A DNA stretch of 46,669 nucleotides from Phycisphaerales bacterium. GTDB lineage: Bacteria > Planctomycetota > Phycisphaerae > Tepidisphaerales > Tepidisphaeraceae. This document shows, piece by piece, positions 1 through 46,669 of the stretch (positions are counted from its first letter, which is position 1; each line of letters begins with the position of its first letter). A program made the translations under genes and the position numbers. Location of the stretch: the NCBI GenBank assembly GCA_020847545.1, contig JADLBV010000086.1, positions 1 to 46,669 on the forward strand, read 5' to 3'. The notes beneath the pieces are model-generated. The model saw only the letters and a list, made by a program, of their open reading frames with translations. It did not search any database and had not been told where the DNA came from.

Positions 1-127
1 GGGTCCATTTCGGCAAATTTGAGGGAAAACCCCCACCCTTACCCTCCCCCGGCGTACCGGGGGAGGGGATAAAGAGGCTCAGCCTGTGTCATGGATGCCG
101 TAAAAAAATACAAATGCGTTTGCCCTG
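1..127. mobile_element. Right end of MITE-like repeat (copy A, cut by window edge)
   Basis: This stretch matches positions 35061-35186 almost base for base; the only difference is one extra A in the A-run near position 28. It carries an internal hairpin (arms 42-52 and 57-67, loop CGTA) and ends with the inverted-repeat end TACAAATGCGTTTGCCCTG. The left end is outside the window, so its target duplication cannot be seen. The second copy has both ends, an 8-bp target duplication and no gene of its own, which supports calling this a non-autonomous element. Short ORFs reading through it are not real genes. Confidence 0.8.
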
Positions 128-187
128 ACTCCAAGGGCAACTATTGGCGGATTTTCTGGAATTCTCCGGTCTGACTTGATATGGATT

Positions 188-670
188 CTAAGCTTTGCGT
201 TTGAGGTGATATCTTCCCCGTTCGCAGCCGGTGACGAAGCGTTCGACGCAGGATTTGAGGTCTTCCCATTTTTGGCGGATGTCATCCGCTTCTTTTAAGT
301 CGATGCTCTTGTCATCCTCGACCGAGGAGGTGACGGTTTCGAGGAGTTTGCTGAAATCGCGGACCATGGCGCGGGTTTCGTCGAAGATGGTTTGGTCGAG
401 GTTGTCGCGCAGTTTGGGGTCGGGGTTGGCGACGAAGAAGCCGCCGGCCTCGTTGCACAGCCAGCGGATGAGGCGAATGTCCTTGGTGAGGGTGTACATT
501 TCGCGGACGCGGTCGAGGGGGTTTTTGGTGCCGCTTTGTTCGGGTTCGTGGCCGTCGGCGGGGGGTTCGCACCATTTGTAGACCAAGGCGGCTGACACGC
601 GTAAAGCGGCGGCGACGGCCTTGACCCCCGGCTCATCGACGGCTTGTCGGATCACTTCATGGGATTTCAT
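188..670 (-). CDS. Small DNA-binding protein, phage CII-like
   Basis: A 160-residue protein. The N-terminal 40 residues (SHEVIRQAV...AALRVSAALVYKWCE) fit a helix-turn-helix that ends in a recognition helix, like the phage regulatory CII family. The rest is charged and helical, with no membrane segment or signal peptide. The open frame extends 30 codons further upstream, but that stretch is rich in Pro, Phe and His and looks non-coding, so I start at the ATG whose complement is 668-670; no strong ribosome-binding site precedes it. The gene stands alone, next to a MITE copy and divergent from the LamG protein. The family is inferred from sequence character only; an uncharacterised regulator is the safe reading. 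Confidence 0.55.
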   Translation of the reverse strand: MKSHEVIRQAVDEPGVKAVAAALRVSAALVYKWCEPPADGHEPEQSGTKNPLDRVREMYTLTKDIRLIRWLCNEAGGFFVANPDPKLRDNLDQTIFDETRAMVRDFSKLLETVTSSVEDDKSIDLKEADDIRQKWEDLKSCVERFVTGCERGRYHLKRKA

Positions 671-1081
671 GCCGGATGATTGTACCTGCCTTGGTGGATG
701 AAGGAATGGGATAAGGAGGTGTGTTGAATGGGGAAATGCTGGATATATGGGGAAACTCAATCGTATTTTGGGTTTGATTTGGCAGGTGGGTCGGGTATGT
801 GGGTGTCGGAGGTCAAAATGAGGGAAGGCCGGTCGATTTCCCGTTGGATTGGGGAAACAAGTGGGATATACTAACGTTCATCATCTGTGGGTTACAGCTT
901 GGATGGACGATCACGTTCCGGTCTGGTTGTAGAAATATAAGTGCGGTACTGGAGCCGATGGCTAGCCTCAGGGCCATTGGGAACTGCGCTCGCGAACCGT
1001 TGCCAACAGGAGAACGGGCGAGGAGAAAATGCGGGCTTCTCAAGTGATTTGCGAAGCTCATCTGGAAGAGGGAAATGCGCC
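671..1081. other. Divergent intergenic region, no gene seen
   Basis: About 410 bases lie between the minus-strand CII-like gene and the plus-strand LamG protein. I see no convincing ORF. The region should hold both promoters, but I found no good -35/-10 pair. A 14-base word, CTGGATATATGGGG (739-752), recurs on the minus strand at 19617-19630 upstream of the other LEPRxLLS-type protein. A ribosome-binding site, GGAAGAGGG, ends about 9 bases before the ATG at 1082. Confidence 0.5.
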
Positions 1082-4000
1082 ATGGCGGCGAACAGAAAAA
1101 CGACGGATCGAAGCGGGATCGTGCCTGTGGAAAGCCTGGAGGTTCGGGTGTTGCTCAGTGTCAGCGACCCGGCCGGCTGGTGGCGGTTTGATGACACGGG
1201 TGCGGTGGCGGTGGATTCATCATCCAATGCCAACAACGCCTCGGTATTGAGCGGGGCGACATGGGGGGGCGGAGTGGTTGGTGGGGCGGTCAACCTCAAT
1301 GGTTCAAGCCAATGGGCGGTGGCGGCGGACAGCAATTCGCTGGATGCCACCAATCAAATCACACTGTCGGCGTGGATCAAGCCGTCGAAACAGGATACGC
1401 AATACATCATCAAGAAGGCGCGCTACGATGTGACCGATGGGTATGAACTGAGTCTGAGTTCATCGGGGAAGGTCTTTGTCCGGTTCAATCAGAAGACATC
1501 GGACAATGCGCTGCGGGTCAATTCCACGACATCCTATCCGAGCAATGGCAATACGTGGATGCACGTTGCGGCCACCTATGATGGATCGACCATCAAGCTC
1601 TACATCAACGGCGAGTTGAATGCATCGTCGAATCAGACGTTCACCATCGCCACCAACAGCGTGGGGTTGGGATTGGGGGCGGAGGATTCGGGGACGGCGC
1701 CGTTTAAGGGACAACTGGATGATGCGCGGGTGTATGACCACGCATTGACGGCGGCGGAGATCAAGACGCTCAGCGACAAGCCGCCGGTGGTGGCGGCCGG
1801 GGTGGATCAGACGATTGTGCTGCCCAATGATGCTCAATTGAATGGCTCAATCAGCGATGATGGATTGCCCAATCCACCCGCGGCGGTCGGCAGCGCCTGG
1901 TCGATGGTGAGCGGGCCGGGGAGTGTCGTATTCGGCAATGCCAACGCGCTGCAAACGAGCGCAACCTTTTCACAGGCGGGGATTTACGTTCTTCGGTTGA
2001 CGGGGGATGATGGATTTTGGTCGGCCTCGGATGATGTGATGGTGGTTGTGCAGTCGCAGCCGGCCAACAATTCGGCCCCGCAGGTGGATGCGGGGGTGGA
2101 TCAGACGATTACGCTCCCTGGTTCGGCACAATTGGTCGGGGTGATCAACGATGATGGGAATCCCAACCCGCCGGGCGCGGTGACGAGCAACTGGTCCAAG
2201 GTGAGCGGGCCTGGGGATGTGGTTTTCGGGGATGATGATGCGGCACAGACCAGCGCGAGTTTTTCGGCTTCGGGAACGTATGTGTTGCGATTGTCGGCCA
2301 GCGATGGGGCGTTGAGCGGCAGCGATGATGTTTCGATTCTGGTCAATCCGCAGGCGGTGAGCGGCCCGGCCGGCTGGTGGAAGCTGGACGATGGGAACGG
2401 CAACTCGGCGGTGGACAGTTCCGGCACGGGAAATACCGGCACACTGGTGAACAATCCCGCATGGGTCAGCGGCGTGCTGGGTGGTGGGATGAATTTTAAC
2501 GGGACCAATCAACGGGTGACCGTCGCCGACAACAACAGCCTTGATTTCACCAACCAGATCACACTCGCGGCGTGGATTCGTCCCGGCAAGCTGGACACGC
2601 AATATCCGATCAACAAGGCGGCCTACGACAGTGTGGATGGGTATGAATTGTCGCTCAGCAGCAGTGGCAAGGTGTTTGTGCGGTTCAACCAGGCATCCGC
2701 GGACAACACCTATCGGCTGAATTCCAACACCAGCTATCCCACCGATGGCAATACCTGGATGCACGTGGTGGCGACGTACGATGGGACGACCATCAAGCTG
2801 TACATCAATGGCGTGCTGGATGCTTCGGTGGACAAGACACTGACGATCGCAACCAACACGCTGCCGTTGACGTTTGGATCGGATACGCAGAATGCCGCGC
2901 CGTTCCAGGGTGGGATGGATGATGTGCGCGTTTATGGGCGCGCGTTGTCGGCGGCGGAGGTCGCGGCGCTCGATGATGACATCAATCTCGCCCCGGTCGT
3001 CAACGCGGGGGGAGACCAGACCGCCGATGTGGCGACGCCGATACAGCTCAATGGCTCGGTCAGTGATGATGGTCTGCCCAACCCGCCGGGATCGGTGACA
3101 ATCAACTGGTCGAAGATCAGCGGGCCGGGAAGCGTGGTTTTTGCCAATGCCAATTCACCGCAGACCAGCGCGACATTCTCGACTGCTGGAACGTATGTTG
3201 TTCGATTGACGGCCAATGATGGGGAATTGGTTGGCAGCAGTGACGCGACGATCACCGTGGGATCGCAGGGATTGACCATCCAGTCGTTGCAATCGGTGAA
3301 TGTGTCGGCCGACACGGGTGAAAAACCGCAGTCGAAGGTGTGGCAATACAACCAGACCTGGTGGAGCGTGATGCCCAACGACAGTGGCACCTGGGTCTGG
3401 CGGTTGGATGGGACCAAGTGGAAGGCGGTTTTGAAGCTGTCGAGCCTGACCAACACCCACTCGGACACCAAGGTGGTGGGCAATGTCACACACATCATGA
3501 TGTATCACGGCAGCGCCCGGGATTCGGTCAGTGAGGGTGATCAGTCGGGATATGGGGCGCAACTGGTTTCGGTGCAGTATGTCGCCGGCGCGCCGGGTAA
3601 ATACAAGCTCTGGACGGTTCGCCCTGGAGTGGTGAATGTGCCGTTGACGCAGGGTGTGGAGACCGTCAGTTTCGACATCGATTCCACCGGACGGATGTGG
3701 ATGGTGTCGGATACCAACAACAGCATCGAGGTGCGCTACGCCGACTTCCCATATGGAACGTGGAGTTCGCCAATCACGCTGGCGACCGGCGTGACAACCG
3801 ATGACATCGGTTCGATCATCGCGATGCCCAACGGGAAAATCGGGGTGTTGTGGTCGAATCAAAATACGCAGCGGTTCGGGTTCCGCACGCATGTGGATGG
3901 GACCGATCCCAACACCTGGACGGCCGATGAAAATCCGGCGAGTGGTTCGGCATTGAACGTCGGCGATGGGTTTTCGGATGACCATCTGCACATGGCGGCG

Positions 4001-4549
4001 GCATCGGATGGCACGGTTTACGCGGCGGTCAAGACCAGCTACGACACCGATGGGTATCCGAAGCTGGGCCTGCTGGTGCGCCGGCCGGATGGGAGCTGGG
4101 ATCCGTTTTACGCGGTGGACAATGATGGGACGCGGGCGGTGGTGACGATCAGTGAATCCACCAATACGCTGCTTTATATGTATACCGAGACGGAAATTTC
4201 GGGGAAAATTTATTATCGGACCTCGCCGTTGGGGACCATTTCGTTTTCGCCCAAACAGGTGTTGATCGGCAATGGGCATAACAACGTGACAACCGCCAAG
4301 GCCAATTTCAGCGATGAGATCGTGGTTTTGGCGGGGACGGATGATTCAACCCGGATGGACAGTGTTAAAATAACATTCCCAGCGCCGGTTGGATCGGGGT
4401 TGCTGGCCAATTCCCAGACCACATCCGACCCGTTTTCCTCGTCGTTGATCGGGTCGGGTGGAATCAATAATTTATTGGACGGTGCAACTTCACCAGATGC
4501 GCTGGATATACTGATTAACGGGAAGGACAAGAAAGACATATTCGCCTGA
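1082..4549 (+). CDS. Large secreted LamG/PKD protein with LEPRxLLS-like N-terminus
   Basis: A 1155-residue surface or secreted protein. The start at 1082 is preferred over in-frame upstream starts because GGAAGAGGG precedes it and the protein then begins just before the motif LEVRVLLS (residues 19-26), the planctomycete LEPRxLLS-type N-terminal signature. Domains in order: LamG/jellyroll 1 (about 29-235), two PKD/REJ-like Ig folds (238-330 and 332-425), LamG 2 (427-635), a third PKD-like domain (638-730), and a C-terminal part (731-1110) with repeated Trp/Gly-rich blades resembling a beta-propeller. The two LamG domains and three PKD domains are close internal copies, pointing to duplication. 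LamG and PKD modules usually bind glycans or proteins outside the cell. It lies just upstream of the exopolysaccharide operon, so a role in matrix or cell-surface binding is likely but unproven. Confidence 0.85.
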   Translation: MAANRKTTDRSGIVPVESLEVRVLLSVSDPAGWWRFDDTGAVAVDSSSNANNASVLSGATWGGGVVGGAVNLNGSSQWAVAADSNSLDATNQITLSAWIKPSKQDTQYIIKKARYDVTDGYELSLSSSGKVFVRFNQKTSDNALRVNSTTSYPSNGNTWMHVAATYDGSTIKLYINGELNASSNQTFTIATNSVGLGLGAEDSGTAPFKGQLDDARVYDHALTAAEIKTLSDKPPVVAAGVDQTIVLPNDAQLNGSISDDGLPNPPAAVGSAWSMVSGPGSVVFGNANALQTSATFSQAGIYVLRLTGDDGFWSASDDVMVVVQSQPANNSAPQVDAGVDQTITLPGSAQLVGVINDDGNPNPPGAVTSNWSKVSGPGDVVFGDDDAAQTSASFSASGTYVLRLSASDGALSGSDDVSILVNPQAVSGPAGWWKLDDGNGNSAVDSSGTGNTGTLVNNPAWVSGVLGGGMNFNGTNQRVTVADNNSLDFTNQITLAAWIRPGKLDTQYPINKAAYDSVDGYELSLSSSGKVFVRFNQASADNTYRLNSNTSYPTDGNTWMHVVATYDGTTIKLYINGVLDASVDKTLTIATNTLPLTFGSDTQNAAPFQGGMDDVRVYGRALSAAEVAALDDDINLAPVVNAGGDQTADVATPIQLNGSVSDDGLPNPPGSVTINWSKISGPGSVVFANANSPQTSATFSTAGTYVVRLTANDGELVGSSDATITVGSQGLTIQSLQSVNVSADTGEKPQSKVWQYNQTWWSVMPNDSGTWVWRLDGTKWKAVLKLSSLTNTHSDTKVVGNVTHIMMYHGSARDSVSEGDQSGYGAQLVSVQYVAGAPGKYKLWTVRPGVVNVPLTQGVETVSFDIDSTGRMWMVSDTNNSIEVRYADFPYGTWSSPITLATGVTTDDIGSIIAMPNGKIGVLWSNQNTQRFGFRTHVDGTDPNTWTADENPASGSALNVGDGFSDDHLHMAAASDGTVYAAVKTSYDTDGYPKLGLLVRRPDGSWDPFYAVDNDGTRAVVTISESTNTLLYMYTETEISGKIYYRTSPLGTISFSPKQVLIGNGHNNVTTAKANFSDEIVVLAGTDDSTRMDSVKITFPAPVGSGLLANSQTTSDPFSSSLIGSGGINNLLDGATSPDALDILINGKDKKDIFA

Positions 4550-4552
4550 TTG

Positions 4553-4582
4553 CCCGGCAACGACCCGCTTCGGTTGGCCGGG
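4553..4582 (+). terminator. Possible weak terminator hairpin after the LamG gene
   Basis: CCCGGCAA (4553-4560) pairs with TTGGCCGGG (4574-4582) around a 13-base loop with one bulged base, just after the stop codon. No T-run follows, so termination here is uncertain. It overlaps the proposed -35 box of the next operon. Confidence 0.3.
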
Positions 4583-4603
4583 GCGTCAAAATGGATGTAT
4601 AGT
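4574..4603 (+). promoter_or_regulatory. Possible sigma70-type promoter of the exopolysaccharide operon
   Basis: TTGGCC (4574-4579) and TATAGT (4598-4603) are separated by 18 bases. The -35 box is a weak match. Transcription from here would leave a leader of about 305 nt before the Wzc-like gene. Confidence 0.35.
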
Positions 4604-4917
4604 TTTCTGTCGCTTCAGTGGGTGAGGCGCCAGAAGGGAAAAATGCACAAGTCTGAAGGTGTGATCAGGAGAAGTTGTATCACCTCAGCCGTGTCCGAGC
4701 GCGATAATAGGCTCGGAATTTAACTGAAATCGGCCTTGTGCCGACCAAACGGCCACCGTGCCTCTTTTCATTTGAGGATGAAAGGGATACGGGTTGGGCC
4801 GGTGTGCCATGTCAATCGCGGGAGGCGATTGCGGCCCGAATCCGCTGGATGCGCGTTATCGGTCCTTATGGCCGCTGTGCATCGGGTGAAGCGGAAAGTT
4901 GATGTGACAGGAGAACC
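4604..4917 (+). other. Long structured 5' leader of the exopolysaccharide operon
   Basis: There is no convincing gene between the LamG protein and the Wzc-like gene. Hairpins are visible: CCGAGC/GCTCGG (4695-4700 and 4711-4716) and CAATCGC/GCGATTG (4813-4819 and 4825-4831) with loop GGGAG. I could not match it to a known riboswitch by eye; the conserved core of the c-di-GMP-I class is not apparent. An ORF from 4736 overlaps the next gene and has no coding character. The ribosome-binding site AGGAGA lies at 4909-4914. Confidence 0.4.
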
Positions 4918-7116
4918 ATGGTGGACGGGAAGCAGTCAATGATGCGAGTTGAGCGAGGCCCGGTCGGTCGGCTGGAGATTCCCAGCGTGCCGCCGATGGG
5001 CATGGACGCCGAAGGTGGCGTCAATGCCTGGGCGCGCGTCTGGTCACGTCGATGGACGGTTTTGTGCGTGATGGTCCTCTGCTTTGTGGGGGCGATGTTG
5101 TATGCCGTGACCGCAACGCCGGTCTATCGCAGCAGTTCGCGGCTTTACATTGAGCCGGCCGAACAATCGTTCAACGCCGACAGCCCGGAGACGATGCAAT
5201 CCAAAAATTATCTCGACACCCAGTGCGAGGTGTTGAGATCCACTCCCATTCTCATGACGGCGCTGGAAACGCCCACCGTCAAGGACTCGGTCACATTGGC
5301 CGCGTCAACCGACCGGTTGCACACACTGAAATCCGCCCTGACGGCCGAAGTCGGCAAGAAGGACGACCTGATCGAGGTTGCGTTTGAGTCGGCCCATCCG
5401 GAGGAGGCCACCGCCATTGTGGACGCGGTCGTGCAATCCTACATGGATTATCAATCCAAGCAGAAGCACACCAACGCGACCGAGGTGTTGAAGGTGTTGG
5501 AGCATGAAAAACAGCAGCGCGAAACCGAATTGCAGGAAAAGCTCAAGGCGATGATCGCTTTTAAGCTGGCCAACGGAACGCTGTCGTTCCAGGATGACCG
5601 GGGGAACATCATCGTGCAGAGGCTGGTGCGGCTTTCGGAGGCGTTGACGGCCGCCGAATTGCAGACCATGGACGCCAAGGCCGCCTATGAATCGGCGGTG
5701 CAGATGACCAGCGATCCGGCCAAGTTGCAGCTTCTGGTCGATGCGGATCGTCGCCGCGGCAAGTTTGGCGATGATCGTGAATATGAGCAGCTACGCACGG
5801 ACCTGAACAACGCCGAAATCCGCATGGCCGCCATGCAGCGGCAATTCGCCCCCAACCACCCGCAGGTTCAGACCTTGAAGGTGCTGGTGGAGAAACTCAA
5901 GGCGCGTCTGCTCGACCACAACCAGCGGTTTGCGCAGGGTTATCTTGAGGCCGCGCGGCAGGATTTGGCGGTTGCACAACAAAAGGAAGCATCGATCCGC
6001 GCCACCTTTGATGCCCAGCGCAAAGAGGCGTCGGAACTGAATTCAAAAGCCGGTGAATACGCCGTGCTTGAGGCCGATTATCAACGTGCCCAGCGCATGA
6101 ATGAGGCGTTGGAAGGGCGCATCAAGGATGCGCGTATGATGCGCACCGCGCCTTCGCTCAATGTGACGGTGCTGGAGCCGGCGCGGGCCGAAACATCGCC
6201 GGTGCGGCCGCGAAAGGGGATGTTGTTGGGGATGTCGCTGGTGCTGGGGTTGATGTTGGGGATCGCGGCCGCCTTTTTGCAGAGTTGGGCGGATGGACGC
6301 ATTCAGAGCGGCGAGGAATTGCGGATGGTGGCCGGCGTGCCGGTGTTGTGCGCGGTGCCGCATATTCTGGGCCGGCTCACCAGTTCCGAACGGGGTCAAA
6401 AGACGCATCTGGATCCGATGTCGGATGCGGCCGAGGCGTATCGCAATGTTCGCACGGCCGTCTATTTCGGGCTTCGACAGGCGCGGGCCAGAACCCTGGT
6501 GGTGACATCACCCACGCAGGGTGAGGGCAAAAGCACATTGGCGGCCAATCTGGCCATCACCATGGCGCAGGCGGGTGATCGTGTGCTGCTGATCGATGCG
6601 GATCTTCGCAAGCCTTCGCTGACCCGAATTTTCGGCCTCGACGAGGAGCATGGGTTGACGCATCTGCTTTCCGGCGATGAAACGCAGGATCGGGCGATTC
6701 AGTCCACCCGCGTGGAACGGCTGGATGTGCTGGCGTGCGGGCCGGTGCCGGGCAACCCGGCCGAGGTGCTCAACAGCCAACGGTTTGCCGCGTTGCTTAA
6801 TGAATTGTCTGGCCAATACGACCGAATTTTGCTTGATTCGCCACCGGTGCTGCCGTTCGCCGATGCCCGCATCCTGGGGTCGGTCTGCGACGCCACGCTG
6901 ATGGTGTTGCGGGTGCAGAAATCCACCCGGAGGATGTTTGAGGATGCGCACAACAGCCTGTTGAGCGTGGGGGCGTCGGTTTTGGGCGTGGTGGTCAATG
7001 ATCTGCCCCGCTCGCGCGACCGCAGTGCGTATTACGGGTCGAGTTATTCATACGAAACACCTCAGGATGAGCCGATGCCGGCCGAACATGGCCTGGTGGT
7101 TGGGGGAAAAGCGTGA
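4918..7116 (+). CDS. Polysaccharide co-polymerase / tyrosine autokinase (Wzc-like)
   Basis: A 732-residue inner-membrane protein that controls polymer length and export in Wzx/Wzy-type exopolysaccharide synthesis. A Wzz-type chain-length domain follows a first membrane segment at about residues 43-63. A long coiled-coil stretch (about 190-420) precedes a second membrane segment near 430-455. The C-terminal BY-kinase domain has Walker A GEGKST (Lys538), Walker A' LLIDADLRKP and Walker B ILLDSPP. A tyrosine cluster at the tail (Tyr705, 706, 710, 712) is the usual autophosphorylation site. The start is the ATG after AGGAGA at 4909-4914. It heads an operon and overlaps the next gene by 4 nt (GTGA). 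No outer-membrane Wza-type partner is in the window. Confidence 0.92.
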   Translation: MVDGKQSMMRVERGPVGRLEIPSVPPMGMDAEGGVNAWARVWSRRWTVLCVMVLCFVGAMLYAVTATPVYRSSSRLYIEPAEQSFNADSPETMQSKNYLDTQCEVLRSTPILMTALETPTVKDSVTLAASTDRLHTLKSALTAEVGKKDDLIEVAFESAHPEEATAIVDAVVQSYMDYQSKQKHTNATEVLKVLEHEKQQRETELQEKLKAMIAFKLANGTLSFQDDRGNIIVQRLVRLSEALTAAELQTMDAKAAYESAVQMTSDPAKLQLLVDADRRRGKFGDDREYEQLRTDLNNAEIRMAAMQRQFAPNHPQVQTLKVLVEKLKARLLDHNQRFAQGYLEAARQDLAVAQQKEASIRATFDAQRKEASELNSKAGEYAVLEADYQRAQRMNEALEGRIKDARMMRTAPSLNVTVLEPARAETSPVRPRKGMLLGMSLVLGLMLGIAAAFLQSWADGRIQSGEELRMVAGVPVLCAVPHILGRLTSSERGQKTHLDPMSDAAEAYRNVRTAVYFGLRQARARTLVVTSPTQGEGKSTLAANLAITMAQAGDRVLLIDADLRKPSLTRIFGLDEEHGLTHLLSGDETQDRAIQSTRVERLDVLACGPVPGNPAEVLNSQRFAALLNELSGQYDRILLDSPPVLPFADARILGSVCDATLMVLRVQKSTRRMFEDAHNSLLSVGASVLGVVVNDLPRSRDRSAYYGSSYSYETPQDEPMPAEHGLVVGGKA

Positions 7117-8384
7117 ATCAGGGTGAGAGAACGCGACGAGGAACATTGGAAGTGATGTGGGATTGCGACCGGGGGAAGGTAAGGGAAGATATGCGAGTCG
7201 GGAGTCAAGAGAAACATGCCGTGCCGCGGCGCACGTTGCGCGGCATTTTGCCGTCGGCGTATGTCGGCCAGATGCTTCAGCGCGAGCGTGCACGATCGGA
7301 ACGAAACGGCCATGAATTTTCGGTGGTGCTGTTTCGGGTTCATCATCGCCATCGCAGCGCGCTGCGGCTGGCCCATGCGGTGTTGAAGCGAATTCGATTC
7401 ACCGATGAGGTGGGGTGGCTCAACCGTCGATATTTGTGCGTCTTTTTGCCGGACACCAACCAGGCCGGCGCGTGGTGTTTCGCGGCCGATGTGGCCAACC
7501 GGCTTGAAGGGCGCATCGGAAAATGCCGATTCAGCGTTCATGGTTATCCCCATGCCTGGCATGGCAAAAAGGCGACCACCACCGGCGATATCGGTCCGGA
7601 CCTGCAACATGTGAGTCAGCAGATGGGCGGTACATCGGGCGCTGCGCCGGCCGCTGTGCCGGCCGTCGTTGAGACCCCCACCATGCGGCGGAGTGACTTG
7701 ATTCCATTTGTGCTGGATGGTGTGAAAGAGGGGATGTCATCGCCGGCCGCCAAGCCGCGTTCGCTGGAGCGCATTTTCGTCAAGCCGCTTCCCTGGTGGA
7801 AACGGATGATGGACATGCTGTGCGCCGGGATGGGTTTGCTGTTGCTGTCGCCACTGTTGATTGTGATCGCGCTGATCATCAAGCTGACCAGCAAAGGTCC
7901 GGTCATCTTCAAACAGGCCCGCGCCGGGCTGGGTGGGCGGCCGTTCATGATATTCAAATTCCGCACCATGGTTGTTGATGCCGAGGCGCGCAAAAAGGCG
8001 CTTCGGCAATTCAGCGAACAGGATGGTCCGGCCTTCAAGCTCACCAACGACCCGCGCATCACCCGCATCGGGCGAATTTTGCGCACCACCAGCCTGGATG
8101 AACTGCCGCAGTTGTGGAATGTCTTTGTCGGCGACATGTCGCTGGTGGGTCCGCGGCCGCTCCCCTGCGATGAATCGGATGGTTGTGACATCTGGCAGCG
8201 CCGCCGGCTCGATGTCACGCCTGGCCTGACCTGCATCTGGCAGGTGGAAGGTCGGTCGCGCGTCACCTTCACCGAGTGGATGCGCATGGATATTCGATAC
8301 CTTAAACGCCGCAACCTGCTGCACGATCTGAACCTGCTGCTGCGGACCGTCCCGGCCATATTGCTCCGCAAAGGCGCCCGCTGA
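7113..8384 (+). CDS. Initiating sugar-phosphate transferase with degenerate GGDEF-like N-terminus
   Basis: A 423-residue protein if it starts at the overlapping GTG. An ATG at 7191 behind GGGAAG is a serious alternative and would remove only a charged leader. Residues about 225-420 are a bacterial sugar transferase (WcaJ/WbaP type): one membrane segment near 235-260, then FKFRTM, DELPQLWN and SLVGPRPLP. The enzyme places the first sugar phosphate on undecaprenyl phosphate. Residues about 45-155 read like a GGDEF fold (LPSAYVGQMLQRERARSER..., then GWLNRRYLCVFLPDT where an active cyclase has RLGGDEFAVLLP). The catalytic signature is lost, so this part cannot make c-di-GMP by the known mechanism; it may be a sensor or scaffold. 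The transferase call is firm, the GGDEF relation is inference. Confidence 0.85.
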   Translation: MNQGERTRRGTLEVMWDCDRGKVREDMRVGSQEKHAVPRRTLRGILPSAYVGQMLQRERARSERNGHEFSVVLFRVHHRHRSALRLAHAVLKRIRFTDEVGWLNRRYLCVFLPDTNQAGAWCFAADVANRLEGRIGKCRFSVHGYPHAWHGKKATTTGDIGPDLQHVSQQMGGTSGAAPAAVPAVVETPTMRRSDLIPFVLDGVKEGMSSPAAKPRSLERIFVKPLPWWKRMMDMLCAGMGLLLLSPLLIVIALIIKLTSKGPVIFKQARAGLGGRPFMIFKFRTMVVDAEARKKALRQFSEQDGPAFKLTNDPRITRIGRILRTTSLDELPQLWNVFVGDMSLVGPRPLPCDESDGCDIWQRRRLDVTPGLTCIWQVEGRSRVTFTEWMRMDIRYLKRRNLLHDLNLLLRTVPAILLRKGAR

Positions 8385-8421
8385 AGTCCATTGAACGAAC
8401 CAAAAAGGAACCACTTGCTCC

Positions 8422-11118
8422 ATGTTCGCCGTCATCAGCCAGCAACAGACCAAACCCCTCGCCGCGGTTGCACGAAAGCTCCGTCGGGGCGTCTGGGCGT
8501 TGGCCGATCAGATGCTGCTGAGCGGCAGCAACTTCATCACCATGGTGCTGGTGGCGCGCGGCCTGACGCGATTTGAATTCGGCGAGTTTACGCTCATTTA
8601 TTCGGTGCTGCTTTTCACCAATCTCGGACAGGCGACGCTGATTACCCAGCCGCACAACGTGCTGGCGTCAACGCGGGGTGGGGATGATTACCGCCGATTC
8701 ACTTCCGCCTCAGGCGCGGGGCAAATGGTGTTTGTACTCCTCGTGGCGCTGCTGACGCTGGTCGCCGCGGGGGTGGGATGGTCGCTGGGGTGGTCGGCCG
8801 CCGGGTTGCTGGCGGCATTGGCCCCCTGCATCATCGCGTGGCAGTCGCAGGAATTTGTCCGCCGGGTGCTTTATACCGAAGGTCGCACCGCCGCCGCGTT
8901 TTGCAATGACCTGCTCAGTTATGGCGCTCAGGCGTTGATCATCGGCCTGCTCTGGCATGCGGAGGAACTGACCCCACTGCGGGCGTTGTATGTTCTGGCC
9001 GCCACTTCGGCCTTTGCAGCGTTGGTGGGGTTGTGGCAGATTCGCAAAAGTCTGGCCCGCGATTGGAAATGGTCATCCCTGTGGGAAAATTGGAACTTCG
9101 GCAAATGGTTGCTGGGGGCCGAGATGCTCCAGTGGCTCTCCTCGGTTCAATGGTATTTGTTCATCGCCGCCGCCATGTTGGGTGTGACCGCCACCGCCAT
9201 GCTCAAGGCCGCCGCGGTGATCTTCGGCCCAACCCGCGTGCTGATTTCATTCCTGGACACTATCCTGCCGATACGGTTTTCCAAATCACTCGCCCACGGC
9301 GGGCCGGAGGCGATGAATCGCCAGTATCGATTAACGTTTCTACTGGTGACACCGATGCTGGCGGCCTATTGCGGGCTGGTGGCCTTGTTTGCCGGGCCGT
9401 TGTTGCGGATCACCTATGGCAGGCAATATGCCGATGACGCCGCGATTTTGGCGTTGTACGCGATGGCGGTCTTTCCCGCCTATGTGTCGCGAGTCACCTA
9501 TGCCGCGCTGGCGGCCCGGCGGCAGACCAAATACATCTTCATGGCCTATGTCTATACCGCCATGTTCACGGTGGGGCTGGGGTGGGCGCTGCTGCACTGG
9601 ATGGGCGTCAATGGTACATTTGTTGGTCTGACATTGACGGCGTTGATGGTCAACTGCCATTTCTGGATGACCTATCGACGCCGCCGCCATGAAAACAACC
9701 CGTCGGCACAATTGGCCGGCGAATCAATCAAAACCAAGTCCGAAGGAGAAGTCATGGAACACACCAACAACGGCTCAGCGCCCGCCGATTTTGGCGAACG
9801 CCCGGCCGCGCCCACCGCCGCGGTCGCGGTGCTGCGGTTTTTTGAACTGCTCGAACGCCACGGCGTGCCGTATTGCATCCTCGACAGCTATGAAGGGATC
9901 GGCAAACAGGCGCCATCGGGCGACATCGACTGCGTGATCCCCGCATCCTATCTGCCGCGACGATTGGCGGCGCTGGTCGGCGCCAATCGCAATTTCATCG
10001 GGGCCGACCTGGTTCAATGGCACGATTCCAACTACATCGTGCTGGCCTCGCAGGATGAATCGGGCAAGCCCTGGTTTGTGCGCATCGATGTTCATGCCGA
10101 CTACAACCGCGACGACCGTACGTTTTATTTCGGCGAGGAGGTTCTCTCCAGCCGTCAGCAGCACAACTCACTGTGGGTTCCCGCCGCCGGCCTTGAATTC
10201 GGGTGCTATCTGGTCAAAAAGGTCGCCAAAAATGCCCTGAACGAAGAGCAGGCCCGGCGGCTGAGCGATCTGTATCGAAGCAATCCGCAGGCCTGTCGTC
10301 AGCAGGTGGATCGATTCTGGAACGGCAGCGGCAAATTGATCACCGAGGCCGCCGACACCGGCGATTGGAGTCAGGTCATCAGCAATCTGCCCCGACTCCG
10401 CTCCGAAATGTTATTGCGGAGGCGTTCGCGGTTTTCCACGCGGTTGGGTGAATTTGGCCGAAAGATTCGCCGGTGGATTCGACCTCACAGCGGCCTGCAT
10501 GTGGTGTTGCTCGGCCCCGATGGCGTCGGTAAATCCACCGTGCAGGATGCGGTTGAACAGGATTTGGCCCCCGCGTTTGGCGGGCGAATCTCCACCCGCA
10601 CATTCGCCCCCGGTTTGCTGGGCATGCGCCACATCAAGCCGGGCCAGCCGCACGGCCTGCCGCCGCGATCGATGCCGGCGGCCTACGCCAAAGCCGTCTA
10701 CTGGGGGATTTATTACAGCATCGGTTATTACTTTACCGTCTGGCCCGATCTGGCACGGTCGCGGATGGCGCTCAATCACCGTTATTTCGTCGATTCCATC
10801 GCCGATCCGAAGCGCTATCGTTACAAAGGCCCCATCTGGCTCCTGAAGCTGGTCTGGAAGGTGGCCGTCAAGCCGGATGTCATCATCCTGCTGGACGCCC
10901 CGGCCGAGGTGGTGCAGGCGCGGAAAAAGGAAGTCCCCTTCGAGGAGACCGCCCGCCAGCGCGGCGCGTATCGCTCGCTGGTTGAACCGATGCGCAACGG
11001 CCATGTCGTCGATGCCACCCAACCGGCCGACAAGGTCGTCTCGGATGTGGAAAAGATCATCCTCGATCACCTGGCAGTCCGCACGGCCCGTCGATTTGGC
11101 CTGAAAGGCGCCACATGA
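8422..11118 (+). CDS. Flippase fused to nucleotidyltransferase-like/P-loop kinase
   Basis: An 898-residue single frame holding two proteins. Residues 1 to about 430 are a polytopic MATE/Wzx-type polysaccharide flippase (LSGSNFITMVLVARGLTRFEFGEFTL near the start, about 12-14 hydrophobic segments). From residue 445 the protein is soluble. A nucleotidyltransferase-like domain (GDIDCVIPA and FVRIDVHADY carry the metal-binding Asp pattern) is followed by a thymidylate-kinase-like P-loop domain with Walker A GPDGVGKST near residue 700. No stop separates the halves, yet ATG codon 445 has its own strong ribosome-binding site. A stop-codon loss that fused two adjacent genes is the simplest reading, and both fused and free kinase may be made. 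The kinase substrate is unknown. It overlaps the next gene by ATGA. Confidence 0.85.
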   Translation: MFAVISQQQTKPLAAVARKLRRGVWALADQMLLSGSNFITMVLVARGLTRFEFGEFTLIYSVLLFTNLGQATLITQPHNVLASTRGGDDYRRFTSASGAGQMVFVLLVALLTLVAAGVGWSLGWSAAGLLAALAPCIIAWQSQEFVRRVLYTEGRTAAAFCNDLLSYGAQALIIGLLWHAEELTPLRALYVLAATSAFAALVGLWQIRKSLARDWKWSSLWENWNFGKWLLGAEMLQWLSSVQWYLFIAAAMLGVTATAMLKAAAVIFGPTRVLISFLDTILPIRFSKSLAHGGPEAMNRQYRLTFLLVTPMLAAYCGLVALFAGPLLRITYGRQYADDAAILALYAMAVFPAYVSRVTYAALAARRQTKYIFMAYVYTAMFTVGLGWALLHWMGVNGTFVGLTLTALMVNCHFWMTYRRRRHENNPSAQLAGESIKTKSEGEVMEHTNNGSAPADFGERPAAPTAAVAVLRFFELLERHGVPYCILDSYEGIGKQAPSGDIDCVIPASYLPRRLAALVGANRNFIGADLVQWHDSNYIVLASQDESGKPWFVRIDVHADYNRDDRTFYFGEEVLSSRQQHNSLWVPAAGLEFGCYLVKKVAKNALNEEQARRLSDLYRSNPQACRQQVDRFWNGSGKLITEAADTGDWSQVISNLPRLRSEMLLRRRSRFSTRLGEFGRKIRRWIRPHSGLHVVLLGPDGVGKSTVQDAVEQDLAPAFGGRISTRTFAPGLLGMRHIKPGQPHGLPPRSMPAAYAKAVYWGIYYSIGYYFTVWPDLARSRMALNHRYFVDSIADPKRYRYKGPIWLLKLVWKVAVKPDVIILLDAPAEVVQARKKEVPFEETARQRGAYRSLVEPMRNGHVVDATQPADKVVSDVEKIILDHLAVRTARRFGLKGAT
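9743..9756 (+). promoter_or_regulatory. Internal ribosome-binding site and start inside the flippase-kinase frame
   Basis: AAGGAG (9743-9748) sits 5 bases before an in-frame ATG (9754-9756), codon 445, exactly at the join between the membrane half and the soluble half. It would give a 454-residue free kinase protein. That it functions is inference. Confidence 0.6.
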
Positions 11119-12485
11119 CGCTCCCGCCCGCACTGACCTGGGCCTACCTGTTCGCGCCTGGCGCGGCCTTTGATTGCAAACAAGGTCCCGCATGGCTCGT
11201 TCAGGCCATTGCCAATCAGCCCAGGAATGCGGGCGATCCGATTCCGGTCATCTGTGGCGGGGAATCGAATCAAATGCCCGATTTGTCGGCCGCCCCCGCT
11301 CTGGTGGCGATCAATTGTCCAAAACTTTCCGAATCCACCCTTGGCCGGCAGGGTTTTGAATATGTTCGTCGATTCGCGGTGATTCCAAACCTGCAACATG
11401 CCCGCTGGTTTATCCCGCTGGACAATGCGGCCGTCGCCTCCGATGGATTTGCGCTCTACAAGCCTTCCAAACCCCTGTCGCGCTTCAAACATATGGCGGC
11501 CCGCCTCGCCGCCCGCGTGAATCTGCCCGGCTGGTATCAGGATCAGATTTGCATCGCACAGCGCAAGGCTCCGAAACTATATACGGTATTAAGCAATCTA
11601 TTTGACGGTCGGCCGGTTCGCATGGCGATCTCGGCCGGCGCACCCGAACCTTCGCGCAACCGCAAGCCTTCGATCATGATCTTCGACCCACAGGGTCAGG
11701 TGCTGGGATTTGCCAAACTTGGCCGCGAACCATCGGTGCGGCATCTGTTGCAGCACGAGGCAAAATTGCTTCGGGCATTGGCCGAGGTCAATGCGGATAC
11801 GCCGCGACTTTTATTTGCCGACGAGGTTCAGGGTTCGTTGCTGATGGTTCAAAGCCCGCTGAGTGGTCGATCCAGCAAGGCTAAATTGTCGGACGCCCAT
11901 CTGAATTTTCTGACCACGCTCCAGCGGCAGGAGCGCAAACCGGCCACGCAGGCCGACATGGTCCGCGAATTACCATCGCGATTGAGTGCGCTGAAAGTCC
12001 CGCATGACGATTTGGACGGGGCATTGGATGATATTTTGCCGGTGTTGGAGCGGATGACCATCCCCGCAACAATTGTTCATGGCGATTTTGGGCCGTGGAA
12101 TTTGCGCGCCAATGGCGGGCGGATTTTCGCGTATGACTGGGAGTATGGCCAGGTCGATGGCCTGCCGATGATCGACCAGTTTCACCACGTTCTATTTTGT
12201 GGATATCTGTTTTATCGATGGGACAGCCGACAGGGGTTTCGACATCTGCTGGAATTGTCCGCCTCGCGGCCACAGGGGTACACCCCGCGTCAGGCCCGCG
12301 CCTTGGCCACCATCTATCTGCTGGACATGCTCGCGAGATTGCTGGGTGAAGATTATGACCCGGCCGACCCGATGGTTGTCTGGTTCAGGGATATTCTGAC
12401 TCAACTGACCCCCATGGGGCGTTGGCCGGAGGGGGACCGGGAGTCGGTCTCGTGTGAACTGGAAAAGACGGGGGCGGGAACATGA
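11115..12485 (+). CDS. Aminoglycoside-phosphotransferase-like kinase in exopolysaccharide operon
   Basis: A 456-residue soluble protein. The C-terminal half has the APH/choline-kinase catalytic loop HGDFGPWN (His322, Asp324, Asn329) and a metal-binding DWE (Asp341). The N-terminal 200 residues are of unknown fold and lack a membrane segment. In polysaccharide clusters such kinases probably phosphorylate a sugar, polyol or choline-like substituent rather than an antibiotic, though the substrate here is unknown. It overlaps both neighbours by ATGA and so is co-translated with the fused flippase-kinase and the next glycosyltransferase. Its nearness to another small-molecule kinase suggests two phosphorylation steps in making a decorated sugar. 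Confidence 0.8.
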   Translation: MTLPPALTWAYLFAPGAAFDCKQGPAWLVQAIANQPRNAGDPIPVICGGESNQMPDLSAAPALVAINCPKLSESTLGRQGFEYVRRFAVIPNLQHARWFIPLDNAAVASDGFALYKPSKPLSRFKHMAARLAARVNLPGWYQDQICIAQRKAPKLYTVLSNLFDGRPVRMAISAGAPEPSRNRKPSIMIFDPQGQVLGFAKLGREPSVRHLLQHEAKLLRALAEVNADTPRLLFADEVQGSLLMVQSPLSGRSSKAKLSDAHLNFLTTLQRQERKPATQADMVRELPSRLSALKVPHDDLDGALDDILPVLERMTIPATIVHGDFGPWNLRANGGRIFAYDWEYGQVDGLPMIDQFHHVLFCGYLFYRWDSRQGFRHLLELSASRPQGYTPRQARALATIYLLDMLARLLGEDYDPADPMVVWFRDILTQLTPMGRWPEGDRESVSCELEKTGAGT

Positions 12486-13705
12486 CCAGCCAGGCGATAT
12501 TATTGATGCCCATGCCGACGAGCGCATTGCCCAAAAAAGCATCCGTGGTGGTCTTGACCATGATGCGGCCGGCCGGCAATACGGGCGTGCAAACCCACAC
12601 TCGGGTGTTGTTGGATGGGCTTGCCGAACGAGGGATTGACGCACCCCTGATTACCCCCTTTTCCGGTAGGAAATGGTGGAAAGGCGTCTTTGCCATTCGT
12701 CGGCTGGTGCTGGATTTTGTGAATCGCAACTGGGCGCTGCGCTGGTATCGGCCCTGGCATTTTGTCGCGGTGAAACAGGGTTTTTTAAGCCATGCCAGAT
12801 CTCAGCCGGTGACGCATGTGGTGGCGACCTGTCCATTGAGCGCGCGGGCGGCATTGGAAGTTCGCCGGCAGTTGGGGCGTGATTTTGAAGTTTCGATGGT
12901 TTGCCATTTTGCCTACAGCCACGCCCGCGAGGCGCTGGACAATGGGCAGTTGAACGACCCCAATACCGCCGGCCGGATCGAACAACAGGAGGCGGATGTT
13001 TTTCAGGCCGTGGACCGGGTCATTTATGTCTCCAATTCCGCACGCAAGTCGTTGGAAGAGGCGCGGAACATCAGGCCAAAGCGGTCGGTGGTGATCTGGA
13101 ACGGCCTTGCCGATGACAACCGGCCGGCGGCGGTTGATCGACGGTCTTTGGGATTGACGGATCAGGATTTGGTTTTATTGATGGTCGGTTCGCTGGAGCG
13201 TCGAAAAAACCAGATGGCGCTGGTCGATCTGTTCGCGCGGATCGCCAAGGAATTTGATCATGCCAAACTGGTGCTGGTGGGAGAGGGGCCGGATCGGGCC
13301 GCGCTGCGTCGGCGGGCGCATCAACTGGGGATCGAACATCGCGTGAAACTGCTCGGCCAGCGCGGCGATGTGCCGGCGCTGCTGGCGATGTGTGATTTGT
13401 ATATTCATTATTCACTGGTGGAATCCTTCGGGTTGGCCTTGCTGGAATCGGCGCGGGCGGGGGTGGCATCGGCGGCGTTGCCATCGGGGGGTGTGCCGGA
13501 GGTTCAGGCGATTTTACAGGGTGGTGTGCTGCTGCATCCGAGCGATGAAAATGCTTCGATGCAGATTCTTCGGCCGGTTTTGGGCGATGCGGCATTGCGG
13601 GCGGACCTGGGTCGGCGTGGGCGGGAACATTTTCAACGGTTTTTCACCCGCGAGTCGATGGTGGAATCGTATCTGCGTGAATTGGGACTTGTCGCGGCGG
13701 AATAA
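12482..13705 (+). CDS. Glycosyltransferase family 4 (GT-B fold)
   Basis: A 407-residue cytoplasmic glycosyltransferase. The N-terminal Rossmann half shows RPAGNTGVQTHTR, the Gly-rich loop typical of GT4 acceptor-side binding. The C-terminal half contains LMVGSLERRKNQ, LVLVGEGPDRAAL and VESFGLALLESARAG, the E-x7-E nucleotide-sugar motif. It adds one sugar to the lipid-linked repeat unit; donor and linkage cannot be read from sequence. ATGA overlap with the kinase upstream and TAATG overlap with the polymerase downstream place it firmly in the operon. Confidence 0.9.
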   Translation: MTSQAILLMPMPTSALPKKASVVVLTMMRPAGNTGVQTHTRVLLDGLAERGIDAPLITPFSGRKWWKGVFAIRRLVLDFVNRNWALRWYRPWHFVAVKQGFLSHARSQPVTHVVATCPLSARAALEVRRQLGRDFEVSMVCHFAYSHAREALDNGQLNDPNTAGRIEQQEADVFQAVDRVIYVSNSARKSLEEARNIRPKRSVVIWNGLADDNRPAAVDRRSLGLTDQDLVLLMVGSLERRKNQMALVDLFARIAKEFDHAKLVLVGEGPDRAALRRRAHQLGIEHRVKLLGQRGDVPALLAMCDLYIHYSLVESFGLALLESARAGVASAALPSGGVPEVQAILQGGVLLHPSDENASMQILRPVLGDAALRADLGRRGREHFQRFFTRESMVESYLRELGLVAAE

Positions 13706-15090
13706 TGCGAGGAATTGAACTGCAAAAATTCTGGTTGCGCGCCTTGGTGGTGTTGCTGGGGGGATATCTGGCGCTGGACAAAGGGTTTGCGTACCTTGGG
13801 GCCGGGCCGGTGTATGTGGGCGAGATTGTGCTGGGATTGGGTGTGATGGCGGTGCTGGTTGGCGGCGGGATCAAGCTGATCAAGGATCAGGCGGTTGTTT
13901 GGATCTGGGGATTGCTGGCGGTCGATGGGCTGATTTGCACGCTTCCATATCTGAAACAATACGGCATTTTGTCGTTGCGCGATGCGACGTTGTGGGGTTA
14001 TGGGTTGTACGCGTTGATGACGGCGATCTGTCTGCTGCATTGCGGGTGGGTGGTGAAGGCGGTGAAGTTGTATGGGCGGTTGCTGCCGGCCGTGCTGATG
14101 TGGCTGCCGGCGGGGTATTTGCTGCAACGGGTGTTGGGGGAGGCGATTCCCAATATTCCGGGGACGAATGAACGGCTGATACAGTTGAAACCGGGCGACA
14201 CGGCCGTTCATCTGGCCGGGGCGGCGGCGTTCATGGCATTGGGGCTGCATCAGGTATTGCGGCCGAAAATGGGCGGTTTTCAACGACTGATGCGCGACTG
14301 GTGGTGGTGGATCATCTGGTCGGTGGGTGTGGTGATGGCCGCCTCCGCCAATCGGGGGGGGATGCTGTCGATCTTCGCCGCGGCGGGCGTGGTGATGGCA
14401 TTGCGGCCGCGCAGCGCCGGGCATTGGGGCAAGGCGGCGGCGCTGGTGCTGATGGGGATCTGCGTCGCGATTTTCATTGATTTGAAAATCGAGATGAATC
14501 GCCGTGAAGTGTCGGCCCAGCAATTGATCTCCAACGTGACGAGTATTTTTGAGAAGTCCAACCGGGGGGACCTGGATGATACGAAGCAATGGCGGTTGAA
14601 CTGGTGGAATGAGATCATCGACTACACCTTCGGCGGAAAATATTTCTGGACCGGCAAGGGGTATGGCGTGAATCTGGCGCTGGATGATGGGTTTCTGGGG
14701 GGCGAGAAGGGGGCGCCGCTGCGCAGTCCGCACAGCGCGCACATGACGATTCTGGCAAGGTCGGGTGTGCCGGGGTTGGTGCTGTGGGCGCTGTTGCAGT
14801 TGACGTTCGCGGCCGGGATGCTGCATGGAAATTGGCGGGCGCGCAAGGCCGGGCAGGAATGGTGGGCCAGGGTCGATGCGTGGGTGCTGGCGTATTGGAT
14901 CGCCTTTAACGTCAACGCGAGTTTCGATGTATATCTGGAAGGCCCGCAGGCGGGAATCTGGTTCTGGTCCTGGATCGGCTTCGGCATGGCCGTCCTGGCG
15001 GCGCAGAAATGGGATTTGAAGCATCAAAAGATCGAACGGCGAAAAGAGGTTGAAGTTGCGCGTCGCGAGATGGAGATGGTTGGATCGTAG
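13705..15090 (+). CDS. O-antigen ligase/polymerase family membrane protein (Wzy-like)
   Basis: A 461-residue polytopic membrane protein with roughly 10-12 hydrophobic segments and a large extracytoplasmic loop (about residues 265-340) before SPHSAHMTILARSGVPG. An H-containing motif of this kind is typical of the O-antigen ligase/Wzy superfamily. In this operon it probably polymerises the undecaprenyl-linked repeat units after flipping. The family label covers both ligases and polymerases; polymerase is preferred because a Wzx-type flippase and Wzc-like co-polymerase are present. It starts with TAATG overlap and ends 6 bases before the next gene. Confidence 0.85.
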   Translation: MRGIELQKFWLRALVVLLGGYLALDKGFAYLGAGPVYVGEIVLGLGVMAVLVGGGIKLIKDQAVVWIWGLLAVDGLICTLPYLKQYGILSLRDATLWGYGLYALMTAICLLHCGWVVKAVKLYGRLLPAVLMWLPAGYLLQRVLGEAIPNIPGTNERLIQLKPGDTAVHLAGAAAFMALGLHQVLRPKMGGFQRLMRDWWWWIIWSVGVVMAASANRGGMLSIFAAAGVVMALRPRSAGHWGKAAALVLMGICVAIFIDLKIEMNRREVSAQQLISNVTSIFEKSNRGDLDDTKQWRLNWWNEIIDYTFGGKYFWTGKGYGVNLALDDGFLGGEKGAPLRSPHSAHMTILARSGVPGLVLWALLQLTFAAGMLHGNWRARKAGQEWWARVDAWVLAYWIAFNVNASFDVYLEGPQAGIWFWSWIGFGMAVLAAQKWDLKHQKIERRKEVEVARREMEMVGS

Positions 15091-15096
15091 GATGTC

Positions 15097-16332
15097 ATGC
15101 GGATTTTGATGGTGCATAATTTCTATCGCGAGGCGGGGGGGGAGGATGTGGTCTTCGCCGCCGAGGGGGCGTTGTTGGAATCGCACGGCCAGGAAGTGGA
15201 ACGGCTGACGTTTGACAATGATGAAATTCCCGATCGGCGCGGGATTTGGGGTTCGGCGAAGTTGGCCGGCCGGACGATCTGGTCGACATCGGCGGCAAAA
15301 AGGGTTCGGCAGGCGGTACAGCAATTTCGCCCGCGGGTGGTTCATTTTCACAACACCTTTCCGCTGATTTCCCCCTCGGCCTATTCGGCGTGCCGGGCGG
15401 AGGGGGCGGCGGTGGTGCAGACGTTGCACAATTACCGGCTGATGTGCATCAACGCGCTGTTGTTTCGCGATGGGGGTGTGTGCGAGGATTGTGTGGGGCA
15501 TGGGCCTTGGGCGGGGGTGAAGCATGGGTGTTATCGCTCATCGCGGGCGCAATCGGCGGTGGTGGCGGCGATGCTGTCGGCCCATCGCATCCGCCGGACG
15601 TGGAACAACGATGTGGATTTGTATTTCGCGCCCACCGAGTTTGCCCGCGACAAGTTCATTCAGGGGGGTTTGCCGGCCGACAAGATCATCGTCAAACCGA
15701 ATTTTCTGGAGCCGAACCCCGGACCAAAGTCCCATGCGGGGGATTATTTTCTATTTGTCGGCCGGCTGACGCGCGACAAGGGGGTGGAGTTTCTGCTGCG
15801 GACATGGATGGAACACAAATTACAGCAGCCGCTGCACATTGTGGGAGATGGTCCGCTGGCGGATGCGGTTCGCGAGGCGGCGGGAAAATGCCCCGCCATC
15901 CGCTATCTGGGGCCGATGGACCGCAAGGGTGTGATCGAACAGATGCACCGGGCGCGGGCGTGCATCTTCGCCTCGCAGCTTTACGAGACATTCGGGATGG
16001 TGGCGCTGGAATCCATGGCGTGCGCCCTCCCGGTGCTGGCGACCAAGGCCGGCGCCACCGCGACAATCATCAACGATGGCCGCACCGGATTGCTGTTCGA
16101 CCCCTCCTCCCCCCAGGATCTCGCGGCCAAAGTCAACCATGCCTGGGACCACCCCGATGAGATGATGGAACACGGAAAAAGGGGTCAGGAAGATTATCTG
16201 CGGCGGTTTACAGGCTCGCGGAATTTTCAGATGATGATGGCCGGATATGAACGGGCGATCGTGGCCGGTTGCGATCCGGACCAAAACAGCTATCGTCCTA
16301 CGGCGTTGATGGGAGGGATCACGGAGGCATGA
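15097..16332 (+). CDS. Glycosyltransferase family 4 (GT-B fold)
   Basis: A 411-residue glycosyltransferase. It begins MRILMVHNFYREAGGEDVV, a classic GT4 opening, and includes FHNTFPLISPSAY and a cysteine-bearing insert LFRDGGVCEDCVGHGPW seen in one GT4 subgroup. The C-terminal half has FLFVGRLTRDKGVEFLL, IVGDGPLADAV and ETFGMVALESMACALPV, the nucleotide-sugar E-x7-E motif. Sugar and linkage are unknown. It is second to last in the operon, and its TGA shares bases with the start of the deacetylase. Confidence 0.9.
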   Translation: MRILMVHNFYREAGGEDVVFAAEGALLESHGQEVERLTFDNDEIPDRRGIWGSAKLAGRTIWSTSAAKRVRQAVQQFRPRVVHFHNTFPLISPSAYSACRAEGAAVVQTLHNYRLMCINALLFRDGGVCEDCVGHGPWAGVKHGCYRSSRAQSAVVAAMLSAHRIRRTWNNDVDLYFAPTEFARDKFIQGGLPADKIIVKPNFLEPNPGPKSHAGDYFLFVGRLTRDKGVEFLLRTWMEHKLQQPLHIVGDGPLADAVREAAGKCPAIRYLGPMDRKGVIEQMHRARACIFASQLYETFGMVALESMACALPVLATKAGATATIINDGRTGLLFDPSSPQDLAAKVNHAWDHPDEMMEHGKRGQEDYLRRFTGSRNFQMMMAGYERAIVAGCDPDQNSYRPTALMGGITEA

Positions 16333-17126
16333 TGGGTGCGACGGGGTGCATGACGTTCAGTTGGGATGATGGGCATCCATCGGACATGCGTGTTGGGGAA
16401 TTGCTGGATCGACATGGATTAAACGGCACATTTTATATTCCGATGCTGGCGCGCACCGGCACAATGTCGGTTGGCCGACTGCGCGATTTATCCCGCCGAT
16501 TTGAAATGGGTGGCCACACGCTGCATCACCTGTCGCTGACAAAGTTGAGCAACCCATTGGCCGAATCGGAAATCCACGATGGCAAAACATGGATGGAACA
16601 GGTCACCGGCCAAACTTGTTCGATGTTCTGCCCGCCGGCCGGCCAATATGAGCGAAAACATCTTCGGATGATCGCCAAAGCGGGATTCATCGGCGTGCGC
16701 ACGATCGAGCTGTTGTCGCTGGGATATCCCCGCCGGGCGTGCGGCCTGGCGATCATGCCAACCACGATCCAGGCCAAGGATCACGCCCCGACGACGATCA
16801 TCAAACACCTGCTGAAGCGCATCTCGCTGCGCGGGTTGTGGTCCTATATCGTGCGGGGCGGTGTCGCGGGTCAATGGGAGCCGCTTGCCCGGCGGATGCT
16901 GGAGCGCACGGCACAAATCGGCGGCGTGTTTCATCTCTGGGGCCACTCGTGGGAATTGGAGAGCGAAGAACAGTGGTCCCGATTGGAGCGAATCCTGCAA
17001 CTCATGGGCCAGATGAAAGGCCAACTCCCCTGCCTGAGCAACGGCGAAATCTGCCGACGTTGGGGCGCATCATCAGAGACATTGCGTAACAGCCAAAATC
17101 TCACACGGTTCGCCCCGCCCGCCTGA
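16332..17126 (+). CDS. Polysaccharide deacetylase (NodB/CE4 family)
   Basis: A protein of about 264 residues. CE4 motifs are visible: SWDDG (catalytic base and metal Asp), GGHTLHHLSL (H-x3-H metal ligands), FCPPAGQY (motif 3) and FHLWGHSWELE (motif 5). These enzymes remove N- or O-acetyl groups from glycans, here probably from the operon's polymer or precursor. There is no clear signal peptide, so it may act in the cytoplasm or leave by another route. Two adjacent ATGs at 16329 and 16332 are possible; 16332 sits 4 bases after GGAGG and is preferred. The frame extends further upstream into the previous gene, without support. It is the last gene of the operon. Confidence 0.85.
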   Translation: MGATGCMTFSWDDGHPSDMRVGELLDRHGLNGTFYIPMLARTGTMSVGRLRDLSRRFEMGGHTLHHLSLTKLSNPLAESEIHDGKTWMEQVTGQTCSMFCPPAGQYERKHLRMIAKAGFIGVRTIELLSLGYPRRACGLAIMPTTIQAKDHAPTTIIKHLLKRISLRGLWSYIVRGGVAGQWEPLARRMLERTAQIGGVFHLWGHSWELESEEQWSRLERILQLMGQMKGQLPCLSNGEICRRWGASSETLRNSQNLTRFAPPA

Positions 17127-17161
17127 GTGTGAATCACAAACAGCAAAGTCAGTAAAACCAG

Positions 17162-17196
17162 AAGGCACGGAGAACCCAATGGATTCTCCGTGCCTT
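17162..17196. terminator. Shared hairpin between convergent genes, possible bidirectional terminator
   Basis: AAGGCACGGAGAA (17162-17174) pairs perfectly with TTCTCCGTGCCTT (17184-17196) around a 9-base loop. It sits between the end of the exopolysaccharide operon and the convergent PA14 gene. T-runs are poor on both sides (GGTTTT when read on the minus strand), so efficiency is uncertain. Confidence 0.55.
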
Positions 17197-17222
17197 TGGA
17201 ACTCTGTGATGATCCAATCGCC

Positions 17223-19406
17223 TTACTTTTTCACACCGACAATAAAGCCGGCGCTGTTGAGTTTGGCCTGCCACAGTTTCAGCTCGTTGGCCTCGGTGGC
17301 CAGGGTGATCGAGCCGCTCATGCCCTGGTTGTTGGAGACCGATCCATCCGGCGTCCAGGAGTCATTTCGGCCGCCGTTGCCGTTGGACCAGCCGATCAGG
17401 TTGTCGGTGGCCGAGTTGCGGGCGAAATTGCCATCGCCGCCTGCATTCCAGACATAAAGGCCCACGTTCTGGCTGTCGATCCGACGCCCATCGGGCAAGA
17501 TGCCGGCCGACACGATCCGGTTGTTGTACACCTTGTTGTCGTGTCCGGCCGAGATGGCGATGCCATAGTTGCTGGTCGAGACCACGGTGTTGTTATAGGC
17601 CACGATGTAACCGCAGCCGCCGCCGTCGCCGACCATGATCCCGCCGCCGCTGAAGCCGTCATTGGCCGGGTCGGAGGGGTATGAACCTTGAATGTAGTTG
17701 TCATGGACCGAGATTGGCCGATTGGCCGTGCCGGACGATCCATAGATGCTGATGACATCCTCAGCGCGGCTCTTTCCCGGTTCGTTGATCACCTGGTTCC
17801 AGGCGATCTCCACCTGTTGTTCGTGGATGTCGTTCAACTGGACAAACTGCACCAGGTCGCTGTCGCTGTCATTGGTGGAGAACCCGCCATGGCCGTCGCT
17901 GGCACGCCCGTCAATGTTCTTGGCGGCGTTGTACAGGACGGTGATGTCGCCGCCCTTGTAGAAGTACATGCCGGCGGTTCCTTCCATGTAGCAGTTCTCA
18001 ACGTCGATCTTGTTGAAAAATTCGGCGTTGACGAACCGCCCCGGCGAACGACCCGAGACGTTGGGGTTCAGGGCATAACCGGCGGTGTTGAGCACCGTCA
18101 CGTTCGCGCCGCTGACCGATGATTGAATCAAATGGCCGCGGCCGCGAATGTTGGAGTTGATGATCGTGACCGCCTCGGTGGTGTCGATCTCGACGGCCGC
18201 CCGTTTGGCGTCGTTGCTTTCCCAGTTGCCGGTGTAAACACCACCCTTGGTGATGGTGATCGGGCCGCTGTAAGTGACCGGCCCGGTCGGCACCGGCGGA
18301 TAGGTCGGCGGTGTCGGGTTCGGATTGGTCGGCGGCGTGGGGGTGACCGGCGGGGGTGTCGGGGTGGTTTTGGTTGTGGCATCAGCGGCGGCTGAAAAGG
18401 CGCTGTTGCCGCCGTCATTGGCGGCCAGGACGCGATACGAATACTTCGTACCCTCTGCCAGCGCCTTGTCGCTGTAGGTGGTTGTGTTGGCGGAGACCGA
18501 GGCCAATCGCAGATAGTTCTGGCCTTCGATGGCGCGCTCAATGACAAATCGGCTTTCGTTGGTGCTGCGGTCCACCCAGGTCAGATTGATCTGCGAGGTG
18601 GAGACGGCCGATGCGTTCAGGCCGCCGGGCGCGTTGGGCGCCACCGGCAATGGAGGTTCAACCGGCTTTGTCGGCGGAGGCGGCTCAACCGGTTTGGTCG
18701 GAGGAGGCTCGACCGGCTTGGTCGGGGGGGGCACGGGTTGGGTGGGTTCAACCGGTGGCAGTGGCGTGGTGGAATCCGACTTGGTGAAAAACGCCGCGGC
18801 CGGAACAAGCTGCCGCTGCTGCGAGGCGCTTTGCCAATACAACTCGGCCACGGCCACGCCGGTCTTTTCATAATGCTCCATGCGGAAGTCATATTTTTTG
18901 CCCGCTTCCAGCGTGATCTGTCCGGAATGTTCGCTGGGGGCGTGGTCGTTCCACTGGTCGATGACCAGTTGATTGTTGATCCACACCCGCACACCATCGT
19001 CGCTGCGCGTGGTGAAGGTGTAGGTTTCGCTGTACCGCGGCTGGATGTAGCCGGTCCAGCGCTCCGAGAAGGTGCTGGCACGGATCGATTTATCGGGCGA
19101 TTCCCAACCCCAGTCAAAATTGATGGAAGCATCGGTGCGGACCAGGGCCAGGTTGGTCAGGTCCTTGTTGTTGTAATACTCGCCGCGCAGGCCGCTATTG
19201 TACGCCTGTGGCGCAACGGCCATCGTCAACGACGTGGCCCCGGCGGCCGCCGAAATTGGCGAACCAACGTCCCATACATCCGAATGCTGGGATGTGGACA
19301 GAAATAATCGCGATTCCATCGATTCCAACGCGACAATGGCGCTGGGGCTGTTACCAGAAAGGTAACGATGGATATTATTGGCATACTGATTGCATTGCTG
19401 TGCCAT
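17223..19406 (-). CDS. Surface protein with PA14, Fn3 and parallel beta-helix domains
   Basis: A 727-residue protein if started at the ATG whose complement is 19404-19406, which has AAGGAG 7 bases upstream. An N-terminal LEPRxLLS-like motif, LESMESRLFLS, lies near residues 27-37. A PA14 domain (about 73-207) has GLRGEYYNNKDL, RSDDGVRVWINN and FRMEHYEKTGVAVAELYW. A Pro-rich linker with three TKPVEPP repeats (about 212-262) leads to a fibronectin type III domain (about 262-347). A second Pro/Thr linker leads to a right-handed parallel beta-helix (about 380-710) with Asn-rich rungs such as VYNNRIVSAG. PA14 binds carbohydrate and the helix fold is typical of polysaccharide lyases or hydrolases, so an extracellular glycan role is likely. 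No catalytic residues could be assigned. It converges on the exopolysaccharide operon. Confidence 0.85.
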   Translation of the reverse strand: MAQQCNQYANNIHRYLSGNSPSAIVALESMESRLFLSTSQHSDVWDVGSPISAAAGATSLTMAVAPQAYNSGLRGEYYNNKDLTNLALVRTDASINFDWGWESPDKSIRASTFSERWTGYIQPRYSETYTFTTRSDDGVRVWINNQLVIDQWNDHAPSEHSGQITLEAGKKYDFRMEHYEKTGVAVAELYWQSASQQRQLVPAAAFFTKSDSTTPLPPVEPTQPVPPPTKPVEPPPTKPVEPPPPTKPVEPPLPVAPNAPGGLNASAVSTSQINLTWVDRSTNESRFVIERAIEGQNYLRLASVSANTTTYSDKALAEGTKYSYRVLAANDGGNSAFSAAADATTKTTPTPPPVTPTPPTNPNPTPPTYPPVPTGPVTYSGPITITKGGVYTGNWESNDAKRAAVEIDTTEAVTIINSNIRGRGHLIQSSVSGANVTVLNTAGYALNPNVSGRSPGRFVNAEFFNKIDVENCYMEGTAGMYFYKGGDITVLYNAAKNIDGRASDGHGGFSTNDSDSDLVQFVQLNDIHEQQVEIAWNQVINEPGKSRAEDVISIYGSSGTANRPISVHDNYIQGSYPSDPANDGFSGGGIMVGDGGGCGYIVAYNNTVVSTSNYGIAISAGHDNKVYNNRIVSAGILPDGRRIDSQNVGLYVWNAGGDGNFARNSATDNLIGWSNGNGGRNDSWTPDGSVSNNQGMSGSITLATEANELKLWQAKLNSAGFIVGVKK

Positions 19407-19794
19407 GCTGAAACTCCTTGGTGTAAACAACTCTTGCGGATCCGCCAACAAGGCGGATCGCGGCGATGGTCTATATTCAGGGGCGTGCAAAGCCTTGGGT
19501 AAGACGGCCTGCCCTCTTGGCGGTGGGTCTCGAACAACCTGCGGCGCGGGGTTCGTTTTGGTGTCCAGTCACATTCATACAATTCGGCGACCCTCGAGAC
19601 CAACTTTAACTCTTGCCCCCATATATCCAGCCTTCTCCAATCATTACAAGCGCAATTTCTTACCAGACGAAGTTTTTTTTTCGCTCCTATTCTGATCAGC
19701 GCCCTCATCTGTTAGGTATGTCACGCCCACACTCGTTCGTGGCAGCGGCCTGAATTGGCGATTATGATGGCCAATCGGCCTCGGCCGGGCATTT
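19407..19794. other. Divergent intergenic region with hairpin and inverted repeat
   Basis: There is no gene in these 388 bases. On the PA14 side is an untranslated-leader hairpin, GATCCGCC/GGCGGATC (19439-19446 and 19452-19459, loop of 5). The word CTGGATATATGGGG occurs on the minus strand at 19617-19630. On the transporter side, ATTGGC/GCCAAT (19754-19759 and 19770-19775) forms an inverted repeat 20 bases before the ATG at 19795 and could be an operator. No clear sigma70 boxes were found. Confidence 0.4.
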
Positions 19795-20571
19795 ATGGCT
19801 GATATTGTGGATATTTCCGGGGTTGATTTCGCCTACGCGGGGCAATTGGTGCTCAAGCGGATCGACCTGCGCATCGAAGCAGGCAGCACCGTCGGGATTA
19901 TCGGACCCAACGGCGGCGGAAAAACAACACTCATTCGGCTGATGCTCGGATTGATTCAACCGACGCGGGGAACGATCCATGTGATGGGGTTGCCGCCCAA
20001 GTTGGCGGTGCGGCGGGGGGATGTGATCGGATACCTGCCGCAGAATCCGCGCGTGCCGGATGATTTCCCATTGAATGTTCGGCAGGTGGTCCGACTGGGG
20101 TTGGTGGGGAAGACCGGCATGTTGCGGCCGCACGCCAAGGCCGACCTGACTTTTGCGGAATCGATGATGGATCGGGTGGGGATCATGGAACTAGCCGATC
20201 TGCCGGTGGGGGAGTTGTCCGGCGGGCAGTTGCAGCGGGTGTTGATCGCGCGGGCGCTGTCGGCGCGGCCAAAAATATTGCTGCTTGATGAACCGACGAC
20301 GGGGATCGATCGCAGTGGCCAGCAGCGGTTCATCGAATTTTTGTCGAATCTGAAACAGGAACTGGGATTGACGGTGGTGATGGTCAGCCATGACCTGCGG
20401 GCGGTGACGATGATGTCGGACCGGATCGTCTGTTTGAACGTGACACTCCATTATCATGATGTGCCCAAACATCTGCCGGCCGATCTGGTCCACCAGATGT
20501 TTTCCTGTGATTTGCAGGCGATGGGCATCGAAGAAGCGGCCGTCAACAAGGGGAACCATTGCGATTGCTGA
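19795..20571 (+). CDS. Zn/Mn-type metal ABC transporter, ATP-binding subunit
   Basis: A 258-residue cytoplasmic ATPase of the ZnuC/MntB type. It has Walker A GPNGGGKTTL (about residues 39-48), Q-loop GYLPQNPRVPDD, signature LSGGQLQRV, Walker B ILLLDEPTTGID and H-loop VSHDLR, all intact. The overall pattern fits the metal-chelate ABC family rather than lipid or drug exporters. The next gene overlaps by 13 nt and encodes the matching permease. No solute-binding protein is next to them, so the metal-binding partner must be encoded elsewhere. Zinc or manganese cannot be told apart from sequence; the Nramp gene downstream favours manganese. Confidence 0.9.
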   Translation: MADIVDISGVDFAYAGQLVLKRIDLRIEAGSTVGIIGPNGGGKTTLIRLMLGLIQPTRGTIHVMGLPPKLAVRRGDVIGYLPQNPRVPDDFPLNVRQVVRLGLVGKTGMLRPHAKADLTFAESMMDRVGIMELADLPVGELSGGQLQRVLIARALSARPKILLLDEPTTGIDRSGQQRFIEFLSNLKQELGLTVVMVSHDLRAVTMMSDRIVCLNVTLHYHDVPKHLPADLVHQMFSCDLQAMGIEEAAVNKGNHCDC

Positions 20572-21422
20572 CCGATCCGGGATTGCGACTGGCGCTGGTG
20601 GCCGTGGTGGCGATGGGGCTGGCGTGCGCGCTCTTGAGCGTCTTCGTGGTGCTGCGCCGATGGGCGTTCATCGGTGAGGGAATCAGCCACGGCGGACTGG
20701 GCGGGGCGGGCACGGCCTGGTTGCTGGCGATTTTGATCCCCGGTTGGGACCAGCAATGGCTGGTGATGACGGCGGTGGTGGTGTTTTGTCTGCTGATGGC
20801 GGTGGGGATCGGATATTTCACGCGCGATGGAAAACTGAGCAGCGACGCCGTGATCGGGATTTTTCTGGTGGCATCGGTCGCGTGGGGATTCATGGCGCAG
20901 GGGATTTACCGCGCTGTGTTGCATCGCGAGCCGGCGGGGTTCGACACGTTGGTCTTCGGACAAATGCGGCCGGTGTCGGCGGCCTTCACCATCGCGGCGG
21001 TGATTGCGTGCGCCGGCGTCATCCTGACATTGTGGCTGTTCAGCAAGGAGATCATCGCCTACAGCTTTGATCCGTTGATGGCACAGGTGTCGGGGGTTCG
21101 TGCCGGAACGATGCATTATTTAATGATCGTGCTGCTGACGATCATGGTGCTTGTGGGGATTCGGATGTTGGGGAGCATCCTGGTGATGGCCATGCTGGTG
21201 CTCCCCGGCGCCACGGCCCTGGCGCTGAGCCGTCGGCTGGGAAAGGTGCTGTTGATCTCGACGGCGGTGGGGCTGGTCGGCGTTGTCGGCGGACTGTGGG
21301 CGCACGCCTGGAGGCGCTATCTGCCGGTCGGGCCTTGCATCGCTCTGGTGTTGTTCGCTCAATTTTTAGTCGCCTTTGGCGTGGGTCGGTTGCAAAAATC
21401 GGCTGGTGAAAATTCCCAATAA
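20559..21422 (+). CDS. Zn/Mn-type metal ABC transporter, permease subunit
   Basis: A 287-residue ABC-3 family permease with about 8-9 membrane segments. FVVLRRWAFIGEGISHGGLGGAG is the conserved early region of ZnuB/MntC-type permeases, and GIRMLGSILVMAMLVLPGATA is the conserved late region. The start is TTG at 20559, preceded by AGGGGA, inside the end of the ATPase gene, so the pair is translationally coupled. It imports a divalent metal with the ATPase upstream. The family is certain; the metal is not. Confidence 0.88.
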   Translation: MRLLTDPGLRLALVAVVAMGLACALLSVFVVLRRWAFIGEGISHGGLGGAGTAWLLAILIPGWDQQWLVMTAVVVFCLLMAVGIGYFTRDGKLSSDAVIGIFLVASVAWGFMAQGIYRAVLHREPAGFDTLVFGQMRPVSAAFTIAAVIACAGVILTLWLFSKEIIAYSFDPLMAQVSGVRAGTMHYLMIVLLTIMVLVGIRMLGSILVMAMLVLPGATALALSRRLGKVLLISTAVGLVGVVGGLWAHAWRRYLPVGPCIALVLFAQFLVAFGVGRLQKSAGENSQ

Positions 21423-21433
21423 ATTTAGTGAGG

Positions 21434-21461
21434 TTGCATTTTGATTTGTTTGGTATATAGT
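21434..21461 (+). promoter_or_regulatory. Sigma70-type promoter of the Nramp transporter gene
   Basis: TTGCAT (21434-21439) and TATAGT (21456-21461) are separated by 16 bases, 40 bases before the ATG at 21502. A palindrome directly abuts the -10 box. Confidence 0.6.
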
Positions 21462-21477
21462 CTTTGACTAATCAAAG
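21462..21477. promoter_or_regulatory. Palindromic operator candidate for the Nramp transporter gene
   Basis: CTTTGA-CTAA-TCAAAG is a perfect inverted repeat covering the expected transcription start, right after the -10 box, where a bound repressor would block RNA polymerase. A second imperfect repeat, TGTTC-N7-GAACA, lies at 21483-21499. Nramp genes are commonly repressed by MntR/DtxR- or Fur-type metal sensors; which one acts here is not visible. Confidence 0.5.
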
Positions 21478-21501
21478 TATCCTGTTCGACATAGGAACAT
21501 T

Positions 21502-22902
21502 ATGGATTGGGAACCTTCAATGCGGCGTGGGGAGATCGTGGATCGGATGACGGATGGGCCGCACCCGTCGTTGGAGGGGTTGCATGATTCGGTGGCGGTG
21601 CCGAAGGCGGGGGCGAGTTTTTGGAGGCAGTACCTGGCGTTCGCCGGGCCGGCGTTGCTGGTGAGCGTGGGGTACATGGACCCGGGGAACTGGGCGACCG
21701 ACTTGGAAGGTGGGGCGCGGTATCGATATGGGTTGCTGTGGGTGGTGGCGCTGTCGAGCATGATGGCGATCATTTTGCAGATCTGCTCGGCGAGGCTGGG
21801 GGTGGTGGCGGGGAAGGATTTGGCGCAGGCGTGCCGTGATTTTTCTCCGAAATGGACGCGCTGGCCGAACTGGCTCAGTTCCGAGGTGGCGATCGCGGCG
21901 TGCGATCTGGCCGAAGTGCTGGGTTCGGCGGTGGCGATCAACCTTTTGTTTGGGATACCGCTGATCTGGGCGGTGGTCATCACGGCGTTTGATGTGATCT
22001 TGCTCTTGTCGTTGCAGTCGTTTGGGATGCGGCTGATCGAGGCGTTCATCCTCGTGCTGGTGATGACCATCGCGGGGTGTTATTTCATCGAAATATTTGT
22101 CCTGCCGGCCACCAAGCCCAGTTTCATGGAGATGGGACAGGCGCTGATCACGCCCGGTTTTGCACAGGAGGGGATGATTTATGTCGCCATCGGGATCATC
22201 GGGGCGACCGTGATGCCGCACAATCTCTATCTGCACGGTGCGCTGGTGCAGACCAGGCGGTTTCAGAAGGATGAACCCTCCATTCGCCGGGCGATCTGGT
22301 TCAACAGCTTTGATTCGGTGATTTCATTGTCGATCGCGTTCATGGTCAACGCCTCGATCATGGTGCTGGCGGCGATCACCTTTTATGGCAAGAGCCACAC
22401 AACGTTGCCCGGCGGCGAGGTGGTGACATTCGGCAACGACTGGATTCAGGAGGCCTATTTGACGCTTGCTCCCCTTTTGGGGACGGCCGCCGCCAGCGTG
22501 CTGTTCGCGGTGGCGCTGCTGGCCAGTGGTCAAAGCAGCACGGTGACGGGAACGCTGGCCGGCCAGGTGGTGATGGAAGGGTTCATGCACTGGCGGATCC
22601 GGCCGTGGGTTCGGCGGATGATCACCCGACTGGTGGCGATCGTGCCGGCCATTGTGGTGATCGCGATCAAGGGGGATCAGAGCGTGACGGCACTGTTGAC
22701 GCTCAGCCAGGTGATTCTGGGGATACAATTGCCGCTGGCGATGTTTCCGCTGTTGCAATTCACCAGCTCGAAAAGACGGATGGGCAAATTCGCCAATGGC
22801 TGGTTTTTGCTCATCGCGGGTTGGGGTTCGTGTCTGCTGATTACGGCGTTGGATGTGTATGGGTTGGGGAGTATGCTGATTGATGCGATAACAGGTCATT
22901 GA
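21502..22902 (+). CDS. mntH: Nramp-family divalent metal transporter (MntH-like)
   Basis: A 466-residue inner-membrane protein with about 11 membrane segments. It carries the two Nramp metal-binding signatures: GYMDPGNWATD in the first segment and ATVMPHNLYLHGAL in the sixth. Nramp proteins bring in Mn2+ (also Fe2+) with protons. Start: ATG at 21502 with AGGA five bases before. It has its own promoter and operator but lies just behind the metal ABC genes, and the stress protein follows after 28 bases, so these four genes form a metal-supply block. The symbol is given by family; the metal is inferred. Confidence 0.9.
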   Translation: MDWEPSMRRGEIVDRMTDGPHPSLEGLHDSVAVPKAGASFWRQYLAFAGPALLVSVGYMDPGNWATDLEGGARYRYGLLWVVALSSMMAIILQICSARLGVVAGKDLAQACRDFSPKWTRWPNWLSSEVAIAACDLAEVLGSAVAINLLFGIPLIWAVVITAFDVILLLSLQSFGMRLIEAFILVLVMTIAGCYFIEIFVLPATKPSFMEMGQALITPGFAQEGMIYVAIGIIGATVMPHNLYLHGALVQTRRFQKDEPSIRRAIWFNSFDSVISLSIAFMVNASIMVLAAITFYGKSHTTLPGGEVVTFGNDWIQEAYLTLAPLLGTAAASVLFAVALLASGQSSTVTGTLAGQVVMEGFMHWRIRPWVRRMITRLVAIVPAIVVIAIKGDQSVTALLTLSQVILGIQLPLAMFPLLQFTSSKRRMGKFANGWFLLIAGWGSCLLITALDVYGLGSMLIDAITGH

Positions 22903-22930
22903 TCCGGGGCAAAGGACAAGGCAGGTTGGC

Positions 22931-23350
22931 ATGTACGAGCGGATTCTCATCACACTGGACACAACCGGCGCGGACCAGACGATTTTGTCTCACATCCGCC
23001 CGCTGGCAAAGGCATTCAAGAGCCGACTGGTGCTGCTGCATGTGGCCGATGGCTGGGCCGCGCAGGTGCATGGGGCCGATGCCGTCAGCCCGGAAGTGAC
23101 CGAGGATCGCGCCTATCTGGAAAAGATCAAAAAAGAGTTGCAGGAGGAGGGTTTTGAAGTGGAGGCCCACCTCGCCTTCGGCGACCCGGCCAAGGAGATC
23201 ATCAAATGGGTGGAAAAAGACCATTGCGACCTGATCGCGATGAGCACGCATGGTCACCGGTTCATCGGCGACATCGTCTTCGGAGTGACCGCGCACACGG
23301 TGCAACACAGGGTCAACGTGCCGGTGCTGCTGGTGCGGGTGAAGGCGTAA
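22931..23350 (+). CDS. Universal stress protein (UspA family)
   Basis: A 139-residue single-domain Usp protein. It begins YERILITLDTTGAD with the typical first strand and Asp, has VLLHVAD in the second strand, and FGDPAKEIIKWVEKDHCDLIAMSTHG before the C-terminal VPVLLVRVKA. The Gly-rich ATP-binding loop after STHGH is only partly conserved (RFIGDIVFGVTAH), so nucleotide binding is likely but not certain. It sits 28 bases behind the Nramp gene in the same direction, suggesting co-expression and a role tied to metal or redox stress. Confidence 0.88.
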   Translation: MYERILITLDTTGADQTILSHIRPLAKAFKSRLVLLHVADGWAAQVHGADAVSPEVTEDRAYLEKIKKELQEEGFEVEAHLAFGDPAKEIIKWVEKDHCDLIAMSTHGHRFIGDIVFGVTAHTVQHRVNVPVLLVRVKA

Positions 23351-23359
23351 AACCGTATG

Positions 23360-23392
23360 TGCCACAGAGGCACGGAGAGCACGGAGAAGAGA
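23360..23392. repeat. Short dispersed-type repeat with tandem CACGGAGA units
   Basis: After the Usp stop, a stretch reading GCCACAGAGG then CACGGAGAG and CACGGAGAA in tandem resembles short intergenic repeats found in many bacterial genomes. The core GGCACGGAGA also occurs in the hairpin at 17164-17173. No gene is present between 23351 and 23457. Confidence 0.3.
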
Positions 23393-23457
23393 ATATAGTT
23401 GTCCAAGCTTGAGGATTCAGATATTCCGTACCGCAGGAGGGTGAATGGGAAGATGTT

Positions 23458-23985
23458 GTGCGCGAATATCCTGAATATAGTATGCCAAATGGGAAATGGA
23501 TGAATGTTCATGGCTTCATAGGTCCGAGTCGCGTCCTTGGTGTGTTATTTTTGTTGATCGCGATGGCAAATGCTGGGCTTGCGATCTGGTTCTATGTTTC
23601 CACTGCTAGTTTTGTGCGCCATGCAGTGTGTACAAAGGGCACAGTTGTAAGGATGATGAGAAATGGTGGTAAGGGTGGGTCTAATGCAGTCATCGAGTTC
23701 ACTGATTCCACCGGAACAACCCACCAGATGACCAATAGTTGGTCGAGCGATCCGCCGGCATACGTTGTGGGGCAAACGGTCAACGTTTTCTATGACCCGG
23801 CCAATCCCAATAAGGTGAAGATTGACGGTTTTGTGGAGTTGTGGCTCACTGCACTGATTTTCACCATTTTGACGATACCTGCGGCGGTGGTGGCACTCCT
23901 GTTTTTGTTGCTGATTCCATTTACGATTCGTCGGGTCTGGCCCAATTCCAGGACCGTTCAACCGCCACCGATTCCACATCTGTGA
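23458..23985 (+). CDS. DUF3592 family membrane protein
   Basis: A protein of up to 175 residues with two membrane segments (about 25-50 and 125-160). A small extracytoplasmic beta domain between them contains CTKGTVVRM, AVIEFTDSTGTTHQMT and VGQTVNVFYDPANPNKVKID, typical of DUF3592 proteins; function is unknown. The start is unsure: GTG at 23458 is far from the nearest AGGAGG, and ATGs at 23482 and 23500 are in frame and would leave the domain intact. The base composition appears less GC-rich than most of the window. It converges on the Mrr-type gene, with 27 bases between the stops. Confidence 0.7.
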   Translation: MREYPEYSMPNGKWMNVHGFIGPSRVLGVLFLLIAMANAGLAIWFYVSTASFVRHAVCTKGTVVRMMRNGGKGGSNAVIEFTDSTGTTHQMTNSWSSDPPAYVVGQTVNVFYDPANPNKVKIDGFVELWLTALIFTILTIPAAVVALLFLLLIPFTIRRVWPNSRTVQPPPIPHL

Positions 23986-24012
23986 TTTTCACAGGGTGGA
24001 TTCATTCACTTC

Positions 24013-24849
24013 TTATACGGAATGCGGTTTGGTTCCCCGGCAGGCCGGATATTTTTTACATCCCCAGAATTGATATCCAGCATTCGACCCTTTGCGAGCC
24101 GTTCTTAAAATCATTTCGGATCCGCACGAAGGACATTGGGGAGAGAGCGCGGGTGCTGAGTTGGGTAGTGCCGGTGGTTGTGGGCTTGTTCCTTGGGTTG
24201 TTCGTTGGACATCACGGATCAAAGCGACCAATTGTGGGCCATCGACAAGCTGAATCTTGTCACACGTTTGAGCAAAACTCCGCGCATCTTTCGTGAACTT
24301 TCCCGAAGTGACGACGATCCCGCAGGTTGCCTTTTCGGCGGTGACGACTCCAAGAAGCTCCCGCACAATTGTCACGCCAACCGTGTATGCGAGCCACTGC
24401 TTGCATTGAACCAGGACTTTCTGGTCCGATCTTGTCAGACGAATATCCATGCCCCCATCGGCCGAGTTGGCCCCCACGACTTCAGCGATATATCCCTTGC
24501 GTCGATACGCCTCGGCGACAAGTCGCTCAAACTCACGCCAGGGCAACTGGCGGATGCTCTGGATGCCGTCTTGTTTGTCGAGCAGCCGTCGATTCGAAAG
24601 TTTTGAAATTTCAGCGCCTACCCACAGGAGAAGCACCAAACCAGCCAACAGCCAGGCGAACAAGTGCAGCAATGGAGGCAGCATTGAGATGACACCAGAA
24701 CCTGTATCGTTTTTGGGGATGAGAAGCGGGATAATGAACCAAAAGAAACAGAAAACGATGGCCGCCAGCAATGGGCCCACCCAGATCGGAGTATGCTTCA
24801 ACAGGGCAGACAGTTCATTGGTTAATGTGTTTTCACTTTTTCGGGCCAC
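24013..24849 (-). CDS. Membrane-anchored Mrr-type nuclease with C4 zinc finger
   Basis: A 278-residue protein. Two membrane segments lie at about 22-43 and 58-80. A restriction-endonuclease-like Mrr domain (about 100-205) follows with LPWREFERLVAEAYRRKGY, GGMDIRL and VLVQCKQW, giving the D-(x)n-QxK catalytic set. The C-terminus (about 240-275) is a topoisomerase-type zinc ribbon, CPSCGSEM...GYQFWGCKKYPACRGTKP, with four Cys. This layout is known for stand-alone DNA-processing or defence-associated proteins, but no methylase or partner gene is nearby. It stands alone and is less GC-rich than its neighbours, so it may have been acquired. The role is unknown. Confidence 0.82.
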   Translation of the reverse strand: MARKSENTLTNELSALLKHTPIWVGPLLAAIVFCFFWFIIPLLIPKNDTGSGVISMLPPLLHLFAWLLAGLVLLLWVGAEISKLSNRRLLDKQDGIQSIRQLPWREFERLVAEAYRRKGYIAEVVGANSADGGMDIRLTRSDQKVLVQCKQWLAYTVGVTIVRELLGVVTAEKATCGIVVTSGKFTKDARSFAQTCDKIQLVDGPQLVALIRDVQRTTQGTSPQPPALPNSAPALSPQCPSCGSEMILRTARKGSNAGYQFWGCKKYPACRGTKPHSV

Positions 24850-24968
24850 GACCGATACTCCTCAAGAGGTGAAATCGACCTTTCCGTCTCCTTTGATGCG
24901 ATCCTAAATTCTAAGCGGAGGAATGTGTTTCTGACAATGAGCGGTCGTCTCAGGTTCCTGTAAGATCA

Positions 24969-25088
24969 ATGCCAATGAACACCTTTGGAGTTGGCATCAT
25001 CGGTTTTGGGCGGATCGACGAGGAGTATGAGCAGTGGATGCGCCATGCGCGAGGGGTGGAGGTTGTCGCTGTGGCGGATTCGACGCCG
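24969..25088 (+). pseudogene. 5' remnant of a Gfo/Idh/MocA oxidoreductase gene
   Basis: About 40 codons encode TFGVGIIGFGRI followed by EVVAVADSTPARRDE, the first beta-alpha-beta (NAD-binding GxGxxG-like) unit of Gfo/Idh/MocA dehydrogenases, which normally exceed 330 residues. After this the similarity ends. The open frame runs on to 25283 but overlaps the end of the HlyD-type gene on the other strand and has no family character. It is best read as a truncated, decayed copy. An unrelated full-length member of the same family is at 32501-33643. Confidence 0.6.
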
Positions 25089-25162
25089 GCGCGGCGGGAT
25101 GAATCCCATCCTATGATTCGGAAGCATCGCATCTGGAGTGCAAACCCAAAAATCCCAACGGA

Positions 25163-26206
25163 TTACCAACCGATCATCCGTCGCAGCCATGTTGTTTTGC
25201 CCGCGTTGACGTACGCGGTGGTGGTCATGCCGGGTTGGATGGTCAGGTTGGAGGGTGGATTCAAACTCGCCTCGACCAGATAGACGCCGTTGCCGGTTTG
25301 GCGCGGGGTGACGACCGGGGTGATGCGCGACACAACCGCATCGAAATAACCGTAACGCAGATGCGGATAGGCCGCGATCGCCACCTTGACCGGCTGGCCC
25401 ACCTGCACATACGGCAGTGATTCCTCCGCCAGCGTGATCTTGACGACCCATGCCTGCGGATCAAACACCTGCCCCAGCACATGCTCGGGTTTGACGACCT
25501 CGCCGGGTTCAAATCGGTTCAGTTGCACGATGCCGGCCAATGGGGCGCGCACCTCGCGCAATCGAAGCTGCGCCTCCTGTGCTGCCACGGCCTTTTTGGC
25601 GACCTCAACCTGCTCCTTCATCACCGTCACCTGGTTGTCCATCACCGTGTCGCGCGGCAATTGCAGTTCGGCCAGTTCGCTTTTGGCCACCTCCACATGC
25701 AGACGGGCCTCCTCCACCTCGCGGTTGGAAAACCCGCCGCCGGACATGCGTTGATACATCAACTCGGCCAGTTGCAGATTTTTTTGTGCCCGTTCGATCT
25801 GCTCCTTGCGCTGGGCGCGGTCCAACTGCTGGCTGGCCAGAAGTTGTTCGAGTTGCGCCTGCTTGCTTTTAAGCTCCACATCCGCCTGCTGATAATCCGC
25901 CTTCTGAACAGCGTTGTTGAGCTGGATGATCAACTGCCCCTCCTCAACCCGCTGGCCCGTCCCCACCATCCATTGCGCGATGGGGCCTTCAACCGATGGC
26001 CTCAATTCGGCCTCGTGGTCGGTGGTCAGATACCCTGTCCCCTCGGCCCAGCGCGTGGTGGGGAGCAGGGCGCACAACACCACCAGCACCACCGCCGACA
26101 CCGTTCCGATGACCAGCATCCGTCGAATCGACCGACGACGGCGAACCGTCCGCGGCGGCCGTGGCTTGGCGGTCTTATCCGGAGCATCCTCTGCGGCACG
26201 AATCAT
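25163..26206 (-). CDS. HlyD-type membrane fusion/adaptor protein
   Basis: A 347-residue protein with a short basic cytoplasmic head, one membrane anchor (about residues 28-50), a biotinyl-lipoyl-like half (EGPIAQWMVGTGQRVEEGQLIIQL), a coiled-coil hairpin (about 98-205) and the second lipoyl half (REVRAPLAGIVQLNRFEPGEVV). A beta-barrel region follows to the C-terminus. This is the periplasmic adaptor fold that links an inner-membrane pump to an outer-membrane channel. It lies 57 bases behind the two ABC exporter genes on the same strand, so it likely completes that exporter. No TolC-type gene is in the window. Confidence 0.85.
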   Translation of the reverse strand: MIRAAEDAPDKTAKPRPPRTVRRRRSIRRMLVIGTVSAVVLVVLCALLPTTRWAEGTGYLTTDHEAELRPSVEGPIAQWMVGTGQRVEEGQLIIQLNNAVQKADYQQADVELKSKQAQLEQLLASQQLDRAQRKEQIERAQKNLQLAELMYQRMSGGGFSNREVEEARLHVEVAKSELAELQLPRDTVMDNQVTVMKEQVEVAKKAVAAQEAQLRLREVRAPLAGIVQLNRFEPGEVVKPEHVLGQVFDPQAWVVKITLAEESLPYVQVGQPVKVAIAAYPHLRYGYFDAVVSRITPVVTPRQTGNGVYLVEASLNPPSNLTIQPGMTTTAYVNAGKTTWLRRMIGW

Positions 26207-26263
26207 GATCTAAAACTCCAAGCAATCCGTTGTCATCCCCGCAACACGCGCGGTCCACGTTAA

Positions 26264-28249
26264 TCAATTTGCCAAAACCGGGCCGGCCGCGCGGGCGCGC
26301 GACAATTGCTCCCGATAGAGCGCCCCAAACGGCCCATCCACCTGGATCAATTCCTCCGGCGGGCCAAACTGCACGACTTTTCCCTTGTCCAGCATCAACA
26401 CCAGATCACACCCCAGCGCGATGGAGACCCGATGCGACACCAGCACCACCGTCCGGTCGCGCAACGCCTGCTCGAAGCCGCGCACCAGCTTGGCCTCGGT
26501 GTCGGCGTCCAATGCCGAGGTGCAATCGTCCAGCACCAGCACATGCGGGTTGTACAGCAAGGCCCGCGCCAGGTTCACACGTTGTTTTTGCCCGCCCGAC
26601 AACGTCAATCCGCGTTCGTGGGTGATGGTTTCATACCGGCGGGGGAGGCGTTCGATGAATTCGTGTATCTGCGCGTGCTGCGCGGCCGCGACAACATTGT
26701 TCATCGACGCCTGACCTGATCCATAACGAATATTGTCGGCGATGGTGCCGCGAAAGACGACCGGTTCCTGTGAAACAAACCCGGTGTACTTTCGCAGATC
26801 CGCCAGTGGAAAATCGCGAATGTCCTGAGAGTCAAAAAGAATCGTACCGGTGCTGGGGTCATAAAGCCGTGCCAGCAGTTTGGCCAGCGTTGTCTTGCCG
26901 CTGCCGCTGGGGCCCATGATGCAAAGTCGTTTGCCGGCGGGCAGCGTAAAACTGACATCATTCAGGGCGGCCGGTCGGTTGGGATCGTAATGCAGCGTCA
27001 CATGGTCCATGCGGATTTCGCTGGGGCGCTGTGGAATCGGGGTTGGATCGTCGCTGTCGACCAGTTGGTTGGGTTCATCCAGCACCCGCATGACCTTGCC
27101 GGCGACCGCGCGCATCCGTTGATACATGCTGGTCAGGCCGGTCAGCATCGAGATCGGCGAAAAAAGGTAAGTCGCCGCCGCGGAGAACATCAGCACATCA
27201 CCCAGCGACAGTTGGCCATCCCGCACCGCCAGCGTTCCCATCCACAGCAGCAGGGATGTGCAGGTGCCGCTGATCAGGCCGCACACCAGGCTGAATCCGG
27301 TGCCCAGAACGGATGCGGCCAGATAGTTGCGGATGATCGGGCGGGATTGCCGCAGAAAATCAACCGATTCGGTCGATTCGCGGACGAACGATTTGACCAC
27401 CTGAAAATTCGCCAGCCGATTGGCGATGTGGCCATTGAGCGTCCCTTCACGTTCACGCAGATTCTCATGCACCGTTCCCAGCCGGTCATGAAACCAGCGA
27501 TAGCAGATGGCATATCCCGGCAATGAGAGGAGCACCAGGATCGACAACTTCGCATCGACATAAAAGATGATCGCCAAACCCGCCAAAAGGTTCATGCCAT
27601 ATGCCGGGATCTGGATGAGGAATGTCGCCATGCTGTTTTCCAACGTGGAGACATCCGAAAACAGGTGCGTCAACAGCCGGCCCGGCGAGTGGTGGTCGTG
27701 ATAGCTCATCGGCAACGAATGCAGCTTGTCGTGCAGGTTTTGGCGCAGCCGGAACTGAAACCGCTGGTTCATCACCACCATCGACCCCACCACGATGTAC
27801 CATGACAAATGCCGATAAATCTCCGACAACAGCAGGACCAGAGCAACCCACCCCAGCGCGCGCATTTTCTGCGAGGTTGTTTTGCCGGTTTTTTGAGCGA
27901 TGGACTGATCCAATGACTGGTGCGGTGTCTGGTCCTCCAGCGCAAACCGCTGATGCGACGCCGGGCGGGTCAAATCTGCTTCCTGCGCGGGCGATGGCTT
28001 GCCCTTGGTCAGTTGCACCTCGACCACATCGTCGGCGATCACCTTGCCCGACCAGGCATATGCGAACACCCACAGCCCGCAACTCATCGACACCAGGATC
28101 GTCAGGATCATGCGCAGGCGGAAAGGCTTCCAGTAATATCGCCGGACCAGCGTTCGCAGCGGCCGGCCGTGGATTTTTTCATGATCCACCGGCCTGATCC
28201 GAGGCTCATTGACCAGCTTCCATGCGTTGCGCGCGTGTTTCCACATCAT
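26264..28249 (-). CDS. ABC exporter half-transporter with degenerate catalytic site
   Basis: A 661-residue type IV-fold exporter: six-segment membrane domain (about 40-390), then an ATPase domain with Walker A GPSGSGKTTL, signature LSGGQKQRV and Walker B VLVLDDCTSALD. At the catalytic glutamate position there is Asp575, as in the degenerate subunit of heterodimeric exporters such as TM287 and BmrC. An unusual extracytoplasmic loop of about 55 polar residues lies between the first two membrane segments (about 70-125). The start overlaps the stop of the upstream exporter gene (ATGA), so the two are made in equal amounts and very probably pair. The substrate is unknown. Confidence 0.9.
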   Translation of the reverse strand: MMWKHARNAWKLVNEPRIRPVDHEKIHGRPLRTLVRRYYWKPFRLRMILTILVSMSCGLWVFAYAWSGKVIADDVVEVQLTKGKPSPAQEADLTRPASHQRFALEDQTPHQSLDQSIAQKTGKTTSQKMRALGWVALVLLLSEIYRHLSWYIVVGSMVVMNQRFQFRLRQNLHDKLHSLPMSYHDHHSPGRLLTHLFSDVSTLENSMATFLIQIPAYGMNLLAGLAIIFYVDAKLSILVLLSLPGYAICYRWFHDRLGTVHENLREREGTLNGHIANRLANFQVVKSFVRESTESVDFLRQSRPIIRNYLAASVLGTGFSLVCGLISGTCTSLLLWMGTLAVRDGQLSLGDVLMFSAAATYLFSPISMLTGLTSMYQRMRAVAGKVMRVLDEPNQLVDSDDPTPIPQRPSEIRMDHVTLHYDPNRPAALNDVSFTLPAGKRLCIMGPSGSGKTTLAKLLARLYDPSTGTILFDSQDIRDFPLADLRKYTGFVSQEPVVFRGTIADNIRYGSGQASMNNVVAAAQHAQIHEFIERLPRRYETITHERGLTLSGGQKQRVNLARALLYNPHVLVLDDCTSALDADTEAKLVRGFEQALRDRTVVLVSHRVSIALGCDLVLMLDKGKVVQFGPPEELIQVDGPFGALYREQLSRARAAGPVLAN

Positions 28250-30015
28250 GATGCCACCCCCATCTTCGGTCCCGGCGCGCTTTGGGTCAGGAACAGATGT
28301 CGATAATAACTGTCGGTCTTGGCCATCAATTGATGGTGCGTCCCCAATTCCATGACCCGCCCACCATCCATCACCACGATCTGATCGGCGTTGACGATCG
28401 TGCTCAGGCGGTGGGCGATGACAAAGCAGGTTCGGTTGGCCATCAATCGTTTCATTGCCAGTTGAATGGCGGTTTCGCTTTGCGTGTCGAGGCTGCTGGT
28501 GGCTTCATCCAGGATCAAAATGGCCGGATCGGCGATGATCGCCCGCGCCAGGCACATTCGCTGACGCTCGCCCACCGACAAGGTGATCCCATATTCACCC
28601 AGTGGCGTATCCAATCCCTGCGGCAGGTTGTCCAACAGCGGCCCAAGCTCGGCGGCGCGGGCGGCCTGCTCAATCTCCGGCCGGGTCGCATCGGCACGAC
28701 CATACGCAATATTGTGATAAATCGTCGTATCGAAGACGATCGGATCCTGCGGAACCAACGCCAGATGCCGGCGATACCAGCGCGTGTCCAGCGTTGATAT
28801 GTCATGGCCGTCGATTTCCAGATGCCCGGCCTGCGGCTCATAGTATCGGTAGAGCAGATTTCCAATGGTGCTTTTGCCGCAACCGGTGTGACCGACCAAG
28901 GCAATGGTTTGTCCCGGCTGGACGTACAAATTGATGTGCTTCAAAACCGGCTTGCCCGGCTCATATTGGAAGCAGAGGTTGTGGAACGCCACTTCGCCGG
29001 CCAGCTTTGGCAGGCGTTTGCCCGGGCGGTGAATGGCATCGGGTTCGGCCCGCATCAATTCAAAAATGCGGTCCATCGAGACCTTGGCCTGCTGAATCTG
29101 ATTGGACAAGTCGGCCAACTGGATCGCCGGCTGCAGCAGCCGCCACATATACGCCGCCAAGGCCGTGACCGCGCCATAGGTTAGCGTCCCCAGCACCGCC
29201 GACCGCGTTCCCAGCAGCAGCACCGCCAGATAGCAACCCCATGCGATGCCCGATGCGGCCAGGCCGTACCCCAGGTTCAACATCCGATAACGATGATAAA
29301 TTCGCTCCGCGACGAAATTGCGGCGAATGAAGGCACGGCTTTCCTGTCGTTCGTGGCCGAAGATTTTGACCACGATGCTGCCGGACAATCGCTCCTGCGC
29401 CCGGCTGGAGAGATGGTCCATCTTGTAACGATATCGTTTTTGCACCCGCCGGATGCGTTTGATGAAGAATTTATAGTTCAGGACATAAAGCAATGCCGCC
29501 ACAATCACCAGCGAGGTGATCGGGATGCTCAAGTAGGCCATCAAACCCAGCGAAAGGAGCGCGCTGACCAGTTGCACCGCCAGCGAGAGGGTTTGGTTGG
29601 TCATCAGGTTCTGGACTTGTTGCACATCACCGCGCAGGCGTTCCATCAGCTTGCCGGTGGTGGCGTTTTGCATGTATTTGCAACTGAGCCGATGCACCCG
29701 ATCGTACAGGTCCATGCGGATGTCGAAAACCAGACGTTGGCCCAATAATGTGACGGTGTAATCGCTGATCGCCTGGAAAATGCCGTTGATGATCGGCAGC
29801 GAGAGCAGAACCAATATGATGGGGAAGAGCAGGTCGTAGCGTCCCTGGCCGACGACGTTGTCGATGATCAACGCCAACATCAGCGGGGAGACAAGCCCCA
29901 CCAACGTCACGCCCAACAGGGCAATGACGGCGATGACCAGACGTCGCTTGTGTGGACGGAGGACGTGCCGGATATACGACAGATAACCCACGGTACTTCG
30001 TGCCTCGGTCACCAT
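28246..30015 (-). CDS. ABC exporter half-transporter (catalytically intact partner)
   Basis: A 589-residue half-transporter with six membrane segments (about 20-320) and an ATPase domain: Walker A GHTGCGKSTI, Walker B ILILDEATSSLD with the normal Glu, H-loop IAHRLSTI. Its signature is LSVGERQRM rather than LSGGQ. In a heterodimer this altered signature would face the Asp-bearing site of the partner, making one degenerate ATP site. It is first of a three-gene operon with the other half and the HlyD-type protein. The start is unsure: the ATG at 30013-30015 has no ribosome-binding site and lies in a repeat-like palindromic stretch; a GTG some eight codons later is possible. Confidence 0.88.
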   Translation of the reverse strand: MVTEARSTVGYLSYIRHVLRPHKRRLVIAVIALLGVTLVGLVSPLMLALIIDNVVGQGRYDLLFPIILVLLSLPIINGIFQAISDYTVTLLGQRLVFDIRMDLYDRVHRLSCKYMQNATTGKLMERLRGDVQQVQNLMTNQTLSLAVQLVSALLSLGLMAYLSIPITSLVIVAALLYVLNYKFFIKRIRRVQKRYRYKMDHLSSRAQERLSGSIVVKIFGHERQESRAFIRRNFVAERIYHRYRMLNLGYGLAASGIAWGCYLAVLLLGTRSAVLGTLTYGAVTALAAYMWRLLQPAIQLADLSNQIQQAKVSMDRIFELMRAEPDAIHRPGKRLPKLAGEVAFHNLCFQYEPGKPVLKHINLYVQPGQTIALVGHTGCGKSTIGNLLYRYYEPQAGHLEIDGHDISTLDTRWYRRHLALVPQDPIVFDTTIYHNIAYGRADATRPEIEQAARAAELGPLLDNLPQGLDTPLGEYGITLSVGERQRMCLARAIIADPAILILDEATSSLDTQSETAIQLAMKRLMANRTCFVIAHRLSTIVNADQIVVMDGGRVMELGTHHQLMAKTDSYYRHLFLTQSAPGPKMGVAS

Positions 30016-30095
30016 TCGGCCGAGACAGCCTCGTACGAGCTACGCTTTTCGGTCGGACCACGAGGTGCCCCGCACCGCGAAAGCGTCCCAACATT
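29990..30095. repeat. Palindrome-rich sequence around the exporter start
   Basis: Several inverted repeats crowd here: CTCGG/CCGAG (30004-30008 and 30020-30024), the perfect palindrome CTCGTACGAG (30030-30039), and CCTCGT/ACGAGG (30029-30034 and 30060-30065). It has the look of a dispersed structured repeat that has been overlaid on the 5' end of the exporter gene. No second copy is in the window. Confidence 0.3.
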
Positions 30096-30217
30096 ATCGT
30101 CAAATCCGTACCAAATACGCAATATGCTCGCGACAGGCGGATAAGTATTTGTAAATACTGTACTTACAAAAAAGTCAGATAATAAATTTGATCGAGAGGG
30201 CGAAAAATGAATAAAGC

Positions 30218-30245
30218 TTGACAAACCGGTATGGATGTTTATATT
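30218..30245 (+). promoter_or_regulatory. Strong sigma70-type promoter of the DeoR operon
   Basis: TTGACA (30218-30223) and TATATT (30240-30245) are separated by 16 bases, about 35 bases before the DeoR-type start. The surrounding region, 30100-30275, is AT-rich. Confidence 0.7.
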
Positions 30246-30270
30246 GAACACGGTTAAACAATTATGAACA
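30245..30270 (+). promoter_or_regulatory. Direct repeats TGAACA, candidate DeoR operator
   Basis: TGAACA occurs at 30245-30250 and 30265-30270, exactly 20 bases apart, about two helical turns, spanning the predicted transcription start. DeoR-type repressors often bind repeated half-sites in their own promoter. Binding is inferred. Confidence 0.4.
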
Positions 30271-30280
30271 TTCGACTGTG

Positions 30281-31054
30281 ATGAACCTCAACTCCAGACA
30301 ACTTCAGATTACCGAGCTGGTCCACAGCGATGGGGACTATTCGGTGGATCGGCTGGCCGAGCGGTTTGGGGTCAGCGGTATGACCATCCGTCGGGATTTG
30401 CAGGTCTTGGCGGAGGAGGGAAAAGTTGTCCGCACGCATGGTGGGGCGGTGGCGACGCAGCAGGTGAGCTTTGAATTTCAGTTTCTGGCCCGTGTGAAGG
30501 AAAACGAACCGGCCAAGCAGGCCATCGCAATCGCGGCGGCCGAGTTGGTGCGCGAAGGGGAGTCGGTCATGCTCGACTCGGGCACGACCACGCTGGCATT
30601 GGCCCAGCAACTTCGCCAGCGACAGTCGTTGACGGTCATCACCACCTCATTGCCCATCGCGGCCGCGTTGCAGGACCGGGGGCAGATTCAGGTGTTGCTG
30701 CTGGGTGGGTATCTGCGACGTGGGACGCCGGATCTGGCCGGGGCGTTGACCGAATCCAATTTGGAGGGGTTGCGGGCGGATGTGGCGTTTGTGGGGGCGG
30801 ATGGGATCGACGAGGCGGGGACCATTTATAATGAATCGATCGAAGTGGGGCGGATGCTGGAACGGATGACCGCGGCCGCCAACAGGGTGTATGTCGTGGC
30901 AGACAGTTCCAAGATCGGCAAAACGGCATTGTATCGCTTCGGGCAGGTGGCCCGATGGCGTGGATTGTTGACCGATGAAGGCATCGACGAATCGATGCAC
31001 CGTCGGCTCAAACGTGAAAGAGTCAACATTATCGTGGCCAAGCCACAGAGGTGA
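30281..31054 (+). CDS. DeoR/GlpR-family transcription regulator
   Basis: A 257-residue sugar-phosphate-responsive regulator. Residues 1-57 hold the DeoR winged helix (RQLQITELVHSDGDYSVDR, FGVSGMTIRRDLQVL). The C-terminal ISOCOT-like sensor domain has MLDSGTTTLALA, VLLLGGYLRRGTPDL and VVADSSKIGKTALYRF, the usual effector-binding motifs. A GTG three bases earlier is possible, but the ATG at 30281 is preferred. It is followed after 3 bases by an aminotransferase gene, then a dehydrogenase, so it probably controls its own operon in response to a phosphorylated sugar or polyol. It is divergent from the ABC exporter operon and might affect it too. Confidence 0.9.
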   Translation: MNLNSRQLQITELVHSDGDYSVDRLAERFGVSGMTIRRDLQVLAEEGKVVRTHGGAVATQQVSFEFQFLARVKENEPAKQAIAIAAAELVREGESVMLDSGTTTLALAQQLRQRQSLTVITTSLPIAAALQDRGQIQVLLLGGYLRRGTPDLAGALTESNLEGLRADVAFVGADGIDEAGTIYNESIEVGRMLERMTAAANRVYVVADSSKIGKTALYRFGQVARWRGLLTDEGIDESMHRRLKRERVNIIVAKPQR

Positions 31055-31057
31055 ATC

Positions 31058-32428
31058 ATGACAATGGTCGCAAAGGAAAACTGGGCGCATGTGGACCTCA
31101 AGAAGGTTCCCAAGATGGTGACGGCGGCCCCCGGCCCCAAATCCAAGTCGCTGCATGATCGTTGCACGAAATATTTCAAGGGCCTCAGCGGACAGGTGAA
31201 ACTCTTTCCGGTGGCGTTTGAGTCGGGCCACGGCTGCACGTTGACGGATGTGGATGGCAACCAGTACATCGACTTTTCATCCGGCATTTATGTGACGACG
31301 CTGGGTCATTGCCACCCCAAGGTCAGCGAGGCGGTGGCCAAACACGCAAGTCAGTTGATGAACGCCCATGATTTCACCACGCCGATCAAGACCAAGCTGG
31401 TGGAGAAGCTGGCGGAGATTCTGCCGGGCGATCTGAACGGTTTCCAGTTTTATGACTGCGGGACTGCCGCGGTGGAGGCGGGATTGCGGGTTTTGCGCGC
31501 CGGGACCGGCCGCAATGAGATGATTTCGTGCTTCTATGATTTTCACGGCAAGAGTTACGGCGCGGTGTCGCTGGCGGAGATTCGCTCGCCGGTCTATGGC
31601 CGGGTGAGAGCGCCGGGGATGCACATGGTTCCGCGTCCCAATCCGTATCGGCCGATGTGGTCCAAGCCGGATGGGACGATCGACACCGACAAGTACATCG
31701 AGTTTTACGAGGAGTACATCCAGCGTGCGACCGTCCACGATGTGGCGGCGTTTGTGCTGGAACCGATTCAGGGTTGGGGCGGGTCGGTCATTCCGCCGGA
31801 TGATTTTTTCCCCAAACTCCGAAAATTTTGCGATGAACGCAAGATTCTGCTGATGGCCGATGAAGTGCTGACAAGCTGGGCGCGCACCGGCAAGTGGCTC
31901 TGCTGCGAACACTGGGGCATCGTGCCGGATGTGGTCTCCATCGGCAAAGGGTTCGGCAACGGCTTCCCGGTGACGGCGGTGGCGGTGCGCGAGCAGTTCA
32001 AGGAATCGTTCGAGAAGATCAGCGCCTCCAGCAGCTATGGCGGCAACCCGATGGCCTGTGCCGCGGCACTGGCCAGCACCGAGGTGATCGAGGAGGAAAA
32101 TCTTCTGGAACGATCAACGTACCTTGGCGAACTGGCGCTCAAGCGCATGGAGAAGATGAAGAAGGAGCACAAGATCGTCGGCGATGTCCGCGCCAAGGGG
32201 TGTCTGATGGGCATCGAACTGGTGAAGGATCGCAAGACCAAGGAGCCGTTCGACAAGGCCGGCGAGCTGGTCTACAAGAAGGCGTTCGCAAGGGGCCTGG
32301 CGTGGATTCCGGCCGGGCATATTTTGCGAATGAGTCCGCCGGTCATCATGGAAGATGAAGTCCTGCTCAAAGGGATGGACATGATCGACGAGGCGATTGG
32401 CGAGACGGCCAAGGAATTGGGTTATTGA
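31058..32428 (+). CDS. Class III PLP-dependent aminotransferase
   Basis: A 456-residue fold-type I enzyme related to 4-aminobutyrate/ornithine aminotransferases. Visible are DVDGNQYIDFSSGIYVTTLGHCHPKV, the cofactor-binding CGTAAVEAGLRVLRA, FHGKSYG, LLMADEVLTSWARTG (Asp binding the pyridine ring) and SIGKGFGNGFP with the Schiff-base Lys297. It is followed by a Gfo/Idh/MocA dehydrogenase and preceded by a DeoR-type regulator, which suggests transamination of a keto-sugar, cyclitol or omega-amino compound rather than general GABA use. RBS AGAGGTG lies just before the ATG. The substrate is unknown. Confidence 0.9.
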   Translation: MTMVAKENWAHVDLKKVPKMVTAAPGPKSKSLHDRCTKYFKGLSGQVKLFPVAFESGHGCTLTDVDGNQYIDFSSGIYVTTLGHCHPKVSEAVAKHASQLMNAHDFTTPIKTKLVEKLAEILPGDLNGFQFYDCGTAAVEAGLRVLRAGTGRNEMISCFYDFHGKSYGAVSLAEIRSPVYGRVRAPGMHMVPRPNPYRPMWSKPDGTIDTDKYIEFYEEYIQRATVHDVAAFVLEPIQGWGGSVIPPDDFFPKLRKFCDERKILLMADEVLTSWARTGKWLCCEHWGIVPDVVSIGKGFGNGFPVTAVAVREQFKESFEKISASSSYGGNPMACAAALASTEVIEEENLLERSTYLGELALKRMEKMKKEHKIVGDVRAKGCLMGIELVKDRKTKEPFDKAGELVYKKAFARGLAWIPAGHILRMSPPVIMEDEVLLKGMDMIDEAIGETAKELGY

Positions 32429-32468
32429 ACCATTTTCCGGTTGATGGGCCTTGGTTTGCCATATGAAT

Positions 32469-32486
32469 GGTGGGCCAAGGCCCACC
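32469..32486. repeat. Palindromic repeat GGTGGGCC-AA-GGCCCACC
   Basis: A perfect 8-bp-arm inverted repeat lies in the 72-base gap between the aminotransferase and dehydrogenase genes. It looks like a dispersed intergenic palindrome rather than a terminator: no T-run follows and the genes appear co-transcribed. It may stabilise or process the message. Confidence 0.45.
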
Positions 32487-32500
32487 CTACAAAGGACCAT

Positions 32501-33643
32501 ATGAAAACGATTGGTTTTGGGATCATTGGCGGCGGGTTGATGGGGCGGGAATTCGCCTCGGCGGTTGCCCGCTGGGCGCATCTGCTCGATTTTGACGGCC
32601 GGCCGCAGATTGTGGCGTTGTGTGACAAAAACCCGGCGCTCTATCCGTGGTACAAGGACAATTTCCCCTCCATCGCGCAGATCACGGACGATTACAAGGC
32701 GATGCTGGCCAATCCGCAGGTGCAGGCGGTGTATGTCGCCGTGCCGCACAACCTGCACGAGGAGATTTATTGTGCCGTCATCAATGCCGGCAAACACTTG
32801 ATGGGCGAAAAACCCTTCGGCATCGATAAAAAAGCCAACGATGCGATCAACCGGTGCATCGCCGAACACCCCGATGTGCTGGTGCGCAGTTCATCGGAGT
32901 TTCCGTTTTTCCCCGCCATGCAGCGCATCGGGGAGATGATCGAGGCCAATGCGTTCGGCCAGATCATCGAAGCGCACGGCGGCTTTCTGCATTGCAGCGA
33001 TCTGGACCCCAACAAAACCATCAACTGGAAGCGCATGATCCAGTTCAACGGCGAATACGGTTGCATGGGAGACCTGGGGTTGCATGTGTGCCATGTCCCC
33101 TTCCGGGCCGGCTGGACGCCCAAAACCGTGCGGGCGGTCTTGTCCAAGATCGTCACCGAACGCCCCGATGGCAAGGGGGGCATGGCCCCCTGTCTGACCT
33201 GGGACAACGCGACGTTGTTGTGCGATGCGGTCAACCCGGCCGATGGGAAAAGCTTTCCCCTGACGCTGCGAACCCATCGCATCGCGCCGGGTCAGAAAAA
33301 CACCTGGTACAGCGAAATCTGGGGGACCAAAAAGTCGGCCCGCTGGTCTTCGCTAAACCCCAAGATTCTGGAAGTGATGGATTACACCGGCGGCGACCAG
33401 ACCTGGCAGCAGATCCAGACCGGCTACGAATCGGCGTTCAAGTCGATCACCGGCCCCAATTTTGAGTTCGGATTCTCCGACTCCATTCAGCAGATGTGGG
33501 CAGGGTTCATGTACGAACTGATCCACGGCAAGCCGCTGAAAAAATTCGCCGGCTGCGCCACCCCCGCCGAGGCGGCGCTCAGCCACCGCCTCTTTACGGC
33601 CTCCCTCAAAAGCCACAAGGAGTCGGCGACCGTGGCGGTGTAA
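32501..33643 (+). CDS. Gfo/Idh/MocA-family NAD(P)-dependent oxidoreductase
   Basis: A 380-residue soluble dehydrogenase. The Rossmann domain starts GFGIIGGGLMGREF, with AVPHNLHEEI and the family signature GEKPFGID. The C-terminal alpha/beta domain has GCMGDLGLHVCHVP, which carries the catalytic D-x3-H. Members oxidise or reduce sugars, inositols and related ketones. Upstream in-frame starts are rejected because AAAGGA precedes the ATG at 32501 and the protein then begins at the Rossmann strand. It probably works with the aminotransferase upstream on a keto/amino carbohydrate. A MITE insertion starts at its stop codon without changing the protein. Confidence 0.9.
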   Translation: MKTIGFGIIGGGLMGREFASAVARWAHLLDFDGRPQIVALCDKNPALYPWYKDNFPSIAQITDDYKAMLANPQVQAVYVAVPHNLHEEIYCAVINAGKHLMGEKPFGIDKKANDAINRCIAEHPDVLVRSSSEFPFFPAMQRIGEMIEANAFGQIIEAHGGFLHCSDLDPNKTINWKRMIQFNGEYGCMGDLGLHVCHVPFRAGWTPKTVRAVLSKIVTERPDGKGGMAPCLTWDNATLLCDAVNPADGKSFPLTLRTHRIAPGQKNTWYSEIWGTKKSARWSSLNPKILEVMDYTGGDQTWQQIQTGYESAFKSITGPNFEFGFSDSIQQMWAGFMYELIHGKPLKKFAGCATPAEAALSHRLFTASLKSHKESATVAV

Positions 33644-33648
33644 AAGCC
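33641..33648. repeat. Target-site duplication of the MITE (left copy), includes stop codon
   Basis: TAAAAGCC here is repeated at 35188-35195 on the other side of the MITE. The first three bases are the dehydrogenase stop codon, so the stop codon was duplicated. The matching bases extend into the element ends, so the size could be 8 or 9. Confidence 0.85.
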
Positions 33649-33698
33649 CCAGGGCAATCGCATTTGTATTTTCTCCCTCCCCCGGTATTTCCGGGGGA

Positions 33699-33709
33699 GG
33701 GCTGGGGAG
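33699..33709. repeat. 11-bp target-site duplication of the IS (left copy)
   Basis: GGGCTGGGGAG at 33699-33709 is repeated exactly at 35049-35059, bordering the IS on both sides. A duplication of 10-13 bp is the usual size for the IS4 family. Confidence 0.9.
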
Positions 33710-35048
33710 CTTGCGCGTGTAGGTTTTTTGGAGGGGGGTGGCGGACACGCGGGCGAAACCACATCATGAACGTTGTTGAACAAGGACGTTCAGATGAAAG
33801 GAGTCGCCTCACGTGCCACCGGCGGCATTATCGGCATGGAATGCCGAGCTTGCCAGCGTCTGGCCCGAGCTATCGGTGCCCCAGATCAGGATGCTGGCGC
33901 AGTATTCAATGGGAATGGTTTTGGCGGAAAGCAGCGGGCTGTGTCGCGTGGCCTTCTGCCTGAGTCAATGGCTGGAACAAGGGTATCACGCGGTCCGTGA
34001 GCGTTTGCGCGACTTCTACTGCGGCCAGCAGGACAAGTCTGGCCGCAAACGCTGTGGACTGGGGGTGGAGGGCTGTTTCCCGGGCCTCCTGGCCTGGGTG
34101 CTTCGTCGCTGGGGCGGCAAGGAACTGGCCATCGCCATCGATGCCACGACCTTGAGGCAGAGATTCACCGTTCTGGTCATCAGTGTGGTCATTGCCGGCA
34201 CGGCCATTCCCGTGGCATGGAAGATCCTTCGCGCCGATGCCAAGGGTTCATGGAAAGGGCATTGGGTTCGGCTGCTGCGGAACTTCGCTGGGATCGTGCC
34301 ACCGCAGATGAAGGTGATCGTGCTGGCGGATCGCGGCCTGTATGCCAAGTGGCTCTTCCAATGCATCGCGGAACAGGGCTGGCATCCCTATCTCCGCATC
34401 AATCCCACCGTTGGGGAGTTCAAGCCCGCGGAGGCGGCCGACTATCGCTCGCTGCAAACGCTGCTGGGCAAACCAGAAGAGCATTATGCAGGAACCGGCA
34501 CGCTGTATCGCGGCCAAACAGCCCAACTCGCCTGCACGCTGCTGGCATGCTGGTCAAAGGGCTGTGCCGAGCCGTGGATCATTGCCACGGACCTGCCCCC
34601 GGAACATGCCAATGCGACCTGGTACGGCCTGCGGAACTGGATCGAGCGGGGGTTCAAGCATGACAAGACTGGCGGCATACGCTGGAACAACACCCGGATG
34701 GACGATCCCCATCGGGCATCGGTTCTCTGGCTGGTGATGGCGATCTCCCGGCACTTGAGCATTCTGGGCGGGGCGGAGTTCCATCCGTCGGCGGCTTCGC
34801 CCCCGGAGCCGCTGGTGCCCAATGGGGCCGCTCCGCAGCAGCGGCCACGCAATCCGCTACTCACCGGTAAGACGCCACGGCCCGTACTGAGCGTGTTCGT
34901 CACCGGACTGCTGGCCGTCCGGATGGCGATGCTCTGCGGCCGGCTGCCCATAGCCCAAGTCCTCAGGCCCGCCGCTTGGCCCGACCGCCCACCCAACCAT
35001 CTCAGCCGCACGGCTCTTGTCCCTCCGTAAAAAACCTACACGCGCAAG
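33710..35048 (+). mobile_element. Complete IS4-family insertion sequence, 1339 bp
   Basis: Perfect 20-bp terminal inverted repeats (33710-33729 and 35029-35048, CTTGCGCGTGTAGGTTTTTT) bound one transposase gene. Eleven-bp direct repeats flank it. Intact ends, intact gene and exact duplication point to a recent and perhaps still active element. It landed inside the MITE between that element's two hairpins. Confidence 0.93.
33813..35030 (+). CDS. IS4-family DDE transposase
   Basis: A 405-residue transposase. The first catalytic Asp lies in LAIAIDATTL, the second in KVIVLADRGLYAKWLF, and the Glu in YGLRNWIERGFKHDK, which fits the IS4 Y-x2-R-x3-E-x6-K signature exactly. The start is GTG at 33813 with AAGGAG about 10 bases upstream; other frames there are not coding. 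The C-terminus is Pro/Arg-rich and ends within 18 bases of the IS edge. It moves the surrounding IS by cut-and-paste chemistry. Confidence 0.92.
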   Translation: MPPAALSAWNAELASVWPELSVPQIRMLAQYSMGMVLAESSGLCRVAFCLSQWLEQGYHAVRERLRDFYCGQQDKSGRKRCGLGVEGCFPGLLAWVLRRWGGKELAIAIDATTLRQRFTVLVISVVIAGTAIPVAWKILRADAKGSWKGHWVRLLRNFAGIVPPQMKVIVLADRGLYAKWLFQCIAEQGWHPYLRINPTVGEFKPAEAADYRSLQTLLGKPEEHYAGTGTLYRGQTAQLACTLLACWSKGCAEPWIIATDLPPEHANATWYGLRNWIERGFKHDKTGGIRWNNTRMDDPHRASVLWLVMAISRHLSILGGAEFHPSAASPPEPLVPNGAAPQQRPRNPLLTGKTPRPVLSVFVTGLLAVRMAMLCGRLPIAQVLRPAAWPDRPPNHLSRTALVPP

Positions 35049-35219
35049 GGGCTGGGGAGGGGGTCCATTTCGGCAAATTTGAGGGAAACCCCCACCCTTA
35101 CCCTCCCCCGGCGTACCGGGGGAGGGGATAAAGAGGCTCAGCCTGTGTCATGGATGCCGTAAAAAAATACAAATGCGTTTGCCCTGGTAAAAGCCCCGTT
35201 TCGACCCTTGCAAGACCTC

Positions 35220-35250
35220 AAAAGGCATCCGGATTTTCCGGATGCCTTTT
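35220..35250 (+). terminator. Rho-independent terminator of the DeoR-aminotransferase-dehydrogenase operon
   Basis: A 14-bp perfect stem (35220-35233 with 35237-35250, loop TTT) ends in a run of five T. In the ancestral sequence it would lie about 25 bases after the dehydrogenase stop; the MITE and IS now push it about 1.5 kb away. Confidence 0.88.
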
Positions 35251-35339
35251 TAATTAAAATCAATTTCCAAAATGCGTTGTGATCGTAAATATATGCAATA
35301 AATAGGCTTACGAGATATTTTGTCACCGAAAAATTTTTA

Positions 35340-35367
35340 TTGACATCAGATCAATCGGGGGTAAACT
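35340..35367 (+). promoter_or_regulatory. Sigma70-type promoter of the GntR/LacI regulator
   Basis: TTGACA (35340-35345) and TAAACT (35362-35367) are separated by 16 bases, about 48 bases upstream of the ATG at 35416. Confidence 0.6.
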
Positions 35368-35379
35368 TACTGAGCAATT

Positions 35380-35413
35380 AAAGCATATAAAGAAACAAGC
35401 AAAGCATACAAAG
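35380..35413 (+). promoter_or_regulatory. Direct repeats, candidate operator of the GntR/LacI regulator
   Basis: AAAGCATATAAAG (35380-35392) and AAAGCATACAAAG (35401-35413) differ at one base and are spaced 21 bases, two helical turns. They lie between the predicted transcription start and the ATG, where a regulator could control its own gene. No normal ribosome-binding site is visible; the second repeat occupies that position. Confidence 0.45.
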
Positions 35414-35415
35414 CG

Positions 35416-36522
35416 ATGAGTTACGAAGGTGCTTCAACTGTTCTGTCTGAATTAAAGCTGGATACATCCAGTTCGGAGCGGCTTCATCTTCAGCTTCAAC
35501 GTCAGATTCGGGAGAAGATTCAGGCCCATCGGCTGCCGCCGGGGGAAAAGCTGCCGACGAACCATGAGATTTCGGCCACGTTGAGCGTCAGTTATGAGAC
35601 CGTCCAGCGTGCCATGAAGGCGTTGGCGGATCGCGGGTTGGTGGTGCGGCACAAGAGCAAGGGGACATTCGTCCGCAAGGCGGTGATGCCGCGGGTGGTG
35701 GCGGTTTATTGCACCGATTCGGTTTTTGATCCCAAAGCATCCCCGTTTTCATCATTGATGGCCCATCATTTGTCGAACCTGCTGCATGAGGATGCGCGGG
35801 ACATGCGTGTGCATTACGCGCCGGAGCCTTGGGGGAACAAGACCAAAGGTTATGCCGACATGCGTCGGGACCTGGAGGAACGGCGGGTGGCTGGGGTTAT
35901 TACGCTCAACCGGATGCCGCGTGAACTGGTTGATCTGGCGTATGCCATGTCGATCCCGGTGGTGGGCGTGACGGTTCCCCATGCGGCGGACAATGTGGTC
36001 TGGGTGGATTATGTGGATTTTACCCATCGCGCGATCAGGCGAATGGTGAAGGAGGGTTGTCGTCGGGTGGTGTTGATTGGGTATTCGCTCGACATCGAAG
36101 GGACTCATCTTGAGGATTTGTTCAAAATCGCCGAGGCAAATGGATTGAAGGTGGTTGCGGAGGATGTGAAGTGTCCCATTGGGGATGACTGGATCGAGAG
36201 GGGGTTGCAGATGGGGCGGCAACTGGACCTGTCGAAATACGATGGCGCGATCGTGGCGGATGACATCATCGCGGTGGGTTTCACCCGCGCCTTGGCACGA
36301 AGGGGTGTGCGCGTGCCGGAGGATCTGCGGGTGATCACGATGTGGAACCGGGGAAGCCCGCTTGCGTTGGCGCTGCCGGCGGTTCGGTTTGATGTGAACA
36401 TCGAGGAGATGGCGCGGCAAAGCGTGCGGATGCTGGATCAGATGATTGAAGGCCGGGCGGTCGTTCTGCCGCGGTTGTTGTTGAAATTGGAAGAATCCCT
36501 GGAGCATGTGGAACACATTTAG
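35416..36522 (+). CDS. GntR/LacI hybrid transcription regulator
   Basis: A 368-residue regulator. A GntR winged helix is at about residues 18-88 (LHLQLQRQIREKIQAHRLPPGEKLPTNHEIS..., RAMKALADRGLVVRHKSKGTFVRK). Residues 95-368 form a LacI/periplasmic-binding-like sugar sensor (PRVVAVYC, RRVVLIGYS, DGAIVADDIIAVGFTRALARRGVRVPEDLRVI). This domain pairing is typical of AraR-type sugar-responsive regulators. It precedes the glycan-use genes in the same direction and most likely controls them with a sugar as signal. The effector is unknown. Confidence 0.88.
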   Translation: MSYEGASTVLSELKLDTSSSERLHLQLQRQIREKIQAHRLPPGEKLPTNHEISATLSVSYETVQRAMKALADRGLVVRHKSKGTFVRKAVMPRVVAVYCTDSVFDPKASPFSSLMAHHLSNLLHEDARDMRVHYAPEPWGNKTKGYADMRRDLEERRVAGVITLNRMPRELVDLAYAMSIPVVGVTVPHAADNVVWVDYVDFTHRAIRRMVKEGCRRVVLIGYSLDIEGTHLEDLFKIAEANGLKVVAEDVKCPIGDDWIERGLQMGRQLDLSKYDGAIVADDIIAVGFTRALARRGVRVPEDLRVITMWNRGSPLALALPAVRFDVNIEEMARQSVRMLDQMIEGRAVVLPRLLLKLEESLEHVEHI

Positions 36523-36598
36523 CCGGCGCGGCGGGCCGTGCCGGAACGAATGAAATAAACGTTTAGGGGGCAGGTCATTTTCTGAGAGGAGTTGGGTC

Positions 36599-37396
36599 AT
36601 GTCTGTGTTCAAGTTGTCAGTCGCTGCCGCGGCATCCGGCGTTTTGATGCTAACGGGTTTGGCACAGGTGGCGGATGCCGCCTATATCGTCGGCCCGGAT
36701 GGTTTTGATGTGCCGCCATACACCCTGAATGCCGCGGTTGGCGGCCAGCAAGGGTGGGTGGAAGATGCACTATCAATAACATCGATCAAAGACACGGGTA
36801 ATGCAAGCCATGGGACGGCCATTTACATCGATAACGATAATGGCGGTAACAAAAGCAGGGTGCACTCATTTTTTCCCGCGCACGACCAGTCTCAGATATT
36901 GCGGGTAAAGTTTGATGTTTATGGGTCGGGTGGCGGTGGCTACTACTTCAACATGCCTGTTGCCGCAATCGGTGATTATTGGGGCTACGGCGGTATCGCG
37001 GCCAGCCTTGAAGGGATGGGTTATGGTGGAGGGGCCGCAGCGAACGCTTTCAGGCTCAATGGCGACAGTTCGCTACTTGTCCCCGGCATCACCAGCAGCC
37101 CTGGCGTCTGGTACACGGTCACCGTGGATTTGTCGTACACCGACAAGACTTACGATATCACGATTACCGATGGCACGAATACCGGAACGAAGACCGGTGT
37201 TCCATTCTGGTCTGGCGCCGGTGCTTTTTCAGGATTGAACGACATCACCTTCCGCACGGCCGATACCCCGAATAATCCGTATGAAAGCGGATACTTCGAC
37301 AATCTCAGTGTCGAGATGGTCGCCGTTCCCGAACCGGCTTCTGTTGCCCTGTTGGGAATGGGATTGAGCGCGCTGGTTCTACGTCGTCGGCGATGA
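36599..37396 (+). CDS. PEP-CTERM sorting-domain protein
   Basis: A 265-residue secreted protein: N-terminal signal peptide (about 1-27, MSVFKLSVAAAASGVLML... with cut near ADA-AY), a beta-rich Gly/Asn-rich body, and a C-terminal sorting tail VPEPASVALLGMGLSALVLRRRR with PEP, membrane segment and Arg cluster. Such tails are cut by exosortases, and PEP-CTERM proteins often accompany exopolysaccharide loci. No exosortase is in the window. The body resembles LamG/CBM-like jelly rolls, with FYFNMPV- and YFDNLSVE-type strands, but I cannot assign a family. RBS AGGAG precedes the ATG. It may bind the glycan handled by the downstream enzymes. Confidence 0.9.
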   Translation: MSVFKLSVAAAASGVLMLTGLAQVADAAYIVGPDGFDVPPYTLNAAVGGQQGWVEDALSITSIKDTGNASHGTAIYIDNDNGGNKSRVHSFFPAHDQSQILRVKFDVYGSGGGGYYFNMPVAAIGDYWGYGGIAASLEGMGYGGGAAANAFRLNGDSSLLVPGITSSPGVWYTVTVDLSYTDKTYDITITDGTNTGTKTGVPFWSGAGAFSGLNDITFRTADTPNNPYESGYFDNLSVEMVAVPEPASVALLGMGLSALVLRRRR

Positions 37397-37410
37397 TGGA
37401 AGTTTGTTGT

Positions 37411-37452
37411 CCGTCCGCGGCCTGAGCTATCAGGCCGCGGACGGCGCCTTTT
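37411..37452 (+). terminator. Rho-independent terminator after the PEP-CTERM gene
   Basis: A 15-bp perfect stem (37411-37425 with 37430-37444, loop GCTA) is followed by GCGCC and TTTT. It is 14 bases after the stop codon. A strong stem with a modest T-run; partial read-through to the pseudopilin gene is possible. Confidence 0.8.
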
Positions 37453-37484
37453 AATTGACATATCACACAGCGAGGAGCCAAATC

Positions 37485-38249
37485 ATGATAAAGAGAGCCT
37501 TTACCCTCGTGGAGTTGCTGGTCGTCATCGGCATCATAGCCCTTTTGATCAGCATTCTGCTGCCGGCGCTGAACCGTGCCCGTCAGGCGGCCTACAGCGT
37601 CGCCTGCCAGAGCAACATGAGGCAGATCGGGCAGGCGATGACGATGTATCAGAATGCCAACAAGGGTTCGTTTCCGATGTGGGACACCCATATGATCGTG
37701 ACGTGGTATCCCAATGTCTTTCGCATCGCCTGGGCGCGGACATTGTGGAACAGCAACTACCTGACCAATGGCAAAGTCTTTCAGTGCGCCGCCAAGCCGC
37801 CCAATGAGGTCGATCTGAACTCGTTTCCGAAGGATTATCAGAATTCCGGCTCACCAACATCAGATGTTGAGGAAGGGCCGTTCGCGTATCCGGATTATGG
37901 GTATAACTACAAATACATAGGGAGCAGTCTTTGGATCTTGCCGCACTATAACGACCCGCGCGACTACGAGCCGGCCAAGGTGTGGAAGGTGAAACAGCCG
38001 ACCGAGACGATTGTGCTGGTTGATTCGTTGGCCAAATGGGTTCCCTGGCGGGGGTATTACATCGTGGAGCCGGAGTCGGTCAACGCGATTTATTACGGGC
38101 CGGATGTGCGGCATCCCGGGCCGAGCGTCAATGTGCTCTGGGCGGATGGGCATGTGACGCCCGTGCGGTGTGATGATCCGAACAACCCCTTCACGGCCGG
38201 CGCGCTGACGGATGGGTTGAACACGCCCAATCACTGGGATTTGAATTAA
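37485..38249 (+). CDS. Type II secretion-like pseudopilin, DUF1559-related
   Basis: A 254-residue protein. The start MIKRAFTLVELLVVIGIIALLISILLP is a type IV prepilin signal: a short basic leader, then F-T-L-V-E with the conserved Glu5 and a hydrophobic helix. The C-terminal RHPGPSVNVLWADGHV matches the H-x9/10-DG motif of planctomycete and verrucomicrobial prepilins, which exist in many copies per genome next to secreted enzymes. The start at 37485 is chosen for GAGGAG 7 bases upstream. In this locus it may take part in a pseudopilus or surface fibre used for glycan uptake; function is unproven. Confidence 0.9.
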   Translation: MIKRAFTLVELLVVIGIIALLISILLPALNRARQAAYSVACQSNMRQIGQAMTMYQNANKGSFPMWDTHMIVTWYPNVFRIAWARTLWNSNYLTNGKVFQCAAKPPNEVDLNSFPKDYQNSGSPTSDVEEGPFAYPDYGYNYKYIGSSLWILPHYNDPRDYEPAKVWKVKQPTETIVLVDSLAKWVPWRGYYIVEPESVNAIYYGPDVRHPGPSVNVLWADGHVTPVRCDDPNNPFTAGALTDGLNTPNHWDLN

Positions 38250-38267
38250 TCGAAAAACAGTCGGCCT

Positions 38268-38321
38268 GTAGGTCCGGCTGTGCCGGACAACTTCAAATTC
38301 GTCCGGCACAGCCGGACCTAC
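38268..38321. repeat. Long palindromic repeat with 21-bp arms
   Basis: A perfect 21-bp inverted repeat (38268-38288 with 38301-38321, 12-base loop; arm begins GTAGGTCCGGCTGTGCC) lies 18 bases after the pseudopilin stop. No T-run follows. It looks like a dispersed intergenic palindrome; as RNA it would form a strong hairpin between two same-strand genes and could act as a transcript-end stabiliser. Confidence 0.65.
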
Positions 38322-38401
38322 GGGGGATTCGGTGATGGATGATCGTATGCGCTGATACCGAAGGTAAATAGTTCCAAAAAAACAACAACGGAGAATTGAT
38401 C

Positions 38402-41400
38402 ATGAAGTTTCGCCCGTGGTGTGGATGGTTGGCGATGGCGGGGATGGTGTCGATGTGTGGCATGGTGATGGCCGCTGAGCCGCAGGTGGTTCAGATCACG
38501 GGCATTTCGCAGGTGTCAGACCCGCCGCCTGCGATCAACGGCGATCTGGAGCGGCTGACCAAGCTGAATGGTTGGACCCAGATCAATTCGGGGGATCATG
38601 TCGTCTTCAAGGCCGACAAATGGAAAAACGTGGATGATCTGTCGGGAAGTGTGGTGGTTGGGTGGGATGCCAACAATCTCTATGTGGCCGCCAAGGTGCG
38701 CGATAATGCGGTGGTGCAGCCCTTGTCGGGGGATATGTTGTGGCAGGGGGATCATCTGATTTTGCTGCTGGATGCGCCCCGGCAGGAGGGGACGCGCGAG
38801 AAGAAGAAGATCATTCAGATGGGTCTTAGCCCCGGCAATCTCAAGGATGGGGCCGGGCGGATCGCGCCGGAGGTGTATCAGTGGACGCCCCAGCCGCGGG
38901 CCGTGACCGAGGCGAAAATCGCGGCCCGTCGAACGGCCGATGGATATCAGCTTGAGACGGCGATTCCGTGGACGGCGCTGGGGGTGGCGGAGGCGCATCG
39001 CGGCATGAGGATTGGTTATGATGTGATGCTCAGCGATTCGGACAGCGAGGCCGATCCGGATCAGGACAAGGTGATGAGCCTGTTGAGCAGTCCGTGGGAT
39101 CTTCGCAATCCCAACCGGCTGGTGGAGGGGATTCTGGCAACGGCCGAGGGGAAGATCGACCGGTCGTTGATCAAGTCCCCCTTTGAATTGATCCAATCGA
39201 ACATCAAGATTCCGCAAAGTTCCAAGGTCAGTATTAACGCCGGAGCGGTTGACAAAGTCCCGGCCAAGGAACTGGTCGTTCATGCCCGCATCGATTTTCA
39301 AACCGTTGCCGGCGGCAATCCGCAGTTGCAGATTCGCGTCAACGGCGAGTTGATGACCTTCGATCGCGTGCGCAATCGGCTGAAGCGCATGAGCCTGGGG
39401 AATCGCGAGCAGGCGACATTCATCAACGGCAACAGCGCCTGGTTCATCCTGTACGCCCCCAACTACAATCCGATCCCGGAATTTTCCGATTACGCAACGC
39501 CGGGGGTGAACCCCTTTGAGCTGCGCTTCGACATCAGCGATGTGTGGAAACCGCAGGGGGGCAACGTCATCGAACTGGAGAACGCCTCAACGGTTGAACA
39601 ACCGATCATCGCCGAGGTGGGCATCAGCCAGCGGTTGTCCGCCAAGATGACCGAACCGGAGCTGAGGCCCGCCCCCACCGGCGAGATACCGACCATTTTG
39701 CCCATCACCAGCGTCAAACCCGATTACACCGCCCGGCAACTGCCCGGCGGGGCGATCGAGGTGGGATTGGGAAGCCATCGCTGGATCGTTGAATCGGCCT
39801 TCTCCACCACGACCCCCGGGTGGGCGCAACTGGTAGCCAAACGGGAGTCTGGCACGCAGTGGAAATCGTTGAAACTCGACGGCCTGCAACTGGTGGGCAC
39901 AACAGGCGAATTTGAACTGCATCGCACCCTCATCCGACACGATGACCATCTTCAGATCATCGACCGCATCACCAACAGATCGGATGGGGATTTGCCGGTG
40001 ATGTTCCAACACCAGACCCGCGTCGACCGCAAGGCCGGTACGCTTTATCTGGGTGGGTTGCCATCCCCACAGCCCGCCATCGCATCCAACAACGGCGCGG
40101 TCCCCACGACGTTGATGATGATGAAGGATCATGGCATCGGGATGGTGGCCGAGGATGATGTCACGCGCGCCCAGTGCGTGAATTTCGCCGACAACGACCT
40201 GATCGGCATCCGCGATGACAACCTGGTCGTCGCCAAGGGCAAAACAGTTGAGTTGGAATATACGATCTACCCGATCGACTCATCGGACCGGTTCGCGTTC
40301 ATCAACCGCGTCCGCCGAAACTGGGATGTCAACTTCACCATCGACGGCAGCGAGGCGATGATCTCATCGTATGGCGAGGTGATGAACACCGAGATGACCG
40401 ATGAGTTGTTGATCGCCAACATTCGCAACCGCAACGCCAAATATGCGATCAACACCATCTGGAATTTTAATTTTGAGGGCCGATCCACCGAATTGACGCC
40501 GGTGAATGTCGGTAAGCAGCAGATGATCGACCGCGTCAAAAAGGTCTGCCCGGACGTGGTGGATGTGGTCTATTTCCACTGCTTCGCCGGTTATCAGGAC
40601 CCGCGCGACTGGGCGCTCTTTCCGGACATTCCGCAATGGGAGAAGCAGACCTTCGCCGCGGATGTGATCATGCGTTCGGATGGCACGGTCGCCGATTATT
40701 CCAATCCCCAGATGCCGCTGTTTTTGCCGACCGAAGGGTCGGCCTGGGGGAGCGCCATGGAAAAACTGCTCGACTATCGCGTCAAGGCAACCGGCACAGA
40801 GGGGTATTTCTGGGATGAGCTGGAATACAGCTCCTACAAATATGATTACAACCCCAATCACTGGGATGGCGTGTCGGGCGACATCGACCGGTCCACCCAC
40901 AAACTGATCCGTAAAATCACCAACGTGACGCTGGCCAGCCAACCCTGGCGGCTGCGCATGGCGGAGAAACTGTTGAAACAGGGGGCGCTGTTGGGCAATG
41001 GCGCCCCGTTGACGCGCAGTTTCGGCAAGGTGCATTTTCCTCGCTTTGTCGAAACGGCCGCCATCACCAACCTGGCCTATTCGCAGCTTTATACGCCGAT
41101 CGCGCTGGGGGATCACCTGGCCGAACGTAACCAGATCGATTGCTATAAAAACATGGTGCGCGGCCTGGATTATGGGGCGGTCTATTACTGGTATCACACC
41201 GCCATCGATGTGACCCACCCCACTTTGACCAGCTACATGTTCCCCATCACGCCGATCAACCTCGGTCACGGGTACATCATCGCCAAGGAGCGCATCCTGA
41301 CCAACACCAGCGGCTATTTCGGCTGGGGGGACAAGAGCGACTTTGACGTGGTGGTCTTCAATGATCGGGGCAACCAGACCGATCAGGTCAAGGTTCCCAA

Positions 41401-41476
41401 GGTTGAGCGCGATGGTAAGATGTTCGCCGAGATCCGCATCCCCGAAGGGTATTCGGTGGCGTTGATTCGACATTGA
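38402..41476 (+). CDS. Secreted putative glycosidase with CBM9-like domain
   Basis: A 1024-residue exported protein; signal peptide about residues 1-25 (GMVSMCGMVMAAEP). The ATG at 38402 follows GGAGA at good spacing; an in-frame TTG at 38396 is less likely. Residues about 35-235 resemble a CBM9/DOMON-type domain (INGDLERL, VVVGWDANNLYVAAKVRDNAV, DHLILLLDA, YQLETAIPWTALG). A beta-sandwich follows (about 260-420), then a mutarotase-like beta region (about 440-600), and a putative TIM barrel (about 640-960) with VVDVVYFHCFAGYQDPRDW and EGYFWDELEYSS (near 800-810), an acidic pair fit for catalysis. No named GH family is recognised. It is likely an outer enzyme acting on a polysaccharide. Confidence 0.75.
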   Translation: MKFRPWCGWLAMAGMVSMCGMVMAAEPQVVQITGISQVSDPPPAINGDLERLTKLNGWTQINSGDHVVFKADKWKNVDDLSGSVVVGWDANNLYVAAKVRDNAVVQPLSGDMLWQGDHLILLLDAPRQEGTREKKKIIQMGLSPGNLKDGAGRIAPEVYQWTPQPRAVTEAKIAARRTADGYQLETAIPWTALGVAEAHRGMRIGYDVMLSDSDSEADPDQDKVMSLLSSPWDLRNPNRLVEGILATAEGKIDRSLIKSPFELIQSNIKIPQSSKVSINAGAVDKVPAKELVVHARIDFQTVAGGNPQLQIRVNGELMTFDRVRNRLKRMSLGNREQATFINGNSAWFILYAPNYNPIPEFSDYATPGVNPFELRFDISDVWKPQGGNVIELENASTVEQPIIAEVGISQRLSAKMTEPELRPAPTGEIPTILPITSVKPDYTARQLPGGAIEVGLGSHRWIVESAFSTTTPGWAQLVAKRESGTQWKSLKLDGLQLVGTTGEFELHRTLIRHDDHLQIIDRITNRSDGDLPVMFQHQTRVDRKAGTLYLGGLPSPQPAIASNNGAVPTTLMMMKDHGIGMVAEDDVTRAQCVNFADNDLIGIRDDNLVVAKGKTVELEYTIYPIDSSDRFAFINRVRRNWDVNFTIDGSEAMISSYGEVMNTEMTDELLIANIRNRNAKYAINTIWNFNFEGRSTELTPVNVGKQQMIDRVKKVCPDVVDVVYFHCFAGYQDPRDWALFPDIPQWEKQTFAADVIMRSDGTVADYSNPQMPLFLPTEGSAWGSAMEKLLDYRVKATGTEGYFWDELEYSSYKYDYNPNHWDGVSGDIDRSTHKLIRKITNVTLASQPWRLRMAEKLLKQGALLGNGAPLTRSFGKVHFPRFVETAAITNLAYSQLYTPIALGDHLAERNQIDCYKNMVRGLDYGAVYYWYHTAIDVTHPTLTSYMFPITPINLGHGYIIAKERILTNTSGYFGWGDKSDFDVVVFNDRGNQTDQVKVPKVERDGKMFAEIRIPEGYSVALIRH

Positions 41477-41511
41477 TGTGGACATTGTGAGAACGGAGCG
41501 GTTTTAGACTC

Positions 41512-43608
41512 ATGGCCGAACAAGTTGAAGTGTTGCGTGATTCGCGTTTTGCGATGGAGATCAACAGGCGCGGATGCGTGGACCGTATCGCGCCGGCGGC
41601 CGCGACGGCCGGGCAGGTTCGGCCGATCGGGGCGATTGCCGATGACAATGCCGGGCGGATTGAAGCGCCGGCCGAGTTTTTTGATCCGGCCGTCCGGGGC
41701 GATTGCGTCATTGAGGATCTGCTGACGCATCAGAACCACAGCTTTCGCCATCATGCGCCGATGACCCGGCCCTGGCGGGCAAATCAGCAATGGGTTGCAA
41801 AAGAGGACCATTGGGAATGGAACCTGACCATCGATGGCTTGGAAGGTGATGAACGGGAATTGCGGGTGACGTTGTCGTTGCCCCATCCGATTTTCCCCGG
41901 CGGGATGGGGTCGGGGCACAGCAAATGGGATTTGTGGCTGCCGACCGGCCAACATTCGCAGGGGGCTGAGTATGGCCTTCGCAAAATCCATTTCAGCCAG
42001 TGTCTGGATGAGAAGACCGATGCGCCCCTGCCACTGGTGACGCTGTTTCATGGCGGGGCGGCCAACCTTGGGTTTTCGTGTTTGTTGCCGCCGGACCAGA
42101 TGTGGTATGCCGATTTTGAGGTTGACCAGAGATACTGGCTGACGCGCATCACCTTTAAGCATCTGGGTTTACAAAAGGGCAAGTCGATCAAACTGCGGCT
42201 ATGGTGCTTCAGCCATGCCGGCGACTGGCGGCCGGCCATGGGGTGGGTACGCGGGCGTTTTCCCGAGCTTCTGGGACCAGTGGAAGGGCAGCAAAAGCTC
42301 GACGGCAACATGGCCTACACCATTCCGATCAACGAAAAGCGCATCGCCGACTGGTCGAACAAGATGCACCTGCGCTGGAATGAGCTGATTCACTGGCGCA
42401 ATTTCGGAGATTATTGTCCCGATGAGCCGTTCAACGCCAGCCATTTCCAGTCCCCCGCCAACCCTCACTGGACGGCCGACAATCTCAGATACGACGACCT
42501 CAACCGCTACATCGACATGTGCCACAAGCACAACGTCAAGGTGATGCCCTATTTCAACATCTCCGAATGCGAATCGGGCATCGCCCATAAGCGTTTCCCC
42601 GAATCGATCGCGAAGTTTTATGACAACCGTGAGATGGTCTGCTGGGTCTATTACGACGGGAAAAATCACAACGTCGTCATGAATGGGGACCCGCAATATC
42701 CATATTTTGATTTTGTGGTGTCGCAATATGAAAAACTGCTCAAGCGTTGTCCCGGCATCGACGGGCTGTTTTTCGATCAGGTCTGCTACGGCTGGATCGA
42801 CACGGCCCATTTCGATGGTGAAACATTTTGGAACAACAAGCCCGCCTACAACCTGGGGAACATGTATGTGCGGGCGTTCAAGGAATTTCGCAGCCGGCTG
42901 CCCCGCCCGCGCATCATCGGCCTGGGCAACGGCATCGTGCGCTGGCAGTTGATGCAATACATTGACGGGGCGATGGCCGAGGGGGATCCGGAAACACTCG
43001 GCCGGTTTTCGCTGATCTGCCCCGAACGCCCGATGGTCTGCCTGGCCGAGGGTGAGAATGCGTTTCAACACGCCCTGTTCCACGGGTCATGGATGCACGT
43101 TTCCCCCTATTATCGTTATCCAACCACCGAGGAACTGCCAACGGATGCGATCAAGCTCTTTGAGATGTATCAGCCGCTGCTGAACTGGCTCGAAGGTCGC
43201 AAGATGGTTTACGAACCCAATCCACTCAAGGTGGAGGCGCATTTCGAGAACGCATACAAATCGTCGCTGCTGAATCTCAACGAAAATGTCCGTGCGAACA
43301 TCTTCCGCACCCCGTGGGGCGACTGGGCCGTCGTGGTGTTGGCGCTGCCCAAGGGGGCGGTCTTGCCCGCGTCAACAGTTCCCCTGACAATCAACGTCAA
43401 CATCCCCGAAGCGGGCAAACTCAAACACGCGGCGGTCTTCAATGTGGAGAACGCCGGGCATACGATCCAAACGCCCGTGCGAAATGAAGATGGATCGGTG
43501 CGGGTGAAAATCCCCAAACATGGCGCGGCGTCGCTGGTCATACTGAGCGACAACATCGAGCGTCTGCGGTCACAATGGCAGTGGAAATCAACGGAAAATC
43601 AGTCATGA
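41512..43608 (+). CDS. Putative TIM-barrel glycosidase, cytoplasmic or unexported
   Basis: A 698-residue protein with no clear signal peptide. The N-terminal 280 residues are beta-rich. From about residue 310 a barrel follows: YIDMCHKHNVKVMPYFN, then PGIDGLFFDQVCYGWIDT (Asp422) and YIDGAMAEGDPETLG (Glu490, Asp492), acid positions like those of alpha-galactosidase-clan enzymes. A C-terminal beta-sandwich (about 575-690) ends the protein. The layout resembles DUF6259/GH36-clan proteins, but the family is not certain. It lies 35 bases behind the CBM9-type protein and overlaps the next gene by ATGA. It probably cleaves an oligosaccharide released by the secreted enzyme. Confidence 0.75.
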   Translation: MAEQVEVLRDSRFAMEINRRGCVDRIAPAAATAGQVRPIGAIADDNAGRIEAPAEFFDPAVRGDCVIEDLLTHQNHSFRHHAPMTRPWRANQQWVAKEDHWEWNLTIDGLEGDERELRVTLSLPHPIFPGGMGSGHSKWDLWLPTGQHSQGAEYGLRKIHFSQCLDEKTDAPLPLVTLFHGGAANLGFSCLLPPDQMWYADFEVDQRYWLTRITFKHLGLQKGKSIKLRLWCFSHAGDWRPAMGWVRGRFPELLGPVEGQQKLDGNMAYTIPINEKRIADWSNKMHLRWNELIHWRNFGDYCPDEPFNASHFQSPANPHWTADNLRYDDLNRYIDMCHKHNVKVMPYFNISECESGIAHKRFPESIAKFYDNREMVCWVYYDGKNHNVVMNGDPQYPYFDFVVSQYEKLLKRCPGIDGLFFDQVCYGWIDTAHFDGETFWNNKPAYNLGNMYVRAFKEFRSRLPRPRIIGLGNGIVRWQLMQYIDGAMAEGDPETLGRFSLICPERPMVCLAEGENAFQHALFHGSWMHVSPYYRYPTTEELPTDAIKLFEMYQPLLNWLEGRKMVYEPNPLKVEAHFENAYKSSLLNLNENVRANIFRTPWGDWAVVVLALPKGAVLPASTVPLTINVNIPEAGKLKHAAVFNVENAGHTIQTPVRNEDGSVRVKIPKHGAASLVILSDNIERLRSQWQWKSTENQS

Positions 43609-45068
43609 CAGCGATTCAATCAACAATGGAAAAAAAACGGCCTTCGGAATTCGGATTTTCCCCATCGGCTGATGCGGCCGTCAATGTCGCGGCGTTGCAA
43701 CGCGCCCTCGACGGGGGCGGCCGGGTGATCATTGATGTTCCCGGCGTCTATGACCTGAACGCCACGATCATGCTTGATTCCGACACCCAACTGCTGTGCG
43801 CCCCGGGGGTGGTCTTTCGCAAGGTGGCATCCTACTGCAACGTGCTGATCAACCGCGGCGCGCTGACCAAACAGTACAACCGAAACATCACCATCGACGG
43901 GCTGGAAATCTCCGTCAACAACTTTGAGGCCTTCCCGACGCTGGTGTACGGCCTACGCGCCCAGCTCGGTTTCTTCTATGTCAAAAACCTCACATTGCGA
44001 AATTTCACCTGCCTTGACGGGAAGGAAAACCAGTACCTGATTTACATCGTCACCTGGTCGAACCTTCGGATCGAAAACGTCAAACTGGCCGGCGACAAGG
44101 ATGGGATCAAGCTCAACAACGGCCACAACGCCCTGATCGAAAATCTCGACCTGACCACCTACGACGATGGAACCTCCCTGTGCGGGACCGACTACGCATC
44201 GACGCTGCTGGAGGCGGGGGATGTGTACAACGTCACCTATCGCAACGTCATCGACCGACAATACAAGAACATCTTCGGCCGAACCTGCCTGATTTACACC
44301 GGCTCATGGGCCGACTACGCCGATGGCAACGAGTATGGCGCGGGCGATTTTTGCCTGCACCGCGGACGGCTTTATCAATCCACCAACGAGGCCAATTTTG
44401 TGGCCCTCGCCACCCGCCCGCCGGTGCATGAATCGGGCATCGTCACCGGCGAGGACAAGATCGCCTGGCGGTTTGTCCAGTTGTGTGATTTTTATCAAAC
44501 CAACGTCTACAACATCACCTTCGAGAATTGCACGTTTGAAAAATCGGGCAACATCATCGCCAGCTTTATCGTGCCCGCGTGGTATTACAAAAACATCTGC
44601 GGCATCCACCGCAATTTCTATCCTGGCACCGAACCCAATTCGACCTCCTGGAACATCAGCATCAACAATTGTCGTCTTGCCGGCGTCAATCCACAGGTAC
44701 TGGTCAATCTCATGGGAAACATGCGGGATGTTTCGATCAATGGATGCGCCATCACCAACCCGCGCAGCACGCTGATCAACATCGACCACGATTCGGCCAA
44801 CCGGGAATTGATCGCCTCCATCCACAACTGCGCGTTTCCGGCCGGCGGTGTCGCGCCGTTGCCCGAAGACGAGTTGCCGAACCATGAAAAATGCCCCATC
44901 CTCCGTCAGGACATCGACGACACCGGCAAACTGATCGTCGTCCGCAACGACAGCCGGGTGATCTGCAGTGCATCGGGCAATTCAACCCGCCCTGAACCTG
45001 TCGAGGTCTTTCTGTCCGAAGGATCAAAACTGCAATCGGCAACGTGCGATCTGATGTTCAAATCGTAG
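43605..45068 (+). CDS. Right-handed parallel beta-helix protein (GH28/pectate lyase-like)
   Basis: A 487-residue protein starting at the ATG that overlaps the stop of the preceding gene; an in-frame ATG 30 bases earlier has no ribosome-binding site. It opens with NVAALQRALDGGGRVIIDVPGVYDLNATIML, the usual N-cap of pectin-lyase-fold enzymes, followed by rungs such as NITIDGLEIS, NLTLRNFTC, LRIENVKLAGDKDGIKLNN and ALIENLDLTTYDDGTSLCG. The DKDG and DDG acidic groups occur where GH28-like enzymes place catalytic Asp. No signal peptide is seen. Probably a glycan hydrolase, lyase or epimerase; the substrate is unknown. Confidence 0.8.
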   Translation: MTAIQSTMEKKRPSEFGFSPSADAAVNVAALQRALDGGGRVIIDVPGVYDLNATIMLDSDTQLLCAPGVVFRKVASYCNVLINRGALTKQYNRNITIDGLEISVNNFEAFPTLVYGLRAQLGFFYVKNLTLRNFTCLDGKENQYLIYIVTWSNLRIENVKLAGDKDGIKLNNGHNALIENLDLTTYDDGTSLCGTDYASTLLEAGDVYNVTYRNVIDRQYKNIFGRTCLIYTGSWADYADGNEYGAGDFCLHRGRLYQSTNEANFVALATRPPVHESGIVTGEDKIAWRFVQLCDFYQTNVYNITFENCTFEKSGNIIASFIVPAWYYKNICGIHRNFYPGTEPNSTSWNISINNCRLAGVNPQVLVNLMGNMRDVSINGCAITNPRSTLINIDHDSANRELIASIHNCAFPAGGVAPLPEDELPNHEKCPILRQDIDDTGKLIVVRNDSRVICSASGNSTRPEPVEVFLSEGSKLQSATCDLMFKS

Positions 45069-45132
45069 GATCACCATCCGGTCACGATCAGCTCAGCCGG
45101 CATGATTGTGAGATGGATCGGGGTGAATTAGC

Positions 45133-46449
45133 ATGATTGCGATGAACAACCGACGATATGCGATGATCGCCAATGAGGTGTGGGATGGGGTCAGTGGACA
45201 ATGCCGGTCGAATCTGGCGGTTATCGTTGACGGGGAGAAGATCGAATCGACATGCCCTGTCGATCAGGTTCCCAGGGAGATCGAGGTGGTGCGTTTGGGG
45301 GCCGACAGCGTGCTGCTGCCGGGGCTGATCGATGCGCATATTCATTACAGTCCGTGGATGGGGCCGGCTTTTTTGGCCGCCGGCGTGACGAGCGTGCGCG
45401 ATACGGGCAATGATCTGGATTGGATCGCCGCGCAGCAATCCCGCAACAGCTCGGATTTGCTGGCCGGTCCGCAAATCATCAGTTGCGGCCTGTTGCTCGA
45501 TGGGCCTCGCCCCTATTGGCACTACATCGGAAGGGGACACCCGGATGCCAACGCGCTGCGAGCCTCCATTCGGGAGGAAGCAAAGAGGGGGTTGCGGTTC
45601 ATTAAATTTTACGACGGACTGGACCAGTCGTTCATCGAAGCGGGGATGAAAGAGGCAAAAGAGCTTGGTCTTTGGGTATTGGTGGATTTCGGGACGGATG
45701 AACCCAAGGCGGTCGATGCGGTGCGCGCGGGAATCAATGAAATCGAGCATCTGACCGGATGTCCGGTCGCCTGGCACAACAGTTCGCAGGCCGAACAGGA
45801 CCAACTGATCGACATGCTATTGGCCCGCAAAGTCGTCATGACCGCGACGCTGATCACCTATTGTCAGCTTGGCAGGATGCAGGAGATGGCGTATCGATTT
45901 GATGGCCGGCAGGCCTGGGCGCATCCAACCTACCGCGACATTTGGAGACAAATTCCCCCCGCTCCGTTGGCGCAGCGCGACAAATTTCAGGAGGCGACAC
46001 TCAACCAGAAGCGTTTTGTGAAACGGCTCCATGAACGCGGGGCAACACTGGCGGTGGGCACCGATGCCCCCTTTGCGTACATCCTGCCGGGGTTTGGCGT
46101 GCATGATGAGTTGGCGATGTTCGTGGATGCCGGTGTGCCTGAGGTGGCCTCCTTGCGGGCCGCGACATCGGGAAATGCCGCCTTGCTGGGATTGGAAAAA
46201 GAGGTCGGCCGGATTGAAACGGGCTTTTTTGCCGACATGTTGGTGGTGTCGGGCAACCCGTTGAAACAGATTCACAACATCGCCAATGTCGAATGCGTGG
46301 TGCGGCGCGGCCGGGTTTTACCATTGGAACAATTAAAGGCGCGTTCGGTCGATGAGTGCGGCAAAACACTCGATGATCCGATCACGCGCGACCTGCAGCG
46401 ATATATGGCATCGGCGGCACAAAAAAGAGCCTCTTCAAATGCCTCATAA
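45133..46449 (+). CDS. Amidohydrolase-superfamily metal-dependent hydrolase
   Basis: A 438-residue TIM-barrel hydrolase. It begins with the small beta-sandwich of the family (ANEVWDGVSGQCRSNLAVIVDGEKI), then LLPGLIDAHIHYSP (metal-binding HxH), IKFYDGL with Lys, NEIEHLTG (metal His) and AVGTDAPFAY (catalytic Asp), and a typical C-terminal return to the sandwich. These enzymes open amides, cyclic imides or lactones, or remove acyl groups. In this glycan locus it may deacylate an amino sugar or open a cyclic product, but that is inference. It has no own promoter that I can see and lies 64 bases after the beta-helix gene. Confidence 0.88.
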   Translation: MIAMNNRRYAMIANEVWDGVSGQCRSNLAVIVDGEKIESTCPVDQVPREIEVVRLGADSVLLPGLIDAHIHYSPWMGPAFLAAGVTSVRDTGNDLDWIAAQQSRNSSDLLAGPQIISCGLLLDGPRPYWHYIGRGHPDANALRASIREEAKRGLRFIKFYDGLDQSFIEAGMKEAKELGLWVLVDFGTDEPKAVDAVRAGINEIEHLTGCPVAWHNSSQAEQDQLIDMLLARKVVMTATLITYCQLGRMQEMAYRFDGRQAWAHPTYRDIWRQIPPAPLAQRDKFQEATLNQKRFVKRLHERGATLAVGTDAPFAYILPGFGVHDELAMFVDAGVPEVASLRAATSGNAALLGLEKEVGRIETGFFADMLVVSGNPLKQIHNIANVECVVRRGRVLPLEQLKARSVDECGKTLDDPITRDLQRYMASAAQKRASSNAS

Positions 46450-46468
46450 ACCGGCCAAAACGGGCCAT

Positions 46469-46496
46469 TTGGACAGATGGGAAATTAGCGTATAAT
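46469..46496 (+). promoter_or_regulatory. Sigma70-type promoter before the DegT-type gene
   Basis: TTGGAC (46469-46474) and a consensus TATAAT (46491-46496) are separated by 16 bases, 22 bases before the ATG. The start site would lie around 46503, leaving a short leader holding AAAGGAT. Confidence 0.65.
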
Positions 46497-46518
46497 TCGT
46501 GGCAAAGGATCGAATCAT

Positions 46519-46669
46519 ATGACCACAACGACTTCATCATCGCCCACCCGCACCAAACCCATGCCCGCCATGCCCAAGCGGTATGATGGCCGGGAACTGG
46601 ACTATCTCAAGGAAGCCCTGTCGCGCAACAACCTGTTTTATACCCAGCCCGATGGGCTGGTGGCACGGA
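46519..46669 (+). CDS. DegT/DnrJ/EryC1-type aminotransferase, 5' end only
   Basis: The frame is open to the window edge (50 codons seen). After a Thr/Ser/Pro-rich leader comes PKRYDGRELDYLKEALSRNNLFY, the typical opening of PLP-dependent sugar aminotransferases of the DegT/DnrJ/EryC1/StrS family; the catalytic parts are outside the window. AAAGGAT precedes the ATG by 8 bases. If correct, the locus handles an amino sugar or aminocyclitol. The short sequence keeps confidence moderate. Confidence 0.55.
   Translation, partial: MTTTTSSSPTRTKPMPAMPKRYDGRELDYLKEALSRNNLFYTQPDGLVAR

Follow-up and report, generated by a model that had tools for sequence, protein, structure and literature searches.

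The closest described relatives of the elements considered here belong to two families of insertion sequences (IS). Published IS4-family transposases have a catalytic spacing of D(60-110)D(100-150)E, and the IS10 and IS50 subgroups of that family have CT/CW ends but direct repeats (DR) of 8 to 9 bp (PMC2266710). Another IS4-family element, ISRm22, inserts into REP elements (PMC1525189). The ISAs1 elements of Frankia have as their hallmarks inverted repeats that start with CAGGG and a 10-bp DR (PMC11946415). We analyzed a 46,669-nucleotide stretch of DNA (the window) from a Phycisphaerales bacterium, in which a MITE lies at the end of a dehydrogenase gene and is itself interrupted by an IS (Table 1). 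We are highly confident that the locus reflects two ordinary DDE-transposase insertions, one nested in the other: an ISAs1-type MITE across the stop codon and then an IS4-family IS inside the MITE.

Table 1. Features of the nested insertion in the window and related MITE copies elsewhere
Feature	Position	Strand	Evidence or duplication
Gfo/Idh/MocA-type dehydrogenase gene	32501..33643	+	TAA stop 33641-33643; Pfam match and sister orthologue
Left 10-bp duplication copy GTAAAAGCCC	33640..33649	+	Exact repeat at 35187-35196; 10-bp duplications at other MITE copies
MITE left part, first G+C-rich hairpin	33650..33709	+	Inverted-repeat ends, paralogues
Left 11-bp IS duplication GGGCTGGGGAG, MITE sequence	33699..33709	+	Present once and unbroken in MITE paralogues
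Complete IS4-family insertion sequence, 1,339 bp	33710..35048	+	20-bp perfect inverted repeats CTTGCGCGTGTAGGTTTTTT
Transposase, 405 aa, intact	33813..35030	+	NCBIfam IS4_2; Pfam DDE_Tnp_1; alignment
Right 11-bp IS duplication GGGCTGGGGAG	35049..35059	+	Exact match to left copy
MITE right part, second hairpin and right terminal inverted repeat	35060..35186	+	Inverted-repeat ends, paralogues
Right 10-bp duplication copy GTAAAAGCCC	35187..35196	+	Exact match to left copy
Terminator-like hairpin of dehydrogenase operon	35220..35250	+	Fold -22.7 kcal/mol, T-run
Related-genome ISAs1-type MITEs (L199, L200)	G013:C1 4232428-4232549, 4598754-4598875
Related-genome ISAs1-type MITEs (L210, L211)	G008:C162, C17
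Related-genome ISAs1-type MITE (L197)	G033:C32
Related-genome ISAs1-type MITE (L198)	G042:C625
Stop-duplicating MITE copy, sulfatase gene			Duplication CCCCTGATCG
Stop-duplicating MITE copy, enolase-superfamily gene		reverse	Duplication AATGGGATCA
Stop-duplicating MITE copy, 266-aa ORF without Pfam match	C21/C112 junction	reverse	Duplication TCAAAAACCA

The dehydrogenase product matches Pfam PF01408 (GFO_IDH_MocA; E = 8.7e-14), and the last codons of its gene are GTG TAA. The left copy of GTAAAAGCCC is made up of the final base of the Val codon, the TAA stop, and AAGCCC, and between it and the right copy lie 1,537 bp of inserted DNA whose ends are inverted. As the initial annotation had proposed, the end of the protein is unchanged by the insertion; the reading frame still stops at the duplicated TAA. 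The outer direct repeat described there is exact and does span this TAA, but its length was given as 8 bp (TAAAAGCC, with CCAGGG ends). From the stop-codon copy alone that reading is possible, because the extra C and G flanking CAGGG...CCCTG also pair; comparison of MITE copies, which share the ends CAGGGC...GCCCTG, rules it out. Among 31 pairs of ends from this and related genomes, a set that includes a few spurious pairings, the duplication fit best at 10 bp in 19, at 9 bp in 5, and at 8 bp in none; the true duplication is therefore GTAAAAGCCC, and the limits of the feature change from 33641-35195 to 33640-35196. Exact 10-bp duplications among these pairs include GGCAGGCCAA, CCCCATCACC, TAAAAACAAA, ATGATCCTGA, and AATGGGATCA, and four more pair contig ends that are broken at MITE copies. 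Since the probability of a shared 10-mer at a given pair of positions in this window is ~3e-6, the nested duplications are not due to chance.

Two other observations concern the dehydrogenase gene. Its 3' end (33478-33494) and the Shine-Dalgarno region of the transposase gene (33790-33806) show 82% complementarity across 17 nt, probably by chance. An inverted repeat (...GGTGGGCCAAGGCCCACCCTAC...) lies at 32470-32490, between the aminotransferase and dehydrogenase genes, and the sister species has a similar pair between the corresponding genes.

When the 1,339-bp IS and one copy of the 11-bp duplication are removed, a MITE of 187 bp is left. Its terminal inverted repeats (33650-33672 and 35164-35186), which differ by one mismatch in 23, start with CAGGG (CAGGGCAATCGCATTT... 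and its complement). The element is short, non-coding, and multicopy: a search of the bacterium's own 3.75-Mb genome for both elements found the MITE at ~50 sites and the IS only once. The inverted-repeat ends, the flanking direct repeat, and this copy number bear out the identification of a MITE at the dehydrogenase stop codon. A search of Rfam gave no match. Neither of its hairpins is followed by a T-run, and we therefore rejected them as intrinsic terminators. In other phyla, two sequences (L155 and L156) match exactly over 21 bases; no transposase is seen among the listed ORFs of their contigs, and the matches look like chance.

The parentage of the MITE can be read from a complete genome of the same class (G041). 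It carries nine elements of ~1.53 kb with ISAs1-type ends CAGGGCAATCGCAT, three of which are L194 to L196; the autonomous elements measure 1,528 to 1,530 bp. The first 14 bp of the full elements are identical to those of the MITE, and the duplication size is the same, with exact 10-bp duplications in two of the three elements inspected. One element, when translated, encodes an intact ISAs1-family transposase (NF033564; 405 bits against a cut-off of 70). Judged from sequence, the MITE is of the ISAs1 type, because the elements that share its ends and duplication size encode a transposase of this family. We looked for an intact ISAs1 transposase or parent in the bacterium's own assembly and did not find one; only degenerate ISAs1 remnants were found there, and an end with the sequence CGGTTGCCCTG comes after one of these. 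Related genomes have ISAs1-type MITEs of their own, 101 to 144 bp long, with the same ends and different interiors, as if such MITEs had arisen repeatedly.

The element inside the MITE is, as first described, a complete IS4-family IS flanked by an exact 11-bp duplication. Its transposase gene has a GTG start preceded by a Shine-Dalgarno-like AAAGGAG and is co-oriented with the operon. The transposase matches NCBIfam IS4_2 (NF033591) with an E value of 2.6e-28 and 99.1 bits, which is below the curated cut-off of 152, a threshold that NCBI uses for naming and not a structural hallmark of the IS4 family; the match to Pfam DDE_Tnp_1 (PF01609) is just above cut-off. In an alignment of six transposases, D110, D173, and E278 are invariant, giving a D(62)D(104)E spacing within the published IS4 range, and so are Y271-R274-E278-K285, which form the motif Y(2)R(3)E(6)K. 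The 11-bp duplication, about one helix turn, is found here and in five relatives of the IS. Paralogues of the MITE on contigs C2, C55, C33, C146, and C69 contain the GGGCTGGGGAG target once, uninterrupted. Relatives of the IS occur on Methylomagnum, Nostoc, and Stanieria plasmids, and broken relatives occur in members of the same class. Searches found no match to the transposase in the PDB, no match to the IS in E. coli, no encoded relative in IMG/VR, and no further close relatives in a wider sample of the phylum.

In the sister species (G001), the dehydrogenase orthologue is 95% identical at the protein level and ends at the same codon. The same regulator gene follows after a gap of ~240 bp that contains neither MITE nor IS, and the IS is absent from this species. 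The insert is thus missing from the sister genome, but a single copy of GTAAAAGCCC is not visible there because the intergenic sequence is too diverged. The initial annotation had placed the natural terminator beyond the insert, and a terminator-like hairpin is indeed located there; the insert displaces it from ~29 to ~1,577 nt after the stop. This hairpin is missing from the output of a terminator scan, which probably scored the T-run as part of the stem since it pairs with an A-run. The sister species has its own T-run hairpin shortly after the stop, different in sequence. If termination has been lost at its former position, the operon transcript would read through ~1.5 kb of mobile DNA and into the transposase gene.

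Given the place of the insertion, one might suppose that the MITE specifically targets stop codons. Stop codons of adjacent ORFs were likewise duplicated at three further sites among the ~50 whose flanks are readable, which brings the total to four, a fraction that is approximate since ORFs at MITE sites were called crudely (longest ORF). The duplications have no obvious motif in common, however, and most copies lie elsewhere, before genes, after genes, or inside some ORFs. A few percent of stop duplications would be expected if insertions survive mainly outside coding sequence, and we consider a dedicated stop-codon-targeting element very improbable. We also weighed whether misassembly at a repeat produced the MITE-IS-MITE arrangement. 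Many contigs of the draft genome do end within MITE copies, the window itself beginning with one (positions 1-127), but a false join would not leave both nested junctions flanked by matching duplications of 10 and 11 bp, and synteny of the flanks with the sister species holds across the insert; we regard an artefact as extremely unlikely.

The remaining alternative concerns where the two insertions took place. The IS certainly inserted after the MITE had formed, so this part of the order of events first reported stands; that both events occurred at the stop-codon locus, the MITE first and the IS second, is the simplest reading. The IS could instead have entered a MITE elsewhere, and the 1,537-bp composite could then have moved to the stop codon as a unit through an ISAs1 transposase. 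With both MITE ends retained, the composite comes close in size to the autonomous ISAs1 elements of G041, but the assembly contains no second copy of the IS and hence no second composite, and we think this route improbable. Under the preferred reading of two successive insertions at this locus, an ISAs1 transposase acting in trans would have made a staggered cut of 10 bp spanning the dehydrogenase stop codon and inserted the MITE into it. Through gap repair, GTAAAAGCCC would have come to lie on both sides, with the frame still ending at TAA, and the terminator would have been pushed outward. The IS would have entered the G-rich centre of the MITE later, with an 11-bp stagger, at a site that may have been set by a preference for G-runs.

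The draft assembly is fragmented because contigs break within copies of the MITE family. Contigs that end exactly within the MITE, often with 120 to 128 bases of it, include C21, C40, C55, C71, C112, C121, C131, C133, and others. Matching 10-bp duplications suggest the joins C21/C112, C96/C133, C118/C131, and C125/C95.

Nine target sites or left flanks of the IS and its relatives were compared, of which L158, L159, and L215 could contribute a left flank only. GGGG was present on the transposase strand in seven of them, versus 1 to 5% of local 11-mers. The comparison is exploratory, the motif having been noticed after four sites had been seen; it held in three of the five sites examined afterwards (chance probability, ~7e-5). 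Because relatives of the IS tend to sit at G-runs, the G-rich centre of the MITE was a likely target. We tentatively suggest, as a possibility somewhat short of an even chance, that the IS represents a little-described IS4-family subgroup (Methylomagnum, Nostoc, Stanieria, and members of the same class) that prefers G-runs on the transposase strand and uses G-rich hairpin MITEs as landing pads. If so, a G-rich hairpin MITE would serve another mobile element as a safe site.

Nested mobile DNA of this sort is ordinary, and both elements belong to known kinds. To the initial annotation the analysis adds the ISAs1 parentage of the MITE, the number of its copies, and the recurrent duplication of stop codons. 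The locus is a clean, ordered example of mobile DNA tolerated at gene ends, in which the frame is restored automatically because the duplicated target includes the stop codon. There is also a hint that G-rich extragenic repeats are favoured by some IS4-family elements. Neither observation upsets what is already known. The MITE matches ISAs1-family ISs and derived MITEs in its ends (CAGGGCAAWCGCAT) and 10-bp duplications; it differs from the ISs in being non-coding and 187 bp long, with two G+C-rich hairpins and no intact parent in the assembly. The IS resembles the IS4 family (PMC2266710) in its DDE spacing, YREK motif, single ORF, and duplication of about one helix turn, whereas its 5'-CTT ends and 11-bp DR exactly match none of the seven subgroups (PMC2266710, Table 1). 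Like ISRm22, it is an IS4-family element that landed in a palindromic extragenic repeat; the difference is that here a single copy lies in a MITE, and its relatives tend to sit at G-runs.

Follow-up and report, generated by a model that had tools for sequence, protein, structure and literature searches.

The window analysed here is a 46,669 nt stretch of DNA from an uncultured planctomycete, and all positions are whole-window coordinates. The genes of the locus are listed in Table 1, among them two large ones, ORF1 and ORF2. An earlier note on this DNA had read two large genes at 38402-43608, and both reading frames are indeed found there. Given that the same adjacent pair is encoded in a second genome assigned to the same genus (80% and 82% identity), ORF1 and ORF2 are genuine conserved genes and not chance ORFs. 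For ORF1, a TTG at 38396 is a possible alternative start codon. The pseudopilin encoded upstream begins at its N-terminus with MIKRAFTLVELLVVIGII. No oligosaccharide transporter was identified beside ORF1 and ORF2.

Table 1. Genes, domains and candidate catalytic residues of the locus (whole-window coordinates)
Feature	Position	Strand	Details
Regulator: GntR DNA-binding and LacI-type sugar-sensing domain (Peripla_BP_3)	35416..36522	+	Pfam E 1.7e-15 (GntR), 1.1e-18 (Peripla_BP_3)
PEP-CTERM secreted protein	36599..37396	+	Pfam PEP-CTERM E 1.3e-5, exceeds cut-off
Pseudopilin (N-methylation motif, DUF1559)	37485..38249	+	Pfam SBP_bac_10/DUF1559 E 3e-8; N_methyl E 1e-4
ORF1: CBM9, beta-supersandwich and barrel, glycosidase-like protein, 1024 aa	38402..41476	+	ATG 38402
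ORF1 signal peptide, probable; roughly residues 1-27	38402..38482	+	MKFRPWCGWLAMAGMVSMCGMVMAAEP, hydropathy peak 1.87
CBM9 domain of ORF1, residues 67-225	38600..39076	+	Pfam CBM9_1 E 2e-12
Mutarotase-like beta-supersandwich of ORF1, residues 439-627	39716..40282	+	pLDDT mostly 80-92
Barrel region of ORF1, approximate limits	40283..41287	+	Alternating strands/helices, low model confidence
FWDELE motif of ORF1, residues 803-808	40808..40825	+	Holds D805
D805 of ORF1, probable first catalytic acid	40814-40816	+	D in 12/12 rows
E884 of ORF1, probable second catalytic acid	41051..41053	+	E in 12/12 rows; aligned with D485 of ORF2
ORF2: glycosidase-like protein without signal peptide, 698 aa	41512..43608	+	
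ORF2 D422, first of the two probable catalytic acids	42775..42777	+	D in 14/14 rows; aligned with D805
ORF2 D485, second of the two probable catalytic acids	42964..42966	+	D in 14/14 rows; aligned with E884
E490 of ORF2, second acid of the earlier note	42979..42981	+	E in 13/14 rows, D in the remaining row
ORF3: right-handed beta-helix protein, GH28-like, no signal peptide	43575..45068	+	Overlaps 3' end of ORF2

As judged by eye and from hydropathy, ORF1 is probably exported and ORF2 has no signal peptide, in agreement with the earlier placement of one protein outside the cell and one inside. The N-terminus of ORF1 belongs to CBM9 both by score (CBM9_1, 47.8 bits against a gathering cut-off of 23.4) and by the fold of its model (PDB 7nwn, Z 18.5; 1i82, Z 18.0), but differs in being joined to an unclassified catalytic-type region. 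Neither this domain nor the relation between ORF1 and ORF2 described below had been noticed in the earlier note. CBM9_1 is the sole Pfam family found in ORF1 at E 1 or better, and the 12 rows of the ORF1 family returned two weak, unrelated Pfam names and no catalytic family at cut-off.

The beta-supersandwich of the ORF1 model matched many mutarotase-like domains (Z about 13). Past CBM9, the best solved matches of the model were GH36/GH129 enzymes, which have the order of supersandwich then barrel that the model suggests: FpGalactosaminidase (GH36, 9ayu; Z 16.9, rmsd 15.8, 306 aligned, model residues 412-842), NagBb (GH129, 5wzn; Z 15.4, rmsd 18.0, 331 aligned) and ZgGH129 (5opq). The GH36 alignment spans the barrel up to model residue 842. 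Confidence is low over most of this barrel, and the long matches across both domains have an rmsd of 15.8 to 18.4, so the resemblance mainly reflects the supersandwich, which is a common domain. ORF1 and ORF2 also differ from these enzymes in staying below the cut-off of every catalytic Pfam family. The ORF2 model, built from 2 sequences, has a mean pLDDT of 33, and no fold was read from it. The barrel-type glycosidase likeness proposed earlier, with acids at strand ends, is supported in general, but structure prediction gives the ORF1 barrel low confidence and does not reach a usable ORF2 model.

No catalytic family of Pfam or NCBIfam reached its cut-off for either protein, which bears out the earlier statement that they fit no named GH family; "unclassified" is used here as judged by the models of these two databases. 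The families closest to ORF2 carry a DGxFxD-type motif on the same strand, namely GHL6 (PF14871), GHL10 (PF02638) and GH66 (PF13199). However, ORF2 scores under the gathering cut-offs of GHL10 (16.3 versus 27.9 bits) and Glyco_hydro_66 (12.2 versus 23.7 bits), and has no GHL6 match in Pfam at E <= 1. Within the 14 rows of the ORF2 family, three matched Glyco_hydro_66 weakly (best E 5.9e-4) and two matched GHL6 (best E 3.7e-5), and the family profile aligned to a GHL6 profile of our own building with E 1.4e-8 across 101 columns. A GH66 identity for ORF2 was dropped; a search for GH66 members to align found none in 246 genomes of the phylum at E 1e-10. Profiles of the two families found nothing significant among PDB sequences, the best matches being GH29 (9eu4, E 0.013, over 56 positions with D422 outside them) and the endo-1,3-fucanase 8ya6 (E 0.57). 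Three scans of viral contigs gave no relative.

It is conceivable, if rather unlikely, that ORF1 and ORF2 fall in a GH family already numbered by CAZy and lacking a Pfam or NCBIfam model. The GH36/GH129-like fold of ORF1 and the comparison with Pfam and NCBIfam instead of CAZy are consistent with such a family; the failure of the proteins to reach any catalytic Pfam or NCBIfam cut-off, repeated in Pfam for the rows of both families, and the insignificant PDB matches argue against it.

By profile-profile comparison, ORF1 and ORF2 are themselves distant homologues, a relation that is new here. Alignment of the two families with hhalign gave E 2.6e-6 across 302 columns (probability 89%), and E 7.1e-7 when the window and its closest rows were left out. 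In the controls, the best of 59 column shuffles reached E 0.12, reversed profiles gave E 0.22 to 0.46, and eight of nine other-family profiles compared with that of ORF2 stayed at E 0.05 or worse, the ninth, a GH29-like single sequence, giving E 0.0021. Counting against the homology, the hhalign probability stays below 95%, and an earlier comparison with smaller alignments had yielded E 0.004 (probability 8%), the stronger value being obtained after relatives were added.

The alignment superposes D805/D422, D822/D435, N866/N473 and E884/D485 (ORF1/ORF2), each invariant in its own family as counted over 12 ORF1-family and 14 ORF2-family rows. The likely catalytic pairs, as deduced from these alignments, are D805 with E884 in ORF1 and D422 with D485 in ORF2. 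The FWDELE motif that the earlier note had pointed out near residue 805 is confirmed, and the neighbouring E806 is kept in 10 of the 12 rows. The two acids it named in ORF2, D422 and E490, were placed correctly, but the second catalytic acid is more likely D485, because D485 is invariant and aligned with the invariant E884, whereas E490 is kept in 13 of 14 rows. Both pairs would supply the two invariant carboxylates, at barrel strand ends, of a retaining hydrolase, and the acids of each pair are predicted to face one pocket. This invariance also argues against ORF1 and/or ORF2 being non-catalytic sugar-binding or sensing proteins that retain an enzyme fold, a reading that we consider improbable. 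In its favour, ORF1 is present in several copies within one genome, and pseudo-enzymes are common among expanded paralogues.

In a search of 150 relatives, ORF1 matched in 26, mostly in CBM9 alone, with similarity outside CBM9 in five genomes, its own counted. Other proteins encoded at the loci of ORF1 paralogues include GH39, a GH78-type rhamnosidase, GH20 and DUF4838. Adjacency of ORF1 and ORF2, in the same direction, is confined to two genomes of one genus, and an ORF2-like gene occurs in the fetched flanks of only two of the 17 ORF1-family loci, the two orthologous ones, some contigs being short. ORF3, on the other hand, adjoins ORF2 in all three loci in which ORF2 is at least 60% identical; its homologue lies beside ORF2 in L084 and in L050, a 9.6 kb contig with an ORF2 homologue and no ORF1. 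The conserved partner of ORF2 is the overlapping beta-helix gene ORF3 and not ORF1. Extending the ORF2-ORF3 pairing to the whole family is unsupported, as the blastp homologues of ORF3 at E <= 1 were confined to L084, L050 and the window itself. As suggestive observations, an ORF2-like protein of L007 carries a fused beta-helix region, and in L057 such a region is encoded 1.2 kb from another ORF2-like gene. ORF3 itself has a weak NCBIfam match to rhamnogalacturonidase (E 3.3e-4, 19.5 bits against a cut-off of 500), stays at 17.3 bits against 600 for the polygalacturonase PglB, and had neither a GH28 match in Pfam nor a relevant PDB match.

These neighbourhoods bear on the earlier proposal that the two adjacent proteins act in sequence. 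Their adjacency stands, but action in sequence is weakened, since they are neighbours in two genomes only whereas ORF3 adjoins ORF2 in three of three loci. A single pathway, with ORF1 acting first and outside and ORF2 second and inside, is a tenable reading that we hold with some doubt: the co-directional adjacency and the signal peptide on ORF1 alone suggest it, against the rarity of ORF2-like genes at ORF1-family loci and the occurrence in L050 of ORF2 with ORF3 but without ORF1.

From the genes, their conservation and order, and the homology of the two families, all shown here, we think it fairly probable that ORF1 and ORF2 represent two branches of one superfamily of retaining glycosidases, unclassified and of GH31/36/129 type, working in a glycan-use locus; to our knowledge, no member has a known activity. 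In both proteins a beta-supersandwich would precede a (beta/alpha) barrel, as in GH31, GH36, GH97 and GH129, and both would probably cut glycosidic bonds by a two-acid retaining route. The nucleophile would be D805 or D422, where barrel strand 4 ends, and the acid/base would be E884 or D485, located on a later strand. ORF1 would hold a polysaccharide through CBM9 and trim it outside the cytoplasm, ORF2 and ORF3 would probably finish the oligosaccharides inside it, the GntR/LacI-type regulator would sense the sugar, and the pseudopilin and the adjacent PEP-CTERM protein would capture or hold the substrate. With a candidate catalytic pair named for each branch, the superfamily is directly testable through two proteins.

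The surrounding cassette matters more than the enzymes themselves. The locus is one of dozens of similar gene sets in the genome in which a sugar-sensing regulator is paired with a pseudopilin, and one copy of a genome-wide cassette that further includes a PEP-CTERM protein and an enzyme. The genome has 79 pseudopilins, and for 51 of its 60 regulator domains one of them is encoded no more than 5 kb away. Planctomycetes import intact polysaccharides into the periplasm through a system that has been called uncharacterised in print; gold-labelled dextran was observed on pili-like fibres (PMC5394234), and a 'fishing rod' hypothesis invokes dedicated pilin-like proteins (PMC12078418). In Verruconatronum (PVC), pseudopilin genes lie in glycan loci and have many paralogues, one being over-expressed on alginate (PMC13274419). 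Many paralogues are found here too; the link there concerns one cluster, whereas here it is genome-wide and includes regulators and PEP-CTERM genes. The dextran-binding fibres come from microscopy without genes (PMC5394234), whereas the pairing with regulators and PEP-CTERM genes described here is genome-wide. We tentatively suggest, as a speculative reading, that in this lineage every glycan-use locus may come with dedicated capture components: a pseudopilin specific for the substrate, a surface protein of the PEP-CTERM type and a regulator that senses the sugar, beside enzymes such as those of the ORF1/ORF2 superfamily. The 79 pseudopilins would then form a genetic parts list of the planctomycete polysaccharide-uptake system, which has long been sought. 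The pseudopilin would be the tip or a subunit of a polysaccharide-binding fibre. As most sugar-sensing regulators lie beside a pseudopilin gene, the genome offers a candidate gene list for the 'fishing rod' hypothesis (PMC12078418), and the enzyme next to each candidate pseudopilin hints at its substrate.

The two genes that an earlier note had described as coding for glycosidase-like proteins, ORF1 and ORF2, have the coordinates assigned to them there, and the acidic positions it picked out were likewise correctly placed, with FWDELE at residues 803-808 of ORF1 and D422 and E490 in ORF2. Since a sister genome of the same genus (apparently named SJ572) keeps the pair adjacent, at 80% and 82% identity, both are real genes. 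Pfam and NCBIfam bear out the statement that neither fits a named GH family: the sole match over the cut-off in ORF1 was CBM9 (residues 67-225, E 2e-12), and the only matches of ORF2, GHL10 and GH66, were sub-threshold. This picture did not change when every row of both family alignments was scanned against Pfam, and PDB sequences searched with the single ORF1 and ORF2 proteins gave no match. Profile matches to PDB sequences pointed to GH29 for ORF2 (E 0.013) and to endo-1,3-fucanase for ORF1 (E 0.57); both were rejected as too weak.

Features of the window and of further loci (L)
Feature	Coordinates	Strand	Length	Description
Exopolysaccharide-type cluster	4918-15090
ORF1	38402-41476	+	1024 aa	probably exported; CBM9, supersandwich and probable barrel
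ORF2	41512-43608	+	698 aa	glycosidase-like
ORF3	43575-45068			overlaps ORF2; weakly GH28-like; no evident signal peptide
L007	3-3080			ORF2-like fusion
L053	2797-8592		1931 aa	ORF1-like fusion
L056	7162-12809			ORF2-like locus
L088	8594-11599			ORF1 homologue
L089	8711-11716			ORF1 homologue

By profile comparison, ORF1 and ORF2 are distantly related to each other. The hhalign comparison of a 14-row ORF2 alignment with a 12-row ORF1 alignment gave an E-value of 2.6e-6 (probability 89%, 302 columns), and 7.1e-7 after removal of the window and its closest rows. Against the ORF2 profile, a GH29-like sequence reached 0.0021, the ORF3 beta-helix 0.05 and seven further controls 0.12 to 0.71; reversed profiles gave 0.22, 0.27 and 0.46, and the best of 59 column shuffles 0.12. 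A GHL6 profile made from five loci matched the ORF2 profile at E 1.4e-8 over 101 columns. An earlier hhalign run with 10 + 7 rows had been weak (E 0.004, probability 8%), with the FWDE/FFDQ register already identical. The aligned ORF2/ORF1 residues are D422/D805, D435-G436/D822-G823, N473/N866 and D485/E884. In the ORF1 family D805, D822, N866 and E884 are present in 12/12 rows and G823 in 10/12; in the ORF2 family D422, D435, G436, N473 and D485 are present in 14/14 and E490 in 13/14.

In GH31 and GH36 enzymes, barrel strand 4 ends in the Asp nucleophile, and the acid/base is a second Asp, two strands further. The residue order in ORF1 and ORF2, in which D (on the DGxFxD strand), N and D/E sit on three successive strands, would fit this catalytic plan, and we know of no activity for any member of the two families. 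The ORF1 model, built from 9 sequences (mean pLDDT 62.7), is good in CBM9, the supersandwich and a large part of the middle beta region, and poor in the barrel; it places FWDE at a strand end (model residues 774-778, to which 27 is added for ORF1 numbering). Its top solved match was CBM9 7nwn (Z 18.5), and it also matched 9ayu, a GH36 galactosaminidase (Z 16.9, rmsd 15.8, 306 aligned, 412-842), GH129 5wzn (Z 15.4, rmsd 18.0, 331 aligned) and ZgGH129 5opq (Z 14.2). Foldseek returned GH31, GH36, GH38 and GH97 among the matches. Most fold-match rows span the supersandwich only, a widespread domain also found in YidC and mutarotases, so that the fold matches, taken on their own, are weak evidence for the barrel. 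For ORF2 the model (pLDDT 33) is useless for fold. ORF1 and ORF2 probably form a new branch of an already known enzyme type, not a type of their own, and are worth testing at the bench.

Counting the window's own genome, the ORF2 family was found in 10/150 relatives and, with alignment, in 15/294 genomes of the phylum, and the ORF1 family, by matches outside CBM9, in 5/150 and 3/294. The own and sister genomes each hold at least five ORF1-family members, the best five candidates of each having been scored. A scan with two ORF1 motifs across 84,980 species genomes, a collection that may omit genomes near the window, confirmed 8 loci: five in SJ572, two in rumen Victivallales (41% identity, full length) and one in a lake Verrucomicrobium (33%). 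Because the latter two groups are confirmed, the ORF1 family spans phyla of the PVC group. In the rumen Victivallales (L088, L089) a pseudopilin gene lies directly downstream of the ORF1 homologue, apparently as a module spread across phyla.

The ORF2-ORF3 order is kept in 3/3 close ORF2 loci (the window, SJ572 and a genome from another family of the class, where ORF3 is 63% identical over 401 residues), and blastp found no ORF3 in the remaining ORF2-like loci. ORF1 paralogue loci contain GH39, rhamnosidase, GH20, GH2-type and DUF4838 genes, so the family is reused with different enzymes. Together, these patterns suggest that the stable unit is probably ORF2 plus ORF3, with ORF1 joining variable loci as an exported partner. 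In one genome (L007) the ORF2-like region is fused to a pectate-lyase-type segment (Pfam E 4.1e-7), of pectate-lyase/rhamnogalacturonase type, a natural fusion that may hint at the substrate class. In the L053 protein one half is GH123_N-like and the other ORF1-like.

The more interesting lead than the enzymes is the cassette around them. The genes 5' of ORF1, at 35416-38249 on the same strand, encode a GntR/LacI-type regulator, a PEP-CTERM protein and a pseudopilin. A pseudopilin motif was found within 5 kb of 13/17 ORF1-family loci, those without it being L090, L052, L053 and one at a contig end, and a regulator match at 10/17. Near ORF2-like genes in other genomes the motif occurred 4 times in the 263,451 bases examined. 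The cassette recurs in a further family of the class at L056, where an ORF2-like protein with a signal-peptide-like start has a pseudopilin, a GH32 gene and a GntR/LacI regulator as neighbours.

The own genome (3.75 Mb) contains 79 N-methylation (pseudopilin-type) starts, 84 PEP-CTERM matches (79 over the cut-off) and 60 Peripla_BP_3 regulator matches (57 over the cut-off). Within 5 kb, 51/79 pseudopilins have a PEP-CTERM match versus 20% expected from density, 51/79 a regulator versus 15% expected, and 40/79 both, while 51/60 regulators have a pseudopilin; the expected values come from a Poisson model that takes no account of contig ends, and thus the real linkage may be higher. Among 64 large frames near 20/79 pseudopilins, Peripla_BP_3 occurred in 14, DUF4838 in 3, laminin-G in 3 and beta-helix in 2. 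All four were absent from the 25 commonest families of 47 control frames (6 apparently masked), which are not a random sample, since their contigs bear no pseudopilin, PEP-CTERM or regulator features.

In the literature, dedicated pilin-like "fishing rods" are stated as a hypothesis (review, PMC12078418), dextran is shown on pili-like fibres with an uptake system called uncharacterised (PMC5394234), and, for Verrucomicrobiota, 67 pseudopilin homologues in one genome and pseudopilin over-expression on alginate are given (PMC13274419). Planctomycetota CAZyme clusters are described in PMC11131199 as having had no functional characterisation. In the literature searched, which included few subscription papers, no account was found of a cassette that combines regulator, pseudopilin, PEP-CTERM protein and enzyme. 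Any function given to this cassette would be a guess from gene position. Elsewhere in the window, the exopolysaccharide-type cluster contains Wzz/kinase, bacterial sugar transferase, glycosyltransferase and Wzy-like ligase genes.
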